Source: Crystallibacter degradans
GTDB lineage: Bacteria; Actinomycetota; Actinomycetes; Actinomycetales; Micrococcaceae
DNA: 64,000 nt
Assembly: GCF_012952295.1 (NCBI RefSeq)
Contig: NZ_JABBCH010000002.1
Coordinates: forward strand, 1-64,000
Direction: 5' to 3'
Shown here: positions 1 through 64,000 of the stretch, in pieces
Position numbering within the stretch: the stretch's first letter is position 1
How the letters are laid out: every line of letters starts with the position of its first letter
Notes under the pieces: model-generated
What the model saw: the letters and a program-made list of their open reading frames with translations, nothing else
Databases searched by the model: none
What the model was told of the DNA's origin: nothing
Program-made: the position numbers and the translations under genes

Positions 1-101
1 GATTCAGCCGGAGAAAACTGGGCCAGATACGCCAGCCTGAAACGCCAACCGTAACCGGCGACGGAAAGCCAAAGCCCCAGCAGTATCGCCGCACAGAACA
101 C
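1..101 (-). CDS. Partial membrane-protein N-terminus (runs off left edge)
   Basis: A reverse-strand frame opens with GTG at 101 and stays open to the window edge, giving 33 codons. It begins with a hydrophobic stretch (residues 1-17, rich in A, I, L, W and V) followed by a basic segment, as in a first transmembrane helix. A GGAGGA ribosome-binding site lies about 9 bases upstream of the GTG, just before an in-frame stop. It is co-directional with the hypothetical gene ending at 241. No family can be named from so short a piece, and it could be chance. Confidence 0.35.
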   Translation of the reverse strand, partial: MFCAAILLGLWLSVAGYGWRFRLAYLAQFSPAE

Positions 102-240
102 TACTCAGAGTCCTCCGGCGAACGGCCCGCCTCTTCTCCCAGATGGTCACTAGCAGCAGCGGATCAGACAGCCCTACACAGGCGCCAGCCGATGAATACG
201 CCCGAACTTGATACGCAGAGGTGCCAGTATGACGGGCTTC

Positions 241-669
241 TCAGCGGATCAGTTGCTGATTGCTCATCATCTGATCGCGGACCTGTTCCAACCGCTGCTC
301 ATCAACACGCACGCTCTGTATTCGCTTCCACAGCGACGCACCCTGCCGTAGCTTTCGGATCATCGCGCTCACCTCCTTTTGGGCCAAGTAGTTGGGCATG
401 GTGTTTTCGGTGCGGACGGAGTCGCTTTCCTCGACATCGTCGTCGACGGCGGGTTCGGAAGCGCTGATTCCGTCCAGTTCGCGCAGACTGCCGGCGGTGA
501 TCAGCTCACCGGGGCCCGCATTTTGTTCGTCGCGCCGTGATTCCGTCGGGGACAGGGCCCGGGAGTCTGCGTACAAGACGGCCTGCGGCTCTGCCGATTC
601 CTGCTTTTGTTTAGGCGGCCGGAGTGACCTTTCCGGAGCGGGTAAAACAGCTGAATCCAGCGGTTTCAT
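241..669 (-). CDS. Hypothetical protein, 142 aa
   Basis: The frame could extend upstream to 816, but the ATG at 669 is preceded by AGAGGAAG at good spacing, so I start there. The protein has a proline- and glutamate-rich N-terminus (residues 1-80), an acidic stretch near residues 75-85 (DDDVEESD), and a basic, probably helical C-terminus (KLRQGASLWKRIQ onward). There is no signal peptide or membrane segment. I do not recognise a family. It may share a transcript with the partial membrane gene at the left edge. Confidence 0.5.
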   Translation of the reverse strand: MKPLDSAVLPAPERSLRPPKQKQESAEPQAVLYADSRALSPTESRRDEQNAGPGELITAGSLRELDGISASEPAVDDDVEESDSVRTENTMPNYLAQKEVSAMIRKLRQGASLWKRIQSVRVDEQRLEQVRDQMMSNQQLIR

Positions 670-1335
670 GAGTGCTTCCTCTTTCGATGGGTTATCAACC
701 GGGACTGACCGCGCGAAGGGACTCGTGATCCTGGCACGTGTCCTGGCTGTCAGATGGTTTTGGCGATGCAGGATTTTTGGGGATGCAGAAAGCAGCGGGC
801 TATGCCCGTGCGACATTTACTGCGGAAGGTGCTCATGGCGAAGGTCCTCAACGATTGACGTGAGGCCTCCGCGCGTGGGAGCGGTAGAAATACGGTGGTT
901 CTTAGGGAAAGCGGTTTAAGACAGAAACCGGCCCAAGAAACTGAAATCTAGTGCGCAGAAATGGCGGAGGCGGGGCGGACTTTGGCGGTAAATACGCCGC
1001 CGAGCGTCTTGAAAATATTCACGGAACCCACCTCCCTTTCATCTAGTGCGCCAATAGAGACAATGCCCGACGAAAACTCGTGATTGAGAAAGATCAATCG
1101 GACTCGTTTAACATACCCATGAAGTGTCTGATTTGACCAGCTTCTTTGGGAACTTTCTTGAGGAACTTCTTTTTCAGCGGCGTGTCTCCTTCAACACGCC
1201 GACCATTACGACGCCGGCCCTCACCCCGGGCGCCGATGGCCAGAAAATACGTCGCAAGATGGACTATCACCGGTTGGTCCATTAATAGACTGGCCGCAGA
1301 GACCGGCCACGTCACACCGATGGAGCAAAATCAGG
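670..1335. other. Gene-poor spacer, nothing convincing
   Basis: These 666 bases lie between the divergent hypothetical gene and the DUF418 gene. Short open frames exist on both strands (for example 1094-1315 reverse) but lack a recognisable product. An 11-base sequence ATCTAGTGCGC occurs twice, near 945 and 1037, and a small hairpin (GGCGTGT/ACACGCC) sits at 1179-1200. No terminator or promoter is clear. Confidence 0.5.
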
Positions 1336-2559
1336 ATGAACAACGTAGTCCCTCACAACACCGCTCCGAATGCCAGGCTCACGGCTTCACGCGTCATTGA
1401 ATTGGATGCCCTGAGAGCCTTCGCCCTGCTGGGAATTCTCTGCGTCAATATCTGGTTCTTCGCCGATCCCTTTGTCATGACGGGCAATCCCAATCCTGAT
1501 TTCCAGTCACCACAGGATGTGGCGGTCAAATTCGCCGTCAGCGTTTTCTTCGAAGCCAAGTTCTACATCCTGTTCTCGTTCCTCTTCGGCTACAGCTTTG
1601 TCCTCCAGTGGGCCTCCGCGGCGTCCGCTGGACAGTCCGAGGTGCCCCGCACGCTGCGCCGCGCTGCAGGACTGGTCATCATCGGCCTCTTCCACGGGCT
1701 GTTCCTTTTCCACGGCGACATCTTGCTGACCTACGGACTCGTCGGCCTCGTCTTGCTGGGCACCCGCATGATCTCCGCCCGGGCCGCCGCTGTTACAGCC
1801 GGCATCCTCATCGGAACGATGGGTCTGGTCATTCTGCTGCTGGGGCTGCTGACGGCAGCGGTGGAGCCGACGCTCGGCGGGGCCGACCTCCAAATGGTGC
1901 CACCTGCGTTCGACCTCGCCGGAAGTCCGGCAGCCGTCCTGGCCCAGAACATCTCGCTATATCCGATGACGATGGTCAACGCCCTGTTCCTGCAGGGCCC
2001 GATCGCGCTCGGTGCGTTCTATGCCGGGCTGGCATGTGCCAAGAACAGGCTCATAGAGCGGGGCCTCTCCTGCCGCACTCTGATGTTGCTGGTCGGCATC
2101 GCCCTCCCGATCGGCCTGGCCGCAGCGCTGCTGCAGGGTTACCTCGTCAATTACGTGGGCGGCATGGGTCTCCAAGTTGTCGGCTTCGGTATCTCGACCC
2201 TGACCGGGCCCCTGCTGACAGCTGGGTATGTGGGACTGCTGCTCCTGGTGTTCCGCACCAGGCTGGGCCGGGTGGTGCGCAACGCCCTTGCGCCGGCGGG
2301 ACAGCTTGCCCTGTCCAACTACCTCGGCCAATCCGTCCTGATGCTCCTGCTGTTCACCGGCTTCGGCCTATCGCTGACCAATCAGGTGCCGCCGCTCGGC
2401 GTGCTTGGCATTGCCGTCCTGATCTTCCTGACGCAACTGCTGCTCAGCTATTGGTGGGTCAGGAAATTCCGCTACGGCCCGATGGAAGCCCTGCTGCGGG
2501 CCGCGACGTACTGGCGGAAACCCACACTGGGTTCCGCGCCTAAATATTCCAGCCGGTAA
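1336..2559 (+). CDS. DUF418 family multi-pass membrane protein (YeiB-like)
   Basis: A 407-residue protein beginning near residue 20 with the family signature IELDALRAFALLGILCVN, followed by about ten hydrophobic helices and a C-terminal DUF418 region ending in a conserved W-x-G-P-like stretch (RKFRYGPMEALLR). The family consists of inner-membrane proteins related to acyltransferases, and the substrate is unknown. GGAG at 1322 lies 10 bases before the ATG. It is convergent with the phosphatase gene, whose stop overlaps its 3' end by about 20 bases. Confidence 0.8.
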   Translation: MNNVVPHNTAPNARLTASRVIELDALRAFALLGILCVNIWFFADPFVMTGNPNPDFQSPQDVAVKFAVSVFFEAKFYILFSFLFGYSFVLQWASAASAGQSEVPRTLRRAAGLVIIGLFHGLFLFHGDILLTYGLVGLVLLGTRMISARAAAVTAGILIGTMGLVILLLGLLTAAVEPTLGGADLQMVPPAFDLAGSPAAVLAQNISLYPMTMVNALFLQGPIALGAFYAGLACAKNRLIERGLSCRTLMLLVGIALPIGLAAALLQGYLVNYVGGMGLQVVGFGISTLTGPLLTAGYVGLLLLVFRTRLGRVVRNALAPAGQLALSNYLGQSVLMLLLFTGFGLSLTNQVPPLGVLGIAVLIFLTQLLLSYWWVRKFRYGPMEALLRAATYWRKPTLGSAPKYSSR

Positions 2560-3178
2560 CCGCGGGCGTCTTCTTGTCCCACCCAAGATTGCAGACTGCC
2601 GCTGTCTCCAGGACAAAGCGCCGGCCCTCGATCGGCTCCAGTTGCAGCCATCGTGCGGCGAGGACGCGCAGGAAATGCCCGTGTGCCACCAGCAGGACGT
2701 TCCTTTGCTGCAATGACGACGGCGAATCCGGCTTGCTCCCGGAAAACGGGGCCGCATCAGGAGTGTCGAGCACTTTAGCTATGACATGGTCGGCCCGGTC
2801 CGCCACTTGCTGCAGCGTCTCCCCGCGCACCACGCCATGGGTCCAGATCAGGTAGGACGGATCCTTCTTGCGGATGTCGACACTGCGCTGGCCTTCGTAG
2901 TCGCCGTAGTCCCACTCGTGGGCATACGGCACCACCTCTGCATCGGGAAAGCCAGCCAGTTCGGCGGTGCTCCGTGCCCGTCTCAAAGGGGAGGTCAGGA
3001 CTGAAGCAAAGTTGATGCCTGACAGTTTGCTTCCGGCGGCGATAGCCTGCGCCACGCCCTCGTCAGTCAGTTCCAGGTCGGTCAGTCCTGTGTACTGATG
3101 GTTTTTCGACCATTTGGTCTCACCGTGCCGCACCAGCCATAGTTTAGGGAAGTCATGGGCATCAGCAGGTTCGATCAT
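2540..3178 (-). CDS. Histidine phosphatase family protein (phosphoglycerate mutase-like)
   Basis: 212 residues. The RHGE motif at 17-20 supplies the catalytic histidine. The second family histidine is in the VAHGHFLRVLAARW stretch in the C-terminal third. Length and motifs fit small acid phosphatases of the histidine phosphatase superfamily, and the substrate cannot be told from sequence. Its ATG shares one base with the stop of the upstream CCA-adding enzyme (TAATG at 3180-3176), so the two are translationally coupled. Its 3' end overlaps the convergent DUF418 gene. Confidence 0.88.
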   Translation of the reverse strand: MIEPADAHDFPKLWLVRHGETKWSKNHQYTGLTDLELTDEGVAQAIAAGSKLSGINFASVLTSPLRRARSTAELAGFPDAEVVPYAHEWDYGDYEGQRSVDIRKKDPSYLIWTHGVVRGETLQQVADRADHVIAKVLDTPDAAPFSGSKPDSPSSLQQRNVLLVAHGHFLRVLAARWLQLEPIEGRRFVLETAAVCNLGWDKKTPAVTGWNI

Positions 3179-4677
3179 TACAAACCCTTTGTTGAAGCAG
3201 GATCAGCAGCATCATGAGTTTTGGTACTGCCGGTCATCGCCTCGGGCTGCTCCGCCCACCAGGCCCGTAACTTCTGTTCCGCGACTTCAGCATCCTGCGG
3301 CCCGTTCTCCAACCGCTCCTCCAGCAGGAACTTATAGGCGCGGCCCACCACCGGCCCGGGCTTGATGCCCAGAAAGGCCATGATCTGCTGTCCGTCCAGG
3401 TCCGGACGGACAGCATTCATCTGTTCCTGTTCCTGCAGGTCCGCGATGCGCTGTTCCAGATCGTCATAGGCAAACGCGAGCCGCTCCGCCTTGCGCCGGT
3501 TCCGCGTGGTGACGTCGGAGCGGGTCAGCCGGTGCAGCCGCTCGAGCAAGGGTCCGGCGTCATTGACGTAGCGGCGCACGGCGGAATCGGTCCAGCCGGC
3601 TTCGCCATAGCCATAGAAGCGCATGTGCAGTTCCACCAGCCGCGCCACGGCCTTGATGGTGTCATTGTCGAAGCGCAGCTTCTTCATCCGCTTGGCCACC
3701 AGCTTGGCGCCGACCACTTCATGGTGGCGGAAACTAACCGCGCCGGAAGGCTCGAACCGGCGCGTAGCCGGTTTGCCGACGTCGTGCATCAGGGCAGCAA
3801 ACCGCAGGACAAAATCCGGAGCCGGCACCGCGCCGTCGTCGTCGGTTTCCAGTTCGCACGCCTGCGCCAACACGGTCAGCGAGTGTTGGTAGACGTCCTT
3901 GTGCCGGTGGTGCTCGTCGATTTCCAGCTTCAGCGCCGAGACCTCCGGCAGCACATATTCGGCCAGGCCGGTTTCCACCAGCAGATCGATGCCGGTCCGC
4001 GGGTCCCTGCCATTGATCAGCTTGGTCAGCTCGTCGCGCACCCGCTCGGCCGAAATAATCTCGATCCGCTGGGCCATGTCCGTCATCGCCGCGCGCACCT
4101 CGTCCGCCACCGTGACGTTGAGCTGGGAGGCGAAGCGGGCGGCGCGCATCATGCGCAGCGGATCATCGGAGAACGACGCCGAGGGCTCACCGGGGGTGCG
4201 CACCACGCCTGCATGCAGGTCCTTGACGCCGCCGTAGGGATCGACCAGTTCCAGCGACGGCAGGCGCAGCGCCATGGCGTTCATGGTGAAGTCGCGGCGG
4301 AAAAGATCATCCTCGAGCGACTTGCCGAAGGCGACCACGGGCTTGCGGGAATCCGGATCGTAGGCCTCGGCGCGGTACGTGGTGATCTCGATGGTGTGCT
4401 CGCCCTTGCGCAGGCCGATGGTGCCGAAGGCCCGGCCGATTTCCCAGAAGTTGTCGCACCACTTGCGGATGACGGCGATGGTGGCATCCGGATCCGCATC
4501 GGTGGTGAAATCCAGATCCGGCGACACGCGGCCCAGAAAGAGATCCCGCACCGGCCCGCCGACCAGGGAGAGCTCGTGCCCGGCGTCAACGAAAAGCTGA
4601 CCCAGTTCGACAACAACTTCGGGCAACGGCAGGGCGGACGTCTCGGGATTACTTGCCGAGCCAAAAAGGTGAACCAT
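3178..4677 (-). CDS. cca: CCA tRNA nucleotidyltransferase with HD domain
   Basis: 499 residues, the usual length for actinobacterial CCA-adding enzymes. It adds or repairs the 3'-terminal CCA of tRNAs. The class II nucleotidyltransferase head is at residues 41-65 (LVGGPVRDLFLG, then the metal-binding DLDFTTDA). The tRNA-binding domain follows, with RFASQLN and neighbouring motifs. An HD phosphohydrolase-type domain lies near residue 295 (MHDVGKP). It is the first gene of a two-gene unit with the histidine phosphatase and is divergent from the NUDIX gene across about 100 bases. Confidence 0.95.
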   Translation of the reverse strand: MVHLFGSASNPETSALPLPEVVVELGQLFVDAGHELSLVGGPVRDLFLGRVSPDLDFTTDADPDATIAVIRKWCDNFWEIGRAFGTIGLRKGEHTIEITTYRAEAYDPDSRKPVVAFGKSLEDDLFRRDFTMNAMALRLPSLELVDPYGGVKDLHAGVVRTPGEPSASFSDDPLRMMRAARFASQLNVTVADEVRAAMTDMAQRIEIISAERVRDELTKLINGRDPRTGIDLLVETGLAEYVLPEVSALKLEIDEHHRHKDVYQHSLTVLAQACELETDDDGAVPAPDFVLRFAALMHDVGKPATRRFEPSGAVSFRHHEVVGAKLVAKRMKKLRFDNDTIKAVARLVELHMRFYGYGEAGWTDSAVRRYVNDAGPLLERLHRLTRSDVTTRNRRKAERLAFAYDDLEQRIADLQEQEQMNAVRPDLDGQQIMAFLGIKPGPVVGRAYKFLLEERLENGPQDAEVAEQKLRAWWAEQPEAMTGSTKTHDAADPASTKGL

Positions 4678-4778
4678 AGTGATTTAAGGGTGCCAGAAAC
4701 ACGCGGGCGATGTTTAACAATCTCTGCGCCATGTCCTACTCGCACAGCACTCGATTAAAAATCGTTAGAGTGGACTGC

Positions 4779-5303
4779 ATGGCACATCCGGTCCCGAGCG
4801 CTCCGAAGCGCACTCCACTGACAGCGTCAGTGGGCAGTGCCGCGCCCGGACACCATTCCCTGCCAACCGTGGAGGAAGTTTCGGCTGGCGGAGTCGTGGT
4901 GGACACTTCCACCAAGGAATTCCGCGTTGCCATCATTGCCCGCTTCAACCGCGGCGGCCGGCTCGAGTGGTGCCTGCCGAAGGGCCATCCGGAGGGCGAA
5001 GAGACCAACGCCGAAGCCGCGATCCGCGAGATCGAGGAAGAAACCGGCATCCAGGGTGAAGTGCTGGCCACGCTTGGCAGCATCGATTACTGGTTCACGG
5101 TCAGCGGCCACCGCGTGCACAAGACGGTCCATCACTTCCTGCTCAGGGCCACCGGCGGCGAGTTGACCATCGAAAACGATCCGGACCACGAGGCCGTGGA
5201 CGTCGCGTGGATCCCGTTGGGGGACCTGGGCCGGAAGCTGTCCTTCCCGAACGAGCGCCGGATTGTGGATCTGGCCCGCGAAGTCCTGCCCGAGTACCTC
5301 TAA
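4779..5303 (+). CDS. NUDIX hydrolase
   Basis: 174 residues from the ATG at 4779. Upstream in-frame ATGs at 4710 and 4731 are possible, but the sequence there is not conserved-looking and no start has a clear ribosome-binding site, so the mRNA may be leaderless. The Nudix box is complete at residues 69-91 (G-x5-E-x7-REIEEETGI), so it should be a metal-dependent pyrophosphohydrolase of nucleoside-diphosphate derivatives. In actinobacteria a NUDIX gene commonly sits between cca and murJ, as here. The substrate is unknown. Confidence 0.88.
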   Translation: MAHPVPSAPKRTPLTASVGSAAPGHHSLPTVEEVSAGGVVVDTSTKEFRVAIIARFNRGGRLEWCLPKGHPEGEETNAEAAIREIEEETGIQGEVLATLGSIDYWFTVSGHRVHKTVHHFLLRATGGELTIENDPDHEAVDVAWIPLGDLGRKLSFPNERRIVDLAREVLPEYL

Positions 5304-5355
5304 GCGCGCGGACAAACACGACGCCGTAACTGCTCGGTGACACTCCGATGACCGG

Positions 5356-5399
5356 CCGATCACGTTGCGATGGCTGCCCGATCACACTTCGATTGCTCC
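5356..5399. repeat. Imperfect 22-bp direct repeat upstream of murJ
   Basis: Two adjacent copies start at 5356 and 5378, each beginning CCGATCAC and sharing CGAT and GCT at the same offsets, about 17 of 22 positions. They lie 80-120 bases before the murJ start. They could be a regulator binding site or chance. Confidence 0.3.
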
Positions 5400-5478
5400 C
5401 GCGTGACGCCGCGCCGTCCCGCATTGCTGGACGTTCGCTGAACAGATCCTGCCCCGTCAAGTGAGACGATAGACAGCG

Positions 5479-7155
5479 ATGTCTGACATGGAAACACAAA
5501 GCACAGCGCGCGCCAGCGCCGTCATGGCCGGCGGGACCCTGGTCTCGCGCGTCCTCGGGTTCGTGCGCACGTCGCTGCTCGCCGTCGCCATCGGTGCCAA
5601 CACCACCATGGGCGACATCTTCGAAAAAGCGAACACCATCCCGAACATCATCTACCTGCTGCTGGCCGGCGGCGTGTTCAACGTGGTGCTGGTGCCCCAG
5701 ATCATCAAAGCAAGCAAGAACAACAACGACGGCGGCGCCGACTACATCTCGCGCCTGCTGTCCCTGACGCTGCTGGTGCTGGCCGCCATCGCGCTGGTTG
5801 TGACGGCGCTTGCCGGACCGATCATCCGGCTGCTGACGCGGGACTGGACGCAGGGCATGCTCGAACTGGGCACCATCTTCGCGCTCTGGTGCCTGCCGCA
5901 GATTTTCTTCTACGGGCTCTACGCCGTGGTCGGCCAAGTGCTCAACGCCAAGAGCCGCTTCGGCTGGTATATGTGGGCGCCCGTGGTGAACAACGTGGTG
6001 GCCATCGGCGTCCTGGTCCTCTACATCGTGCTTTTCGGGACCTTCTCGCGCGCCACCGACAGCCCCGAGGCCTGGACCTCTGAGCAGACGCTGCTGCTGG
6101 CAGGCGGCACCACCCTGGGCATCATCCTGCAGGCCCTGGTGCTGCTTTGGCCGCTCAGCCGGCTGGGGCTCGGCCTGAAGCTGAAGTTCGGCTGGCGCGG
6201 CATCGGGCTCGGCCGCGCGGGCAAAGTGGCCGGCTGGACGCTGGGCACCATGGTGGTGGGCAACTCCGCGTACCTGCTGTATGGCACCATCGCCTCCAGC
6301 GCCACCGCCGGACGCCAGGAAGTCGAAGGCTCCGGGGCCGGGGTTGCCGGCGAGTACGCCCTTAATACTGCGACCCTGATCGCGATGCTGCCGCACTCCG
6401 TCGTCGTACTTTCAATCGCCACGGTGCTGTTCAACCAGCTCTCACGTTCCCAGGCCCACGGGCAGCTCGAAGAAGTCCGACAGACCGTGAACTCGGGCCT
6501 GCGGACCATCGGCGTTGCCACCATGTTCGGCGCCGCCGTGATGGTGGTGCTGGCCGGACCGCTGGCACGGCTGTTCGCCGGCTCCGGCCCAACTGCCCCC
6601 GCTTCGGCAGCCGCGATGGGCCAGCTGCTGGCCGTCCTCGGGGCCGCGATGCCGTTCATGAGCATCTACTTCTTCCTCGGCCGCGTGTTCTACGCGGAAG
6701 AGGACGCCAAGACGCCGCTGGTCATGCAGTCCATCCTGTCCGGCACGTGCGTGGTCATCGCCCTGGTCATGGCACAGCTCATGCCGGCCACCGAGATCGT
6801 GTTCGGCCTGGCCGTGCTTTTCGCCGTCTTCCATATCCTGTCGGCGCTGTTGGCGCACTTCTTCACGGTCCGGCGGGTGGGCGATTACGGCGCCGGCCAG
6901 GTCGCCGAGACCTATATCCGCATTGGCTACGCGGCCCTCGGCGCCAGTCTCGCCGGCGCATCCGCACTGTGGCTGTTCGGCGGGTACCAGCCCGGCGGCT
7001 TCGCCATGGCGTCGATCTTCAGCGCCATCGTCACCATCGCCGTCTGCGGCATCGTCATGGCGTTGGCCTACCTGCTCCTGCTCAAGGCCCTGCGGGTGGC
7101 CGAACTCCACGATTTCCTGCAACCAGTCCTCAGCCGGCTACCGGGGCGCGGTTAA
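5479..7155 (+). CDS. murJ: Lipid II flippase MurJ (MviN)
   Basis: 558 residues with roughly 14 hydrophobic helices and the MurJ N-terminal signature (SAVMAGGTLVSRVLGFVRT, residues 14-32). It flips lipid-linked peptidoglycan precursor across the cytoplasmic membrane. Unlike the long mycobacterial MviN, it stops after the membrane domain. The soluble pseudokinase-like and lectin-like parts are encoded separately in the next gene, 90 bases downstream. The start ATG at 5479 lacks a strong Shine-Dalgarno. Confidence 0.93.
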   Translation: MSDMETQSTARASAVMAGGTLVSRVLGFVRTSLLAVAIGANTTMGDIFEKANTIPNIIYLLLAGGVFNVVLVPQIIKASKNNNDGGADYISRLLSLTLLVLAAIALVVTALAGPIIRLLTRDWTQGMLELGTIFALWCLPQIFFYGLYAVVGQVLNAKSRFGWYMWAPVVNNVVAIGVLVLYIVLFGTFSRATDSPEAWTSEQTLLLAGGTTLGIILQALVLLWPLSRLGLGLKLKFGWRGIGLGRAGKVAGWTLGTMVVGNSAYLLYGTIASSATAGRQEVEGSGAGVAGEYALNTATLIAMLPHSVVVLSIATVLFNQLSRSQAHGQLEEVRQTVNSGLRTIGVATMFGAAVMVVLAGPLARLFAGSGPTAPASAAAMGQLLAVLGAAMPFMSIYFFLGRVFYAEEDAKTPLVMQSILSGTCVVIALVMAQLMPATEIVFGLAVLFAVFHILSALLAHFFTVRRVGDYGAGQVAETYIRIGYAALGASLAGASALWLFGGYQPGGFAMASIFSAIVTIAVCGIVMALAYLLLLKALRVAELHDFLQPVLSRLPGRG

Positions 7156-7245
7156 CAGAACCGCAAGCCGGCCGGTGCCAACCGGTAGCATGTAACCAAA
7201 CGTCCAGGGCGCCCAAACGCCCAACTATTCCGCCTGGAGGAACAC

Positions 7246-8922
7246 GTGCCGCAACCAGTAGATGTGGGGACCTTGCTCGGCGGCCGCTACAAGGTCACCG
7301 CGCAGATCCTCGCGTCCGCCGAGCAGGACCTGGTGCTCAATGGCGTGGACCAGGTCCTCAACCGACCGGTCAGCATCCTCGTCGCCGCGCCGGAGAATGC
7401 GAGCCAGGCCGCCATGAGCGCCCGCGAGATCGCCACGGGCGAGCGTGCCGGCAGCGTGCAGGTCCTGGACCTGGGCATCACGGACGGCTACACGTACCTC
7501 ATCACCAACCAGGCCGAGGCGGCGGACCTCCTGGACCTGGTCATCCAGCAGGATGCCGCTCCCTATGTCGAGCCGTTCTTCACGGACACCCTCGGCTCGG
7601 AGATCTTCGGCCAGGCCCGCTCGCGCGAGCCGGAGACCTATGACGAGGATGACTACTACGAGGAAGAGTACGAGGACGAGCCGCGCACCAGCCTCCGCGA
7701 CCGCCTGAACAAGCTGGACCTGCCCAAAATCGGCCGTTCAAACAACGACGGCGGCGCCAAGCCTTTGTTCGGCCGTCGCCCGGGAGCCGGTACAGCGGCC
7801 GGTGCTGGAGCCGCAGGCGCGGCAGCCGGCGCCGCTGCAGCAGGTCACTCGGGAGCCGGTACGGCCGATGACCGCACAACCCACTTCGAGCGTCCCCGGG
7901 CAGACAGCTCCGCGCGTGCAGGCAGCGTGCCCCCGCCGCCCCAGTCGCCGCCGCAGTTTTTCGACGACAACAACCATCCGGCTACCGCACCGGTGGACCA
8001 GCGGACGGAACACCGGGAAAACGGTGGAGCCCCGAAGGTCAGCCTCTGGTCGGACAACGATTACTACGAGGACCGGCCGCAAACCTCCTATCAGTCGGCC
8101 GCTGAACCTGCCGCACCGGCCCCGCCGGCACGCGATGCCCGTTCAGAGGAAGACGAGTACGTCCGCGCTGCCTCGATGTTCCCCGCCGGGGCCCGCGGCA
8201 ATTCGAAGTCGCGCGAAGAAGACTACGAGTACGACGAGTATGACGACGACGAGAACAACAGCCCGAAAACATCGCGGCTGCTGATCGGCGGCTTGCTTGC
8301 CGTCCTGCTGATTATCGCCGTCGTCATTGCGGTCAACCAGCTGAACCTGTTCCGCGGCGGCCCCGTTGCAGGTGAAAATACCGAAGAAAACAACTCCGCG
8401 CCGGCAACTCCGGGCGAGACGGGCGCCGCAGAGAGCGCTCCCGCCGAAGACGCCGTGGTGGAGCCTGCAATCGCCGGCCTGGAACGGCTGGTGCCGGATA
8501 TGCCCAGCCTCGACGCGGAAAACGACGGCAGTCTACCGGAGGCCATAGACGGGAACCCGGCCACCTACTGGGCCAGTTACCAGTACCAGTCGGACCAGTT
8601 CGGTGGTTACGCCTCCAGCATGGCCTTGGTCGTCGAACTTGAGGAGTCCTCGAGCATCAGCACCATCGAGTTGACCCAGCTCAGTGGCAGCGGCGGAAAC
8701 TTCTCGGTGATGCTCAACGATTCCCCCTCGCTGGAGGGTGCGCGGCAGGTTGCCCAGGGCAGCTTCACCGCCCAGAAGACCACCATCCCGGTTCCGGAAG
8801 ATGAAGGCGCCGCGCCGAAGGCAGAGTACGTCATCATCAACTTCACCCAATTGCCCAGGCTTTCCAATCCTCAGGGCGGTCCGCCCTTTGGTATTCGCAT
8901 GGCGGAGATCGAAGTTTCGTGA
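7246..8922 (+). CDS. Membrane protein with truncated pseudokinase N-lobe and C-terminal discoidin-like domain
   Basis: 558 residues from GTG 7246, with GGAGGA just upstream. Residues 1-105 resemble the N-lobe of a Ser/Thr kinase (TLLGGRYKV, then VSILVAA where VAIK would be, then YTYLITNQAEAADLLDLV), but the catalytic lysine and the whole C-lobe are absent. Next come an acidic D/E/Y-rich linker, an A/G-rich segment, a single membrane helix near residues 345-367, and an extracytoplasmic C-terminal domain (residues about 410-558) like the F5/8-type end of mycobacterial MviN. With murJ upstream, it looks like the split-off regulatory half of MviN, cytoplasmic N-terminus inside. Its function is inferred. 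Confidence 0.75.
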   Translation: MPQPVDVGTLLGGRYKVTAQILASAEQDLVLNGVDQVLNRPVSILVAAPENASQAAMSAREIATGERAGSVQVLDLGITDGYTYLITNQAEAADLLDLVIQQDAAPYVEPFFTDTLGSEIFGQARSREPETYDEDDYYEEEYEDEPRTSLRDRLNKLDLPKIGRSNNDGGAKPLFGRRPGAGTAAGAGAAGAAAGAAAAGHSGAGTADDRTTHFERPRADSSARAGSVPPPPQSPPQFFDDNNHPATAPVDQRTEHRENGGAPKVSLWSDNDYYEDRPQTSYQSAAEPAAPAPPARDARSEEDEYVRAASMFPAGARGNSKSREEDYEYDEYDDDENNSPKTSRLLIGGLLAVLLIIAVVIAVNQLNLFRGGPVAGENTEENNSAPATPGETGAAESAPAEDAVVEPAIAGLERLVPDMPSLDAENDGSLPEAIDGNPATYWASYQYQSDQFGGYASSMALVVELEESSSISTIELTQLSGSGGNFSVMLNDSPSLEGARQVAQGSFTAQKTTIPVPEDEGAAPKAEYVIINFTQLPRLSNPQGGPPFGIRMAEIEVS

Positions 8923-9067
8923 TCGCTACCCGCAGTGCCGGATGCCCCGCGGCGCTCGGGACGGAATAAGCTTGGCACTCCGCTCGTTGTGACAGTTGGC
9001 TAGACCCGGTCAGGACCGGCCTCTATCCGGGCATGACACCGTAAAAACAGGAAGAGGTTCACAAGCA

Positions 9068-10051
9068 GTGAGCACAGATACCACCACGTCCGTGCGGGAC
9101 GTCATCATCGTCGGCTCCGGCCCTGCCGGTTACACGGCAGCTGTCTACACGGCGCGTGCCAACCTGAAGCCCCTGCTGATCGCCAGTTCCGTACAGGCCG
9201 GCGGTGAACTCATGAACACTACCGACGTCGAAAACTACCCAGGTTTCCCCGAAGGCATCATGGGACCGGATCTCATGGACACCTTCCAAAAGCAGGCCGA
9301 GCGCTTCGGCACGGAAATCCTGTTTGAGGACGTCACCGAGCTGGAACTCGATGGCCCCATCAAGAAGGTCACCATTGGCACGGGCGAGACGTTCACCGCG
9401 AAGTCCGTCATCATCTCCACCGGCTCCGCCTACCGCGAGTTGGGCCTGGAAGATGAGAAGCGCCTGGCAGGCCGCGGGATCAGCTGGTGCGCCACCTGCG
9501 ACGGCTTCTTCTTCAAGGACCAGGACATCGCCGTCGTTGGCGGTGGAGACTCTGCCATGGAGGAAGCGCTCTTCCTGACCAAATTCGCAAAGTCGGTCAC
9601 GGTCGTCCACCGTCGGGACAGCCTCCGCGCCTCGAAGATCATGCAGGACCGGGCGCTGAACCACGAGAAGATCAAGTTCCAGTGGAACTCTGCAGTCACC
9701 GGTATCGATGGAACCGATAAGGTAACTGCACTCAGGCTTACGGACACTGTTGACGGGACCGAGAGCGTGCTGCCCGTGACCGGTGTGTTCGTGGCCATCG
9801 GCAATGATCCCCGAGTGGATCTCGTAAAGGGGAAACTGGACCTGACGGCCGAAGGCACCATTGCCGTTGACGGTCGGTCTTCCCGGACGTCTGTCGCGGG
9901 CGTCTTCGCGGCCGGCGACGTCATTGACCCGACCTACCGTCAAGCCATCACCGCTTCCGGCTCCGGCTGCGTCGCAGCCATCGACGTCGAGCACTACCTC
10001 GCTTCCCTTGAGGATGCCGAACTTCCGGTAGCCGAGCCGGCAACCGTCTAG
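9068..10051 (+). CDS. trxB: Thioredoxin reductase
   Basis: 327 residues from GTG 9068. The frame opens further upstream, but GAAGAGG at 9051 fits this start. It is an NADPH- and FAD-dependent enzyme that reduces thioredoxin in the cytoplasm. The FAD motif GSGPAG is at residues 16-21, the redox CATC pair at 141-144, and the NADPH motif GGGDSA at 158-163. The C-terminal FAD-binding AAGDV is present. It is followed 26 bases later by trxA, forming the usual trxB-trxA pair near actinobacterial origins. Confidence 0.96.
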
Positions 10052-10077
10052 TCCAACTGTTCAGAAGGAGAATTATT

Positions 10078-10404
10078 ATGAGCAACGCCAAAGATGTCAC
10101 AGATGCCAGTTTCGACGCTGACGTCCTGAAGTCCGACAAGCCCGTCATCGTCGACTTCTGGGCCGAATGGTGCGGCCCCTGCCGTATGCTGACGCCCATT
10201 CTGGACGATATTGCCGCAGAGCATGCGGGCAAGGTCGAGGTCGTCAAGCTGAATGTGGATGACAACCCTGCTACCGCCGCTCAGTATGGCATTACGTCCA
10301 TCCCCGCTGTCTACGTCTTCAAGGACGGCAAGGTGGCCGCCACCTCAATCGGTGCCAAGCCGAAGCAGGTTATCGAGAAGGAATTCGCTGAGTTCCTCGG
10401 CTAG
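10078..10404 (+). CDS. trxA: Thioredoxin
   Basis: 108 residues, the canonical size. The active-site WCGPC has cysteines 32 and 35, the cis-proline occurs in SIPAVYVF, and there is no signal peptide, so it is cytoplasmic. AGAAGGAG precedes the ATG at 10078. It accepts electrons from TrxB encoded just upstream. The next gene starts 5 bases after its stop, so all three are probably one operon. Confidence 0.97.
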
Positions 10405-10409
10405 AAATC

Positions 10410-11597
10410 ATGGATAACGACGCTGCAGACCAGAGTCTGCGCCGTTCGGATACCAGCCGGCGCGTGGTGGCCCTGAGAGAGAGGCTGCTGCGCGCCGGCA
10501 TTTCCATGGCGTATCTGGCACCGGATCAGGTTAACGACCCGTCGGTCTTCGACGACCATGTTGATGCTGCCGTCCGCACGTTCCAGCAGAACCGTGGACT
10601 TATGGTGGATGGCGTCGCAGGGCCAGAGACACTAAGGGCGCTGGGCGAAGCACAGTACAATCTGGGCGACAGGCCCATGCTCTGGCAACACGGCATCGAC
10701 CACACGCGGGGAGACGATGTATCGGAGCTCCAACGCCAGTTGTCCTATCTCGGGTTCTATTACGGCCACATAGACGGCGAGTTCGGCGAACGTACTCATC
10801 TCGCCGTACGGGAACTCCAGCAGAACCTCGGTCTTGAACCCACCGGCGTAGCGGATGCCCCGCTCATCGCAGCGATGGCACGCGTGAACCGCAGCATTAG
10901 TCCGAGCCAGGCCTTCTCGCTCAGGGACTATGAACGACTGAACCAGGCATCCGCTGCGCTCAAAGGCCGCGTTGTTTGTCTGACCGCCGGCAGCGGAACC
11001 TCTTTCCAATCCCCCGTAGCCGACAAGGCTAGCGGCCGTCCTTTGACTGAGAAACTGGTCGCTTCCGACGTGATGCGTCGCGTTGAGAGCATCCTGTCAG
11101 GTCTCGGCGCCGCCGTATCCGTTGTCGAAGTCGATCCGGAGAATGCAACGGGCAACCGAGTTCAGTTGATTCGCCAGTCTTCTCCCAGTTTGAGCATTTC
11201 AATCAACTGCGACTGGCTTGATCAACCGATGGCCAATGGCGTCTCTGCCTTCTTCTGGGGGAAACCTGAAACAGGCGAAATTCGTTCGCCCATCGGTCAC
11301 CGGGCGGCAGAGCTGATCCTTAAGGAAGTTCTTGCCCGGACAACGGCGACAGACCTAGGCATTCATGGACGCAGTTGGGACATCTTGCGCCTGACCAGCA
11401 TCCCGTCAATCCAACTCGACATCGGTTATCTCAGCAATCCTGACGAGGCAGGGAGACTGGCCGACCCTGTATTCCGCCAGGTACTTGCTGACGCCGTCGT
11501 TATAGCTATCCAGCGGCTGTACCTGCTGGAAGAGGATGACGAACCGACTGGCACCTTGGCACTCGATGACGTGCTGCGTTTCAACCCCGGGCTCTGA
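10410..11597 (+). CDS. cwlM: CwlM-like N-acetylmuramoyl-L-alanine amidase homologue, probably catalytically dead
   Basis: 395 residues with no signal peptide. Two peptidoglycan-binding repeats (about residues 20-75 and 98-155) precede an amidase_3 fold (about 187-385). The zinc ligands of the family are altered: the GHGG histidine position reads AGSGT, the SIHAN histidine position reads SISINCD, and the catalytic ELGFLSN reads DIGYLSN. This, the cytoplasmic location and the trxA-parB neighbourhood match mycobacterial CwlM, which regulates MurA rather than cutting peptidoglycan. The regulatory role here is inference. A perfect parS lies 7 bases after the stop. Confidence 0.88.
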   Translation: MDNDAADQSLRRSDTSRRVVALRERLLRAGISMAYLAPDQVNDPSVFDDHVDAAVRTFQQNRGLMVDGVAGPETLRALGEAQYNLGDRPMLWQHGIDHTRGDDVSELQRQLSYLGFYYGHIDGEFGERTHLAVRELQQNLGLEPTGVADAPLIAAMARVNRSISPSQAFSLRDYERLNQASAALKGRVVCLTAGSGTSFQSPVADKASGRPLTEKLVASDVMRRVESILSGLGAAVSVVEVDPENATGNRVQLIRQSSPSLSISINCDWLDQPMANGVSAFFWGKPETGEIRSPIGHRAAELILKEVLARTTATDLGIHGRSWDILRLTSIPSIQLDIGYLSNPDEAGRLADPVFRQVLADAVVIAIQRLYLLEEDDEPTGTLALDDVLRFNPGL

Positions 11598-11603
11598 ACC
11601 AGA

Positions 11604-11617
11604 GTTTCACGTGAAAC
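11604..11617. other. parS site (perfect)
   Basis: GTTTCACGTGAAAC, the full ParB-binding palindrome, immediately after the cwlM stop. It is the leftmost of the array. Confidence 0.9.
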
Positions 11618-12739
11618 GTTGCCTTAGCAGTAGAACCCGGGTTCTTCCCTGAGGATGTTGATTGGGGTTCGCAAGGTCATGCCGTCGACACGACGGCTGG
11701 ACTCGCCCGTGCCATTGGAGTTCGCCTCCGCCGCTCTTAGACCTAGCAGTAGAGGAGGGACACAATCTTTTTGTGGCGCTACCGCGGGCCACAATCTCAA
11801 AGGTAACCCCGTGGCACGTGCACTGCTGCGCCTTCACTGCCAGGAGCCCTTCAGATAGCCAAAGTCTGTGAGCTGGGGTTCAACTGTACGAGCTCGGGAA
11901 AGTTCTGCTGATTGTCTTGCGACCTCCCGTGGGGACGTGGCTCATGCAGACGCAGACCAAGACAAATAGATGACCGCAGTCCTCAGTTCCTCCAGGTAGT
12001 GGGACGTAGCTGCCCAAGCTGGTATCTCCCTCATTTCGAGGGACCGTTATCACCGGTGACCCACATACCTGGTACTGCTATTCCGTCGGCCGGTGCAGGT
12101 CAGGTCATACAGTTAGGCGCTCCCGATCGGAACCCTTTGAAGCCTCTAGGGTTGATTGCGGCTAAGACTGTTGCGTCGGGCTATTCTCAGCAGCTGCTGG
12201 AGACTCTAGACTCCGGGCTGCTCCGCCGAAGCATATCAACACGCAGTCCTATCGTGTGGTCGGTACGCCAGCCGATTCATAATGATCAGCGGCGATTGAT
12301 CTGAAAGGGTATCGATCCACTACACAGATCCGAGTCGATAAACCGGTTGTAGCCGTTGGTGATAACGGGTCGCCAGGACGACAACGAGGTTGCTGAGGGT
12401 AGTCGCGTGGGCACTGTAGGTGAGTAAGACGTCGATAATGCCCAATCGGGCAACGCTGAAGGTTGAGCGTCTATTGGTGTCCGTACCTGGCATAGATGTC
12501 TAGCTCTTGGGAGCACATCAACTCCCGAGAATAGCGGTACCATCTACGTGGACTGCCATACTAACAATCCCCAACAATCACTGCCGGGTCAACCTAGTCA
12601 GTCTCCGACCCAGGAAAACGGCTCCATGCCATTAACGGCGCAATTGAGTGTCGCCAGTAGCAGTTGCTGCCGACAACAGCTTCATTACGTCTGGATAGAC
12701 TATGGGGTCTGGAAGTGGCAAATGCCCGGACTCTTCGAA

Positions 12740-12753
12740 GTTCCACGTGAAAC
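12740..12753. other. parS site (one mismatch)
   Basis: GTTCCACGTGAAAC. The right half-site and the CACGTG core are intact. Confidence 0.85.
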
Positions 12754-13059
12754 AGCAGTGATCTGCAAGGGTACCAACGTCACCCACAGCAACATAGCTT
12801 CACCCGCCATCGACAGCCTATGCCCCTGAGCCTCCGGAAGAAGCCTTTTCGGAGCGCTAGTGCGCAATTCCCACTGTCTTGGACTTCCATGGTAAGGTCT
12901 TCACGATTGTTCTGGCTGCAACTTGCATTCCGCAGTTAGGACCCGTCGATCGGCCATCGTTAAAGGTCCTTGTATATGCTGCCCATCCGCGAAGAGCTCC
13001 CGGTGCTTGAACGAAGAGCAGCGTACCACTGCCGACTCGAGCCTCAACTTGCTGTCACC

Positions 13060-13073
13060 GTTTCACGTGGAAC
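13060..13073. other. parS site (one mismatch)
   Basis: GTTTCACGTGGAAC, a mirror-type variant with an intact left half. Confidence 0.85.
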
Positions 13074-13685
13074 AGCTTCCCCCGATACGGGGCAACAATC
13101 TGATGCGCTGGGGCTCTACGACGTCCTCGAGCGAAAGGAGGGCTGGCTCTATTGGTGGTTCGTTTTGTTCCACCTGAGCGCTGCCATTCTAACGAACGCC
13201 GCTGTACGTGCCACAAGACGTCTAACAAACCAGGTGCCCCTGATCGTCTCTGCGGTAGCAGGGTAGGGTTCCAAGTGTTGAAGCAGAACTGAGTGGTGTA
13301 ACGAGACAACGCGTGAACTCGTAACGGGATTTGCGAAGCGGAACAACCATAATTAATACGCCCGCCCTCTTTAGCCACATCTGTCGAACCTCCCTATTTA
13401 GGAGGCCACCTCGCAAGGGGTTCCGTCTTAGAAGAGCGTTCGTGTGGTCGGCGTCAATGGACTGCTTCTCAGCAGGTGTGGGTACCAGCGCAGGAGAACA
13501 AATGGTCCGATGGGCATCTGCAGACCGCAGTCTACAAAGCTAGGACGACTGCAGATGGTGTCGGGATTGATTCACTTCCTGCTCTTGTATAGCAGCGGGA
13601 GGGCCTCCATCGACACCAACTGGCCTGTAGTCTTGCCTGTCCACGCGGCGACTCCAACCAAACCGCCGCCCTAGGTACCGCGCTC

Positions 13686-13699
13686 GTTCCACGTGAAAC
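13686..13699. other. parS site (one mismatch)
   Basis: GTTCCACGTGAAAC. It starts 219 bases before the next site. Confidence 0.85.
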
Positions 13700-13904
13700 T
13701 CTGCATGAGCGGAATCTGTCTTCCTCTCCACGCAATTGTCAACCAAATGCCTACGCGACCCAGTGCGGCTGCCCCCCGTAACAGACACGGCGCGCTGCTG
13801 CGCCGCACATTCAGGAGAAGGTCCTCCTACTTTCTCAAGTCAGACTTAGACAGTGAGCTCTGGCCGGCGCGACGTCGTACATGGACGACGTCATTTTCGA
13901 CTAC

Positions 13905-13918
13905 GTTCCACGTGAAAC
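13905..13918. other. parS site (one mismatch)
   Basis: GTTCCACGTGAAAC, the same variant as the previous site. Confidence 0.85.
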
Positions 13919-14433
13919 TAGCCTTCGAGCGATCTGCTCATTCTCAGTAAACTGCCTTGGCCCAAGAATCGTAGTAAGTAGGGCCGCCTTTTCTGAGGAT
14001 CGTCACTGCAAGGTAGAGCCGGCAATCACTTGATCCGCCGCCAGTGCATAGGTCCCGTTCCGAATGAAACGAGAGCCTAAGCTGCCAGAGTCGGCCAGAG
14101 AGTAGGCAGCAGGACTGGACCTGCGCTGCACGCGTCAAACACCCCTACTCCGAGAACCAAAAGGATGTCTGGAAAGCGCTTCAATCCGCAAGTGGATCGG
14201 GATTCCAATGAGCCGGGAAATAGAAATAGACCCAGCCCCTGGAACGTGATGCTGCCGCACAGTTGAGGGCAATATCAAGGCACGCAAGCCGCGGCACTAT
14301 TGTGCTCTATTGTCCACCGGCTTTGGTGAACGAATCCATGCTATTTGCCACACCGAGAGTTCGCATGAGGAGCACGCGCCATGCAGCTTTATAGACGCTC
14401 AACCGCTTCCGCCGCTCTGCCAGCTGGCCACTT

Positions 14434-14447
14434 GTTCCACGTGAAAC
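14434..14447. other. parS site (one mismatch)
   Basis: GTTCCACGTGAAAC. It starts 213 bases before the next site. Confidence 0.85.
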
Positions 14448-14646
14448 CTATCTTGCAAATGAGTGATCCGCCGCCGCACACCCCCGCTTGCAACATTGGT
14501 CTGCCAGGACGCCGCTCCGAAGAACAACATGGGTGCTGCAAGCTGGCACCGCCGGAACGAGTAGGCGGCCCAATGTAGAGTCGGCTCGACCATATCTGGG
14601 ATGGAAAGAAAGAATAGCGGCCGTCCACTGCTGGCCTGATACGACG

Positions 14647-14660
14647 GTTACACGTGAAAC
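14647..14660. other. parS site (one mismatch)
   Basis: GTTACACGTGAAAC, followed by A as in the 16-base consensus. Confidence 0.8.
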
Positions 14661-14992
14661 ATTGCGCTTACTGCCGCAGCAAAAGCCCCATACCCAGAAT
14701 GAGCGCAGAATTCCAACAGCGGGAGTTAGTACCCATCAGATCGGTTTCGGAGTGGCTGCTCCCGCTAAAGCGTCTGTTTCGACGACGCTAGTGAATTGGA
14801 ACTACGATGTCAGCACCCTCAAGCAATATCTCGATGACGTGTTCGACAGACAATTTTATGGTTTGCGTTTCATGTGTGCGGCGCGGACAAACCCCATGGA
14901 ACTACGAGCGGGCCGAACTAGACCGTCCGGTAGCGTCAAAATGGATCCCAGAACCAGCAAGCCGGGGGCCGGAACCGCCGACAAACCTTGGC

Positions 14993-15006
14993 GTTCCACG
15001 TGAAAC
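14993..15006. other. parS site (one mismatch)
   Basis: GTTCCACGTGAAAC. Confidence 0.85.
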
Positions 15007-15650
15007 CAGCAGGATGGCCGGGAACGCGATGCAACACAAGAATCAGAGGGTGCAACACCAGCCAATGAGTACCAAGCTTCGAGATCAATCAATTTTGCTA
15101 TTAGCAATGGCACCGGGACAATTTACGACCCTGTGATGCTGCGACAACCATAGCCGATCCATCTAAACCAATATCGCCGGTGCCTTCGCAATTCCCGCAC
15201 CAGCCGACAGATGGGCAGGGGGTCCCACTAAAACTATAGAATCTCATAAGGACTGGTCGATCGGCGTCGATGCTTGACCATCGGCGATCTATAGCACCCA
15301 CCACTACTGCGAAACACTGCCATCCTGCAACAGCGCTGGTAGAACTACCTACCATTGGTGCCTGGGCCCCTACTAAACAACGAGAAGCGCAGTTGACCGC
15401 CGCATCTCAAGGCGCTTGTTCTCGAGCGGCAACATCTCCAGTCCCTTGACGTACAAACACCTCTGGGGCGCCTCCTACACCTGGGCAGTTTGAGGAACAT
15501 CTGCTCACCGGGACTTCTTACGAAGTCGATCATCGGCGACGAGATTGCATGCCACTCGTTCCTTGTTTTTACCGCGATCGACCGCGACAGGTCTTAGGCC
15601 GACCCACGCTAGTGCTCCTCCGCTAGCCGCGAATGCCAGGAACGCGGCAC

Positions 15651-15664
15651 GTTTCACGTGAATC
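15651..15664. other. parS site (one mismatch)
   Basis: GTTTCACGTGAATC. It starts 209 bases before the perfect extended site. Confidence 0.8.
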
Positions 15665-15855
15665 ATCTCAACGGACTCCTGGGGCAGTTTCACTAGTGGT
15701 TCCTCGTGACCAAAGCTGAACTGTTCCAAACATGTACTGACACTTCTATCCGCAATTCGAGAGATGACGATTGCGTGCGATAGCCTTCCCAACTCGGAAG
15801 CCCAAAGGCGGTCCCGCCGTGCGGCACTTTTCGCGTCTGCGTAGGAGAACGGTTA

Positions 15856-15877
15856 TAGGGTTTCACGTGAAACCCTA
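15856..15877. other. parS site in an extended 22-bp perfect palindrome
   Basis: The perfect 14-base parS (15860-15873) is flanked by TAGG on the left and CCTA on the right, so the dyad symmetry extends to 22 bases. Confidence 0.9.
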
Positions 15878-16241
15878 GATCGGAGCAGCAATAGTGTCCC
15901 TGTGATTTTGCTGTTCCGGTTACCCGAACACTGCGCAACCAGATCAACCACGACGGTCCAGCGCCGACAGATGGACAAGGCGGATGTCGGGGAGTCATGA
16001 GACCTTTTTAGATCCGCCCTTTCGCATCAATTTTCGTCCGATGAACCACCCAGTTACCCGATGCGAACTGATTGATGAGAACCGAAACCTCACGACCTCG
16101 GAAAAATCCCTCGTCTATGCCGCTTCCCAAACTGAATTGACCAGGCTGATGGAATCGTGTCTTTCCCAAGCCGCGCATCACGATCCACGTAACTCAAGCC
16201 TAAGGCGGGGCGAGCCGGTAACGTCTCAAGCCGCACCTTCG

Positions 16242-16255
16242 GTTTCACGTGGAAC
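16242..16255. other. parS site (one mismatch)
   Basis: GTTTCACGTGGAAC, about 220 bases before the gyrB fragment. Confidence 0.85.
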
Positions 16256-16474
16256 ACAGTACGCCCAAACGCAAGAAGCGTAGGAGCCACGCGATTTCGA
16301 CAGATGAACCCAGTCGACAGCTCATACCGATCTAAGATTCCCTAAACACCTGGAGTGGTGAAACGGTCTGGTCCTCACCGCCCAGTACTTCAATCAGTCT
16401 CATTCACTTGATGACCGCAGCGGCTGGTCGACCCCGGCTACACAGGACCTATCGTTGCATAGGCGTGCTCTATC

Positions 16475-16877
16475 GACAGACGGCGTAAAACCCAAAGACT
16501 ACGGTGCCAGCGAGATCACCGTTCTGGAAGGTCTCGAAGCGGTCCGCAAACGCCCCGGTATGTACATCGGCTCCACGGGTCCCCGCGGTCTGCACCACCT
16601 GGTCTATGAGGTAGTCGACAACTCCGTCGACGAGGCCCTGGCCGGCTACTGCGACACGATCGACATCACGCTGCTGGCCGACGGCGGCGTCCGCGTGATC
16701 GAAAACGGGCGCGGCATCCCGGTGGATATGCACCCGACCGAGGGCCGGCCCACGGTCCAGGTTGTGATGACCATCCTGCACGCCGGCGGCAAGTTCGGCG
16801 GCGGCGGATACGCGGTTTCCGGCGGTCTTCACGGCGTCGGCATTTCCGTGGTCAACGCACTGTCCTCCCGCGTGGAG
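16475..16877 (+). pseudogene. Truncated duplicate of the gyrB 5' region
   Basis: 403 bases align without gaps to 29548-29950 of the intact gyrB at a constant offset of 13073. I count 21 differences (about 95% identity): 18 are synonymous and three swap Asp and Glu, one in the ATP-site motif (ENGRG for DNGRG). It covers the GyrB ATP-binding segment from just before GVKPKDYG to ALSSRVE, then the homology stops abruptly. The start codon and the remaining three quarters of the gene are missing, so it cannot make a functional GyrB. Base choice at silent sites is more GC-rich than in the real gyrB. Confidence 0.92.
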
Positions 16878-16952
16878 GTCAGTCCGTTTACTGGTCCGCT
16901 TGCCAAGATAAGTCTTCAGGCGGTGAACATTATCTAACCGGAATCCGTCACC

Positions 16953-16966
16953 GTTCCACGTGAAAC
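16953..16966. other. parS site (one mismatch)
   Basis: GTTCCACGTGAAAC, between the gyrB fragment and parB. Confidence 0.85.
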
Positions 16967-17010
16967 CAATCGCAAGCTGAACTACGGGGCGACTTCTGCC
17001 TGGCTTCTCG

Positions 17011-17024
17011 GTTTCACGTGGAAC
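17011..17024. other. parS site (one mismatch)
   Basis: GTTTCACGTGGAAC, 58 bases from the preceding site, the closest pair in the array. Confidence 0.85.
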
Positions 17025-17039
17025 AGTACGCACAAGGGC

Positions 17040-17078
17040 GGAAGGGCAGGAACTGCTTGACTGCGGCCCTGCCCTTCC
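17040..17078 (-). terminator. Hairpin downstream of parB
   Basis: An 11-base perfect stem (GGAAGGGCAGG with its complement) begins 19 bases past the parB stop on the reverse strand. There is no clear T-run, so termination is only suggested. Confidence 0.4.
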
Positions 17079-17096
17079 ATGTAGCTTGGTGCTGCA

Positions 17097-18458
17097 CTAT
17101 CCGTCGTTATTTGGACTCAAGACGGTCATGATCCTGTTCAAGTCGTCGACGCTGGCGAACTCAATACTGACGCGGCCCTTCTTTGCGCCCAAGGTAATCT
17201 TGACACTCGTATCTAGCCGATCAGAAAGCGAAGTGGCGAGATAGTCCAATCGCTCATGGCGTGCGCCAGCTCGAGGCTTTGATTCCTTCTTTGGCCTACG
17301 AAGTCCATCGCTTAGCGAGACCATCTCCTCAGTTGCGCGGACAGACAATCCTTCAGCAACAATCCGTTGGGCGAGCTTCTCCATTTCAGCGGGATCTGCA
17401 AGCCCGAGCAGGGCACGCGCGTGCCCGGCAGATAGGACACCCGCTGCTACACGACGTTGTACCAACGGCGGCAACTTCATGAGTCGGATCATATTACTTA
17501 CTTGGGGGCGTGAGCGACCGATGCGATCAGCCAGCTCGTCATGCGTGCATCCGAAGTCTTCCAGCAATTGTTGATAAGCCGCTGCCTCTTCAAGCGGATT
17601 CAGTTGGCTCCGGTGTAGGTTTTCCAGGAGCGCGTCACGGAGTAGATCGTCATCGGTTGTCGAACGGATAATAGCTGGAATTGTCTCCATTCCGGCTTCT
17701 TGAGAAGCACGCCAGCGCCTCTCGCCCATGACCAGTTCATACTTGTATTCGCCACTCTCACCCGATGGTCGGACAACAATGGGCTGCAGGATGCCGATCT
17801 CTCGGACCGAGTGCACCAATTCCGCCATGTCTTCTTCATCGAAGACTGTCCGCGGCTGCTTCCGGTTGGGGTGAATGGACAGGATTGGAACTTCAGCGAA
17901 TGTCGTCCCTGGCACCTCTACAAGAGTTTCACGGGAAACATTCTCATCGGCTTCCGTGTCAGCCGGCAGTTCGATAGATTCCACCATCTCCTGTTCGGCT
18001 GCTTCCGACTCATCAGCTGCCACCGCAGTTACGGGAGACGCAACCTGAGTTACCGCCTTTGCCTCAGGATCCACGGGAGCCAATGGCTCTTCATTCCCAT
18101 TAGCTGTGGAGTCCGGAGGAGTCTCAGTCTTCGTGTCCGCGCTATCAGTGTCCGACGACGGCTTGACCGAAGGCTTCTTCACTGGTTTACGTGCTGATGG
18201 GGAGTTTTTTCGGGGTCCTCGAAGGACCTCGGCGACCTGCGCCGCTGAAGAGGCACCGCCTCTTTCCGATTGGGTATTCAGGAACGGCGAGTTATCTTCG
18301 TCGCGACGGGAAGCTGCCGGGAAAAAAACGTCGACCGGACGACCACGGCGGGCAGCTGCCGGACTGGGCTCGATATTCTTTTCTTCTGTGGCTACAGGTG
18401 AATTCGGAATCAACGCACCCAGGCCCCTACCCAAACCGCGGCGTTTCTCACTCATCAA
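17097..18458 (-). CDS. parB: Chromosome partitioning protein ParB
   Basis: 453 residues. It is a CTP-dependent clamp that loads at parS and spreads to form the partition complex. The N-terminus [12 protein letters not shown] is the ParA-contacting start. A long Ala/Pro/Glu-rich linker follows (about 35-180). The CTP-binding domain has GERRWR at 245-250 and [10 protein letters not shown] at 279-288. Next come the parS-reading helix-turn-helix ([20 protein letters not shown]) and a C-terminal dimerisation segment. The linker makes it longer than most ParBs. A second ATG one codon in is equally possible. It lies 55 bases downstream of parA, in one operon. Confidence 0.95.
17926..17939. other. 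Degenerate parS inside parB
   Basis: GTTTCACGGGAAAC; the central CACGTG is broken. It coincides with codons for residues 174-178 (VSRET) of ParB. It may be a decayed or weak site. Confidence 0.45.
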
Positions 18459-18513
18459 GGGATCCTTCCTGAATGCACGCGAATGCGAGCATTTTTATGA
18501 CTAGGAGCTAAGT

Positions 18514-19512
18514 CTACCGTTGAGAGTTGGAGTTACTTGGTTGCCGCCCGCGCTCGGCAATTTCCGCTGCTGCTTCCTGATACGACAGAGCACCGCTGGA
18601 GGATGCGTCATAAGTGATGACTGTCTGCTGATAACTTGGCGCCTCGGAAATACGAACGGACCGAGGTATCACAGCGCCCAGCACCTGATCCGGGAAGTGC
18701 TGGCGTACCTCCGCGGCAACCTGAGCAGCCAAGTTTGTTCGACCGTCGTACATGGTCAGGAGAATCGTTGAAACAACCAGGTCGCTATTGAGGTGCTTCT
18801 GAATCATCTCGATATTGCTGAGGAGTTGGCTGAGTCCCTCCAATGCGTAGTACTCACATTGAATAGGAATCAAAACTTCTTGCGCAGCTACGAAAGCGTT
18901 GACGGTGAGCAGTCCCAGGCTCGGCGGGCAGTCGACGAAGACGTAGTCCAACCGCTCCTGTCCCGCGGCTTCCCGTTCCTTCGCGTACACGTCTATGGCG
19001 CGACGCAATCGCTGTTCCCTGGCGACCAGTGAAACGAGTTCAATCTCCGCACCGGCCAAATGGATCGTAGCCGGCGCTACGATGAGGTTTTTGATGTCCG
19101 GGCAGGGAGCCAGTACGTCAGCCAACGGCAGATCATTAATCAGGACATCGTAAATGCTGTCCACGTCCGCGTGATGCTCGACGCCAAGAGCGGTCGAGGC
19201 GTTACCCTGAGGATCAATATCCACGACAAGAACGTTCAGCCCAGCGGCGGCCAGGGCAGCGGCAATGTTGACCGTCGTCGTTGTCTTACCGACGCCACCC
19301 TTTTGGTTACTTACTGTAAGAATCCGCGTTTCGCTGGGCCTCGGCAGGTCGCGTCCCTGCAACCTTTCGCGTCGCCGGTTCTCGCTAGCAAGCTCACGTG
19401 CTAGCGGGGTGCTTTCATCGATCGAATCCATAACGCTGGGAACCGTCGACTCGACCTTCATTTCCGTGGCACTGGTAGCCGATGTTTCACGTGAAACCTC
19501 GATGTTAGTCAT
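18514..19512 (-). CDS. parA: Chromosome partitioning ATPase ParA (Soj)
   Basis: 332 residues. The deviant Walker A motif KGGVGKTT is at 71-78, the Walker B region is at LVVDIDPQGN, and DCPPSLGLL follows. ATP-bound ParA dimers bind DNA nonspecifically and move ParB-parS complexes. About 60 residues precede the ATPase core. Residues 6-10 (VSRET) are encoded by a perfect parS. It is the first gene of parA-parB and is followed co-directionally by parB. Confidence 0.96.
   Translation of the reverse strand: MTNIEVSRETSATSATEMKVESTVPSVMDSIDESTPLARELASENRRRERLQGRDLPRPSETRILTVSNQKGGVGKTTTTVNIAAALAAAGLNVLVVDIDPQGNASTALGVEHHADVDSIYDVLINDLPLADVLAPCPDIKNLIVAPATIHLAGAEIELVSLVAREQRLRRAIDVYAKEREAAGQERLDYVFVDCPPSLGLLTVNAFVAAQEVLIPIQCEYYALEGLSQLLSNIEMIQKHLNSDLVVSTILLTMYDGRTNLAAQVAAEVRQHFPDQVLGAVIPRSVRISEAPSYQQTVITYDASSSGALSYQEAAAEIAERGRQPSNSNSQR
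19484..19497. other. parS site inside parA 5' end (perfect)
   Basis: GTTTCACGTGAAAC, overlapping codons for residues 6-10 (VSRET) of ParA and preceded by T. It may let ParB influence its own operon. Confidence 0.88.
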
Positions 19513-19730
19513 TAATTATCGACCTTTATGAGTTGAGTGAACGAAGAAAACCAGCCTCGGAGCCGGTCCCGTGATGAAGTGAAGCTGCGTCCCGCAGAGC
19601 GCTCGTCTCCCAAACCCACCAGAACTCGCTCACTTCCCTTATCTCCGGCTTTAGTGACTCTAGACTATCTGCTGGCACTCCAGAATGACGACGACCCCAC
19701 GCACGTGTGGGTTATTCGTCAGCGGAGGAA

Positions 19731-20366
19731 TCAGCGGCCAACCACAATACGAACAACGGTCGTGGGTTCCTCCAGGAGATCTTCCCCGACCGTCACAACA
19801 GAAGTGTCCGTGCCGCCCAGCTTGCGGATCACCTTGGCCGCCTTCTCGATCTCCTCGGCCGCGCTTCTCCCCTTGATGGCAAGGACTTGCCCATGGCCTT
19901 CCAAGAGCGGAATCGTCAGGGGCGCCAGCTTGTTCAGGGCGGATACGGCGCGCGCCGTTACAACGTCTGCTTTGACCTGCCCTACGGCCAGTTCTGCACG
20001 GCTGCGCAGGACCTCCACGTTGTCTAGGCCTAGGTCGTCGATAACTTCATTCAGCCAAGTTACCCTGCGCTCCAAGGGTTCGATCAGTGTGAGCCGCAGG
20101 TCAGGTCTCGCCAAGGCGAATGTGAGTCCGGGCAAGCCAGCACCGCTTCCGACGTCCGCGACATAAGCGTCGGCGGGGATGAGTTCAGCTACGACCGCAC
20201 AATTCAGCACGTGCCGACTCCAAAGACGCGGCACTTCACGGGGACCCAGCAAGCCACGTTCCATGCCCGATGTTGCAAGATGCTGCACGTAACGTTCTGC
20301 CAGCGCTGTTCGGTCTCCAAATACCGACGACGCCGCTGCCTTCTCTTTCGGCGTTATTTCAACCAC
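19731..20366 (-). CDS. rsmG: 16S rRNA (guanine527-N7)-methyltransferase RsmG (GidB)
   Basis: 211 residues, the normal family length. The SAM-binding motif VADVGSGAGLPG lies near residues 69-80, and the gene sits in the conserved jag-rsmG-parA order. It methylates G527 of 16S rRNA; loss in relatives gives low-level streptomycin resistance. About 218 bases separate it from parA downstream, and that gap holds no gene. It starts 42 bases after jag. Confidence 0.95.
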   Translation of the reverse strand: MVEITPKEKAAASSVFGDRTALAERYVQHLATSGMERGLLGPREVPRLWSRHVLNCAVVAELIPADAYVADVGSGAGLPGLTFALARPDLRLTLIEPLERRVTWLNEVIDDLGLDNVEVLRSRAELAVGQVKADVVTARAVSALNKLAPLTIPLLEGHGQVLAIKGRSAAEEIEKAAKVIRKLGGTDTSVVTVGEDLLEEPTTVVRIVVGR

Positions 20367-20408
20367 GTATATACCTCGATAAGTAGGTCAGGCCAGCGGC
20401 CGGCAGGA

Positions 20409-20969
20409 CTAGGAAGCCAGCGAGACGACGATGTGGCGGTTGGCTCCTTCGCCTTCTGACTCGCTGGCCAACCCGAGGTCAGCCACCGCGTCATGGACGA
20501 TCTTCCGCTCATAGGCACTCATCGGGGCCAATGCGACCTCTTCGCCGGTCTCTTTTGCCTTGGCGACGGCGTCCTGGGCGATCTTGTGCAATTCGACGCT
20601 ACGTTCTTCCCGGTAGCCGGTGATATCAAGAACAAGCCGTGATCGGCTCTCGGTAGACGTCAGCACGGCCAGTCTTGCGAGTTCCTGCAGTGCCTCCAGG
20701 ACTTCGCCATCACGGCCGACCAACGCTTGAAGAGCGTCGTTGTCGTCCTCTTCAGAAACGATCGAGATATAAGTACGTCCGTTGCGGACTTCGATGTCGA
20801 TGTCGCCGTCAATATCGGCGATGTCAAGCAACTCTTCCAAGTAGTCCGCAGCTACGTCGCCTTCTTCTTCCAAACGGCTCGCGTTGTTGGACTGTGTGGC
20901 CGACTCTTCGGTTTCGGCTTCCAGGGCTGACTGATCGGCAGATGTATCGGAGACGCTCTCGGTGCTCAT
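20409..20969 (-). CDS. jag: Jag/KhpB RNA-binding protein (KH and R3H domains)
   Basis: 186 residues. A Ser/Glu-rich acidic N-terminus (1-40) precedes a KH domain (about 45-120, GRDGEVLEALQELARL) and an R3H domain (about 125-186, with the R-x3-H signature in YERKIVHDAV). It is the homologue of SpoIIIJ-associated protein, a single-strand RNA-binding factor linked to cell growth and division. Its start overlaps the yidC stop by 4 bases (ATGA), so it is coupled to yidC. Confidence 0.94.
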   Translation of the reverse strand: MSTESVSDTSADQSALEAETEESATQSNNASRLEEEGDVAADYLEELLDIADIDGDIDIEVRNGRTYISIVSEEDDNDALQALVGRDGEVLEALQELARLAVLTSTESRSRLVLDITGYREERSVELHKIAQDAVAKAKETGEEVALAPMSAYERKIVHDAVADLGLASESEGEGANRHIVVSLAS

Positions 20970-21931
20970 TTTCTCTTCCTGTTCTTACGCTGGGGCTGCG
21001 GGCGCTGCACCTTGGTGGCAGCCGGGGCCTCGACGGCCGGTTCCTCGGACTTCTTCTCTCCCAGAAGGGGGACCATTGGCAGTCCCTTCTTTGCACGACG
21101 TTCAGCCAAGGCCTTGGCAGCAGGCGAACCGGGGGTAGGCATCCGCCTGATCACAAGGAACTGCTGGCCCATTGTCCAAAGGTTGGTAGTGGTCCAGTAG
21201 ATGAGAACACCAATGGGGAAGTTGATTCCGCCGATGCCGAAGACCAAGGGGAGGATGTACAGCATCATCTGCTGCTGGCGCATGAACGGGCTGGCCAGTG
21301 CTTCCTCGGACATGTTCTTGGACATGATCTGCTTCTGGGTGATGAACTGCGAGGCAGTCATCGCCAGAATCATGATGATCGACAGCACGATCACGGCAAC
21401 CTGGTTGTCGCCACCGCCGCCGTGAAGAAGAGAGGCAGATAGGGGTGCACCGAAGATGGTGGAGGCATCGAACTGCTGAATGTCCTGGGCGGACAAAGCA
21501 CCGATACCGCGGCCTTCGTCGCTAGCTCCGGAGGCCTGGCTCAGTACCTGGAACAAGGCAAAGAAGAACGGCATCTGGATCAGCATCGGCAAGCAGGCCG
21601 AGAATGGGTTGGTGCCGTGCTTTTTGTACAGGGCCATTTGTTCCTGCGTCATCGCCTGACGCGAGAGCTGATCCGTCTTGCCCTTGTACTTCTGTTGGAG
21701 CTTACGAAGATCCGGTTGCAGCGCCTGCATTCCCCGCTGGGCCTTGATCTGCTTGACGAACACCGGGATGAGAGCAGCCCGGATGACGAGCACCAGAGCA
21801 ACGATGGACAGCGTCCAGGTCCAGCCGTTCGCCGCATCCATTCCCAAGGTGGTGAACAGGTCGTGGAACGCCCGCATGATCCATGAGACCACCCACATAA
21901 AAGGGAAAAGTATGGTGTTCAGGAAGTCCAT
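20966..21931 (-). CDS. yidC: Membrane protein insertase YidC
   Basis: 321 residues of the Oxa1/YidC family, which insert and fold membrane proteins alone or with Sec. The first helix is at residues 1-20. The conserved core runs from RAALIPVFVKQIKAQRGMQ through MALYKKHGTNPFSACLPMLIQMPFFFALF. Further helices lie near 180, 230 and 245. The C-terminal tail is strongly basic (QRKNRKRK). It sits in the rnpA-yidD-yidC-jag series, 6 bases after the yidD stop. Confidence 0.96.
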   Translation of the reverse strand: MDFLNTILFPFMWVVSWIMRAFHDLFTTLGMDAANGWTWTLSIVALVLVIRAALIPVFVKQIKAQRGMQALQPDLRKLQQKYKGKTDQLSRQAMTQEQMALYKKHGTNPFSACLPMLIQMPFFFALFQVLSQASGASDEGRGIGALSAQDIQQFDASTIFGAPLSASLLHGGGGDNQVAVIVLSIIMILAMTASQFITQKQIMSKNMSEEALASPFMRQQQMMLYILPLVFGIGGINFPIGVLIYWTTTNLWTMGQQFLVIRRMPTPGSPAAKALAERRAKKGLPMVPLLGEKKSEEPAVEAPAATKVQRPQPQRKNRKRK

Positions 21932-21937
21932 TACTCG

Positions 21938-22339
21938 TTAGCTCCTCGGGCCGCTTGGACGGCCTTCATCGTCGGCCGGAATCTCCGGGTGATTCAGCAC
22001 AATAATCCGTGGCGTTCCAGCGGGATTCTCCCGAAGCAGACGCTCATAGTATGGGGACAACGGCACGTGATCGACGCCGCCGTCGTTCCAGGGGTGGCAA
22101 CGCGAAAGCCGACGCACCGCAAGCCATGTTCCCTTAGCGGCTCCATGGACGGTCACCGCTTCCAGCGCGTAGGCCGAACAAGAGGGGAAAAACCGGCACA
22201 CTTGTCCATATACAGGAGAGACGACTTTTCGGTATGCCTTCAGCAACCCGATCAGCGAGTTCTGCGGCAAGGCCCAGAGAAAATGCGCCGCAGAAGCAGC
22301 GGCAGGAGGCTGCACCGGCGAATGGCTTGTTGTGCTCAT
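21938..22339 (-). CDS. yidD: Membrane protein insertion efficiency factor YidD
   Basis: 133 residues, somewhat longer than the usual 70-110 because of an Ala/Pro-rich N-terminus and a polar C-terminus. The family core is clear: [14 protein letters not shown], then the cysteine motif [14 protein letters not shown], then [17 protein letters not shown]. It is a small amphipathic membrane-associated helper of YidC. Its start overlaps the rnpA stop by 4 bases. Confidence 0.94.
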
Positions 22340-22719
22340 TCGGCGGGTCCTCCCTGCTCGGCCGCGGGCAGTGCCGCGCGGAACTTTGACGTCGCTGCTG
22401 CAAATGTCTTGCGGTAGTCGTTGCTCAGAGCGCCGAAGTCTGCGTTCGCTGCCGGAGGCAATGCCCTGACGACAACAGAAAGCCCCTGTGGATAAGCCCT
22501 GAGACTCTGCACCGCGATCTCCCGCAGTCTCCGTTTAACGAGATTGCGGGTTACAGCGTTCCCCACGGCCTTGGACACGATAAAGCCGAAAGTGCTCGGC
22601 TGATCCAGGGCAGTGGGAACCGCGTATAACACTAAGTTCCGACGCCCAGAGCGGGCGCCGGAACGTACAGTTGTTGAGAAGTCTGCCGAAAGGCGCATCC
22701 GGTTTTTACTGGACAGCAT
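22336..22719 (-). CDS. rnpA: Ribonuclease P protein component
   Basis: 127 residues. The signature [15 protein letters not shown] near the middle is the RNR-box that contacts the RNA subunit. With the rnpB RNA (not in this window) it removes 5' leaders of pre-tRNAs. It starts about 75 bases downstream of rpmH and overlaps yidD by 4 bases, the standard rpmH-rnpA-yidD arrangement. The last 15-20 residues form an Ala/Glu-rich extension. Confidence 0.95.
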
Positions 22720-22793
22720 AATAATGAAAGCTGCCTACTCCGGTGCGCGGCTGCTGAAAGACAAAGCAGCCGGATTCGACAAACGGCAGTTGG

Positions 22794-22931
22794 TTAGGCC
22801 GACAGTTCGGTACGGCCCTTGCCGCGGCGCGCTGCCAGGATGGCACGGCCGGCGCGGGTACGCATGCGAAGGCGGAAGCCGTGCTTCTTGGCACGACGGC
22901 GGTTATTCGGCTGAAAAGTCCGCTTGCTCAC
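22794..22931 (-). CDS. rpmH: 50S ribosomal protein L34
   Basis: 45 residues from a GTG start at 22931 with GGAG about 8 bases upstream. The sequence begins (M)[17 protein letters not shown] and ends KGRTELSA, diagnostic of L34. It is highly basic, and nearly every position is conserved in the family. The gene is divergent from dnaA; the 428-base gap between them carries DnaA boxes. Confidence 0.97.
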
Positions 22932-23359
22932 GGTGGTTACTCCAAGACGATCGACAGATGCGCCTCAGCCCGTTGCAACAAGGGGAAGTAACAGGCGGAC
23001 GCTCTATTGGGCATCTGCTCTGGCAACCTCACAAAAGGCATGGGGGTATGCACAAAGCAGACACGAAGGACTACATAACGGTAGGGGTTCGAACGGCGTT
23101 CCGTCAAACCAGCATCGTGCCGTTGATATCCACCGGTGTGGATAAACACCTGTGGACAACCTCCTGCCGACCGCTTTCGCCGGCGCCGAACGCATTAGTT
23201 CACCTAGGCCACTTTCCAGCTATCTTCTACCAGAATCATCATCTACTCTTGGCAAGAGCACTTTATCCACGTCTGTGTATAACTCTGTGGATGAAGGTCC
23301 TGGATCCGGTAAAACGGGAAGTGGAGGAATTTGCATTACTGCTATTTGAGGGGTTTTCG
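22932..23359. promoter_or_regulatory. rpmH-dnaA intergenic region with DnaA boxes
   Basis: Boxes matching or close to TTATNCACA occur at 23137-23145 (perfect, reverse), 23151-23159 (TGTGGACAA), 23263-23271 (TTATCCACG), 23274-23282 (TGTGTATAA) and 23286-23294 (TGTGGATGA). They are placed to autoregulate dnaA and may form the left part of a bipartite origin. Promoters for rpmH and dnaA must lie here, but I cannot place them securely. Confidence 0.75.
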
Positions 23360-24778
23360 GTGGATACGGACCAAATAAACGACGTCGGAAGCTCCTGGCG
23401 TAAGGTGGTTCGCACCTTGGAACGGGACGACAGAGTCAGTCCCCGGCAACGAGGTTTCGTAGTCCTCGCCCAGGCCAAGGGCTTGATTGGAACCACGCTG
23501 TTGGTAGCTGTTCCCAATGAACTCACCAGGGAAGTCTTCCAATCCCAGCAGCTCAAGGAACCGCTGCAGGATGCCCTCCGCGATGTCTTCCAGGACGAGA
23601 TTCTCTGTGCATTCTCTGTCGATACCGACATGGTCACTGAGTCGGAACCGGAACCCGAACCGGAAGCTGCCCCGTCGCCGGTCAGCACCGCCGGTGACGA
23701 AGTTCGTGCGCAGCCCACTCCGCCGAGTACCTCGCATGAATTCGGCCGGCTCAATCCGAAGTACATTTTCGACACCTTTGTCATCGGTTCATCGAATCGT
23801 TTTGCACATGCAGCTGCCGTGGCCGTGGCCGAAGCTCCTGCAAAGGCCTACAACCCGCTCTTCATCTACGGCGATTCAGGGCTGGGCAAAACCCACCTGC
23901 TCCACGCGATCGGGCACTATGCCCGGCATCTCTACAACGGGATCCGCGTCCGCTATGTAAATTCCGAAGAATTCACGAACGACTTCATCAACTCCATTCG
24001 TGACGATGAAGGCGCAAGCTTCAAACAGTTGTACCGGAACGTGGACATTCTCCTCATCGACGACATCCAGTTCCTTGCCAACAAGGATGCAACGCAGGAA
24101 GAGTTCTTCCACACTTTCAACGCGCTGCACAACCACAACAAACAGGTGGTCATTACCTCGGATCTTCCGCCGAAGCAGCTTTCCGGGTTCGAGGAACGGA
24201 TGCGCTCACGTTTCGAGTGGGGCCTGCTGACCGACATCCAGCCTCCCGAGTTGGAAACCCGGATCGCGATTCTGCGCAAGAAGGCCATCAGCGAGGGCCT
24301 TTCCGTCCCGGATGAGGTGCTTGAGTACATCGCGTCCAAAATCTCTACCAACATCCGCGAACTCGAAGGCGCGCTGATCCGTGTCACTGCCTTCGCAAGT
24401 CTGAACCGCCAGGCCGTGGACATGGCCCTGGCCGAAATCGTCCTCAAGGATCTGATTACCGACGACGGGGCACAAGAGATCACGTCGACCACGATCCTGG
24501 GCCAGACAGCGGCCTACTTCAAGCTCAGTCTTGAAGAGTTGTGCAGTAAGTCGAGGACCCGCACGCTCGTGACCGCCAGACAGATCGCCATGTACTTGTG
24601 CCGGGAGCTGACGGATATGTCACTGCCGAAGATCGGTCAGGAACTGGGTGGGCGAGATCATACAACCGTCATCCATGCGGATCGAAAGATCCGGGAACTG
24701 ATGGCTGAACGACGCGCCATCTACAACCAGGTAACCGAGCTGACCAACCTCATCAAGCAGCAGCAGCGCGAGAACTAA
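23360..24778 (+). CDS. dnaA: Chromosomal replication initiator DnaA
   Basis: 472 residues from GTG 23360 with GAGGGG 6 bases upstream. The frame is open back to 22613, but that stretch overlaps rpmH and holds no DnaA sequence. Domain I (about 10-85, starting VGSSWRKVV) is followed by a Glu/Pro-rich linker (95-125) and the AAA+ core with Walker A GDSGLGKT at 171-178 and Walker [10 protein letters not shown]. The C-terminal duplex-DNA-binding domain carries the signature [11 protein letters not shown]. It opens the origin by binding DnaA boxes on both sides of the gene. Confidence 0.97.
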
Positions 24779-25336
24779 CACCGTAAAGTCCACTCCCCAG
24801 GTACCCTTCGTACCCTTGGCGATTTTCTGAAGCTTCTCTTTCAGATCCTCAAAGACCGTCCGAAATTAACAGGTGTGGATAAAGCTGTGGATGGTTAAGT
24901 GGAGAACCGCGCTTCATCAGAGGATAACTACCCAGTCGTCTGTGGATCCCAATAATCACAAGGATTTTTGTCCACACGACCTCACAGGCCCCAACGGAAG
25001 AACTGCACATCTTGTGAACAGGGCAATTTGGCCAGCACCCGGGGCTAGAACGAGTTATCCACAGTATCCACAGACGTTATTAACACTACGAATCCCATTT
25101 ATTCAGGCTTTTCCAAATAACATTTGACCCTTCCGATCCCAGCTCACCGATGCCTGATCCTCTGATCCACCGAAATCACCCTCCGGTGTGAGAATGCCTG
25201 TCTGGCGGCTAAGCTTGCACAGAGAATTGTTGTCATTGGTCAACAGCAGCCGCCGGTTCTTTCTGCCGGGAAGAGCGGCAGAGTTGTAACCACTGGCATT
25301 CCCCGGCATGTACGTTGTGAAAGGCGGCACACTTCA
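24779..25336. other. Chromosomal origin oriC (dnaA-dnaN intergenic)
   Basis: 558 bases without a gene. DnaA boxes: 24874-24882 (perfect, reverse), 24886-24894 (TGTGGATGG), 24940-24948 (TGTGGATCC), 24967-24975 (TTGTCCACA), 25055-25063 (perfect, forward) and 25064-25072 (GTATCCACA). An AT-rich stretch follows at about 25073-25130 (GTTATTAACA, then TTTATTC and AAATAACATTT) and is the likely unwinding element. The rest, about 25131-25336, leads into dnaN; its promoter should be there but is not obvious. Confidence 0.88.
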
Positions 25337-26461
25337 GTGAAGTTCAGAGTTGATCGGGATGTCCTGGCCGAGGCCGTTACCTGGACAGCCCGCTCGCTGT
25401 CACCGAGACCTCCTGTTCCCGTACTATCCGGCCTGCTCATCAAAGCCGAAGCCGGCATGGTCAGCATCGCGAGCTTTGACTACGAGATATCCGCCCGTCT
25501 TCAGATTCCGGCGGAGGTAACCGAAGAAGGCACCATCCTCGTTTCCGGCCGGCTTCTCGCGGACATTTCCCGGAGCCTCCCCTCGGCCCCGGTTGATGTC
25601 TCCACCGATGGCACGAAGGTGACCCTGACCTGCCGCAGTAGCCGGTTCAACCTGGCAACCATGCCGGTCGGCGACTACCCCGAACTGCCTGCCCTGCCGG
25701 ATATCAGCGGTGTTGTTGATGGAGAAGCTTTCGCGGAAGCGGTCAGCCAGGTGATCATCGCGGCGAGCCGGGACGACACACTGCCGATCTTGACAGGTGT
25801 CCGCATGGAGATCGAAGACGACCTCATCACGTTGCTCTCCACCGACCGGTACCGTTTGGCGCTGCGCGAGGTTGTCTGGCGGCCAACTACGCCCGGTATC
25901 TCCACCAGTGCGCTGGTCAAGGCCAAGACCTTGAACGAAGTTGCCAAGACGCTCGGTGGTGCCGGCGATCTGAGCATTGCGCTTTCGGACAACAGCGAAC
26001 TCATCGGTTTCGAAAGCGGCGGTCGCCGTACCACTTCGCTGCTGGTCGACGGCGATTACCCCAAGATCCGTTCGTTGTTCCCCGAGAACACACCCATCCA
26101 CGCAACGGTCGAAACCTCCGTGCTCGTGGAAGCAGTACGCCGCGTGTCCTTGGTGGCCGAGCGCAATACGCCCGTACGCCTGGCCTTCACCGACGGGCAG
26201 CTTTCGCTGGATGCAGGCACGGGCGAAGATGCCCAGGCTTCGGAGGCAATCGAAGCAGGTTTGTCCGGTGACGAAATCACGGTTGCTTTCAACCCGCACT
26301 ACCTGTCGGAAGGCCTCAATGCCTTCAGCAGCAAGTTCGTTCGTTTCTCCTTCACAACCCCGCCAAAGCCGGCGGTCATGTCTGCCCAGGATGACCTCGA
26401 AGGCGAAGACAAGGAAGACTACCGCTACCTGCTGATGCCGGTGCGGTTGCCGAACCAATAG
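25337..26461 (+). CDS. dnaN: DNA polymerase III beta subunit (sliding clamp)
   Basis: 374 residues starting MKFRVDRDVLAEAVTW, with three clamp domains and the typical C-terminus (DYRYLLMPVRLP) that forms the partner-binding pocket. Its length matches actinobacterial DnaN. It tethers polymerase to DNA and follows oriC directly. The gnd gene begins 73 bases after its stop. Confidence 0.97.
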   Translation: MKFRVDRDVLAEAVTWTARSLSPRPPVPVLSGLLIKAEAGMVSIASFDYEISARLQIPAEVTEEGTILVSGRLLADISRSLPSAPVDVSTDGTKVTLTCRSSRFNLATMPVGDYPELPALPDISGVVDGEAFAEAVSQVIIAASRDDTLPILTGVRMEIEDDLITLLSTDRYRLALREVVWRPTTPGISTSALVKAKTLNEVAKTLGGAGDLSIALSDNSELIGFESGGRRTTSLLVDGDYPKIRSLFPENTPIHATVETSVLVEAVRRVSLVAERNTPVRLAFTDGQLSLDAGTGEDAQASEAIEAGLSGDEITVAFNPHYLSEGLNAFSSKFVRFSFTTPPKPAVMSAQDDLEGEDKEDYRYLLMPVRLPNQ

Positions 26462-26534
26462 GCCGAAAGCAGTAAGAACCTCAGTTCAGGCCCGCGCCAC
26501 CAGTCTCAATCACAACCGGGAAAGAGTGATCGTT

Positions 26535-27458
26535 ATGCACATCGGACTCATTGGACTTGGGAAAATGGGCTTCAATATGCGCCAACGTTTGCGTGACGCG
26601 GATATTGAGGTAACCGGATACGATCGCAATCCCGAACGGACGGACGTCGAATCGGTCGATGCGCTGGTGGCAGCCCTTCCGGCGCCGCGCACCATCTGGG
26701 TGATGGTTCCGGCGGGGGAAATCACTGATTCGGTTATCACTGATCTAGCCGGAAAGCTTGAAGCCGGAGACCTTGTGATCGACGGCGGGAACTCCAAGTT
26801 CACCGAGGACCAGAAACATGAGGCGCTGCTGGCCGAGAAGAACGTCGGGTTTGTCGACGTCGGCGTTTCCGGCGGTGTCTGGGGACTGGCCAACGGTTAT
26901 GGGTTGATGGCTGGCGGAGATCCAGACCGTGTCCAGGCAGCCATGCCGCTGTTCGATGCACTGCGCCCCGAGGGACCACGGGAAGAAAGCTTTGTTCACG
27001 TAGGCGATGTCGGCGCCGGCCACTACGCAAAAATGGTGCACAACGGCGTCGAATACGGACTCATGCAGGCCTATGCCGAAGGGTACGAACTGCTCGAAGC
27101 CAAGGACATCATCAAGGATGTCCATGGAACCTTCCGCGCCTGGCAAAAAGGAACCGTGGTCCGTTCGTGGCTGCTGGATCTTATGGTCAAGGCGCTTGAA
27201 GAGGATCCGGGCCTGAGCAAGATCGCCGGCTACGTCGAAGACTCGGGCGAGGGCCGCTGGACGGTGGAAGAAGCCATAGCCCACGCCGTTCCCGCACCCG
27301 CCATTACCGCCGCGCTCTTCGCCCGGTTCGCTTCCCGGCAGGACGACGCCCCGGCCATGAAAATGGTCGCGGCCCTCCGCAATCAGTTCGGCGGACATGC
27401 CGTCCGCACACCCGGCGTGCGCGACGCCGGAGAACAGCACGATGACAACCAGAAGTAG
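26535..27458 (+). CDS. gnd: 6-phosphogluconate dehydrogenase, decarboxylating (short, NAD-type)
   Basis: 307 residues from ATG 26535; a GTG at 26526 is possible, but GGGAAAGAG is better spaced for the ATG. The dinucleotide-binding motif is GLIGLGKMG (residues 3-11). The substrate motifs are DGGNSKFTEDQ and VGVSGGVWGLANGYGLMAGG, and the catalytic lysine is in HYAKMVHNG. This is the short form (about 300 residues) typical of NAD-preferring enzymes, producing ribulose 5-phosphate and CO2. Its place between dnaN and recF is characteristic of Micrococcales and other actinobacteria. Confidence 0.95.
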   Translation: MHIGLIGLGKMGFNMRQRLRDADIEVTGYDRNPERTDVESVDALVAALPAPRTIWVMVPAGEITDSVITDLAGKLEAGDLVIDGGNSKFTEDQKHEALLAEKNVGFVDVGVSGGVWGLANGYGLMAGGDPDRVQAAMPLFDALRPEGPREESFVHVGDVGAGHYAKMVHNGVEYGLMQAYAEGYELLEAKDIIKDVHGTFRAWQKGTVVRSWLLDLMVKALEEDPGLSKIAGYVEDSGEGRWTVEEAIAHAVPAPAITAALFARFASRQDDAPAMKMVAALRNQFGGHAVRTPGVRDAGEQHDDNQK

Positions 27459-27468
27459 CCGTTGCTAG

Positions 27469-28650
27469 GTGTTTGTAGAGTATTTATCCCTGACTGATTT
27501 CCGGACTTATCCCCAGCTGGATATTCCCTTTACGCCCGGAACCACTGTATTTGTGGGCCCAAACGGCGTCGGCAAAACCAATATTGTCGAAGCCATCGGC
27601 TATTTGGCGTCCCTGTCCTCGCACCGCGTCAGCACGGATGGTCCCCTTATCCGCTTCGGCGCGGAACGCGCCCTCGTACGTGCCAGGATTACCCGCGGCG
27701 GCCAGTCCACTTCCCTGGAACTGGAAATCAACCCCGGCAAGGCCAACCGGGTCCGAATCAACCGCGCGAACCCGGTCCGTGCCCGCGACGTATTGGGCAT
27801 CCTTCGGACGGTTCTTTTTGCACCGGAAGACTTGTCGCTGGTCAAGGGCGATCCATCCAACCGGCGTCGTTTTCTCGACGAACTCTTGGCGAGCCTGGTT
27901 CCCCACCATGCCGCCACGCGCAGCGACTATGACCGTGTATTGAAGCAGCGCAACGCGTTGTTGAAATCGGCGCGTGCCAGCGGTCGGTTCACCGCAACGC
28001 ACGAATCTACCCTCGAGGTCTGGGACCAGCACATGGCCCAAGCCGGTGCGGCACTGCTCAAGGCGCGGCTCGAACTGGTCGAACTGCTGCAGCCGCATGT
28101 TGCCGCTGCTTACGCATCCTTGACGGACGGTTCGAAAAAGGCCGCCGCCATTTACCGCTCCACTATCGACCTGCAGCTTTCGGACGACGGAGAAATAGAG
28201 AACGACGGCGGGACGCCGGATCTCCCTCTGGGTTCCTTGAGCGTTCAGGAACTGGCTGCCAAGTATCTGGAAGCATTCCGGGCTCAGCGCAAAAAGGAAG
28301 TGGAGCGCGGTATTTCCCTGGTCGGTCCGCATCGCGACGAGCTGGAGCTCGTTCTCGGCCCGACGCCGGCCAAGGGCTACGCCTCCCACGGGGAAACCTG
28401 GTCCCTTGCTTTGTCTCTGCGGCTGGCTTCCTACTATGTGCTCCGCGAAGATGACCAGACTCCCGGGGCTGCCCCGGTACTGATCCTCGATGATGTTTTC
28501 GCCGAACTCGATACCCAGCGCCGGGATAAACTGGCCGGGATCGTGGCAGGTGCAGAGCAAGTCATCGTTACTGCAGCAGTAGTGGAAGATATCCCTGCTG
28601 CCCTCAGCGGCGAGAAGCTGACCGTCATTCCGGGAGGGGTGGATCAGTGA
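27469..28650 (+). CDS. recF: DNA replication and repair protein RecF
   Basis: 393 residues from GTG 27469. It is an SMC-like ATPase that loads RecA at gapped DNA. The Walker A motif GPNGVGKT is at residues 30-37. The signature and Walker B region lie near the C-terminus (LALSLRLASYYVLRE and PVLILDDVFAELD). It starts 10 bases after gnd, and its TGA overlaps the ATG of the DUF721 gene. Confidence 0.96.
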   Translation: MFVEYLSLTDFRTYPQLDIPFTPGTTVFVGPNGVGKTNIVEAIGYLASLSSHRVSTDGPLIRFGAERALVRARITRGGQSTSLELEINPGKANRVRINRANPVRARDVLGILRTVLFAPEDLSLVKGDPSNRRRFLDELLASLVPHHAATRSDYDRVLKQRNALLKSARASGRFTATHESTLEVWDQHMAQAGAALLKARLELVELLQPHVAAAYASLTDGSKKAAAIYRSTIDLQLSDDGEIENDGGTPDLPLGSLSVQELAAKYLEAFRAQRKKEVERGISLVGPHRDELELVLGPTPAKGYASHGETWSLALSLRLASYYVLREDDQTPGAAPVLILDDVFAELDTQRRDKLAGIVAGAEQVIVTAAVVEDIPAALSGEKLTVIPGGVDQ

Positions 28651-29255
28651 TGGCAACCGGAAAACGCCCCGCGTCCTTACCCAGGGAAAATCGGGGCGAC
28701 CAAGCGGATTTGCCGGCGCCACGGACCGGTCCCGCGCAGCCCGAGACAACGCATCACGACGAAATTGATGCCGCCAAAGCGATGCTTAACCGGGTCCGTG
28801 AAGCGGCCGCAGGCCGTGGTGAGATCCGCACCCGGTCAGCCACACGCCGTCGTACGCCGCCGTCTCATCCTGTCAGCGCAACGTCGAAACAGGATTCCGG
28901 CCGGGATCCGAGGGGCGTCGGATCCGTCTTCGGTCGATTGATTCAGGACCGCGGATGGTCCTCGCCGGTGGCGGTGGGATCCGTGATTTCCCGCTGGGAC
29001 GAGTTGGTCGGGGCGGAGATTGCGGCACATTGCCGGCCGGAGAGCTTCCAGGACACAACGGTCCAGGTGCGCTGCGATTCCACCGCGTGGGCGACACAGC
29101 TGCGGTTGATGAGCCATGCGCTGATCAAACGCTTCGATGAGGCGCTCGGTCCCGGCGTCGTCACCAAAATCCAGGTCCTCGCTCCGTCCGCGCCGAATTG
29201 GCGCAAGGGCTATCGGACCGTCAGCGGGCGGGGTCCGCGCGATACTTACGGATAA
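28650..29255 (+). CDS. DUF721 (DciA-like) protein
   Basis: About 201 residues from the ATG at 28650, or one codon more from GTG 28647; GGGAGGGG at 28632 serves either. The N-terminal 90 residues are charged and probably disordered. The DUF721 domain follows (about 90-190), with SVISRWDELVGAEIAAHCRPE and RPLR-like LTSHALIKRFDEALG equivalents. The family includes DciA, which loads replicative helicase in bacteria lacking DnaC. The position between recF and gyrB is constant in actinobacteria. Confidence 0.9.
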   Translation: MATGKRPASLPRENRGDQADLPAPRTGPAQPETTHHDEIDAAKAMLNRVREAAAGRGEIRTRSATRRRTPPSHPVSATSKQDSGRDPRGVGSVFGRLIQDRGWSSPVAVGSVISRWDELVGAEIAAHCRPESFQDTTVQVRCDSTAWATQLRLMSHALIKRFDEALGPGVVTKIQVLAPSAPNWRKGYRTVSGRGPRDTYG

Positions 29256-29431
29256 ACTCCACAGCATCGAAGCGGGCTCTTGCGAAATGCGCAGGAGCCG
29301 AGTAGAGCACTCAGAGGGCCGCCGCCTATACACCGACCCATAACAGGGCCCCTCAATGCGGGAAAAGGCAGTTTCTTGCCCGTCCAGGGCCTGTTCATGC
29401 ATAATTCGGCGCCGCGACACGCTAGAATTAG

Positions 29432-31567
<2,136 letters not shown>

Positions 31568-31629
31568 CGATGTCCGGCCGGAAACCCTTGCCCTGGTAAC
31601 ACGATGACTTTGACAGAAGGAACGCAACG

Positions 31630-34311
31630 ATGAGCGACGAAGAGACTCCGGACCTCCCCGAGGGTGTTGCCGGGGACATCCCGTTGGAAGGCGATATTCT
31701 GACGGACCGGGTCGAGCAGGTCGACCTGCAGACCGAAATGCAGCGGTCGTACCTGGACTACGCCATGGCGGTCATCGTCGGGCGTGCGCTGCCGGACGTC
31801 CGGGACGGGCTCAAACCGGTCCACCGCCGCGTGCTGTACGCGATGTTCGACGGTGGCTACCGTCCGGACCGCTCGTTCAACAAGTGCGCGCGCGTGGTCG
31901 GCGAGGTCATGGGCCAGTACCATCCGCACGGCGACTCCGCCATCTACGATGCGTTGGTGCGCCTGATCCAGGACTGGACCATGCGTTACCCCCTCGCGCT
32001 GGGGCAGGGCAACTTCGGATCCCCGGGTAACGACGGCGCTGCGGCCCCGCGGTACACCGAGACCAAGATGGCCCCGCTTGCCATGGAGATGGTGCGCGAC
32101 ATCGACGAGGAAACCGTCGACTTCCAGGACAACTACGACGGTAAGAACCAGGAACCGACCATCCTGCCGTCGCGCTTCCCCAACCTGCTGGTTAACGGCT
32201 CGTCCGGCATTGCCGTCGGTATGGCCACGAACATCCCGCCGCACAACCTGCGTGAAGTCGCCGACGGCGTGCAGTGGTACCTGCAGAACCCCACAGCTTC
32301 CCGCGAGGAATTGCTGGAAGCACTCATGCAGCGCATCAAGGGCCCGGATTTCCCGACCGGCGCACAGATCCTGGGCCACAAGGGCATTGAAGATGCGTAC
32401 CGGACCGGCCGCGGATCCATTCCGATGCGCGCCGTGGTCAACGTGGAAGAAATCCAGAATCGTACCTGCCTGGTGGTGACGGAACTTCCCTACCAAGCCA
32501 ATCCGGACAACCTGGCCATCAAGATTGCCGACCTGGTCAGGGACGGCAAGATCAGCGGCATCGCGGACCTGCGCGATGAGACCTCCGGCCGCACCGGCCA
32601 GCGCCTGGTGATTGTGCTCAAGCGCGATGCCGTGGCCAAGGTAGTACTGAACAACCTGTACAAGCACACCCAGCTGCAGGAGAATTTCGCGGCAAACATG
32701 CTGGCGATCGTCGACGGCGTCCCGCGAACCCTGACCCTGGACGCCTTCATCCGGCACTGGGTCGCCCACCAGTTGGAAGTGATCGTCCGGCGGACGCGCT
32801 ACCGGCTGCGCAAGGCGGAGGAAGAGGCGCATATCCTGCGTGGCCTGCTCAAGGCACTCGATGCGCTGGACGAGGTCATCGCGCTCATCCGTGCCTCGGC
32901 CACTACGGAGGAAGCGCGTGACGGGCTCATGGGTTTGCTGGATATCGACGAGCTCCAGGCCCGGGCAATCCTCGATATGCAGCTGCGCCGGCTTGCCGCT
33001 TTGGAACGCCAGAAAATCCAGGACCGGCATGCCGAACTCGAGCGGATGATCACCGAGTTCAACCGGATTCTCGCCTCCGAGGAAGTCCAGCGCGGGATCG
33101 TCAGCGAAGAGCTGCAGGAACTCACCGACAAGTACGGCGATGACCGCCGCACCCAGATCGCTTTGGGTTACGACGGCGACATGAGCATGGAAGACCTGAT
33201 TCCTGAAGAGGAAATGGTCGTCACCATCACCCGCGGCGGATACGTCAAGCGGACCCGCATCGATAACTACCGTTCGCAGCAGCGCGGCGGCAAGGGCATC
33301 AAGGGCGCACAGCTGCGCGGTGACGACGTTGTCGAACACTTCTTTGTCACCACGACGCACCACTGGCTGTTGTTCTTCACCAACCTTGGCCGCGTCTACC
33401 GGGCGAAGACCTATGAACTCGCAGAAGCCGGACGGGACGCGAAGGGCCAGCATGTTGCCAACCTGATGGCCTTCCAGCCGGACGAGCACATTGCCCAGGT
33501 CCTGGAGCTGCGCGACTACGAGCAGTCCCCCTATCTGGTGTTGGCAACTAAGCGCGGTCTAATCAAGAAAACCCGGCTCGAGGACTATGACACGAACCGC
33601 TCGGCCGGTGTCATCGCCATCAACTTACGCGACGAAGACGAACTGGTTTCTGCGCAGCTTGTTTCCGAGACCGATGACCTGATGCTTGTGTCCCGCAAGG
33701 GCCAGTCCCTGCGCTTCACCGCCACGGACGAGGCCCTGCGCCCGATGGGCCGCGCCACGTCGGGCGTGACCGGAATGAAGTTCCGCGAAGAAGACGAGCT
33801 GCTGACAGCCGACGTCGTCACGGATAATTCATTTGTCTTCATCGTCACTGAGGGCGGCTACGCCAAACGGACGAGCGTCGGGGAATATCGGGTACAGGGA
33901 CGCGGCGGCCTGGGTATTAAGGTTGGCAAATATGCCGAGGACCGCGGAAACCTGGTGGGCGCGTTTGTCGTCCAGGAAGAAGACGAGGTTCTGGTGGTCA
34001 TGGCCAGCGGAAAGGTAGTCCGTTCCTCGGTCACCGGCGTGCCTGCCAAGGGCCGGGACACCATGGGCGTTATCTTTGCCAAACCGGACAAGAAGGACCG
34101 CATCATCGCCGTCGCCAAGAACTCCGAACGGGGCCTGGGCGGGGATCCGGAGGAAGATGGCGGGAATGATGAGGTGGAAGTTCCAGGTGAGGCTGCAGAA
34201 GCAGCGGAATCTGCGCAGCAGCCTGCTGATGAAGTACCGTTGAATGCAGACCAAATGCCATCAGTTGCCGACGAGGCAGCAGAGGCGCCGGAAGACGGAG
34301 GTAACGAGTGA
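31630..34311 (+). CDS. gyrA: DNA gyrase subunit A
   Basis: 893 residues. The catalytic tyrosine is Y142 in APRYTETKM. The quinolone-determining region reads [13 protein letters not shown] with serine 103 and aspartate 107, the susceptible-type residues. The GyrA-box (QRGGKGI) that wraps DNA begins the C-terminal beta-pinwheel. The last 60 residues are an acidic Glu/Ala-rich tail. The start at 31630 has AGAAGGAA upstream, 62 bases after gyrB. It overlaps DUF3566 by 4 bases. Confidence 0.97.
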
Positions 34312-34901
34312 GCACACCCAATACGCCCCGGCCGGGTACCCGGCCGGCTAATGCACCGCGCGTAGGGGCTCCTCGCAACCCGCCGGCGAAGCCTTCGCAG
34401 CGTCCGTCGGGCGGCACAGGGCAAAAGCCGGCGGCGGGAGCACGCTCAGGCGGAAGTTCCGGCGCGCGTCCTGCCGGCACGCGTCCGACGGGCCAGGCAT
34501 CACGTCCAGGACTGGTCCGTCCGGCACCCAAGGCCAAGGCCCGCCGCGCACGCCTGCTAGTCAGCAAGGTGGACCCTTGGTCGGTACTGAAGATGGCATT
34601 CCTGCTCTCCGTGGCGCTGGGCATCGTGACAGTTGTCGCGTCCATCGTTTTATGGACCACGCTGGACATCACCGGCATCTTCGACCGCGTTAATGACCTG
34701 CTGACTGAAATTGCCGGCAGCGAGGGCGGAGCCTTCGACCTCCGGGCCTATGCCTCGCTAGGCCAGGTGGCGTCGTTCGCGACCATCATCGCGGTAGTCA
34801 ACGTCGTCCTCCTGACGGCGCTGGCGATGCTTTCGGCCGTGCTCTACAACATCTCTGCCACCTTGGTTGGCGGTATCGGCGTCACCCTCACCGACGACTG
34901 A
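34308..34901 (+). CDS. DUF3566 membrane protein
   Basis: 197 residues from GTG 34308, overlapping the gyrA stop. The first 85 residues are Pro/Gly/Ala/Arg-rich and likely disordered and cytoplasmic. Two membrane helices follow (about 92-117 and 150-180) and bracket a short outside loop, the DUF3566 fold. The gyrA-DUF3566-tRNA order is conserved in actinobacteria, suggesting a membrane-associated role near the origin, but the function is unknown. A strong terminator follows. Confidence 0.88.
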
Positions 34902-34915
34902 GATCAGTACGGAAC

Positions 34916-34959
34916 AACCCTCCTCCACCACGGATATCCGTCGGTGGAGGAGGGTTTTC
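34916..34959 (+). terminator. Terminator after DUF3566
   Basis: A 14-base stem (AACCCTCCTCCACC and complement) with a 13-base loop and a following TTTTCT ends the gyrase transcript. Confidence 0.88.
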
Positions 34960-35000
34960 TGCATCAGCAGACGCGTCCCGCAGGCACGGTGCGGGCCGAT

Positions 35001-35030
35001 TTGGAGTTGCGTCGGGATGTGCTGTAAAGT
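35001..35030 (+). promoter_or_regulatory. Probable promoter of tRNA-Ile
   Basis: TTGGAG at 35001 and TAAAGT at 35025 are separated by 18 bases and lie 26 bases before the mature tRNA. The match is moderate. Confidence 0.4.
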
Positions 35031-35055
35031 CATATTTCGGCCCGACGGGGCAAGG

Positions 35056-35129
35056 GGGCGTATAGCTCAGGCGGTTAGAGCGCTTCGCTGATAACGAAGA
35101 GGTCCCAGGTTCAAGTCCTGGTACGCCCA
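35056..35129 (+). tRNA. tRNA-Ile (GAT)
   Basis: 74 bases with a complete cloverleaf. The 7-base acceptor GGGCGTA pairs with TACGCCC, and the discriminator is A. The anticodon loop CTGATAA gives GAT. The T-arm is GGTTCAAGTCC. The 3' CCA is not encoded and must be added by the CCA enzyme encoded at 3178-4677. The gene lies downstream of gyrA, as in most actinobacteria. Confidence 0.97.
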
Positions 35130-35160
35130 CGGAAAACTGTTCCGACTTATGGAGGACGCT

Positions 35161-35277
35161 GTGAAGAAGTTGCTGGTTCTGGCAGCTGCAGTCGCAGGCG
35201 CCGTCGTCTACAAGAAGTGGCAGGAATCTGAAGCGGAGAAATCCGCGTGGAGCAAGTCGACCGACAAGGTTGATTAG
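35161..35277 (+). CDS. DLW-39 family small protein
   Basis: 38 residues from GTG 35161 with GGAGGA 4 bases upstream. It starts MKKLLVLAAAVAGAVVYKKW, one short hydrophobic helix after two lysines, followed by a charged tail (ESEAEKSAW...). Size, sequence type and position between tRNA-Ile and tRNA-Ala match the actinobacterial DLW-39 family. The function is unknown; it is probably a single-pass membrane peptide. Confidence 0.85.
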   Translation: MKKLLVLAAAVAGAVVYKKWQESEAEKSAWSKSTDKVD

Positions 35278-35316
35278 CTCCAAAGCCCGCTAGGTTATAC
35301 TGGTGAGGTTCCTTTC

Positions 35317-35389
35317 GGGGGCATGGCGCAATTGGTAGCGCACCTGCTTTGCAAGCAGGGGGTTAGGGGTTCGAGTCCCCTTGCCTCCA
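35317..35389 (+). tRNA. tRNA-Ala (TGC)
   Basis: 73 bases. The acceptor GGGGGCA pairs with TGCCTCC (one G-T pair), and the discriminator is A. The anticodon loop TTTGCAA gives TGC. The T-arm is GGTTCGAGTCC. There is no encoded CCA. Confidence 0.97.
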
Positions 35390-35397
35390 CCGAACAT

Positions 35398-35432
35398 AAA
35401 GATCCCGGTCCATCAGGACCGGGATCTTTTGT
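35398..35432 (+). terminator. Terminator after tRNA-Ala
   Basis: A perfect 14-base stem (AAAGATCCCGGTCC and complement) with a 4-base loop and a T-run ends the tRNA transcript. Confidence 0.92.
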
Positions 35433-35494
35433 ATGTGCACCCTTGCCCGACGAACAACTGGGAGTTTGCCGCGTGCACACCTTACGGTGAGGAC

Positions 35495-36412
35495 GTGACT
35501 TTCTTCCTCGCCGCGCTGGGTGTCCTGGGCGTCGCCGCTTCTGGCCCCATCATGGCTGCCACGGCTGCACCCGCGCTGGCCATCGCCTTTTGGCGCAACT
35601 TCCTCGGCGGCGTAGTCATGGGCGTGCCCGCTGGCCTTACGCGACGGCAGGAATTCCGCCGGCTCACGACGTCGGACGTGAAGTGGAGTGCCATCGCAGG
35701 ACTTGCGCTGGCCCTCCATTTCGCCTGTTTCATCACGGCACTGCAGCTGACATCCGTTGCTGCTGCTACGGCCCTGGTATGCCTCCAATCGGCCTGGATC
35801 GCGGTTTTCAACCTGTTCCGGGGCATCCGCAGCGCTCCGCAGGTACTCGTGGGCCTGGGGCTGGCCCTTGGCGGCGTCGTCGTGATTTCGGGATTCGACC
35901 TGCAGCTTTCATCCGAGGCCATCATAGGGGACGTACTTGCGGTCGTTGGCGGGGCCATGGCAGGCATTTACACGGTCGCCGGCAGCAAAGTGCGCCGGAC
36001 ACTCTCGACCGGAACCTACACCACCCTGTGCTACGGGATCTGTTCGGGCATCCTGCTGGTGATGTGCCTCGTGTCGGGGCAGTCCCTTGTGGGATTCCCA
36101 CCGGAAGCGTGGATTGGCATTCTGGCCGTGACGGCTGTCGCGCAGCTGATGGGCCACACGGTCTTTAATTACCTGCTCGCCACCTTGAGTCCTCTGGTGG
36201 TCTCCATGATTATCCTGCTGGAGATTCCTGGCGCTGCCATACTGGCAGCCGTGTTCCTGCATGAGGCGCTGCCCTGGGGCACATACCTCGGCCTCGCCCT
36301 CATAATGGCGGGACTTGCCGTCGTCGTTCTGTTTCAGAACCGTTCCGTTCACCGCCGTATGAGAAAGGGCTCGGCCTCCTCCGTCCGGCCCTCGGCACGG
36401 CCGCCGGAGTGA
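35495..36412 (+). CDS. EamA/DMT family transporter
   Basis: About 305 residues if started at GTG 35495. The frame is open back to 35381, but that overlaps the tRNA and terminator; GTG 35435 is the alternative. Ten hydrophobic helices occur in two repeats of five (for example TSVAAATALVCLQSAWIAVF and a matching LSPLVVSMIILLEIPGAAIL), the layout of drug/metabolite exporters. The substrate is unknown. Its stop abuts that of the convergent glycosyltransferase. Confidence 0.85.
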   Translation: MTFFLAALGVLGVAASGPIMAATAAPALAIAFWRNFLGGVVMGVPAGLTRRQEFRRLTTSDVKWSAIAGLALALHFACFITALQLTSVAAATALVCLQSAWIAVFNLFRGIRSAPQVLVGLGLALGGVVVISGFDLQLSSEAIIGDVLAVVGGAMAGIYTVAGSKVRRTLSTGTYTTLCYGICSGILLVMCLVSGQSLVGFPPEAWIGILAVTAVAQLMGHTVFNYLLATLSPLVVSMIILLEIPGAAILAAVFLHEALPWGTYLGLALIMAGLAVVVLFQNRSVHRRMRKGSASSVRPSARPPE

Positions 36413-37252
36413 TCAGATTCCGCCGCGCGGGACAATCTGTTTCGTGCGGGCCTGGTGGACCCTACGCAGGATCTTCGCCGGGTAGTAGACGCTCATGAAG
36501 ATCAGCGTGGGAACCCTCAGCAGCCGCCGTTTAATCTTGTGGTTCTTGTAGGTCCGGTCGAACCGCGTCACGTAATACCGATAATCCTTGGGTGAGTCCT
36601 CCAGCCGGCGGGCGGACATCCCGCTGATCATTTCGGGAACGTACAGGATGCGAAGTGCATGCTCGGCAAGGTGGACGGAGATATCGATGTCCTCATGCAT
36701 CTCGTCTTCTTCGTCGAGGCACACTTCATTGCGGATGATCTCCCAAGCTCCCCTGCGGATGGCCATGTTAGAGCCGAAAAGAAAGTGATACTGCTTCTTC
36801 GCCAGCTTCAGCACGAACCTGCGCATCCGGTCGTCAGCTTGGAGGCCGAAGCGGCGCAGGGGCATGTCGTAGTAGAGCACCGGGCCGGTGGCGGCCATTA
36901 CTTCGGGATCCAGGAAGGCGTTCTGGAGGTGTTCCACCCAGTCCGGTTCCAGGATGGAATCGGCATCGATCCGCCCCAGCACTTCACCGGTGGCGTGGTC
37001 CAAGCCGAAGTTCCGGGTCGGGATAAGGCCTTGTTCCTGATCCTGGGAGAGCAGGACGAGGGGCGCGTCCGGATATTCGTCCTGCATCTGCCGTACGAGT
37101 TCGACTGTCCGATCGGTTGATTTGTTGTCCACAACGATGATTTCGGCAGGAGGTTTCGACTGGGATATGGCCGCGAAAAGACACTGTCGAATCACCGACT
37201 CTTCGTTGAAGGCGGGAATTACAATCGAAACGCTCGGCTTCGGAGTCTGCAT
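36413..37252 (-). CDS. Glycosyltransferase family 2
   Basis: 279 residues. The GT-A fold begins VSIVIPAFNEESVIRQCL (residues 8-25), the nucleotide-sugar metal motif is in GRIDADSI, and the acceptor-side EDEMHEDIDIS motif is present. No clear membrane helix is visible, apart from a weakly hydrophobic C-terminal segment (LRVPTLIFMSVYYPAKIL). It probably transfers a sugar to a cell-surface glycan, with acceptor unknown. It is convergent with the EamA transporter and separated from the helical-repeat gene by a terminator. Confidence 0.87.
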   Translation of the reverse strand: MQTPKPSVSIVIPAFNEESVIRQCLFAAISQSKPPAEIIVVDNKSTDRTVELVRQMQDEYPDAPLVLLSQDQEQGLIPTRNFGLDHATGEVLGRIDADSILEPDWVEHLQNAFLDPEVMAATGPVLYYDMPLRRFGLQADDRMRRFVLKLAKKQYHFLFGSNMAIRRGAWEIIRNEVCLDEEDEMHEDIDISVHLAEHALRILYVPEMISGMSARRLEDSPKDYRYYVTRFDRTYKNHKIKRRLLRVPTLIFMSVYYPAKILRRVHQARTKQIVPRGGI

Positions 37253-37296
37253 GGGACTGAATCTATCAGCTCCCGTGGGGATTCATCCGGAGTTAA

Positions 37297-37330
37297 AAAT
37301 GAGGTCCCTGCCGAAGCAGAGACCTCATTT
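37297..37330 (-). terminator. Terminator of the helical-repeat gene
   Basis: The stem AAATGAGGTC/GACCTCATTT contains an inner CTGC/GCAG pairing and lies 20 bases past the stop at 37350 on the reverse strand. It ends in an A/T run suitable for either direction. Confidence 0.8.
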
Positions 37331-37349
37331 ACCATCTGTGGAAGATGCG

Positions 37350-38366
37350 TTACTTGTTGCTGTCCTTCGCCGCATCCGAGGCCGTTCCGGCCTTGTCTGC
37401 TGCATCCTTGGCCGCTGAATTGGCGACTCGTGCTGCGCCCTCCGCGGCGGAGGTCGTCGTGGCTGCCGAGGCATCGGCAGCGTTCTTGGCGGCCTCGGCG
37501 GACCGATCTACTGAATCCTTGGCAGCTTCGGCGGCTTTGTCCGCGTCTGCCTTTGCCTCGGTGGCAGCGTGCTTGGCGGTGCCGGAAACGCTCGCTGCTG
37601 CGTCGGCAGTTTTGTCAGCCAACGTTGCCGAAGCGGCTGCGGCAGCTTGCTTTCCTGTGTCTGCGACATCTGCAGTCGATGCAGTCGGAGCGGCCGAAGT
37701 GTTGGGAACCGGAGTAGGGGTCGGCGTGACCGGGGTCTTCCAAGGATCTTCAACCGGCCGGGAGGCACGCCATGCTGCGACACCGGCAGCCGCAGCCGCA
37801 CCAATAACGCCGGCAATAAGCCAGCCCTTGCCCTTGCCGGACTTCTGCTGCTTTTTCAGTTCCTTGGCTGCTTCCTTGGCGGATGCAGCGGCCGCCTTCT
37901 GGGCCTTGCGGATCATCTTCTTCGACCCCACGACCTTTACCGCGGCCGACTTGTCGAGGGAACGCGAAAGGTTCTCCCCCGCATTTCCGACCCGCTCGGA
38001 CAGAGTCGGTATGTACTCGCCGACGACCTTGTCCCGGGCGTGGGTGATGGCCGGAGATGCCTTGTCCAATGTGCCCTGGATGCGCGGAGTGGCGTCATCG
38101 ACAATCTGGGCAATCTTCGGGGCAATCTTGTCCAGCTCAGCCTGAATCTTGGGGGTCACTGTTGAGACGCCCTGTGACAGGTCATGAGCGGCGCGCTGAA
38201 TGCCCTCCTGGATTCTGGGAGAAGCTGTTCCGATGCCCTTTTCGATACGCGGCACCGCCCAGTTCAACGCAGCCTCTACCCGAGGAGTGGCCCAATCACG
38301 GGCATTTTCCACACCGACAGTGACAGTGCCCTCTAGATCACGGGCTAAACGTTCGGTTTTCTTCAC
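37350..38366 (-). CDS. Amphipathic helical-repeat protein with one membrane segment
   Basis: About 338 residues from GTG 38366, which follows GGGAGG; the frame opens at 38423 without a ribosome-binding site. Residues about 20-125 hold at least six imperfect repeats centred on x-P-R-I/V (ATPRVEAAL, AVPRIEKGI, ASPRIQEGI, VTPKIQAEL, IAPKIAQIV, ATPRIQGTL) at 11- or 22-residue steps, as in apolipoprotein-like helices. A basic Lys/Ala stretch, a hydrophobic Gly/Ala helix (about 183-203), a Pro/Thr linker and a long Ala/Asp/Lys coiled tail follow. I do not know its function; it may be a membrane- or envelope-associated stress protein. Confidence 0.75.
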   Translation of the reverse strand: MKKTERLARDLEGTVTVGVENARDWATPRVEAALNWAVPRIEKGIGTASPRIQEGIQRAAHDLSQGVSTVTPKIQAELDKIAPKIAQIVDDATPRIQGTLDKASPAITHARDKVVGEYIPTLSERVGNAGENLSRSLDKSAAVKVVGSKKMIRKAQKAAAASAKEAAKELKKQQKSGKGKGWLIAGVIGAAAAAGVAAWRASRPVEDPWKTPVTPTPTPVPNTSAAPTASTADVADTGKQAAAAASATLADKTADAAASVSGTAKHAATEAKADADKAAEAAKDSVDRSAEAAKNAADASAATTTSAAEGAARVANSAAKDAADKAGTASDAAKDSNK

Positions 38367-38519
38367 TACTACCTCCCGGAGATGGTGACGGTCCACACTC
38401 AGACTACTTCGTGCGTGCGACAAGGTGCTATGCCGGTCCTTGAATAAGGGGCATTTTCACTGAACGCGGAACCAGGCGCCGCTGGCAATTTCCTTGCAGC
38501 CGCGTGGAAGAATGGCTCT

Positions 38520-39062
38520 ATGACTGCTATTCCTACAGCTAAAGCAACCATTCACACCAACCATGGCGACATCGTGGTCAACCTCTTCGGCAACCATGCC
38601 CCGAAGACGGTCAAGAACTTCGTCGGCCTCGCTACGGGCGAAATCACTTGGAAGCACCCGGCGACCGGCGAAGAAACCAACGCCCCCCTTTACGATGGCG
38701 TCATCTTCCATCGCATCATCAAGGACTTCATGCTGCAGGGCGGAGATCCGCTCGGACAGGGCGTAGGCGGCCCGGGCTACCAGTTCGACGACGAGATCAA
38801 CCCCGATCTGGACTTCACCGAGCCCTACAAGCTCGCGATGGCCAATGCCGGCCTCCAGGGCGGCCGCGGAACGAACGGCTCGCAGTTCTTCATCACGACG
38901 ACCCCCACAACTTGGCTGCAAGGAAAGCACACGATCTTCGGTGATGTGACCGACGAGTCCTCACGCGCGGTTGTGGACAAGCTGAACACTGTGGCTACGG
39001 ACATGCGGGACAAGCCGCTGGAAGACGTTGTTATCAACAACATCACAGTCGAGCAGCTCTAA
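38520..39062 (+). CDS. ppiA: Peptidyl-prolyl cis-trans isomerase (cyclophilin)
   Basis: 180 residues. The cyclophilin core shows FHRIIKDFMLQGGDP (residues 64-78) and NGSQFFITT, covering the catalytic arginine and proline-binding pocket. There is no signal peptide, so it is cytoplasmic. It is divergent from the helical-repeat gene. A hairpin terminator follows, then the rhomboid gene, the usual actinobacterial ppiA-rhomboid-crgA order. Confidence 0.95.
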   Translation: MTAIPTAKATIHTNHGDIVVNLFGNHAPKTVKNFVGLATGEITWKHPATGEETNAPLYDGVIFHRIIKDFMLQGGDPLGQGVGGPGYQFDDEINPDLDFTEPYKLAMANAGLQGGRGTNGSQFFITTTPTTWLQGKHTIFGDVTDESSRAVVDKLNTVATDMRDKPLEDVVINNITVEQL

Positions 39063-39073
39063 GACCTCAACCA

Positions 39074-39109
39074 TCCCCGTCCGGCCGAGTCCGGGCGGGG
39101 ACATTTTTC
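39074..39109 (+). terminator. Terminator after ppiA
   Basis: The stem TCCCCGTCCGG pairs with CCGGGCGGGGA (one G-T) and is followed by CATTTTTCTT. It ends 33 bases before the rhomboid start. Confidence 0.82.
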
Positions 39110-39141
39110 TTAACCAGCTTTCCTCCAGGAGACGCCCCCTC

Positions 39142-40014
39142 ATGTCCTACGGGATGCCAGCGGAACAGCCGCAATCCGAAGTTCCTGTCTGTCCACGCCA
39201 TCCGGACCGCATTTCCTACGTCCGGTGCCAGCGCTGCGGGCGACCGACTTGCCCCGAGTGCCAGCGGACGGCCGCCGTCGGTATCCAATGTGTGGACTGC
39301 GTCAAGGAACAGGCGCGCAATCTTCCGACCCATCGCACGGTCTACGGAGGAGCGGTCACCACCGGCAGGCCGGTGGTGACGCTCACCATCATCGCGCTTT
39401 GCGTTGCGATCTATATTCTGCAGTGGGTGTTGCCCGGCGTTATTCAGGCGAACCTTGTCTATGCTCCTCTTTACACTGCGCAGGTCCCGGGACTGCCCTT
39501 CGAACCGTGGCGGATGATCACTGCAGGCTTCCTGCATTCAACGGGTCTTCTCCTGCACATCGCGTTTAACATGTATGCGCTCTGGATCTTCGGGCAACAC
39601 CTTGAACCGTTGCTGGGGCGTCTGAAATTCGTGGCGCTCTACCTCCTATCGATCTGGGGCGGGTCCGTTGCTGTGCTCCTGCTGGGCGAAATAAACCAAG
39701 GTGTCGTGGGCGCCTCCGGCGGCGTCTTCGGGCTTTTCACAACCCTGTTGATCGTCCAGTTGCAGCGGAAACAGGACGTCCGCGGCATCCTGGTGCTGAT
39801 CGGCATCAATGTTGTCATCAGTTTCTTCCCCGGCATCTCGTGGCAGGCGCACATTGGTGGCATGGTCACCGGTGCGTTGGCTGCTGCCGCCATTGCTTTC
39901 GTTCCCCGTGGCGAGAACCAGCAGCGGTTGCAATGGGCAGGCCTGGCGGGCATTGCGGTGTTGCTGGTCGTACTGACCTGGATCGGGTCATCAATGGTCA
40001 CGCTGCCCCAATAG
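39142..40014 (+). CDS. Rhomboid family intramembrane serine protease
   Basis: 290 residues from ATG 39142 with CAGGAG upstream. The frame extends back over ppiA, but that is a shadow. A cysteine/histidine-rich N-terminus (C17, H20, C29, C32, C37, C40, C52, C55) resembles a B-box-type zinc finger. Six or seven helices follow, with the catalytic serine in GASGG and the histidine in WQAHIGG, plus the HxxxN-type HIAFNMY. It cleaves membrane substrates within the bilayer; targets are unknown. Confidence 0.92.
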   Translation: MSYGMPAEQPQSEVPVCPRHPDRISYVRCQRCGRPTCPECQRTAAVGIQCVDCVKEQARNLPTHRTVYGGAVTTGRPVVTLTIIALCVAIYILQWVLPGVIQANLVYAPLYTAQVPGLPFEPWRMITAGFLHSTGLLLHIAFNMYALWIFGQHLEPLLGRLKFVALYLLSIWGGSVAVLLLGEINQGVVGASGGVFGLFTTLLIVQLQRKQDVRGILVLIGINVVISFFPGISWQAHIGGMVTGALAAAAIAFVPRGENQQRLQWAGLAGIAVLLVVLTWIGSSMVTLPQ

Positions 40015-40884
40015 CTCCAAGGGTCAGACGGTCGGTACTGCTGCAGCCGCGGCGGTGCCGGCCGTTCCCGTTTAAGCTCATTCTTAGCCTCCGAAGCTCA
40101 GGGAGCACCTGTGGAAACATCCAGCCGGGCGGCTCGGCGGAAGGCGGTAGATCTCTCCTGAGGACCGCACGTAAGTTGTTCACAGTTGTGCACAGAGTTT
40201 TCCACAGGGGTGCATAACTCTTTGTCCCGGCCCAGCTTAAATTCTGTGATCACTGTCAGCGCAGTATCCACAGCTGTGGAATTACATGTGTGTAACTTAT
40301 CCCCGTTGTGCATAACCTCTGTGGATAAGTTGAGGGGACCGCGAAATAAACAGTAGAACATATAATCGAAGGCGTATCCCCACGAAAAGCCAGGGCTGTG
40401 GATAACTATCAATGGGAGCCCGCCTTCTGCGGGCCCTCCACGCCGAGGCGCCCCTAGGAGTCCTGCCAGTGGGCTTGAACCGCGTAGCTACGAGGTGCCC
40501 CGGCGGGAACGTGGTATTTCCGCCGCTGCGAACCCGCTGATTCTGGTCTCAAGGTTTAGACCGCTCCGCTAGCCACGGGCTCCGCCAAAAGTGGGGGCAC
40601 AACGGGAAGGCGAAGAAGTTGGTCGCCAGAGAAGGACATTCATCGACTCGCACGCCCGGCGCCATCCCTGTTTTCACATCTTTCCGGCGGTTATCCACAA
40701 GAGTTATCAACAGCGTGGATAACTTACACACCTGTGATTAACACAAATGTCTAGCTCCGGAGCGGCTCAACTGCGGCAACAATCCAAGGCCAAGGCAAAG
40801 TTTCCCCAAAGTTATACACGCCTGTGGATAACTCCGTGCACAACTTGTGCAAACTACATATTTTGGTAATTTTCGACCGATCTA
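40015..40884. other. Second DnaA-box cluster (origin-like or DnaA-titrating)
   Basis: 870 bases with no gene. TTATNCACA boxes: perfect at 40307-40315, 40320-40328, 40397-40405, 40691-40699 and 40823-40831. Near-matches occur at 40176-40184, 40186-40194, 40198-40206, 40264-40272, 40704-40712, 40714-40722 and 40812-40820. Inverted pairs lie at 40294/40323 (AACTTATCC) and 40690/40715 (GTTATCCAC). A/T-rich sequence sits at about 40850-40887. The 40410-40680 middle is GC-rich with a hairpin (GGCGGGAA/TTTCCGCC) but no boxes. The density equals or exceeds that of oriC itself. Confidence 0.8.
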
Positions 40885-41673
40885 AAACGAGCGCGCGGTC
40901 CGGTACAGCTCTACGTTGCCGGCAAGCCCGACGCGCCGCCGATATTGCTGCTGCATGGCGCGATGCTGGCCAGTGCCGAGTTGTCCTGTCAGCTTGTCGC
41001 GCCGGAGCTGGCTGCCCATGGCAGCAGCCGATCACGCAGGAGTTGTGTGAACAAGTTATTTTCGAATTGCTCAGCTATCTGGGCCTGCGACGGATCGCCA
41101 TAGTGGGGACTTCCAGGGGAGCGGGGCTCGCGATCGGCTACGCCCTGAATAATCCAGGCACTGTAACCCGCTTGGTTCTGGCAGTTCCAGACGGCATCGG
41201 GGCCAGACGGCGCGCCCAATTTGCGACGTGGCTGATCATTCATCTGCCCTTCGTGCTGACAACAGCATTCAGATACTTCGCTCGTTCACCTGCGGCCGTT
41301 CGAAGGTCGCTTGCTGCTTACCTCACGGCAAGGGCACACACCCATGGATTTGGGCTTCATCCTCCGTCTGGCGAGCTCGAAAGCTATCGCTAGGTGCAGC
41401 CACAAGGAGAAGATCCTCGACGAGTGGCAGATCAGCGCCTACGGGCCATTCAGGATGCGCCTCGATTTTCTGCCCCGCCCGGGACAGCTGGACCTTCCCA
41501 CCCTGTGGATTCACGGCCAGGACGACGATTTGGTGGGACGTAAAGAAATGCAGGCTGCCGCCGCAGCAACCGGAGGGAGACTGGAAACCATTCCGGATGC
41601 GGGGCACCTGGCCACCCTGGACCAACCGGAATACTTTGCCGACTTGGCTGCCGAATTCCTCGGTCAGCAGTGA
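40885..41673 (+). pseudogene. Broken alpha/beta-hydrolase gene
   Basis: Three pieces of one hydrolase lie in two frames. About 40900-41020 encodes the first strand and oxyanion region (ILLLHGAMLAS). About 41022-41337, in another frame, encodes the nucleophile elbow (IAIVGTSRGAGLAIGY). About 41311-41673, back in the first frame, encodes the acid and histidine end (LWIHGQDDDLV, then DAGHLATLDQPEYF). No start codon precedes the first piece, which fades into the DnaA-box cluster. At least two frameshifts and a 5' truncation make it a pseudogene. Confidence 0.78.
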
Positions 41674-42038
41674 GCGCGTGGATGCGCAGAAGTGGAAGTC
41701 GCCCCTAGCCCGGCCACTAGACGAGGTGTCGCGTCACGTTAGCTGGCTTGCCGCAAATTGCGAAATATAGGGAAATTTTTGGGAAACATCCCCGCAGTCG
41801 TGGTGCGCTGTCCGGTAACGTATTGAATCGAGTGTCGGCTCGACCAGCCGAAACCGAGACGGTCGCCGACAGGCCAGGCGACGTTGAGCAAGATTTGCCG
41901 TGTAATACCGCCATCGGCGTCGCCGCGCACAGCCCGACGGCCCGCCGGTAGAGGATCCGCCTCCTGTATGCATGTGCTGTGATGCCCGACCACCATGCGT
42001 TCTTCCGGATCGCCGGATGCTCAGAAAAGGACATACAA
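41674..42038. other. Spacer before malic enzyme, no gene seen
   Basis: 365 bases. A short A/T-rich stretch (about 41757-41785) stands out, but I cannot place a promoter. Frames on both strands give nothing recognisable. Confidence 0.5.
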
Positions 42039-43220
42039 GTGACTGCTGAAACCGTGAACTCGACGCCGATCGAGCTGACAACCGAAGAGATTTTCGCTGC
42101 CCATGAGGGTGGCAAGCTCACGGTCGGACTGACCGCGCCGCTCAATGACAAGCGCGATCTCTCCATCGCCTACACTCCGGGTGTGGCACAGGTCAGCCGT
42201 GCCATCCATGCCGAGCCGGAACTGGCCCAAAAGTACACCTGGGCTTCCCGTCTCGTCGCGGTGGTCAGCGACGGTACGGCCGTCCTGGGACTCGGCAACA
42301 TCGGTGCCAGCGCGTCCCTGCCGGTGATGGAAGGAAAGGCTGCACTTTTCCAGAAATTCGCCGGCCTGGATTCCATTCCGCTGGTCATTGAGTCCACCGA
42401 TGTTGACGAGATCGTTGAAACCGTTGTGCGGCTGCGTTCGAGTTTCGGAGCCGTCAACCTCGAGGACATTTCCGCGCCCCGGTGCTTCGAGATCGAAGAG
42501 CGCCTCATCGAAGCCCTGGACATGCCGGTGATGCACGATGACCAGCACGGCACCGCCGTCGTTGTTCTGGCCGCCCTCACCAACGCCGCCAAGTTCGTCC
42601 AGCGCGAGCTCTCGTCCCTGAAGGTTGTCGTTTCAGGAGCCGGCGCGGCAGGCATCGCCGTGGCCGAGATCCTCATGACCGCCGGTATCTCCGACGTGAC
42701 GATCCTGGATTCCAAGGGCATCATCCATTCGGGCCGCCAGGACCTGTCCGGGATCAAGGCCACGTACGCCGAGCGCACCAATCCGCGCGGAACCACCGGC
42801 GGCAGCGCCGAAGCGCTCGAAGGCGCGGATGTGTTCGTGGGGGTTTCGGCCGGTACGATTCCGGAAGAGCAACTCGCAGCGATGTCCGACGACGCCATTG
42901 TCTTCGCATTGTCGAACCCGGATCCGGAGGTTCATCCCGAGATCGCCCGCCGGTACGCCAAGGTAGTGGCCACCGGGCGCAGTGATTTCCCGAACCAGAT
43001 CAATAACGTTCTGGCCTTCCCCGGTATCTTCCGCGGGGCTCTGGATTCCGGTGCGAAGAAGATCACCTCGGAGATGAAGGTAGCCGCCGCCCAGGCCATC
43101 GCCGACATTGCTGCCAGCGATCTCAGCGCCGACTACATCGTCCCCAGCCCGCTGGATCCGCGGGTAGCACCCGCCGTCACGGCTGCGGTGAGCGCCGTCG
43201 CCGAGGCGAGCAAGGCGTAA
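42039..43220 (+). CDS. NAD(P)-dependent malic enzyme
   Basis: 393 residues from GTG 42039, preceded by AAAGGA; the frame is open from 41979 without a better start. It oxidatively decarboxylates malate to pyruvate. The malic N-domain has SIAYTPGVAQVSRAI and the catalytic-lysine region PVMEGKAALFQKFAGLDSIP. The metal-binding ISAPRCFEIEE and DDQHGTA motifs follow, then the NAD-binding VVSGAGAAGIAVAE. It is the short (about 390-residue) bacterial type. A strong terminator follows. Confidence 0.95.
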   Translation: MTAETVNSTPIELTTEEIFAAHEGGKLTVGLTAPLNDKRDLSIAYTPGVAQVSRAIHAEPELAQKYTWASRLVAVVSDGTAVLGLGNIGASASLPVMEGKAALFQKFAGLDSIPLVIESTDVDEIVETVVRLRSSFGAVNLEDISAPRCFEIEERLIEALDMPVMHDDQHGTAVVVLAALTNAAKFVQRELSSLKVVVSGAGAAGIAVAEILMTAGISDVTILDSKGIIHSGRQDLSGIKATYAERTNPRGTTGGSAEALEGADVFVGVSAGTIPEEQLAAMSDDAIVFALSNPDPEVHPEIARRYAKVVATGRSDFPNQINNVLAFPGIFRGALDSGAKKITSEMKVAAAQAIADIAASDLSADYIVPSPLDPRVAPAVTAAVSAVAEASKA

Positions 43221-43231
43221 CAAAAAATAAA

Positions 43232-43274
43232 AAAGCAGCGGCCGCCGGAGATAGTTTCCGGCGGCCGCTGCTTT
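43232..43274. terminator. Bidirectional terminator between malic enzyme and crgA
   Basis: An 18-base stem (AAAGCAGCGGCCGCCGGA and complement) with A-rich and T-rich flanks serves both convergent genes. Confidence 0.92.
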
Positions 43275-43295
43275 ATCCCGCGGTCTGGAAAGCTT

Positions 43296-43547
43296 CTATG
43301 AACGCCACTTGGTGGTCATCAGGAAGCCCGCGATCGCAATGCCGAATCCGATCATGATGTTCCAGGAGCCGGCGGCGGCGATCGGCCACTGTGCCTCGGT
43401 GATGTAGAAAACGATGATCCACAGCAGGCCGATGATCATCAAACCGAACATCACCGGCTTGAACCACACCGGGTTCGGCTTGTACTCCGGCGCCGCCGTC
43501 GTCTGCGGCCTGCGTTCGCTTCTTTTGCGGGGCTTAGACTCTGGCAT
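43296..43547 (-). CDS. crgA: Cell division protein CrgA
   Basis: 83 residues from ATG 43547, with AGGAGGA upstream; the frame opens at 43610 but the length and ribosome-binding site favour this start. A basic N-terminus (PESKPRKRSERRP) precedes the conserved NPVWFKPVMFGLMIIGLLWI helix, then the second helix (MIGFGIAIAGFLMT). CrgA is an actinobacterial divisome coordinator. It is divergent from the sortase gene, with the wall cluster beyond it. Confidence 0.95.
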   Translation of the reverse strand: MPESKPRKRSERRPQTTAAPEYKPNPVWFKPVMFGLMIIGLLWIIVFYITEAQWPIAAAGSWNIMIGFGIAIAGFLMTTKWRS

Positions 43548-43754
43548 GGGTCCTCCTTCACCGGCCTGAAGCATCAGCGAAAACCGGCGGTTGTCATCAG
43601 TAGCGGACATTCTCTGCCGACTATAGAAGGTATTCTGCTTGAGAGACCTTTAATCAGCATGTTCTAGCTGTTTAGTCTACTAATACTGTTCTGCGGTTGT
43701 GACCACTCCGCTCCTCCCGGAAGTGCGCGGTCACAACACCAACCTGGAGGTGCC

Positions 43755-44579
43755 GTGGCGGACGCTGTGGATCCTGCTGTCCCGGGCCGCCGGCGACGGC
43801 GAAAGGCCAGCGGGCGCAGGTCCCCCGTGCAGGTTGTCGTTCAAGTGATCGGCGAGCTGCTGATCACCTTGGGCCTGGTGGCGCTGCTGTTTGTGGGCTG
43901 GGAATTGTGGTGGACCAACATCGAGTCCAACCAGAAGCAGGAAGAGGCCCTCACCTCGCTCTTCGAGGAATTCGAGCTGCCCGCTGCTGCACCGTCCGCC
44001 AGCCCGGAAGCGAACAGCGGGGAAAAAAATAACGACGACGCCGAGCCGCCGGTTCTGGACAAGCCCGAATACGGCGAGACGTTCGCCGTCGTCTATGTGC
44101 CGCGCTTCGGGGAGGACCACGCCCGGCCGGTAACCAGCGGTGTCGGGGTTGATGTGCTGGACTCGCTGGGCCTTGGCCATTACCCGGGAACCCAGATGCC
44201 GGGCGAGGTAGGAAACTTCGCGGTTGCCGGACACCGGCAGACCCACGGGCAGGTACTGGACCTGATCCACACCCTGGTCCCCGGCGACAAGATCTATGTG
44301 CAGACCAAGGACGGCTACTACACGTACACCTTCCGCAACAACCAGATTGTGATGCCGGACCGCGTGGATGTCATTGCTCCGGTGCCCACCAAGCCCGAGG
44401 CCGAACCGACGGAACGGTATCTGACCATGACCGCGTGCAACCCACGGTACGGTGCCACGGAACGCATCATTGCCTACGCCGTGATGGAGAGCTGGCAGCC
44501 CATGTCCGAGGGGCCGCCGGCCGAGATTGCCGAGCGCGTGGCCGAGTATGCCGCCGCTCCGGCAGGAAGCGGGAGCTGA
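43755..44579 (+). CDS. Class E sortase
   Basis: 274 residues from GTG 43755 with GGAGGT upstream. A basic N-terminus and one membrane helix (about 26-50) precede an extracellular sortase fold. The catalytic histidine is in VAGHRQTHG, the cysteine in LTMTACNP, and the arginine in ATERIIAYA. It attaches LPxTG/LAxTG-type proteins to the wall. Location upstream of trpG-pknB is usual for actinobacterial srtE-like genes. A 54-residue membrane ORF follows 2 bases later. Confidence 0.92.
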   Translation: MADAVDPAVPGRRRRRKASGRRSPVQVVVQVIGELLITLGLVALLFVGWELWWTNIESNQKQEEALTSLFEEFELPAAAPSASPEANSGEKNNDDAEPPVLDKPEYGETFAVVYVPRFGEDHARPVTSGVGVDVLDSLGLGHYPGTQMPGEVGNFAVAGHRQTHGQVLDLIHTLVPGDKIYVQTKDGYYTYTFRNNQIVMPDRVDVIAPVPTKPEAEPTERYLTMTACNPRYGATERIIAYAVMESWQPMSEGPPAEIAERVAEYAAAPAGSGS

Positions 44580-44581
44580 TT

Positions 44582-44746
44582 ATGTACGGTTGGATTTTCC
44601 GCCATTTGCCCGGGCCGCTCTGGGTGCGGATCATTGTATCCATCCTGTTGATTGCCGGGGCAGTCCTGCTGCTTTTGCAGTTTGTCTTCCCCTGGCTTTC
44701 GCAATTCAACCCGCTCACCGATTCCACGATTGGCACGATCGAATAA
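44582..44746 (+). CDS. Small membrane protein, 54 aa
   Basis: ATG at 44582, two bases after the sortase stop. The start MYGWIFRHLPGPLWVRII is followed by a long hydrophobic helix (about residues 17-42), and it ends TDSTIGTIE. trpG begins two bases after its stop, so it is an operon member. I recognise the type from actinobacterial sortase-trpG loci but know no function. Confidence 0.7.
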   Translation: MYGWIFRHLPGPLWVRIIVSILLIAGAVLLLLQFVFPWLSQFNPLTDSTIGTIE

Positions 44747-44748
44747 TC

Positions 44749-45393
44749 ATGACCACCACTCCCCGCATCCTGGTTGTCGATAACTACGACAGCTTTGTCT
44801 ACACCCTCGTGGGCTACCTGCAGCAGCTTGGAGCCGAGACGACCGTTGTCAGGAACGACGACGTGACACTTGCCGAAGCAATCGAGCTGGCCGGAGCGCG
44901 GGACGGCGTGCTGGTCTCCCCCGGGCCCGGAAACCCCGCCGAGGCGGGTGTGTGCGTGGATCTGATCCGCTGGTGCGGCGAGAACAGCAAGCCGATGCTC
45001 GGCGTCTGCTTGGGCCATCAGGCGCTGGCCGAGGCCTATGGCGGCGTAGTGACCCATGCAGCGGAGCTGATGCACGGCAAGACGTCCCAGGTGCTGCACC
45101 GCGGCCAGAATGTCTTTGCGGGCGTCCCCAGCCCCTTCACCGCCACGCGCTACCACTCCCTGGCGGCAGTCCGGGAAACCATTCCCGCGCAGCTGGAGAT
45201 CACCGCCGAAACCGATGGCGGGGTCATCATGGGCCTGGCGCACCGCGAAGCCCCGCTGTGGGGCGTGCAGTTCCACCCCGAGTCCGTGCTGACCGAAGGC
45301 GGCTACCTCATGCTGGGCAACTGGCTGGAATCGCTGGGCATGGAAGGCGCAGCGGAGCGCGCGGCGACCCTGAGCCCGCTGATCACCAAGTAG
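44749..45393 (+). CDS. trpG: Glutamine amidotransferase, anthranilate / aminodeoxychorismate synthase component II
   Basis: 214 residues from ATG 44749. It is a class I glutamine amidotransferase starting ILVVDNYDSFVYTLVGYL. The nucleophile cysteine is in GVCLGHQALAEAYGG, and the HPES motif carries the catalytic histidine and glutamate. It supplies ammonia for anthranilate or p-aminobenzoate synthesis. The large subunit is not nearby, as is usual for this pknB-linked copy, so TrpG versus PabA cannot be decided. It is convergent with pknB. Confidence 0.9.
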   Translation: MTTTPRILVVDNYDSFVYTLVGYLQQLGAETTVVRNDDVTLAEAIELAGARDGVLVSPGPGNPAEAGVCVDLIRWCGENSKPMLGVCLGHQALAEAYGGVVTHAAELMHGKTSQVLHRGQNVFAGVPSPFTATRYHSLAAVRETIPAQLEITAETDGGVIMGLAHREAPLWGVQFHPESVLTEGGYLMLGNWLESLGMEGAAERAATLSPLITK

Positions 45394-45408
45394 CCGCAGC
45401 CCGGATAG

Positions 45409-45439
45409 CCTCTAGACCTACGTAGCTTCGGCCTAGAGG
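45409..45439. terminator. Hairpin between convergent trpG and pknB
   Basis: CCTCTAGACC pairs with GGCCTAGAGG (one mismatch). The pknB stop lies within it. The T-run is poor. Confidence 0.35.
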
Positions 45440-47481
45440 AACGGGATGTCTGAGTCGTCGTAGGCGCGGCTGTTACTGTCGTCGCGACCGTCGTTGCCGC
45501 TGTCGTCCCGGCCGCCGTCGTTATTTCCCCGGCCGCGGTCATCGCCGTTATTGTTCCCGTTATTCTCATCCGAATCCGTCGGCGGATCCGTGGGCTCCGG
45601 TTCCGTCGGTTCCGGGGACGGCTCCGGCGGCGCGACGGCAACAGTAATGACGATTTCCGTGCCCTGCGCAACATTGCTGCCGGCATTGTGGCTCTGCGCG
45701 GTCACCGTGCCGGGCTCGACAACCTCGTTTTCCACCTGCTCAACCCGGTAAGGCAATGCGACGGCGGGGTCGTCCTGGAGCAGGCTGATGGCCTCCTCCT
45801 CCGTCTTGCCGAGGAGCGCCGGGACGGTTACCAGGCCATTTGAAATGACCAGGTCGACGGTGGAGTCAGTGCGGACCTTCTCACCGGCCTTGGGGTCCGT
45901 AGCGATGACATTCCCGCTCGGAACTACGGCGCTGTTGGCCGAGACGTTCTCCCCCGGGACCAGACCGAGCTGGCGAAGCTTGTCCCGGACTTCGCCCTCT
46001 GTGCGGCCGCTGAAGTCCTCCGGAATTGTGACGAACTCCTTGCCCTCCGACACGTAGATGATGACTTCGCTGTCAGGCAGGGCTGCTGTGCCGCCCTCGG
46101 GGTCGGTGCTGATGACTTCGCCTTCGGCTACTTCATCGCTGAACCTGGACTCGATCTGCGGCACCAGGCCATGGTTGAAAATGGTGTTGGAGGCCTCCGT
46201 CTGTTCCATACCGGCCACCTGAGGTACGGCGACCATGTCGGGTTGGGCGTTGCGCAGGTAGTTGAAGAGGTAAAAACCACCGCCGACCAGCAGGAGTATC
46301 AGCGCGATCACCAGCACCGTGGTCCACGCGCGTCGTCGGGTACGGCGGCGTGTATCGACTTCTTCGGATTCGTTGCCGACCTGCAGTGCCATCGGGATGG
46401 CGGCCGTGTGGGGCGATGCGTTGATGGCGCCGGTCTGGTCCAGTCCATCGGTGTCGTACTGCTCGTCGGGAGATTCCCCGGCTTCGGGCGTGCTGGGGCC
46501 GTTACTGCCCGGTGTTCCTACCGGAACGGGGAACGGAGCCGCTGTGAAGGCAGCAGTCGGAGCGTTCTGTGCGGGCATCGCTTCGGTCCGGGCCTCGTCG
46601 GCACCGACCACGATGCCTTCTTGGGCGCCTTGAAGGGCCGCACTGAAGGAGGCTGCGTCCTGGAAACGGTCTGTTTTGTCTTTCTGCAGTGCGCGCGCCA
46701 ACACGGAATCCAAGGCGGGCGTGACGTTCCGGTTGAAGCTGCTGGGCGGTTCCGGCAGTTCTCTGACATGTTGGTAGGCCACGGAAACCGGGCTGTCGCC
46801 GATGAACGGAGGGCGGCTGGCCAGCATTTCATACAACAGGCAGGCCGCAGAGTACAGGTCGCTCCGTGCGTCCACCGTTTCACCGCGTGCCTGCTCCGGA
46901 GAAAGGTACTGCGCGGTACCGAGGACGGCCTGGGTCTGGGTCATCGTCGCGGCGGAATCCGCCAGGGCGCGCGCGATGCCGAAGTCCATGACCTTCACCT
47001 GGTCGTCCGGGGTCACCATGACGTTGGCGGGTTTGATATCCCGGTGCACTATGCCGGAGCGGTGGCTGTACTGCAGAGCTGCCAGCACGCCCAGGGCGTA
47101 CTCGACCGACTTTTCGATGGTCAGTTCGCCCGACCGGATCAGGTCGCGAAGGGTGCGGCCGCGCACGTACTCCATGACAATAAAGGGTGCTTTGACATCA
47201 TGGGCGGCTGAACCGGGGAGCTCCTGCTCGCCCGTGTCGTACACCGCGACGATGGCCGGGTGGTTCAGCCCGGCGACAGTCTGCGCTTCCCGGCGGAAAC
47301 GGGACTGGAAGGAGGGGTCACGGGCCAGGTCGGCACGCAACTGCTTGATCGCCACGGTGCGTCCCAGACGGACGTCACGACCGAGGTGGACATCGGCCAT
47401 GCCTCCACGGCCAATGAGTTCACCTACCTCGTAACGTCCGTTCAGGACCTGGGGCGCTTCCACTGAGTACTTACCTTCCAT
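45433..47481 (-). CDS. pknB: PASTA-domain Ser/Thr protein kinase PknB
   Basis: 682 residues. The kinase domain (about 17-275) has GRGGMADVHLG, VAIKQL, HRDIKPANVMV and DFGIARA, all catalytic residues intact. A Pro/Ala juxtamembrane region precedes one helix (about 395-415). Three extracellular PASTA repeats follow, then a low-complexity Pro/Glu and Asn/Asp/Gly/Arg-rich tail. It senses wall precursors and phosphorylates wall-growth regulators. It lies 27 bases downstream of pknA and is the last gene of the fhaA-to-pknB series. Confidence 0.96.
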   Translation of the reverse strand: MEGKYSVEAPQVLNGRYEVGELIGRGGMADVHLGRDVRLGRTVAIKQLRADLARDPSFQSRFRREAQTVAGLNHPAIVAVYDTGEQELPGSAAHDVKAPFIVMEYVRGRTLRDLIRSGELTIEKSVEYALGVLAALQYSHRSGIVHRDIKPANVMVTPDDQVKVMDFGIARALADSAATMTQTQAVLGTAQYLSPEQARGETVDARSDLYSAACLLYEMLASRPPFIGDSPVSVAYQHVRELPEPPSSFNRNVTPALDSVLARALQKDKTDRFQDAASFSAALQGAQEGIVVGADEARTEAMPAQNAPTAAFTAAPFPVPVGTPGSNGPSTPEAGESPDEQYDTDGLDQTGAINASPHTAAIPMALQVGNESEEVDTRRRTRRRAWTTVLVIALILLLVGGGFYLFNYLRNAQPDMVAVPQVAGMEQTEASNTIFNHGLVPQIESRFSDEVAEGEVISTDPEGGTAALPDSEVIIYVSEGKEFVTIPEDFSGRTEGEVRDKLRQLGLVPGENVSANSAVVPSGNVIATDPKAGEKVRTDSTVDLVISNGLVTVPALLGKTEEEAISLLQDDPAVALPYRVEQVENEVVEPGTVTAQSHNAGSNVAQGTEIVITVAVAPPEPSPEPTEPEPTDPPTDSDENNGNNNGDDRGRGNNDGGRDDSGNDGRDDSNSRAYDDSDIPFL

Positions 47482-47508
47482 GTTCCAGTCCGCAACTGTT
47501 CACAACGC

Positions 47509-49302
47509 TTATCCCTCCGCGTCCGGGACGGTTGTCGGCAGGGTGAGCGTTTCTTCCGGCTCCTGGGTCTCTTCGGGACCGGAAGAGACGATGTAGGTGA
47601 CGGTGGAGCCTTCCGGGACGGCAGTGCCCGGCGCCGGATCCATGCTGATCACGGTGCCGGCGGGGGCGTCGTTCGGCTCCTCGCCCCCGTTCTGCGGATT
47701 CAAGCCGAGCTGCAGCAGGGACTCGCGCACCTGCTGCTCCGACTGGCCGGAGAGCCCGCCCGGGATATCGACGGTGCCGGGGCCCTCGGAATAACTCACC
47801 GTGATGGTCGCGCCCGGTTCCACCGAGCCGGACGGACTGATGTCGGTCACCAGGCCCTCCTCGACGTCGCTTTGCACCGGATCACCGACGACGCCGAAAC
47901 CGTCGTTCTCGAGCTGCGTACGGACTTCTTCGAAGGGGCGGCCCTGGAAACTCGACGCTACGAGCTGGACGGTATCCGGCGTCGAGGGTTCCCGCGTGGT
48001 GGTGGGTGCGTCCTGGGTCTGGGCGGGTGTGGTCTCGGTGGCTTCCGTAGTGGTGGCCGTAGCCGACCTGCTGGTTGTCGACGACGTCGCGGCCGGAGGC
48101 GGTGTGGACTCATCATCCGTTGCGGTGAGCAGGGGGACCAGCCAGGCGCCGAGGACTGCGAAGAGGATCAGCGCGATCAGTCCGATCAGCGGCCAGGTCC
48201 ACGGACTGCGTCTTTTGCGAGGGTTCTGCGGCGGCACCTCGCCGTCGTCGTCAATATCAGTTTCGGTCCAAGCACGCTCGGCGCCCACCCCGCCGGCCGC
48301 GGCAGCACCTGCAGCAGCGCCAGCGGCAGCACCGCCGACGGCAGGAAGCTGCGAGGTGCCGGCGTCAACGGTCCGCGTGGGAGCCGTCCCTGCGGACGGG
48401 ACCGGGGCGGTAACCGCGCTGGTAGCCGCGTCGCCGCCGTCGAAAAGGAGCATGCCCGGAACGGCGGCTTCGGCCGCGCGGATATTGCCGGCGCGGATGG
48501 CCTCGGCAGCCTCGGCAAGCTTCTCGGCCGTGGCGGGACGGTCGGCGGGATCCTTGGCCAGCATGGACATCAGCAGCGCGCGGATCGGGCGCGGCAGGTT
48601 TTCCTGCAGCGGCGGCGGCGTGTCATTGACCTGTGCCAGGGCAATGGCGATCTGCGACTCCCCGGAGAACGGGCGCGCGCCGGAGAGGCATTCGTAGCCG
48701 ATCACGCCGAGCGAGTAGATGTCGCTCTGGCCTGTGGCGGTCTGGCCGGTGGCCTGCTCCGGAGCAAGATACTGGGCCGTACCCATGACCTGGCCGGTAG
48801 CGGTCAGCGGAACCTGGTCGGCGAGGCGGGCGATGCCGAAGTCCGTGATCTTGACCCGGCGGTCCGGCGTGATCAGCAGGTTTCCGGGCTTGATGTCGCG
48901 GTGCACCAGTCCCTGGGCATGTGCGACGGCGAGGGCACGCGCGGTCTGCGCGATCAGCGACAGGGTACGGTCCGGCGAGAGCACGCGTTCGCGCTCGATG
49001 ATCGTGGACAGCGGCTGGCCGGGAACCAGCTCCATGACCAGATACGCGGAGCCTTCCTCTTCGCCGTAATCGAAGACATTGGCGATGCCCACGTGGTTCA
49101 GCAGTGCTGTGTGGCGTGCTTCGGCCCGGAAGCGGTTCAGGAAGCCCGGGTCACCGGTGTACTCCTCTTTGAGGATTTTGACGGCGACAATGCGGCCCAG
49201 GACCTTGTCCTGTGCCTTCCAGACTTCACCCATGCCGCCAATGGCGATACGTTCGGTGAGCTGGTATCTGCCGCCTAAGGTGATACCCGATGTAGGCCTC
49301 AC
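47509..49302 (-). CDS. pknA: Ser/Thr protein kinase PknA with two PASTA domains
   Basis: 597 residues. The kinase domain (about 12-275) has [27 protein letters not shown] and DFGIARL. An Ala-rich linker, one helix (about 365-388) and a Thr/Ser-rich stretch follow. Two PASTA repeats ([20 protein letters not shown] and [19 protein letters not shown]) complete the protein. Mycobacterial PknA lacks PASTA repeats. Its start overlaps pbpA by 4 bases, so the two are coupled. It works with PknB in growth control. Confidence 0.94.
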
Positions 49303-50747
49303 TTATTTAACACCGCCTCTAGGAGTTTCTGAGCGTTCGGACTAGTCAGTTGGGAGCCGGTGGCCAGGTCCACATCTTCAATGACGATGCTGACCACGGC
49401 CTCCGGGTCATCGGCGGGAGCGAACCCGGTGAACCAGGAGTTATTGCCCTCGCTGCCGGCCATCAGCTCTGCGGTTCCGGTTTTCCCGGCAACCTCGACG
49501 CCGGGAATGGCAGCTCCGTTGGCAATACCGCGGTCCACAGCGTTGACCATCCACTGCTGGATGAGCTCCGCATTCTCTGCGGACAGGGAACGTTGCAGTT
49601 CTTCGGGTTCCGGGCTGTCAAGCACCCGCAGGTCGGGAGCGCGGACTGTGCGCACAAGATTCGGCTTCATCAGGACGCCGTCATTGGCGATGGCGGCGCT
49701 CACCATAGCTACCTGGAGCGGAGTCACGCGGACGTCGTATTGGCCGATCGCGGCCTGGGCCAGCAGATCGTCGCTCATGCCGGTGGGGAACTGGCTGGCG
49801 GTAACGGGAATCGGAATCTTGTAGGCTTCGCCGAAGCCGAACTTCCGAGCCTGCTCGGCAATGGCGTCCTCGCCGAGGTCCATGGCGATCTGTGCAAAGG
49901 GCGTGTTGCAGGACTGCTCCAGAGCAAAGGAGAAATCAACGGTGGTACGTGCCGCGCAACCGCCGTTGACATAGTTCGGCAGGGAGATGTTGGTTCCGGG
50001 CAGGGGCAGCTCGGCCGGGTTGTCCAGCTCGCTGTCCGCGTCGTATTCGCCTGACTCGAGAGCGGCTGCGGTGTCGACCAGCTTGAAGACCGAACCCGGT
50101 GCCAGGAGGCTCTGCGTGGCCGGATTGGTGAACGGCGAGAGACCGGCCACTTCCTCCAACTCGGCCATGTTCGAGGTGACTTCCTCGGTGTTATGTCCCG
50201 CCAGCAGGTTGGGGTCGAAGCTGGGCTTGGAGGCCATGGCCAGGATGTTTCCCGTATCCGGTTCCATCACCACGATGGACCCCTTCATCCCGTCGGGGAT
50301 CATGTCGAAGGCCATCTGCTGAAGCTCCGGATCCAGCGTCAGTTCCACCGAAGCACCTTCGACCTGGGACCCCGAGAACAGCTGCAGAATCCGGTCATAG
50401 AAGAAGTCGTTGCTGTTGCCCGACAGCTCCTCATTCATGGCTGCTTCCATTTGCGTGGCGCTGTAGACCAGCGAATAGAACCCGGTGATGGGTGCATAGA
50501 GTTCGGGCTCGTTGTAAACGCGCTGGTACTCGAACTCGTCGTCGGACGGGACCGACTCCACAATGGGATCTCCGCCGACCAGAATGGCGCCGCGGTTCTT
50601 ATCGAAGTTCTTGTACAGGGTGCGGCTGTTCCAGTCATTGGCATTAAGATCGTCCGCCTCAAAGAACTGCACCACGGTTAGGGAACCGAAGAGCAACGCG
50701 AACATGGCTATCGCGACTACCCACGTATTTCTGATGGCCTGGTTCAT
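49299..50747 (-). CDS. pbpA: Penicillin-binding protein 2 / PbpA (class B transpeptidase)
   Basis: 482 residues from ATG 50747, with GGAGGTG upstream; the long upstream frame is a shadow of rodA. An N-terminal membrane anchor (about 8-28) precedes the periplasmic PBP fold. The active site has SVFK (in [12 protein letters not shown]), SCN (in LEQSCNTPF) and KTG (in [10 protein letters not shown]). It crosslinks peptidoglycan as partner of the RodA/FtsW-type polymerase encoded just upstream, with a 4-base overlap. Confidence 0.95.
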
Positions 50748-52189
50748 GGCTTCTTCACCTCCACGGTGCGGTGCGGATCCTGGTTCTTCGCGGGTTTGCT
50801 GCCCAGGGCTTTGATGCGCGCCAGGCCCCGTTGCCGTGGCCGGCCGCTGCTGATCGGACCGGTCATGGCGGGCCGCCGGGCGGCGTCGGAAATCAGCAGC
50901 AGCAGCGCGATGATCAGCCAGTTGGCGAGCAGGGAGGAACCGCCGGCAGCCATAAAGGGTGTGGTCAAGCCGGTCAGCGGGATCAAGCGGGTGACGCCGC
51001 CGATGACTACAAAGCACTGCAGTGCCAGTGTGAAGGACAGGCCTGTGGCGAGCAGTTTGCCGAAGGAATCGCGGGTGCCGAGGGCGGCGCGGATGCCGCG
51101 GCTGACCAGCAACACGTAAAGCATGACAATGGCCGACAAACCGATGAGGCCGAGTTCTTCGCCCATCGCGGCGATAATCATGTCGCTGTTGGCGAAGGTA
51201 ACGAGGTCCGGCCGTCCCTGGCCAAGTCCGGTGCCGGTCAAGCCGCCGCTGGCCAGACCGAACAGGCCCTGGACAATCTGGTGGCTGCCGCCGATGCGGT
51301 TGTAGACCTCCGGGTCAAAAGCGTTGAGCCAGCCGTCGATCCGGGCGGTCACATGCGGGAAGAGCTTGAAGGCGACAAACCCGCCGAATGCGATCATGAC
51401 CAGGCCGATCAGGATCCAGCTGACCCGGCTGGTGGCAATGTAGATCATCGCCATGAACAGTCCGAAGAAAAGGATGGAGGAACCGAGATCCCGCTGGAAA
51501 ATCAGGACGCCGATGCTGACTAGCCAGGCAACCACCATGGGGCCCATGTCTTTCCAGCGCGGCAGCTGCAGGGGGCCCAGCTTCTTGCCGGCCAGCAGGA
51601 TCAGGTCCCGGTTTGTCGATAGATAACCGGCGAAGAATATAGCGAGGGTGATCTTCGCAATTTCACCTGGCTGGAAGGTGGCGAACCCGAGGTTGATCCA
51701 GATCCGCGCCCCGTTGAGCTCCATGCCGATGCCGGGCAGGAGGGGAAGCATCAGCAGGACGGCGCTAACTATCAGGGAAATGTACGTGAAGCGGCGCAGG
51801 ACACGGTGGTCCCGGAGCAGCCAGATCACAGCGATGAGGACAGCAATGGCCATGCCGGTCCACAGCAGCTGGCGGTTCGCGGCTTGGTCTCCGGTTGCGA
51901 TGTCAATCCGGTGGATCATGGCCAGACCGAGGCCGTTCATGGCGGTCACGACGGGAAGTATTATCGGGTCGGCATATTTCGCGCGGATGCGCAGCACTAT
52001 ATGCACGGCGAAGACTAGGAAGATGAGCGTGGACCCCTGAACGAAGAAATCCGAGTCAAGGGCCTGGTCCTGGTCCAGTCCGACCAGGAAGTTCGCGCCT
52101 ACGCCGACAGCAAGGGCAAGAATCAGCAGCAGCAACTCAACGTTGCGGCGGGGCTTGGGGACGGTCGTGATGTTACTCAACGGGACCAC
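50744..52189 (-). CDS. rodA: RodA/FtsW-type peptidoglycan glycosyltransferase
   Basis: 481 residues from GTG 52189, overlapping the pstP end by 17 bases. It has ten or more helices and SEDS-family motifs such as ELNGARIWINLGFATFQPGEIAKI and the C-terminal GVTRLIPLTGLTTPFMAAGGSSLLANW (seen in part here as RLIPLTGLTTPFMAAGGSS). It polymerises lipid II glycan chains and pairs with PbpA. The C-terminal tail is basic and cytoplasmic. Confidence 0.95.
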   Translation of the reverse strand: MVPLSNITTVPKPRRNVELLLLILALAVGVGANFLVGLDQDQALDSDFFVQGSTLIFLVFAVHIVLRIRAKYADPIILPVVTAMNGLGLAMIHRIDIATGDQAANRQLLWTGMAIAVLIAVIWLLRDHRVLRRFTYISLIVSAVLLMLPLLPGIGMELNGARIWINLGFATFQPGEIAKITLAIFFAGYLSTNRDLILLAGKKLGPLQLPRWKDMGPMVVAWLVSIGVLIFQRDLGSSILFFGLFMAMIYIATSRVSWILIGLVMIAFGGFVAFKLFPHVTARIDGWLNAFDPEVYNRIGGSHQIVQGLFGLASGGLTGTGLGQGRPDLVTFANSDMIIAAMGEELGLIGLSAIVMLYVLLVSRGIRAALGTRDSFGKLLATGLSFTLALQCFVVIGGVTRLIPLTGLTTPFMAAGGSSLLANWLIIALLLLISDAARRPAMTGPISSGRPRQRGLARIKALGSKPAKNQDPHRTVEVKKP

Positions 52190-53813
52190 CTAGGCATTCG
52201 GGCGGAATGGTCGGCGTCGGCTGGGGTGTTGGGGTCCCGCCGGCGGCGGAAGCGGTTGGCCTTGCCGTCGACTCTGCTGCCTCCGGCGACGGGGATGCCG
52301 CCGGGGACGGCGGCTCAGAGGGCGAGGAGGTAGACCTCTCACCGCCCGGCGAAGGCGTTGGCGTGGGCACGGGATCAGGACAGTTCCGGCGGCTGGTGAC
52401 CCGCAGGCTTTCCACGATTTCTTCGGCATGTTCCAGATCCCGTGCCGGAATGCTGGAGTTCAGCCGTTGCTGCTGGTACACGGGCAGACTCTCCAGCCGG
52501 ATGTTGTAAGCGGTGTCCAGATGGGACAACTCGATGGGACCGATGTTCTGCGAGACCCCATTATAGATGGCGACGCGGCCCTCAAACTGGCTAACGAAAT
52601 ACTGGGTCTGGGTCCAGAGGTAGCCGAACCACAGGACGGCCACCAGGAGTATGGACATCACGGCGAGAAAAGCAGGCACGATCCAGCCGCGCCGTACGGG
52701 CTCCTCCGGTTCATCGTCAGCCGGGCTTTCGGCCGAAGGGGCCTTGTGGGTGAGCAGAGCGGCAGCGCGGCGTTGCGTGGAGTGCTGGGTAACGATCGGG
52801 ATCTGGCCGGTCTCCGTGGCAAGGGCAGCGGCACCTACAAGCACGTGCGGCCGGGTGGAGAGTTCGCGGCGGATCAAGTCGGCCCGTACCGCGCCGATGG
52901 GATTGCCGGACAGGTCCACGGCGTCCGCCGCGCCATCCGCGACGGACGCAGCTGCGGCGGTGCCGTCGTCGTTATTTTGCCGGCCGGTGGAAGCAGTGGC
53001 AGCGGGGACGGCAGCAGCATCATCGATCAAGGCGTCGTCGGGCTCCGGCTGCGTATTCAACCGGACGGCCGCGGCGGCCAGATCCGCTTCGGTAGCCTCC
53101 ACTACTTCGACCATGACAACGGTGACATTGTCCGGTGCCCCGCCCTCAAGCGTGAGCTCCACGAGTTTGTCCACCGTGTCCTGAAGCGAATCCGAATAGC
53201 GGACGGCGTCTTCGATCACGTGGTCCGGCACGACGGCGTCGAGCCCGTCCGAGGACAGCAACCACTTCTCGCCGGCCTCGGCAGGGTGTGAAGCCAGATC
53301 CAGTTCCGGGCTGGCATCCACATCGCCCAAGACCCGCATCAGCACATTGCGGTGCGGATGCACCTCCGCCTCTTCGGGACGCAGCCGGCCCTCATCGATC
53401 AACCGCTGGACGAAGGTGTGGTCGATGCTGACCTGTTCGAAGGTCCCGTTCTTGAGCCGGTAGGCGCGCGAGTCCCCGATATGCGCGAACTCGAGCCGGT
53501 CATCGTGGAGCAGCAGGGCCGTCACCGTGGTGCCCATGCCGGCGAGCTTGGGGCTGGTCTGCACAAGCTCGGAAAGGATGGAGTTGGCGGTCTGGATTTC
53601 GTCTGCGAGGACGTTGGCGGGGTCCTCGTGGTCGCTGCGGTCCAGATGGACCAGGTCCAGGACAGTGGAAGCGGAGGCGACATCGCCGCCCGCATGGCCA
53701 CCCATGCCATCTGCCACAACAGCCAGATGGTGCCCGGCGTAGGCGGAATCATCATTCTTGGAACGGGACTTGCCTACATCCGACCGCGCCGCGTAGCGCA
53801 GGATCAATGCCAT
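52173..53813 (-). CDS. pstP: PP2C-type Ser/Thr protein phosphatase
   Basis: 546 residues. The phosphatase domain (about 5-235) shows VVADGMGGHAGGDVAS, IGDSRAYRL, LSSDGL and GAPDNVTVVMVEV, the metal-binding PP2C motifs. A variable linker, a membrane helix (about 377-399, VPAFLAVMSILLVAVLWFGY) and an external Ser/Pro-rich C-terminus follow. It reverses phosphorylation by PknA and PknB. It starts 2 bases after fhaB and overlaps rodA. Confidence 0.95.
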   Translation of the reverse strand: MALILRYAARSDVGKSRSKNDDSAYAGHHLAVVADGMGGHAGGDVASASTVLDLVHLDRSDHEDPANVLADEIQTANSILSELVQTSPKLAGMGTTVTALLLHDDRLEFAHIGDSRAYRLKNGTFEQVSIDHTFVQRLIDEGRLRPEEAEVHPHRNVLMRVLGDVDASPELDLASHPAEAGEKWLLSSDGLDAVVPDHVIEDAVRYSDSLQDTVDKLVELTLEGGAPDNVTVVMVEVVEATEADLAAAAVRLNTQPEPDDALIDDAAAVPAATASTGRQNNDDGTAAAASVADGAADAVDLSGNPIGAVRADLIRRELSTRPHVLVGAAALATETGQIPIVTQHSTQRRAAALLTHKAPSAESPADDEPEEPVRRGWIVPAFLAVMSILLVAVLWFGYLWTQTQYFVSQFEGRVAIYNGVSQNIGPIELSHLDTAYNIRLESLPVYQQQRLNSSIPARDLEHAEEIVESLRVTSRRNCPDPVPTPTPSPGGERSTSSPSEPPSPAASPSPEAAESTARPTASAAGGTPTPQPTPTIPPECLGGPVE

Positions 53814-53815
53814 GG

Positions 53816-54298
53816 CTATGGCCTCAATTCAATGACCGTCTTACCGATCCGGATGGGTGCGCCGGGTTCAACCGGCAGGGCGCGTGTCAGTTGCGTATCC
53901 CCTAAGTAGGTCCCGTTGGTGGAACCCAAATCCTCGATGAACCAGCGGCTGCCCTGAGGGAACAACCTGGCGTGGCGGCCCGACGCATAATCGTCTTCGA
54001 GCACGAGTGTTGCTTCCTGCGCTCTGCCCAGCAGGATCGGACTGGCTGCGAGGTCAAGCGTCTTGCCGGCCAGGGGGCCTTCGACGACGATCAGTCTGTG
54101 CGCCTGAACGCGCGGCGGTGCGGCGTGCTGCTCGGCCAGATCCGGATTCTTGCGAGCCTGTCGTGCCGTCGGGGCACCGGTCTTGTCCTTTTTGCCGATC
54201 ATCAGGTCCCTGCGAAGTGCGGAGATGATGCTGATGATCAGGAGCCAGAGCAAGATCAGGAATCCGAAGCGCAGGGCGGTTACTACCAGATCGTCCAT
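53816..54298 (-). CDS. fhaB: FHA-domain protein FhaB (FipA-like)
   Basis: 160 residues. An N-terminal membrane helix (about 8-25, LRFGFLILLWLLIISII) precedes a basic linker and a C-terminal FHA domain (about 75-150). The FHA phosphothreonine-binding residues are in ILLGRAQEATLVLEDDYASGRHARLF and DLGSTNGTYLG. It docks phosphorylated partners of PknA/PknB at the membrane. Its ATG shares one base with the fhaA stop (TGATG). Confidence 0.94.
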   Translation of the reverse strand: MDDLVVTALRFGFLILLWLLIISIISALRRDLMIGKKDKTGAPTARQARKNPDLAEQHAAPPRVQAHRLIVVEGPLAGKTLDLAASPILLGRAQEATLVLEDDYASGRHARLFPQGSRWFIEDLGSTNGTYLGDTQLTRALPVEPGAPIRIGKTVIELRP

Positions 54299-55038
54299 CA
54301 GGCCCCGCCGCCCCGTGCCGGCAGCAGACGGAAAGTAATGCGGGTACGGCCCATCGTGATCACGGTCCCGTCAGTCAGGTCCTCCTGGCCATGGATGCGT
54401 TGGCCGTTGACAAAGCTGCCGTTGGTGGAGCCGAGATCCACGGCAGTGGCGGATCCACCTTCCGTACGGATTTCAAGATGCTTGCGGGAGACCCCCGTGT
54501 CGTCGATGAGGATGTCCGCTTCGGATGACCGGCCGAGAACGATGGAGGGTGCGTTCAAAGAATAGCGCTGGCCTTCGATCTCCAGGACGGGCTGAAGTCT
54601 GGTGGGTTGGCGGGCAGGCGCCGCCGGCGCGGCCGGTCTGCGTGGCTGGGAGGCCGGCTCAGCACCGGACTTTTCCGCCGAGGAGTCGATTTCAAAATCC
54701 CCAGGCTTGAGTTCGTCGTCGTGATTAAAGGAAACGCGTACAGCACCCTGCAGCGTGTACTTCTGGCTGTTCACGTGGTTGATCACCACATCGCACAGTT
54801 CTTCCGCCAGGGTGGAGCCCCACTGCTGGGCCATGGCGTAATCCGCACCGCTGAGCCGGATCTCGAATACATTGGGGGCAAGCGTGCGTCCCTGGGCCAG
54901 GGTGATGGAGCGGTTGTCGAGTTCGCGGCGCAGGCGGCTCGCGATTTCCACCGGCTGGACCTGGCCTTTTCCGCCCACCGAGAAGGCACCGCGGACCATC
55001 TTTTCGATGCCGCGTTCAACGTTATCCAGTAAGCCCAC
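54298..55038 (-). CDS. fhaA: FHA-domain protein FhaA
   Basis: 246 residues from GTG 55038 with GGAGG upstream; the ORF could start at 55080 but the family begins GLLDNVERGIEKMVRGAFS. The N-terminal DUF3662 domain (about 1-120) is followed by a Pro/Ala linker and a C-terminal FHA domain (about 160-240), with GRSSEADILIDDTGVSRKH and DLGSTNGSFVNG. In mycobacteria FhaA binds the phosphorylated MviN pseudokinase; here that partner would be the protein at 7246-8922. It is the first gene of the wall-control operon. Confidence 0.94.
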   Translation of the reverse strand: MGLLDNVERGIEKMVRGAFSVGGKGQVQPVEIASRLRRELDNRSITLAQGRTLAPNVFEIRLSGADYAMAQQWGSTLAEELCDVVINHVNSQKYTLQGAVRVSFNHDDELKPGDFEIDSSAEKSGAEPASQPRRPAAPAAPARQPTRLQPVLEIEGQRYSLNAPSIVLGRSSEADILIDDTGVSRKHLEIRTEGGSATAVDLGSTNGSFVNGQRIHGQEDLTDGTVITMGRTRITFRLLPARGGGA

Positions 55039-55464
55039 TGGCTGCCTCCTCTCCTTGGTATAGCGGTCCGCGCATGCCACGAGGGCACGCCCGTAGGACG
55101 ATTATCCACTTCGATACTACTTGTGACTGGTCCAAAAGGCTTTAACGCTAACGTTTCCCCGCCACCGAAAGTTGCCGTGCAGTGGCGAAGGTCACCTTGG
55201 GTGCTCATGCTCCATTTTCCGTCTCCGGCAGTGTTCCAGAGCGAGCGGCGGCGTTCAACTCGGCGTGCGCGTTCCGCTGGCCTGCCCGCGCGAAGCCGTT
55301 TGTTTCAGGGGATGCAAGGGCCCGCATCCTGTCCCAATGGACTTGGGCGCGCTTCCCAACACCCCCGGTTTTGGTGCACGAATCCGCCGATTGGGAATTT
55401 CGGCAGGTTTCAGGCTAGTATTGATCTCGCTGTTCTTGCAGGAAACGATCTGCAAGGAAGTTGC
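55039..55464. other. Divergent spacer between fhaA and tRNA-Leu
   Basis: 426 bases without a supportable gene; open frames here are short and unrelated. It should hold the promoters of the fhaA operon and tRNA-Leu. A TAGTAT about 50 bases before the tRNA could be its -10. Confidence 0.5.
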
Positions 55465-55547
55465 GCGCGAGTGGCGGAACGGCAGACGCGCTGGCTTCAG
55501 GTGCCAGTGTCCGAAAGGGCGTGGGGGTTCAAATCCCCCCTCGCGCA
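55465..55547 (+). tRNA. tRNA-Leu (CAG)
   Basis: 83 bases, class II with a long variable arm. The acceptor GCGCGAG pairs with CTCGCGC, and the discriminator is A. The anticodon loop TTCAGGT gives CAG. The T-arm is GGGGGTTCAAATCCCCC. There is no encoded CCA. Its place upstream of fhaA matches other actinobacteria. Confidence 0.97.
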
Positions 55548-55554
55548 CGCAGAA

Positions 55555-55588
55555 CTTCAGCCCCGGTCTTTGGACCGGGGCTGAAGTG
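55555..55588 (+). terminator. Terminator after tRNA-Leu
   Basis: A perfect 14-base stem CTTCAGCCCCGGTC with a 4-base loop, 8 bases past the tRNA. The T-run is short. Confidence 0.85.
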
Positions 55589-55657
55589 TTTAAGGCGTGC
55601 CCCCGAGACGCTCCCGCACCTTCCCCGCAGCGCGACGGCCGGGGTAGTCTTCACGGC

Positions 55658-56038
55658 ATGCGTATCAAAATGTGCAGCATCCATGTCCAGAACCCCGCCG
55701 AAGCGTTCAAGTTCTACACCGAAACGCTTGGCTTCGAGGAACTCATGGCGATGCCGGAACACCAGTTATTCATCGTTAAGTCGCCGGACGAGGGGCAGGG
55801 CGCCGGCCTGCTCTTGGAACCGAGCGACAACCCCATTGGCGAGGCCTACATGAGGGGCGTGTACGACGCCGGTATGGCCGCCATTGTTTTCGGCGTTCCC
55901 GATGTGCAGGCGGAATATGAGCGGCTCACAGCAAAGGGTGTGAAGTTCACCGGGGAACCGGAGGTGGATCCCAGCGGTGCGATGTCAGCGGTCTTCGATG
56001 ACAGCTGCGGAAACCTGATCCAGCTCCACCAGGACTGA
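55658..56038 (+). CDS. VOC (glyoxalase/bleomycin-resistance) family protein
   Basis: 126 residues from ATG 55658; the frame is open far upstream across the tRNA, which is a shadow. It is a single VOC domain made of two beta-alpha-beta units: CSIHVQNPAEAFKFYTETLGFEE at the start and VFDDSCGNLIQLHQD at the end, where a metal-binding glutamate would normally sit (here Q). Members bind small ligands or metals, and this one cannot be assigned a substrate. Its start lacks a strong ribosome-binding site. Confidence 0.85.
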   Translation: MRIKMCSIHVQNPAEAFKFYTETLGFEELMAMPEHQLFIVKSPDEGQGAGLLLEPSDNPIGEAYMRGVYDAGMAAIVFGVPDVQAEYERLTAKGVKFTGEPEVDPSGAMSAVFDDSCGNLIQLHQD

Positions 56039-56102
56039 CGGCCGACCGCCGCACTCTCCGTCCGCCGCGGCGCCGAGAGCCGGACGGAGAGTGCGGTACC
56101 GG

Positions 56103-56498
56103 TTACTTGGCTTTCTTGTCTTCGTCCTTCTTGGCTTCGTCCCTGAGACGTAGCTCCTCGGCACGGACCGCGGCGAACGAAGCACGTTCGGCGACCAGCC
56201 ACTGCGGCGGGTTCTGCAGCAGCTCGGTAATTTCCGCCGTCGTCAGCGGTTCGGTGACCCCGCCGCGGGCGAGACCGCTGATGGACACGTTGAGTTTCCG
56301 GGCAACCTCGGGGCGGGGATGCGGACCGTTGCGGCGCAGCTCTTCAAGCCACTGCGGCGGATTGGACTGCAGTTCGCTGAATTCTTCGCGCGACACCGGG
56401 TTGTCCTGGAATTCCTGCGGGGCGGCCGGGAGATAAATGCCCAGCTTCTTGGCTGCCGTGGCAGGTTTCATGGACTGGGAGGATTTCGCGCTTGTCAT
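56103..56498 (-). CDS. DUF5997 family protein
   Basis: 131 residues. Two similar blocks carry the motif NPPQWLEELRRNGPH and NPPQWLVAERASF, separated by VARKLNVSISGLARGG. There is no membrane segment, and a Lys/Asp/Glu-rich tail ends it. I match it to DUF5997, which often lies divergent from the LysR-substrate-domain gene, as here. The function is unknown; the GLARGG helix could be DNA-binding. Confidence 0.78.
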   Translation of the reverse strand: MTSAKSSQSMKPATAAKKLGIYLPAAPQEFQDNPVSREEFSELQSNPPQWLEELRRNGPHPRPEVARKLNVSISGLARGGVTEPLTTAEITELLQNPPQWLVAERASFAAVRAEELRLRDEAKKDEDKKAK

Positions 56499-56622
56499 GG
56501 CTCAAGCGTAACTGTCTTGGGCTAAGGTGTTGAAGAGCTTGGTGCGGCCCCTCGCTGGGACTGCCTGCGCGGCCGGCGCCGGAACAGACGAAGCGTCGGC
56601 CAGGCCGGCCGGAAGGAGTCGC

Positions 56623-57423
56623 ATGGATGCACAAGTACCGCCGTTGCCGGCCTTGCGGATCGCGATTGTGCCCGGCGTGACGCCTGGGAAGTGGGTCCGG
56701 CGTTGGGAAGAACGCGTCCCGGACGTCACGCTCAGCGTTTTCGCTTGCGAAGAAGCCGAACAGGCCGCTGTGCTGTGGGATGGCCGGGCGGATCTTAGCT
56801 TTGTGCGCCTGCCGGTGGACCGTGAGGGCCTGAGCATCATCCCCTTATATACAGAGCTGCCGGTGGTGGTCGCGCCCAAAGACCACGACATAGAGCTTTA
56901 CGACGACGACGTGCCGCTGGCCGAGCTGGACGGCCAGAACTTCCTGGATCCGGTGGAAATGGGCGGAGCCAAGACCGGCGTGGAAGTAGTGGCCTCCGGA
57001 GCCGGGCTGATGATCCTGCCGATGTCCGTGGCGAGGCTGCATAACCGCAAAGACGTGGTCTATAAACCCCTGTCGGGTGCCCCCGAAACGCAAATCGGGG
57101 TGGCATGGATAACCGACAGGACCAACGAAACCATCGAAGAGTTCATCGGGATTGTCCGCGGCCGCACCGCCAACAGCTCCCGGCAGCCGTCCGCCCAACA
57201 GGAGGCCGGACAGAAGGACTCCAAAGCCGGACGCAAGCCTGCCGGCGGAAGCGACGGCAAAGCCGGCCAGGCGAAGGGGAGCCAATCAAAAGGAGGCCAA
57301 ACGGCGGGCAAGGCCAAGAGCGGTTCCGGCAAAAGCGGCTTTGCAAAAGGCAGGCAGCAAAAGGGCGGGCCGGCAAAGGGCGGCAAGCCGCGGGGCAAAG
57401 GCCCGCGCAAGGGCGGCCGCTGA
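56623..57423 (+). CDS. LysR-type substrate-binding domain protein without DNA-binding domain
   Basis: 266 residues from ATG 56623 with AAGGAG upstream; the frame opens at 56527. Residues 8-185 form a LysR effector-binding fold (LRIAIVPGVTPGKWVRRWEE, LYTELPVVVAPKDHDIE and GAGLMILPMSVARL), but no N-terminal helix-turn-helix is present. A Lys/Gly/Ser/Ala low-complexity tail (about 190-266) follows and may bind nucleic acid nonspecifically. It is divergent from the DUF5997 gene. The role is unknown. Confidence 0.8.
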   Translation: MDAQVPPLPALRIAIVPGVTPGKWVRRWEERVPDVTLSVFACEEAEQAAVLWDGRADLSFVRLPVDREGLSIIPLYTELPVVVAPKDHDIELYDDDVPLAELDGQNFLDPVEMGGAKTGVEVVASGAGLMILPMSVARLHNRKDVVYKPLSGAPETQIGVAWITDRTNETIEEFIGIVRGRTANSSRQPSAQQEAGQKDSKAGRKPAGGSDGKAGQAKGSQSKGGQTAGKAKSGSGKSGFAKGRQQKGGPAKGGKPRGKGPRKGGR

Positions 57424-57476
57424 CCCGCCGGTGCCCGGCGGCAGAGGCAGACCGGCTTCGCCATTAGGGTGGAGCT

Positions 57477-58265
57477 ATGACTTCACCCGAGATCCCCGAA
57501 CACCTTGACGACGCCGAACTCGCCGCCTGGCTGGTGCGCTCCGCGGGCACACTGGCGGCAGGAATGCGTGCCGCCGTGGTGACGTTCGAGGAAAAGACGA
57601 GTATTTCCGACGTCGTCACCGCAGCAGATCATGCGGCCGAGCAGTTGGTGGTGGAGACCCTGCGCCGGGTCCGTCCCGACGACAGTATCCTCGGTGAGGA
57701 AGGCTCCAGCCACACGGGCACGTCCGGACGCACCTGGGTCATCGACCCGGTGGACGGGACCTACAACTTCTTTACCGGCGGCACCTACTGGTGTGCTGCC
57801 ATCGCCCTCAAGAGCGACGACGGCGGCCTGCTCGGTGCCATCTACCACCCAGCCGAGGATGCGCTGTGGATCGGCGGGGACGGTCTGCCGACCACCCGCA
57901 ACGGCGTTCGGACCGGTGAGGCCATGAGTGCCCCGTTGGACCAAAGCTGCGCTTCCGCGTACCTCCACCACACGTACCTTCGGGATCCTGCCGCGGCCGC
58001 GCCTTACATGGCAGCCGTGCTGGGAGCGGCAACGTACCGTACCTGGGGCTCGGCGTCCTGTGAGCTGGCAGCGACTTCGGCCGGTATCTTCGGCGTGTGG
58101 TTCCAGCAGGGCCTGCCGGAATGGGATTGGCTCCCGGGCAAAGCCCTGGTGGAAGCGGCAGGCGGGGACACCGCCGTCGTGCATCTTAATGGTTACCGCT
58201 GGTATGTAGCCGGTGGAAAAGCGCAGGTGGCGGACGCCGTCGCGCTGTTGCAGAGCCGGGCTTAG
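57477..58265 (+). CDS. Inositol monophosphatase family protein
   Basis: 262 residues. Metal-binding motifs of the family are present: LGEEGSSHTG, then IDPVDGTYNFFTG, and a C-terminal EWDWLPGKALVEAAGG. It hydrolyses a sugar or inositol monophosphate with Mg2+; the exact substrate (inositol, histidinol or other phosphate) cannot be told. It is followed 21 bases later by the enoyl-CoA hydratase gene, probably co-transcribed. Confidence 0.9.
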   Translation: MTSPEIPEHLDDAELAAWLVRSAGTLAAGMRAAVVTFEEKTSISDVVTAADHAAEQLVVETLRRVRPDDSILGEEGSSHTGTSGRTWVIDPVDGTYNFFTGGTYWCAAIALKSDDGGLLGAIYHPAEDALWIGGDGLPTTRNGVRTGEAMSAPLDQSCASAYLHHTYLRDPAAAAPYMAAVLGAATYRTWGSASCELAATSAGIFGVWFQQGLPEWDWLPGKALVEAAGGDTAVVHLNGYRWYVAGGKAQVADAVALLQSRA

Positions 58266-58286
58266 CCCGAAAAGATCCGGAAGGGA

Positions 58287-59090
58287 ATGCCCATGGAGAA
58301 GACGTACGAAACCATCCAGCTGGAATGCCTCGGCGAACTGGCCACCGTGGTGATCAACCGGCCCGAGGCGCTCAATGCGCTGAGCACGCAGGTGGTGGCC
58401 GACCTGACCCAGTTTGTGGCGGACGTCCAGTCGCCCGAAGGCGCGGAAGTGCGCAGCATCCTGATCACCGGGTCGGGGGAGAAGGCGTTCGCGGCGGGAG
58501 CCGACATCCGGCAGATGGCTGACATGACCCCGGCCCAGGCCCGCGACTACAGCGCCGGCATGCAGGACCTGACCCGGTCGCTCGAACAACTGGCTATTCC
58601 CGTGATGGCATGCGTGAACGGTTTCGCGCTCGGCGGGGGGCTGGAGCTGGCCATGGGGTGTGACTTCATTTACGCCACGGCGAACGCCAAGTTCGGTCAA
58701 CCCGAAGTGAACCTGGGCCTCATCCCCGGCTTCGGGGCCACGGTGCGCCTGCCGCATCTGGTGGGGCTGGCCCGGGCCAAGGAGCTGATCTACACCGGGC
58801 GGACCATCGGGGCCGAGGAGGCCTACCGGATTGGATTGGTGAACGCGGTGTTCGAGAGCAAGGACGATATGCTCGACGCCGCCGCGGCCACCTGCCGCGA
58901 GATCGCCGGAAAGTCTCCGGCCGCCGTCGCCAACGCCAAGCGCACTGTGGATGCTGCCGCCGGTCTGCCTACCGCCGAGGGGCTGTTGGTGGAGCGGAAG
59001 GCGTTCGGAGCGGCCTTTGCCACCGAGGACGCCCGGATTGGAACCAAGGCCTTCCTGGCCAAGGAGAAGCCCGAATTCACGGGGAAGTAG
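58287..59090 (+). CDS. Enoyl-CoA hydratase/isomerase family protein
   Basis: 267 residues; an ATG two codons in (58293) is also possible. The crotonase fold has NRPEALNALS and the oxyanion-hole GEKAFAAGADIRQM. ACVNGFALGGGLELAMGCDF follows, with the catalytic-glutamate region FGQPEVNLGLIPGFG. It hydrates 2-enoyl-CoA in fatty-acid breakdown; chain-length preference is unknown. Confidence 0.92.
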   Translation: MPMEKTYETIQLECLGELATVVINRPEALNALSTQVVADLTQFVADVQSPEGAEVRSILITGSGEKAFAAGADIRQMADMTPAQARDYSAGMQDLTRSLEQLAIPVMACVNGFALGGGLELAMGCDFIYATANAKFGQPEVNLGLIPGFGATVRLPHLVGLARAKELIYTGRTIGAEEAYRIGLVNAVFESKDDMLDAAAATCREIAGKSPAAVANAKRTVDAAAGLPTAEGLLVERKAFGAAFATEDARIGTKAFLAKEKPEFTGK

Positions 59091-59130
59091 GCGGATTAAG
59101 TTCTGGAGGACGGACGGCGCCTTCGAGGTA

Positions 59131-59162
59131 AGTTGACACTTCAACTAAATAAGGGTCATACT
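59131..59162 (+). promoter_or_regulatory. yceI promoter overlapped by an inverted repeat (MarR-type operator candidate)
   Basis: TTGACA at 59133-59138 and CATACT at 59157-59162 are separated by 18 bases. The -35 lies inside the inverted repeat AGTTGA-N4-TCAACT (59131-59146), the size and shape of MarR-family operators. Confidence 0.6.
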
Positions 59163-59224
59163 AGATGCAAATGCATGATCATCGCAGGGAGGCATCCCAG
59201 CATCTACGCCTAGGAGGCACCGTT

Positions 59225-59767
59225 ATGGCTTTTGAACTCACTCCCGGAACCTGGAATTTGGACACTTCCCACACCGAGATCGGCTTTGTGGTCCGCCACG
59301 CCGGCATCAGCAAGGTCCGCGGCCAGTTCACCGAGGCCGACGCTACGCTGGTGGTCGGTGATTCCCTGGCTACGTCCTCGGTGGAGGCCACGGTCAAGAC
59401 CGCGTCCTTCGACTCGAATGACGACAACCGCGACGGCCACGTCAAGAGCGCCGACTTCTTCGACGTGGAGCAGTTCCCGCACATGACCTTCAAGGCCAAC
59501 CAGGTCCAGGGCAGCCCGGAGGAATTCAAGCTGGGCGGCGAACTGACCATCAAGGACACCACCAAGCCGGTGACGTTCGCCGTCGAGTTCGGCGGCATGG
59601 CTGTCGATCCGTTCGGTTCCACCCGAGCAGGCTTCTCCGCCAGCACGCAGATTTCCCGCAAGGAATTCGGCATCACCTGGAACGCCGCCCTCGAAGCCGG
59701 CGGCGTGCTGGTGGGCGACAAAGTCACCATCACGGTCGACGCCGCCTTCGTGCTGCCGGCCAACTGA
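59225..59767 (+). CDS. yceI: YceI family protein
   Basis: 180 residues from ATG 59225 with TAGGAGG upstream; the frame opens at 59165 without one. It is a lipocalin-like fold that binds isoprenoid or amide lipids: TPGTWNLDTSHTEIGFVVRH at the start and EFGITWNAALEAGGVLVGDKV near the end. No signal peptide is present, so it is cytoplasmic, unlike the periplasmic E. coli protein. It has its own promoter and terminator, hence a monocistronic unit. Confidence 0.93.
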   Translation: MAFELTPGTWNLDTSHTEIGFVVRHAGISKVRGQFTEADATLVVGDSLATSSVEATVKTASFDSNDDNRDGHVKSADFFDVEQFPHMTFKANQVQGSPEEFKLGGELTIKDTTKPVTFAVEFGGMAVDPFGSTRAGFSASTQISRKEFGITWNAALEAGGVLVGDKVTITVDAAFVLPAN

Positions 59768-59804
59768 TCCGAAAGTACCGGCCGGCTGTGCCGGCCCACT
59801 GAGC

Positions 59805-59844
59805 CGAACGCCCGCTCCCATTCCGGGGCGGGCGTTCGTTTTTT
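59805..59844 (+). terminator. Terminator after yceI
   Basis: The stem CGAACGCCCGC pairs with GCGGGCGTTCG across a 12-base loop and is followed by TTTTTT. Confidence 0.92.
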
Positions 59845-59982
59845 GCCGTATACCGGAGCGGATTCTCAGCAGTCTTACTACTTCGTTGCCGGTACTGGTC
59901 ATGTTATGTACCGTTGGAAATAGGCGGCCACTCTCTGAAGCCCGACGGTTTCAAGTCAGTATCCAACTGGAAGAGGATGATC

Positions 59983-60348
59983 ATGGCAAGTGTCAATGAA
60001 ACGATCGATCCTGATGATGCTTCGACCGGAACCTCCGGGACTGCCGGGGCCCATGCGGCAACGGGTGCATCCACGGGCGGGACCGGGGAGAAAGACAATA
60101 GCTTGGGCAGCCGGGATTACTACGGCGGCACCGGGGCCGGCGGGTTTCCGCCGGGAGGCACCAACAAGGACGACCTGCCTATCGAAGACCCCGCCGCCCG
60201 GTCGGACAAGCCGCTCTTGGATGATCCGGCACTCGGCGAGACCTCCAAGGTTCCGCTCCAGGATGTCCCCGGCGGAACTCTGAATGACCCGGACAATGAG
60301 CCCGATCCGGACACCGATGAGACGGGGCGGAACGCAGCAGGGCGCTGA
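59983..60348 (+). CDS. Hypothetical acidic disordered protein with GSRDYYGG module
   Basis: 121 residues from ATG 59983, with GGAAGAGG upstream. It is Gly/Asp/Pro-rich and acidic, with no membrane segment, and probably disordered. Residues about 43-80 carry LGSRDYYGGTGAGGFPPGG followed by D-L-P and EDPAA. The same module recurs at the C-terminus of the next gene. Unknown function; the adjacency suggests the two act together. Confidence 0.72.
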   Translation: MASVNETIDPDDASTGTSGTAGAHAATGASTGGTGEKDNSLGSRDYYGGTGAGGFPPGGTNKDDLPIEDPAARSDKPLLDDPALGETSKVPLQDVPGGTLNDPDNEPDPDTDETGRNAAGR

Positions 60349-60400
60349 CCCACCCCGCCGCGGCCACCAAAAAGGACCGCTGGAAGAAGAAGGTTGAATC

Positions 60401-61015
60401 ATGGCCAAGATCGAGCAGACAGTCGAGATCGCCGCCCCGGCAGCCGAAGCCTACCGCGAGTGGGCCAGGTTCGAGGCATTCGGGCTCTTCATGCACGGCG
60501 TGGTGCGGGTCATCCGCGAGGATGACGTGACCCACCACTGGACCACCAAGGTCGGTGGAGTCCGGCGGGAGTTCGAGACGAAGATTACCGAGGAGCTACC
60601 GGGCCAGCGCATGGCCTGGGAAACCGTGGAAGGGGTGCCGCACCAGGGCTCGGTGGAGTTCCTTGAACTCGATCCCGGCCGCACGCGGATGGTCGTGCGG
60701 ATCGACTGGCATCCCGGGTCGATGCTGGAAAAGGCCGGGGCCACCCTGGGTTCGGACCACCGCGAAGTGCGCAACGAACTGTGGCGGTTCAAGCAGTATC
60801 TGGAGACTGGCGGCGCGGAAACCCACCATCCTGCCTCCGAGCACGGCCTGGGCAGTCGGGACTACTATGGCGGCACCGCCGGCGGCGGGTTCCCGCCGGG
60901 GTTCACCGAGCAGCACGATATACCCGTTCAGGACCCTGCCGCAGGCAAGGACCAGCCGGCCGGCGGCAGTCCGGAGACCGGAGAGTCGACGGAGGCAGGA
61001 TCTAGCGGGCGCTGA
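60401..61015 (+). CDS. SRPBCC (polyketide cyclase-like) protein with C-terminal GSRDYYGG module
   Basis: 204 residues. Residues 1-140 form a START/SRPBCC lipid-binding fold (MAKIEQTVEIAAPAAEAYRE onward). Residues about 148-204 are a disordered tail with LGSRDYYGGTAGGGFPPGF, then a D-I-P and QDPAA element, matching the preceding 121-residue protein. GAAGAAGG precedes the ATG. The stop overlaps the convergent pstS end by 14 bases. The SRPBCC ligand is unknown. Confidence 0.83.
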   Translation: MAKIEQTVEIAAPAAEAYREWARFEAFGLFMHGVVRVIREDDVTHHWTTKVGGVRREFETKITEELPGQRMAWETVEGVPHQGSVEFLELDPGRTRMVVRIDWHPGSMLEKAGATLGSDHREVRNELWRFKQYLETGGAETHHPASEHGLGSRDYYGGTAGGGFPPGFTEQHDIPVQDPAAGKDQPAGGSPETGESTEAGSSGR

Positions 61016-62141
61016 TTCTTTCCACCGACTCGATGGCCCGCTCCGAGAGCCGCTCCGAGATCGGGGCGCTCTTGGCCGATTCGGCCGCAACAGCCTGGCC
61101 TTCCGGGCTGAGCACGTACTTGGCGAAGGTCTTGATCAGTTCGATCTTTTCCGGATCATCGTAGGTTGTGCACCAGACGTGGTAGGACACCAGCAGCAGC
61201 GGGTAGGCGCCTTCGGCCGTGGTGGTCCGGTCAAGTTCCAGTGCGAGGTCGTACTCCGGGCGCCCCTCTGCCGGTTCGGCCTCGTCGAGGGCGATGGCCG
61301 CGCCCTCGGAGCTGACCGGCACGTAATCGTCGCCGACTTTGAGGTTTACTTTGCCCAACGGGGGCCCGACCGCAGAATCATCTGCGTAGGTCACAGCGCC
61401 TTCGGTACGGGCGACCATGCTGACCACGCCGGTATTGCCCTGGGCGTTCTCCGCAACAAATTCCGGAGGGAAGGCGTCGCTGGGTTCGGCCGTCCAGACA
61501 TCCGGAGCCACGGCATGCAGGTACTCCGTGAAGTTTTCGGTGGTTCCCGAATCATCGCCGCGGCTCACCCGAGTGATGCGCAGGTCAGGCAGCTCCACAC
61601 CGGGGTTTTGCTCGGCGATGGCAGGATCGCTCCAGTTCGTGATCTCGCCCTTGAAGATCCCCGCTATCGTGGCCGCGTCCATGTTCAGTTCTGTGATGCC
61701 GGGTAGGTTGAAGCCGACGGCGATGGGGGAGACGTAGGCGGGGACGTTGAACGCGCCTTCGGGGCCACAAACTTCCTTAGCGCGTTCCATCTCCTCGGCG
61801 TCAAGGTAGGCGTCCGATCCGGCAAATTCCACGGCACCGGCCAGGAATGCGGTCCGGCCGGCACCGGAACCATCCGGGGAGTACTGGACCTGCGCCTTAG
61901 GATGAAGCAGGTTAAAGCCCGCGCGCCAAGCATCCATCGCCGCGTTCTGGGCGGACGAACCGGAGCCCGAAAGGGTTCCGGTCAGATCGGAACCGTGCTG
62001 GGCAGCGGCTTCCTGCTCCGGTCCCAGCGGATAGTCGGAACCGCAGGCCGTCAAGGCCAGCAGGGCAGCAGAGGTCAGGGCCAAGGTGGGGAAAAGTCGG
62101 GGAGCCATCCTCTTTAGGGTAACCGGGAACGAATCGTGCAC
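61002..62141 (-). CDS. pstS: Phosphate ABC transporter substrate-binding lipoprotein PstS
   Basis: 379 residues from GTG 62141, which has GGAGGG about 10 bases upstream; ATG 62108 is an alternative with a too-close AGAGG. A signal peptide ends in the lipobox LTAC. The phosphate-binding motifs GSGSSAQN and SPDGSGAGRTAF, with the GSDAYLD region, mark PstS. It delivers phosphate to a PstCAB permease, which is not in this window. It lies 46 bases downstream of the FAD/Rieske gene, co-directional. Confidence 0.92.
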   Translation of the reverse strand: MHDSFPVTLKRMAPRLFPTLALTSAALLALTACGSDYPLGPEQEAAAQHGSDLTGTLSGSGSSAQNAAMDAWRAGFNLLHPKAQVQYSPDGSGAGRTAFLAGAVEFAGSDAYLDAEEMERAKEVCGPEGAFNVPAYVSPIAVGFNLPGITELNMDAATIAGIFKGEITNWSDPAIAEQNPGVELPDLRITRVSRGDDSGTTENFTEYLHAVAPDVWTAEPSDAFPPEFVAENAQGNTGVVSMVARTEGAVTYADDSAVGPPLGKVNLKVGDDYVPVSSEGAAIALDEAEPAEGRPEYDLALELDRTTTAEGAYPLLLVSYHVWCTTYDDPEKIELIKTFAKYVLSPEGQAVAAESAKSAPISERLSERAIESVERISAR

Positions 62142-62187
62142 AAAGGTGGCTCCCTCCGACGTCGGATAGGGCAAGTGGGTTTCTTGC

Positions 62188-63711
62188 TTACTTCGTCTCC
62201 AGATCCCGCGTGGCTGGGCCTTCCAGCACAGCGCCGTCGGCGCTGAAACGCGAGCCGTGCAGCGGACAGTCCCAGGTGCATTCGGCGTCGTTCCAGGACA
62301 GCACCCCGCCCAGATGTGTGCAGACCGCACTCACCCGCCGGGTATTGCCGTCCACGGTACTCACGCCCACCGGCCGGGCATTGTCCCGGACCACCGTGCC
62401 CTGGCCTTCCGGCGGTGCAGTTTCCGAGGTGCGGACCAGTCCGCCGAGCCAGCCGCTGACCAGTTCCACGCCCACGGCTGCATTGGTCTGTACCGTGGAG
62501 AAGGCATCCTGCGGGGCCACCCGCGTCTTGTACAGTGCCCTGGCCCAGGGCTTGGCCCCTTCGAGGATCAGCGAGGTCAGCGACAGCGCGGCCGCCACCG
62601 AATTGGTCATGCCCCATTTGTTGTAGCCTGTGGCCACGTAGATACGGTCCTCCGCAAAGGACAGCTTGCCCACATAGGGCACGGCCCCGTCCGGTTTGTA
62701 GTCCTGCGCGGACCAGCTGTGCGTCAGTTCGGCGCCGGGGAACGTGTTCTGCGCCCAGCGGACCAGATCCTCCAGCTGTCCTTTGGTGTGCTGCTGCCGG
62801 CCCACGCTGTGCCCGTTGCCGCCCACGATCAGGACCTGCCGGCCGGCGTTCTCGGCGGTGCGCAGGGATCTGGCGGGGGAATCGATCGAGAGGTACATGC
62901 CCTCGGGAATGGAGCCGGGCACATTGAAAGCGGTGGCGTACGACCGCTGGGGCTTGAGCAAGCCGAAATGGCCGCCGCGGTTCAGGATGGGCGTGCCGGT
63001 GGCCAGGACAACGTGGTCCGCGGTCACCTGGCCGGCCTCCGCGTGGACGGTGAGTTTGCGGCCCGCGCTGCCGCCGGCAGCTCGCTTGGATCCGGACGTA
63101 GCCCGGGTGCCGGTGACGTTGGTGACGCGTACCCGTTCAACCAGGACGCCGCCGCGTTCACGTAGTTCCGCGGCCAGCCCGGCGAGCACCTGAAGCGGGT
63201 GGATCTGGGCCTGGTCAGATAGCCGGATGGCACCGGCAATCGGAAAGGGTAGCTCCGCGGACGTGTCCACGTACTCCACCCCGAGGCCGGCTTCGGCGCT
63301 GGCCTCCAACTCCTTCTTGAGGTCTTCGATCCCTTTGCCCGTGTTGGCATAGGTATAAGCGTCACGGCGCTGGTAGTCGATTCCGTGTTCCTCGGCGAAG
63401 CGCAGAAGCCAGGACTGCCCTTCGCGCTGGGCGTCCACGTAGGCACGCGCAGTCTCGGCGCCGTGGTGGGAGCTGATGCTGGACATCTGCCGGCCCTGCA
63501 ACAGGGAGACCTTCGCGGTGGTGTTACCCGTGGTGACGGCCCCGGTGCTGCGGGCCTCAAGTACGGCTACCCGGTGCCCGGCCCGCGCCAGCAGGACCGC
63601 GGTGGTCAAGCCGGTAATGCCGGCACCGACAATCACGCTGTCATATTCGGTGCCGGGCTCGTAGGAATCCGAGGCGATGTCCGGCGCCGTGTCTAGCCAA
63701 AGGGATTTCAT
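62188..63711 (-). CDS. FAD-dependent oxidoreductase with C-terminal Rieske domain
   Basis: 507 residues from ATG 63711 with AAAGGATCACC upstream. The DAO-type FAD fold (about 20-400) begins SVIVGAGITGLTTAVLLARAG. The C-terminal Rieske [2Fe-2S] domain (about 420-500) has CTHLGG and CPLHGSRF ligands. It resembles amine or amino-acid oxidases of the DadA type fused to a Rieske domain; the substrate is unknown. It is divergent from the isochorismatase-like gene across 117 bases. Confidence 0.9.
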   Translation of the reverse strand: MKSLWLDTAPDIASDSYEPGTEYDSVIVGAGITGLTTAVLLARAGHRVAVLEARSTGAVTTGNTTAKVSLLQGRQMSSISSHHGAETARAYVDAQREGQSWLLRFAEEHGIDYQRRDAYTYANTGKGIEDLKKELEASAEAGLGVEYVDTSAELPFPIAGAIRLSDQAQIHPLQVLAGLAAELRERGGVLVERVRVTNVTGTRATSGSKRAAGGSAGRKLTVHAEAGQVTADHVVLATGTPILNRGGHFGLLKPQRSYATAFNVPGSIPEGMYLSIDSPARSLRTAENAGRQVLIVGGNGHSVGRQQHTKGQLEDLVRWAQNTFPGAELTHSWSAQDYKPDGAVPYVGKLSFAEDRIYVATGYNKWGMTNSVAAALSLTSLILEGAKPWARALYKTRVAPQDAFSTVQTNAAVGVELVSGWLGGLVRTSETAPPEGQGTVVRDNARPVGVSTVDGNTRRVSAVCTHLGGVLSWNDAECTWDCPLHGSRFSADGAVLEGPATRDLETK

Positions 63712-63771
63712 GGTGATCCTTTCCGCTGCTAACTCCACCCCACCTTGTTGCGTGGCTTCCGTCAAGAGATC

Positions 63772-63783
63772 AGTAAGCTTACT
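63772..63783. promoter_or_regulatory. Perfect 12-bp palindrome in divergent promoter region
   Basis: AGTAAGCTTACT lies midway between the divergent FAD/Rieske and isochorismatase-like genes, a plausible operator shared by both. No regulator is adjacent. Confidence 0.4.
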
Positions 63784-63828
63784 TTCAATACAGACCGCAA
63801 AAGAGGTTTCGGGAGGCCGGGCTACGTT

Positions 63829-64000
63829 ATGAATACCGCTGTGCTGATCATCGACATGCAGAACGCCTATTTCGAGGATCCCGCTCTGGGAGAACGGCAG
63901 GGACAGTTGGTCGATGCCTGCAACCACCTCATCGGACAGGCGCAAAAGGCCTCGGTTCCCGTGTTGATGGTGTGCACCGAACACGAGCGGGATAAATCCA
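63829..64000 (+). CDS. Isochorismatase-family cysteine hydrolase, partial
   Basis: 57 codons from ATG 63829, with GGGAGG upstream, running off the right edge. The start NTAVLIIDMQNAYFED contains the family catalytic aspartate (D9) in IIDMQN. The catalytic lysine and cysteine lie beyond the window. It could be an isochorismatase, nicotinamidase or ureidoacrylate-type hydrolase; the rest of the gene is needed to decide. Confidence 0.85.
   Translation, partial: MNTAVLIIDMQNAYFEDPALGERQGQLVDACNHLIGQAQKASVPVLMVCTEHERDKS

What the first reader, a model, noticed from the sequence alone, without database searches (positions are those of the whole stretch)
40176..40831. Second, origin-like DnaA-box cluster 15 kb from oriC
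Seen: five perfect TTATNCACA boxes and at least seven near-matches in 656 bases, some as inverted pairs, with A/T-rich DNA at the right edge, and no gene. Chance could not give this in GC-rich DNA. Inference: a datA-like titration site, a DnaA-reactivating site, a backup origin, or a plasmid origin captured by the chromosome.
Basis: partly seen in the sequence, partly recalled or inferred. Interest (0 to 1): 0.8.

Follow-up and report, generated by a model that had tools for sequence, protein, structure and literature searches.

The report
Ancient second DnaA-binding site near crgA
About 15 kilobases from the replication origin, near a cell-division gene, this bacterium carries a dense cluster of binding sites for the replication starter protein DnaA; similar clusters sit at the matching place in many bacteria of the same phylum, so it is probably an old, overlooked control site for chromosome copying.

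Summary
In detail: five perfect TTATNCACA boxes and ten one-mismatch boxes at 40176-40831, the densest cluster in the window. In the own genome only this place and the dnaA region have three or more perfect boxes close together. Against three same-genus relatives, 149 of 155 box positions are invariant versus 247 of 546 others.

It is not a captured plasmid, and a second origin gets no support. It is the local form of a DnaA-box cluster at the 3' side of crgA. Two or more boxes lie within 300 bp of the crgA stop in 61 of 76 sampled genomes of the class (23 of 26 families) and in 19 of 40 from elsewhere in the phylum (9 of 19 families); later windows give 0-3. All 80 Streptomyces loci fetched have 2-5 perfect boxes in the rhomboid-crgA gap. 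In mycobacteria this gap (Rv0010c-Rv0011c) is one of five strongly DnaA-bound regions, role unknown, with "no obvious correspondence" elsewhere (PMC7738170).

Most likely it acts on DnaA itself, working like datA, DARS or DBC sites; the sign of its effect is undecided.

The parts
40170..40219 (.). Left block L1: boxes 40176+, 40186+, 40198+, 40209- at 10-12 bp spacing
   Evidence: 45 of 50 positions invariant in 4 same-genus sequences
40262..40330 (.). Core array: boxes 40264+, 40287-, 40307- (in the near-palindrome TTGTGCATAA), 40320-; the part shared with other genera of the family
   Evidence: query 176-240 = window 40265-40329; 74-92% identity in the listed matches that cover it; 64 of 69 invariant
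40397..40405 (-). Perfect DnaA box TTATCCACA
   Evidence: invariant in alignment A4
40406..40680 (.). Spacer, poorly conserved
   Evidence: 81 of 275 positions invariant
40681..40745 (.). Right block R1: boxes 40691+, 40704+, 40714-, 40733-; imperfect inverted copy of the core
   Evidence: 50 of 65 invariant
40801..40870 (.). Right block R2 with A/T-rich edge: boxes 40812+, 40823- and a weak one at 40835-; inverted copy of L1
   Evidence: 67 of 70 invariant
38520..39062 (+). Cyclophilin-type peptidyl-prolyl isomerase (ppi)
   Evidence: PF00160
39100..40014 (+). Rhomboid protease; its 3' end faces the cluster
   Evidence: PF01694
40824..41673 (+). Alpha/beta hydrolase pieces in two frames (broken gene or frameshift), between cluster and crgA
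   Evidence: ORFs; Abhydrolase matches near or below the cut-off
41979..43220 (+). Malic enzyme, between cluster and crgA
   Evidence: PF00390/PF03949; same order in G062 and G151
43296..43610 (-). crgA (cell-division protein CrgA); the cluster belongs to its 3' side
   Evidence: PF06781; PDB 2MMU match
22487..25085 (.). DnaA boxes on both sides of dnaA: the ordinary oriC region, for comparison
   Evidence: DnaA TIGR00362 and DnaN TIGR00663

Best explanation
The cluster is a non-coding DnaA-assembly site outside oriC, old in the phylum and tied to the 3' side of crgA. DnaA binds boxes placed about one helical turn apart and forms an oligomer there (binding is published for mycobacteria; for this organism it is inferred). 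It neither starts replication nor drives a promoter; it acts on DnaA itself. Because it lies near the origin it is copied soon after initiation; the doubled site then holds, and perhaps inactivates, DnaA and so helps to limit re-initiation (sink or datA-like reading, about 0.4). The opposite sign, a DARS-like site that returns DnaA to the ATP form, is the main alternative inside this explanation (about 0.2, counted in the 0.62). In the window's genus the site is enlarged as an inverted repeat and separated from crgA by other genes, yet the boxes are kept. Shown here: boxes, conservation, place. Inferred: binding, oligomer, timing, effect.
For: Box positions 149/155 invariant versus 247/546 elsewhere (boxes = TTRTNCACA with up to one mismatch, since TTGTCCACA is the strong box in M. 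tuberculosis and S. coelicolor, table passage of PMC4285127). Place: 61/76 class genomes and 19/40 outside have two or more boxes within 300 bp of the crgA stop; windows at 400-700, 800-1100 and 1100-1400 give 3/75, 1/75, 1/75 and 1/39, 0/38, 0/38; 120 permuted patterns average 2.0 and 0.6 genomes, maxima 20 and 5. Streptomyces: 10.8 perfect boxes per kb in the gap versus 0.018 around it, 80 of 80 loci. The rhomboid-crgA gap is convergent in 33 of 33 loci where both genes were found, so a promoter there is unlikely. Commonest box spacings are 10-13 bp, then 23-24. dnaN-to-crgA distance is 8.9-28 kb in 24 of 25 rows. In M. tuberculosis the gap is one of five strongly DnaA-bound regions in vitro, its homologue is bound in M. 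smegmatis in vivo, site mutants have longer cells, and neither flanking gene changes in dnaA mutants (PMC7738170). datA lies close to oriC in E. coli (PMC4585315 passage); removing six B. subtilis clusters gives early initiation (PMC5295017 passage).
Against: No binding or replication data exist for this organism. Mycobacterial site mutants have longer cells, like dnaA mutants that resemble hypomorphs, with initiation rate unchanged; a simple sink should over-initiate when lost. Boxes are few or absent there in 15 of 76 class genomes (f6, f36, half of f28, others) and 21 of 40 outside, so the site is not kept everywhere. One review says the B. subtilis clusters play no significant role (PMC5295017 passage). 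In mycobacteria the gap also lies upstream of Rv0010c. Sampling followed CrgA score and family, not chance.
Confidence: 0.62

Rival explanations
1. DARS-like site (a sub-case of the best explanation): DnaA-ADP gathers on the cluster, releases ADP and returns as DnaA-ATP, so the site promotes initiation.
For: In mycobacteria, changes in this site give longer cells, like dnaA variants that resemble hypomorphs, as loss of a positive regulator might (PMC7738170).
Against: In E. coli, moving DARS1 close to the origin perturbs control (PMC5295017 passage). The three-box DARS core arrangement was not compared. Initiation rate was unchanged in the mycobacterial mutants.
Confidence: 0.2
2. Coordination site: DnaA bound here couples replication to cell division or places the origin region in the cell, which would explain the tie to crgA, a division gene.
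For: Boxes sit at the 3' side of crgA also where rhomboid was not found; mycobacterial site mutants have altered cell length with unchanged initiation rate.
Against: In the window and in G009, G039 and G114 the cluster is kept but separated from crgA. Conserved gene order near oriC alone could explain the link.
Confidence: 0.13
3. Backup or second replication origin.
For: More strong boxes than oriC, a conserved A/T-rich edge, flat GC skew between dnaA and crgA in this genus with the minimum beyond the cluster.
Against: Minima 11-15 kb past dnaN also in Streptomyces and a mycobacterium-like genome; among five other family members the minimum is within 1.4 kb of the dnaN start in G114, G191 and G192 but 15-17 kb past it in G146 and G024; ordinary boxes are present around dnaA.
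Confidence: 0.05
4. DnaA as a transcription factor for neighbouring genes.
For: DnaA regulates genes elsewhere (abstract of PMC8203912, listing); in mycobacteria one neighbour starts near the site.
Against: Convergent 3' ends in 33 of 33 loci with both genes; flanking genes unchanged in mycobacterial dnaA mutants. In the window the hydrolase pieces start at the cluster's right edge, so this is not wholly excluded here.
Confidence: 0.05
5. Plasmid or phage origin captured by the chromosome, or a misassembled copy of oriC.
For: Dense boxes, inverted repeats and an A/T-rich edge look origin-like.
Against: No match at E 1e-5 in collections of 72,556 plasmid and 50,697 phage records; matching place in many lineages; few words shared with oriC beyond boxes.
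Confidence: 0.01

Closest known systems
M. tuberculosis / M. smegmatis DnaA site Rv0010c-Rv0011c (Hicks et al. 2020, PMC7738170; abstract, sections 7 and 9 and found passages seen)
   Same: Same place (3' side of crgA = Rv0011c, table passage in PMC3989709); a cluster of DnaA boxes with a palindrome of two boxes; bound by DnaA in vitro and, in M. smegmatis, in vivo
   Different: There a 155-bp gap next to Rv0010c; here about 700 bp with an inverted repeat, beside rhomboid and separated from crgA by other genes. The authors saw no obvious correspondence in other species.
Streptomyces coelicolor DnaA-box clusters H69, H24 and D78 (Smulczyk-Krawczyszyn et al. 2006; recalled, nothing seen, paper not held)
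   Same: DnaA-box clusters near but outside oriC; one of them may be the crgA gap, since 80 of 80 fetched Streptomyces loci have boxes there
   Different: Which of the three is the crgA gap could not be checked. The one with a reported deletion effect (D78, recalled) may be another site: G211 has a four-box cluster about 97 kb from its dnaA region.
E. coli datA
   Same: Non-coding DnaA-box cluster close to oriC, its place kept among E. coli strains (PMC4585315 passages)
   Different: Depends on an IHF site and its spacing to boxes 2 and 3; no such site was tested here. No shared ancestry shown.
E. coli DARS1/DARS2
   Same: Non-coding sites of several DnaA boxes acting on DnaA
   Different: Core of three boxes, flanking DNA or IHF/Fis needed; arrangement not compared
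B. subtilis DnaA-box clusters (DBCs)
   Same: Clusters outside oriC; removing all six gives early initiation (PMC5295017 passage)
   Different: Six clusters, other loci; here one dominant cluster in the genome

Membership tests
crgA-linked DnaA site (mycobacterial Rv0010c-Rv0011c type) | Lies on the 3' side of crgA, near oriC | tested here: met
   Between rhomboid and crgA, 15 kb from dnaN; similar in relatives. Other genes separate it from crgA here.
crgA-linked DnaA site (mycobacterial Rv0010c-Rv0011c type) | Cluster of DnaA boxes with a palindromic pair | tested here: met
   the pairs at 40186 and 40306 are near-palindromes, not perfect ones
crgA-linked DnaA site (mycobacterial Rv0010c-Rv0011c type) | Bound by DnaA | not testable with these tools
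   Published only for mycobacteria
datA | DnaA boxes plus an IHF site, needed for DnaA-ATP hydrolysis | not testable with these tools
   IHF sites and hydrolysis were not examined
datA | Short distance to oriC, so copied early | tested here: met
   About 15 kb from dnaN in the window; 8.9-28 kb to crgA in 24 of 25 rows, G114 51 kb
DARS | Core of three boxes in fixed arrangement that promotes ADP release | not tested
   Arrangement not given in the passages read
Replication origin (oriC type) | GC-skew minimum at the site | tested here: inconclusive
   Broad minimum 26-46 kb, lowest point 45.7 kb; broad or shifted minima elsewhere too
Replication origin (oriC type) | Unwinding element and fork start | not testable with these tools
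   Only a conserved A/T-rich edge
Plasmid replicon | Initiator gene nearby or plasmid relatives | tested here: not met
   None among the nine neighbouring proteins scanned; no plasmid or phage match

The most novel reading that the evidence does not exclude
A single DnaA-control locus has stayed at the 3' side of crgA since early in the history of the Actinomycetota, and is this phylum's equivalent of datA/DARS: one dominant site outside oriC that sets DnaA activity and ties replication to division. The mycobacterial site with recurrent changes in clinical strains would be one instance of it, and the enlarged inverted array in this genus another.
Probability: 0.5. Interest if true: 0.82.

Novelty: new variant of a known kind. 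Interest (0 to 1): 0.7.

Why it matters
How actinobacteria limit replication to once per cycle is poorly known; the E. coli and Bacillus regulators are largely not the ones they use (recalled). A DnaA-bound site in mycobacteria was reported with no obvious counterpart elsewhere and no mechanism. Finding boxes at the matching place in 23 of 26 sampled families of the class and 9 of 19 outside it turns a species curiosity into a conserved element that can be tested in harmless laboratory strains, with natural variants (compact, enlarged, displaced, lost) for comparison.

Tried and rejected
Second origin from GC skew: the flat skew between dnaA and crgA looked suggestive but cannot tell. Minima past the dnaN start: G062 18.4 kb, G151 19.2, G146 17.2, G024 14.7, G191 1.4, G192 1.1, G114 0.4 kb; Streptomyces G211 11.3, mycobacterium-like G461 14.7, G276 8.6 kb; for G325 the lowest point was at the edge of the fetched stretch, with a local low near +16 kb. 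GC3 skew per gene did not separate the cases. The dnaA row of that table and the 'dnaA' hits come from a query in a wrong frame and were not used (dnaN used instead); the pabA query also held stops.

Captured plasmid or phage origin: no match. Protein: no Pfam match for the two antisense ORFs. RNA: no Rfam or tRNA match in the cluster.

DNA similarity understates the spread: 101 of 197 family genomes matched, but G039, which had no match, has 18 boxes (up to one mismatch) in 1.1 kb there.

Papers: 'CrgA' with 'DnaA boxes' gave none; DnaA, Streptomyces, H24 and titration together none; the five terms with D78 none; Rv0010c, Rv0011c and DnaA gave three papers, of which only PMC7738170 was opened. 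That the phylum-wide conservation is not in print rests only, in a library without most subscription papers.

Rows dropped before the counts: L054 (283-bp flank), L274 (contig ends; not entered), second copies of genomes fetched twice, the window itself, and L101-L180, which were counted apart. The 80 Streptomyces loci are the best 80 of a capped list, closest to the Streptomyces query, and include two from one strain.

Full report
Observation. The window has 11 perfect TTATNCACA boxes (0.45 expected), five of them at 40307-40831. With one mismatch allowed there are 15 between 40176 and 40831, the densest 700 bp in the window, ahead of the boxes on both sides of dnaA. The own genome has 57 perfect TTATNCACA; only the dnaA region and this place have three or more close together. 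No RNA gene and no protein-family match over it.

Anatomy. The boxes come in runs at about 10-13 bp spacing. The left blocks (40184-40219, 40280-40328) recur inverted on the right (40810-40845, 40691-40739); a gapped alignment of the two halves scores 133.5 against at most 69 for 200 shuffles. Aligned with three same-genus relatives, 149 of 155 positions inside boxes are invariant against 247 of 546 outside; L1, core and R2 with the A/T-rich edge are 90-96% invariant, R1 77%, the spacer 29%. Boxes, spacing and A/T-rich edge are thus kept.

Family. A DNA search with 40090-40880 matched 101 of 197 genomes of the family (25 of 32 genera), mostly through the core 40265-40329. Of the 30 loci read (1.5-kb flanks, the window's own included), 28 show rhomboid and 10 show crgA. 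In the window, G062 and G151 a malic enzyme lies between cluster and crgA. In G114 the best core match is 26.7 kb and crgA 51 kb past dnaN. G039 had no DNA match but has 18 boxes in the gap region.

Class and phylum. CrgA (PF06781) was found in 293 of 296 class genomes and in 105 of 246 drawn from the phylum. In 40 class loci (my reading of its table) the top-scoring 600-bp stretch overlaps the rhomboid/ppi-crgA gap in 26 (one a tie) and is the best one outside the dnaA-dnaN region in 6 more; in 8 it is not (L068, L070, L073, L077, L078, L080, L090, L091). Profile over 60 genomes: 51 perfect boxes in the first 250 bp after the crgA stop, 5 in the next 250, 0-1 per 250-bp bin out to 3 kb, 1 in the 250 bp before. 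Enlarged set: 61 of 76 class genomes (23 of 26 families) and 19 of 40 others (9 of 19 families) have two or more boxes (up to one mismatch to TTRTNCACA) in the first 300 bp; later windows give 3/75, 1/75, 1/75 and 1/39, 0/38, 0/38; 120 permuted patterns average 2.0 and 0.6 genomes with maxima 20 and 5. Families without two boxes in the class: f6, f36 and f33 (f33 has two perfect boxes farther inside the gap); in f1 two of three members miss because the cluster lies farther away; two of four miss in f28. Genomes were chosen from CrgA listings and by family, not at random.

Streptomyces. All 80 fetched loci (best 80 of a capped list) have 2-5 perfect TTRTNCACA boxes in the gap: 284 in 26 kb against 27 in 1.48 Mb around it. 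In their alignment the box columns are mostly 95% or more identical, and the boxes flank a terminator-like hairpin (my reading).

Published binding. Hicks et al. 2020 (PMC7738170; abstract, sections 7 and 9, passages) found five strongly bound regions for M. tuberculosis DnaA in vitro, among them Rv0010c-Rv0011c, and homologues of the same five by ChIP-seq in M. smegmatis; they saw no obvious correspondence in other species. Rv0011c is crgA (PMC3989709 passage). A mycobacterium-like genome in my set (G461; CrgA close to PDB 2MMU and 9NM2) has three boxes there. The window's cluster is thus the positional counterpart of a site that binds DnaA in mycobacteria.

Function. The gap is convergent in 33 of 33 loci where both genes were found, so promoter control is unlikely in general; in mycobacteria a gene does start beside it. 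crgA lies 8.9-28 kb past dnaN, on the gyrase side, in 24 of 25 rows (three genomes appear twice; G114 51 kb). That suits a site copied soon after initiation, as argued for datA in E. coli (PMC4585315 passage). B. subtilis clusters restrain initiation jointly, though the same review calls their role insignificant (PMC5295017 passages). Against a simple sink, mycobacterial site mutants have longer cells, like dnaA mutants, with initiation rate unchanged; that would fit a DARS-like or coordination role. I commit to 'a locus that acts on DnaA', lean to sink or inactivation, and leave the sign open.

Origin reading. Cumulative GC skew is flat from about 26 to 46 kb with its lowest point at 45.7 kb; G062 and G151 are alike. 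In five other family members the minimum is within 1.4 kb of the dnaN start in three and 15-17 kb past it in two. Streptomyces (11 kb past) and a mycobacterium-like genome (14.7 kb past) are shifted too. The skew does not decide. No plasmid or phage relative was found.

Names. 

Noticed in passing
window 40824-41673: An alpha/beta hydrolase is split over two reading frames next to the cluster: a broken gene or a sequencing frameshift.
   Followed up: partly
G211:C1 4406103-4406414 (unnamed, Streptomyces-like): A second compact cluster of four TTRTCCACA boxes about 97 kb from the dnaA region, perhaps the D78 cluster of S. coelicolor (recalled name).
   Followed up: no
L261 (G039) 448-1576: A relative has 18 boxes in about 1.1 kb at this locus in what look like repeated sub-arrays, so the site may expand in some genera.
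   Followed up: partly
G105:C176 6624-9372 (L007 in part): Seven listed matches to the cluster on one small contig, some overlapping on opposite strands, suggesting several sub-arrays.
   Followed up: no
window 40352-40363 and 40760-40781: Conserved non-box blocks between the boxes; possible sites of a second protein.
   Followed up: no
Streptomyces gap, L101-L180: The boxes flank a long conserved hairpin that looks like a two-way terminator between rhomboid and crgA.
   Followed up: no
window 26000-46000: Broad flat zone in the GC skew over the gyrase genes; skew minima shifted past dnaN in several actinobacterial genomes could mislead origin-finding programs.
   Followed up: partly
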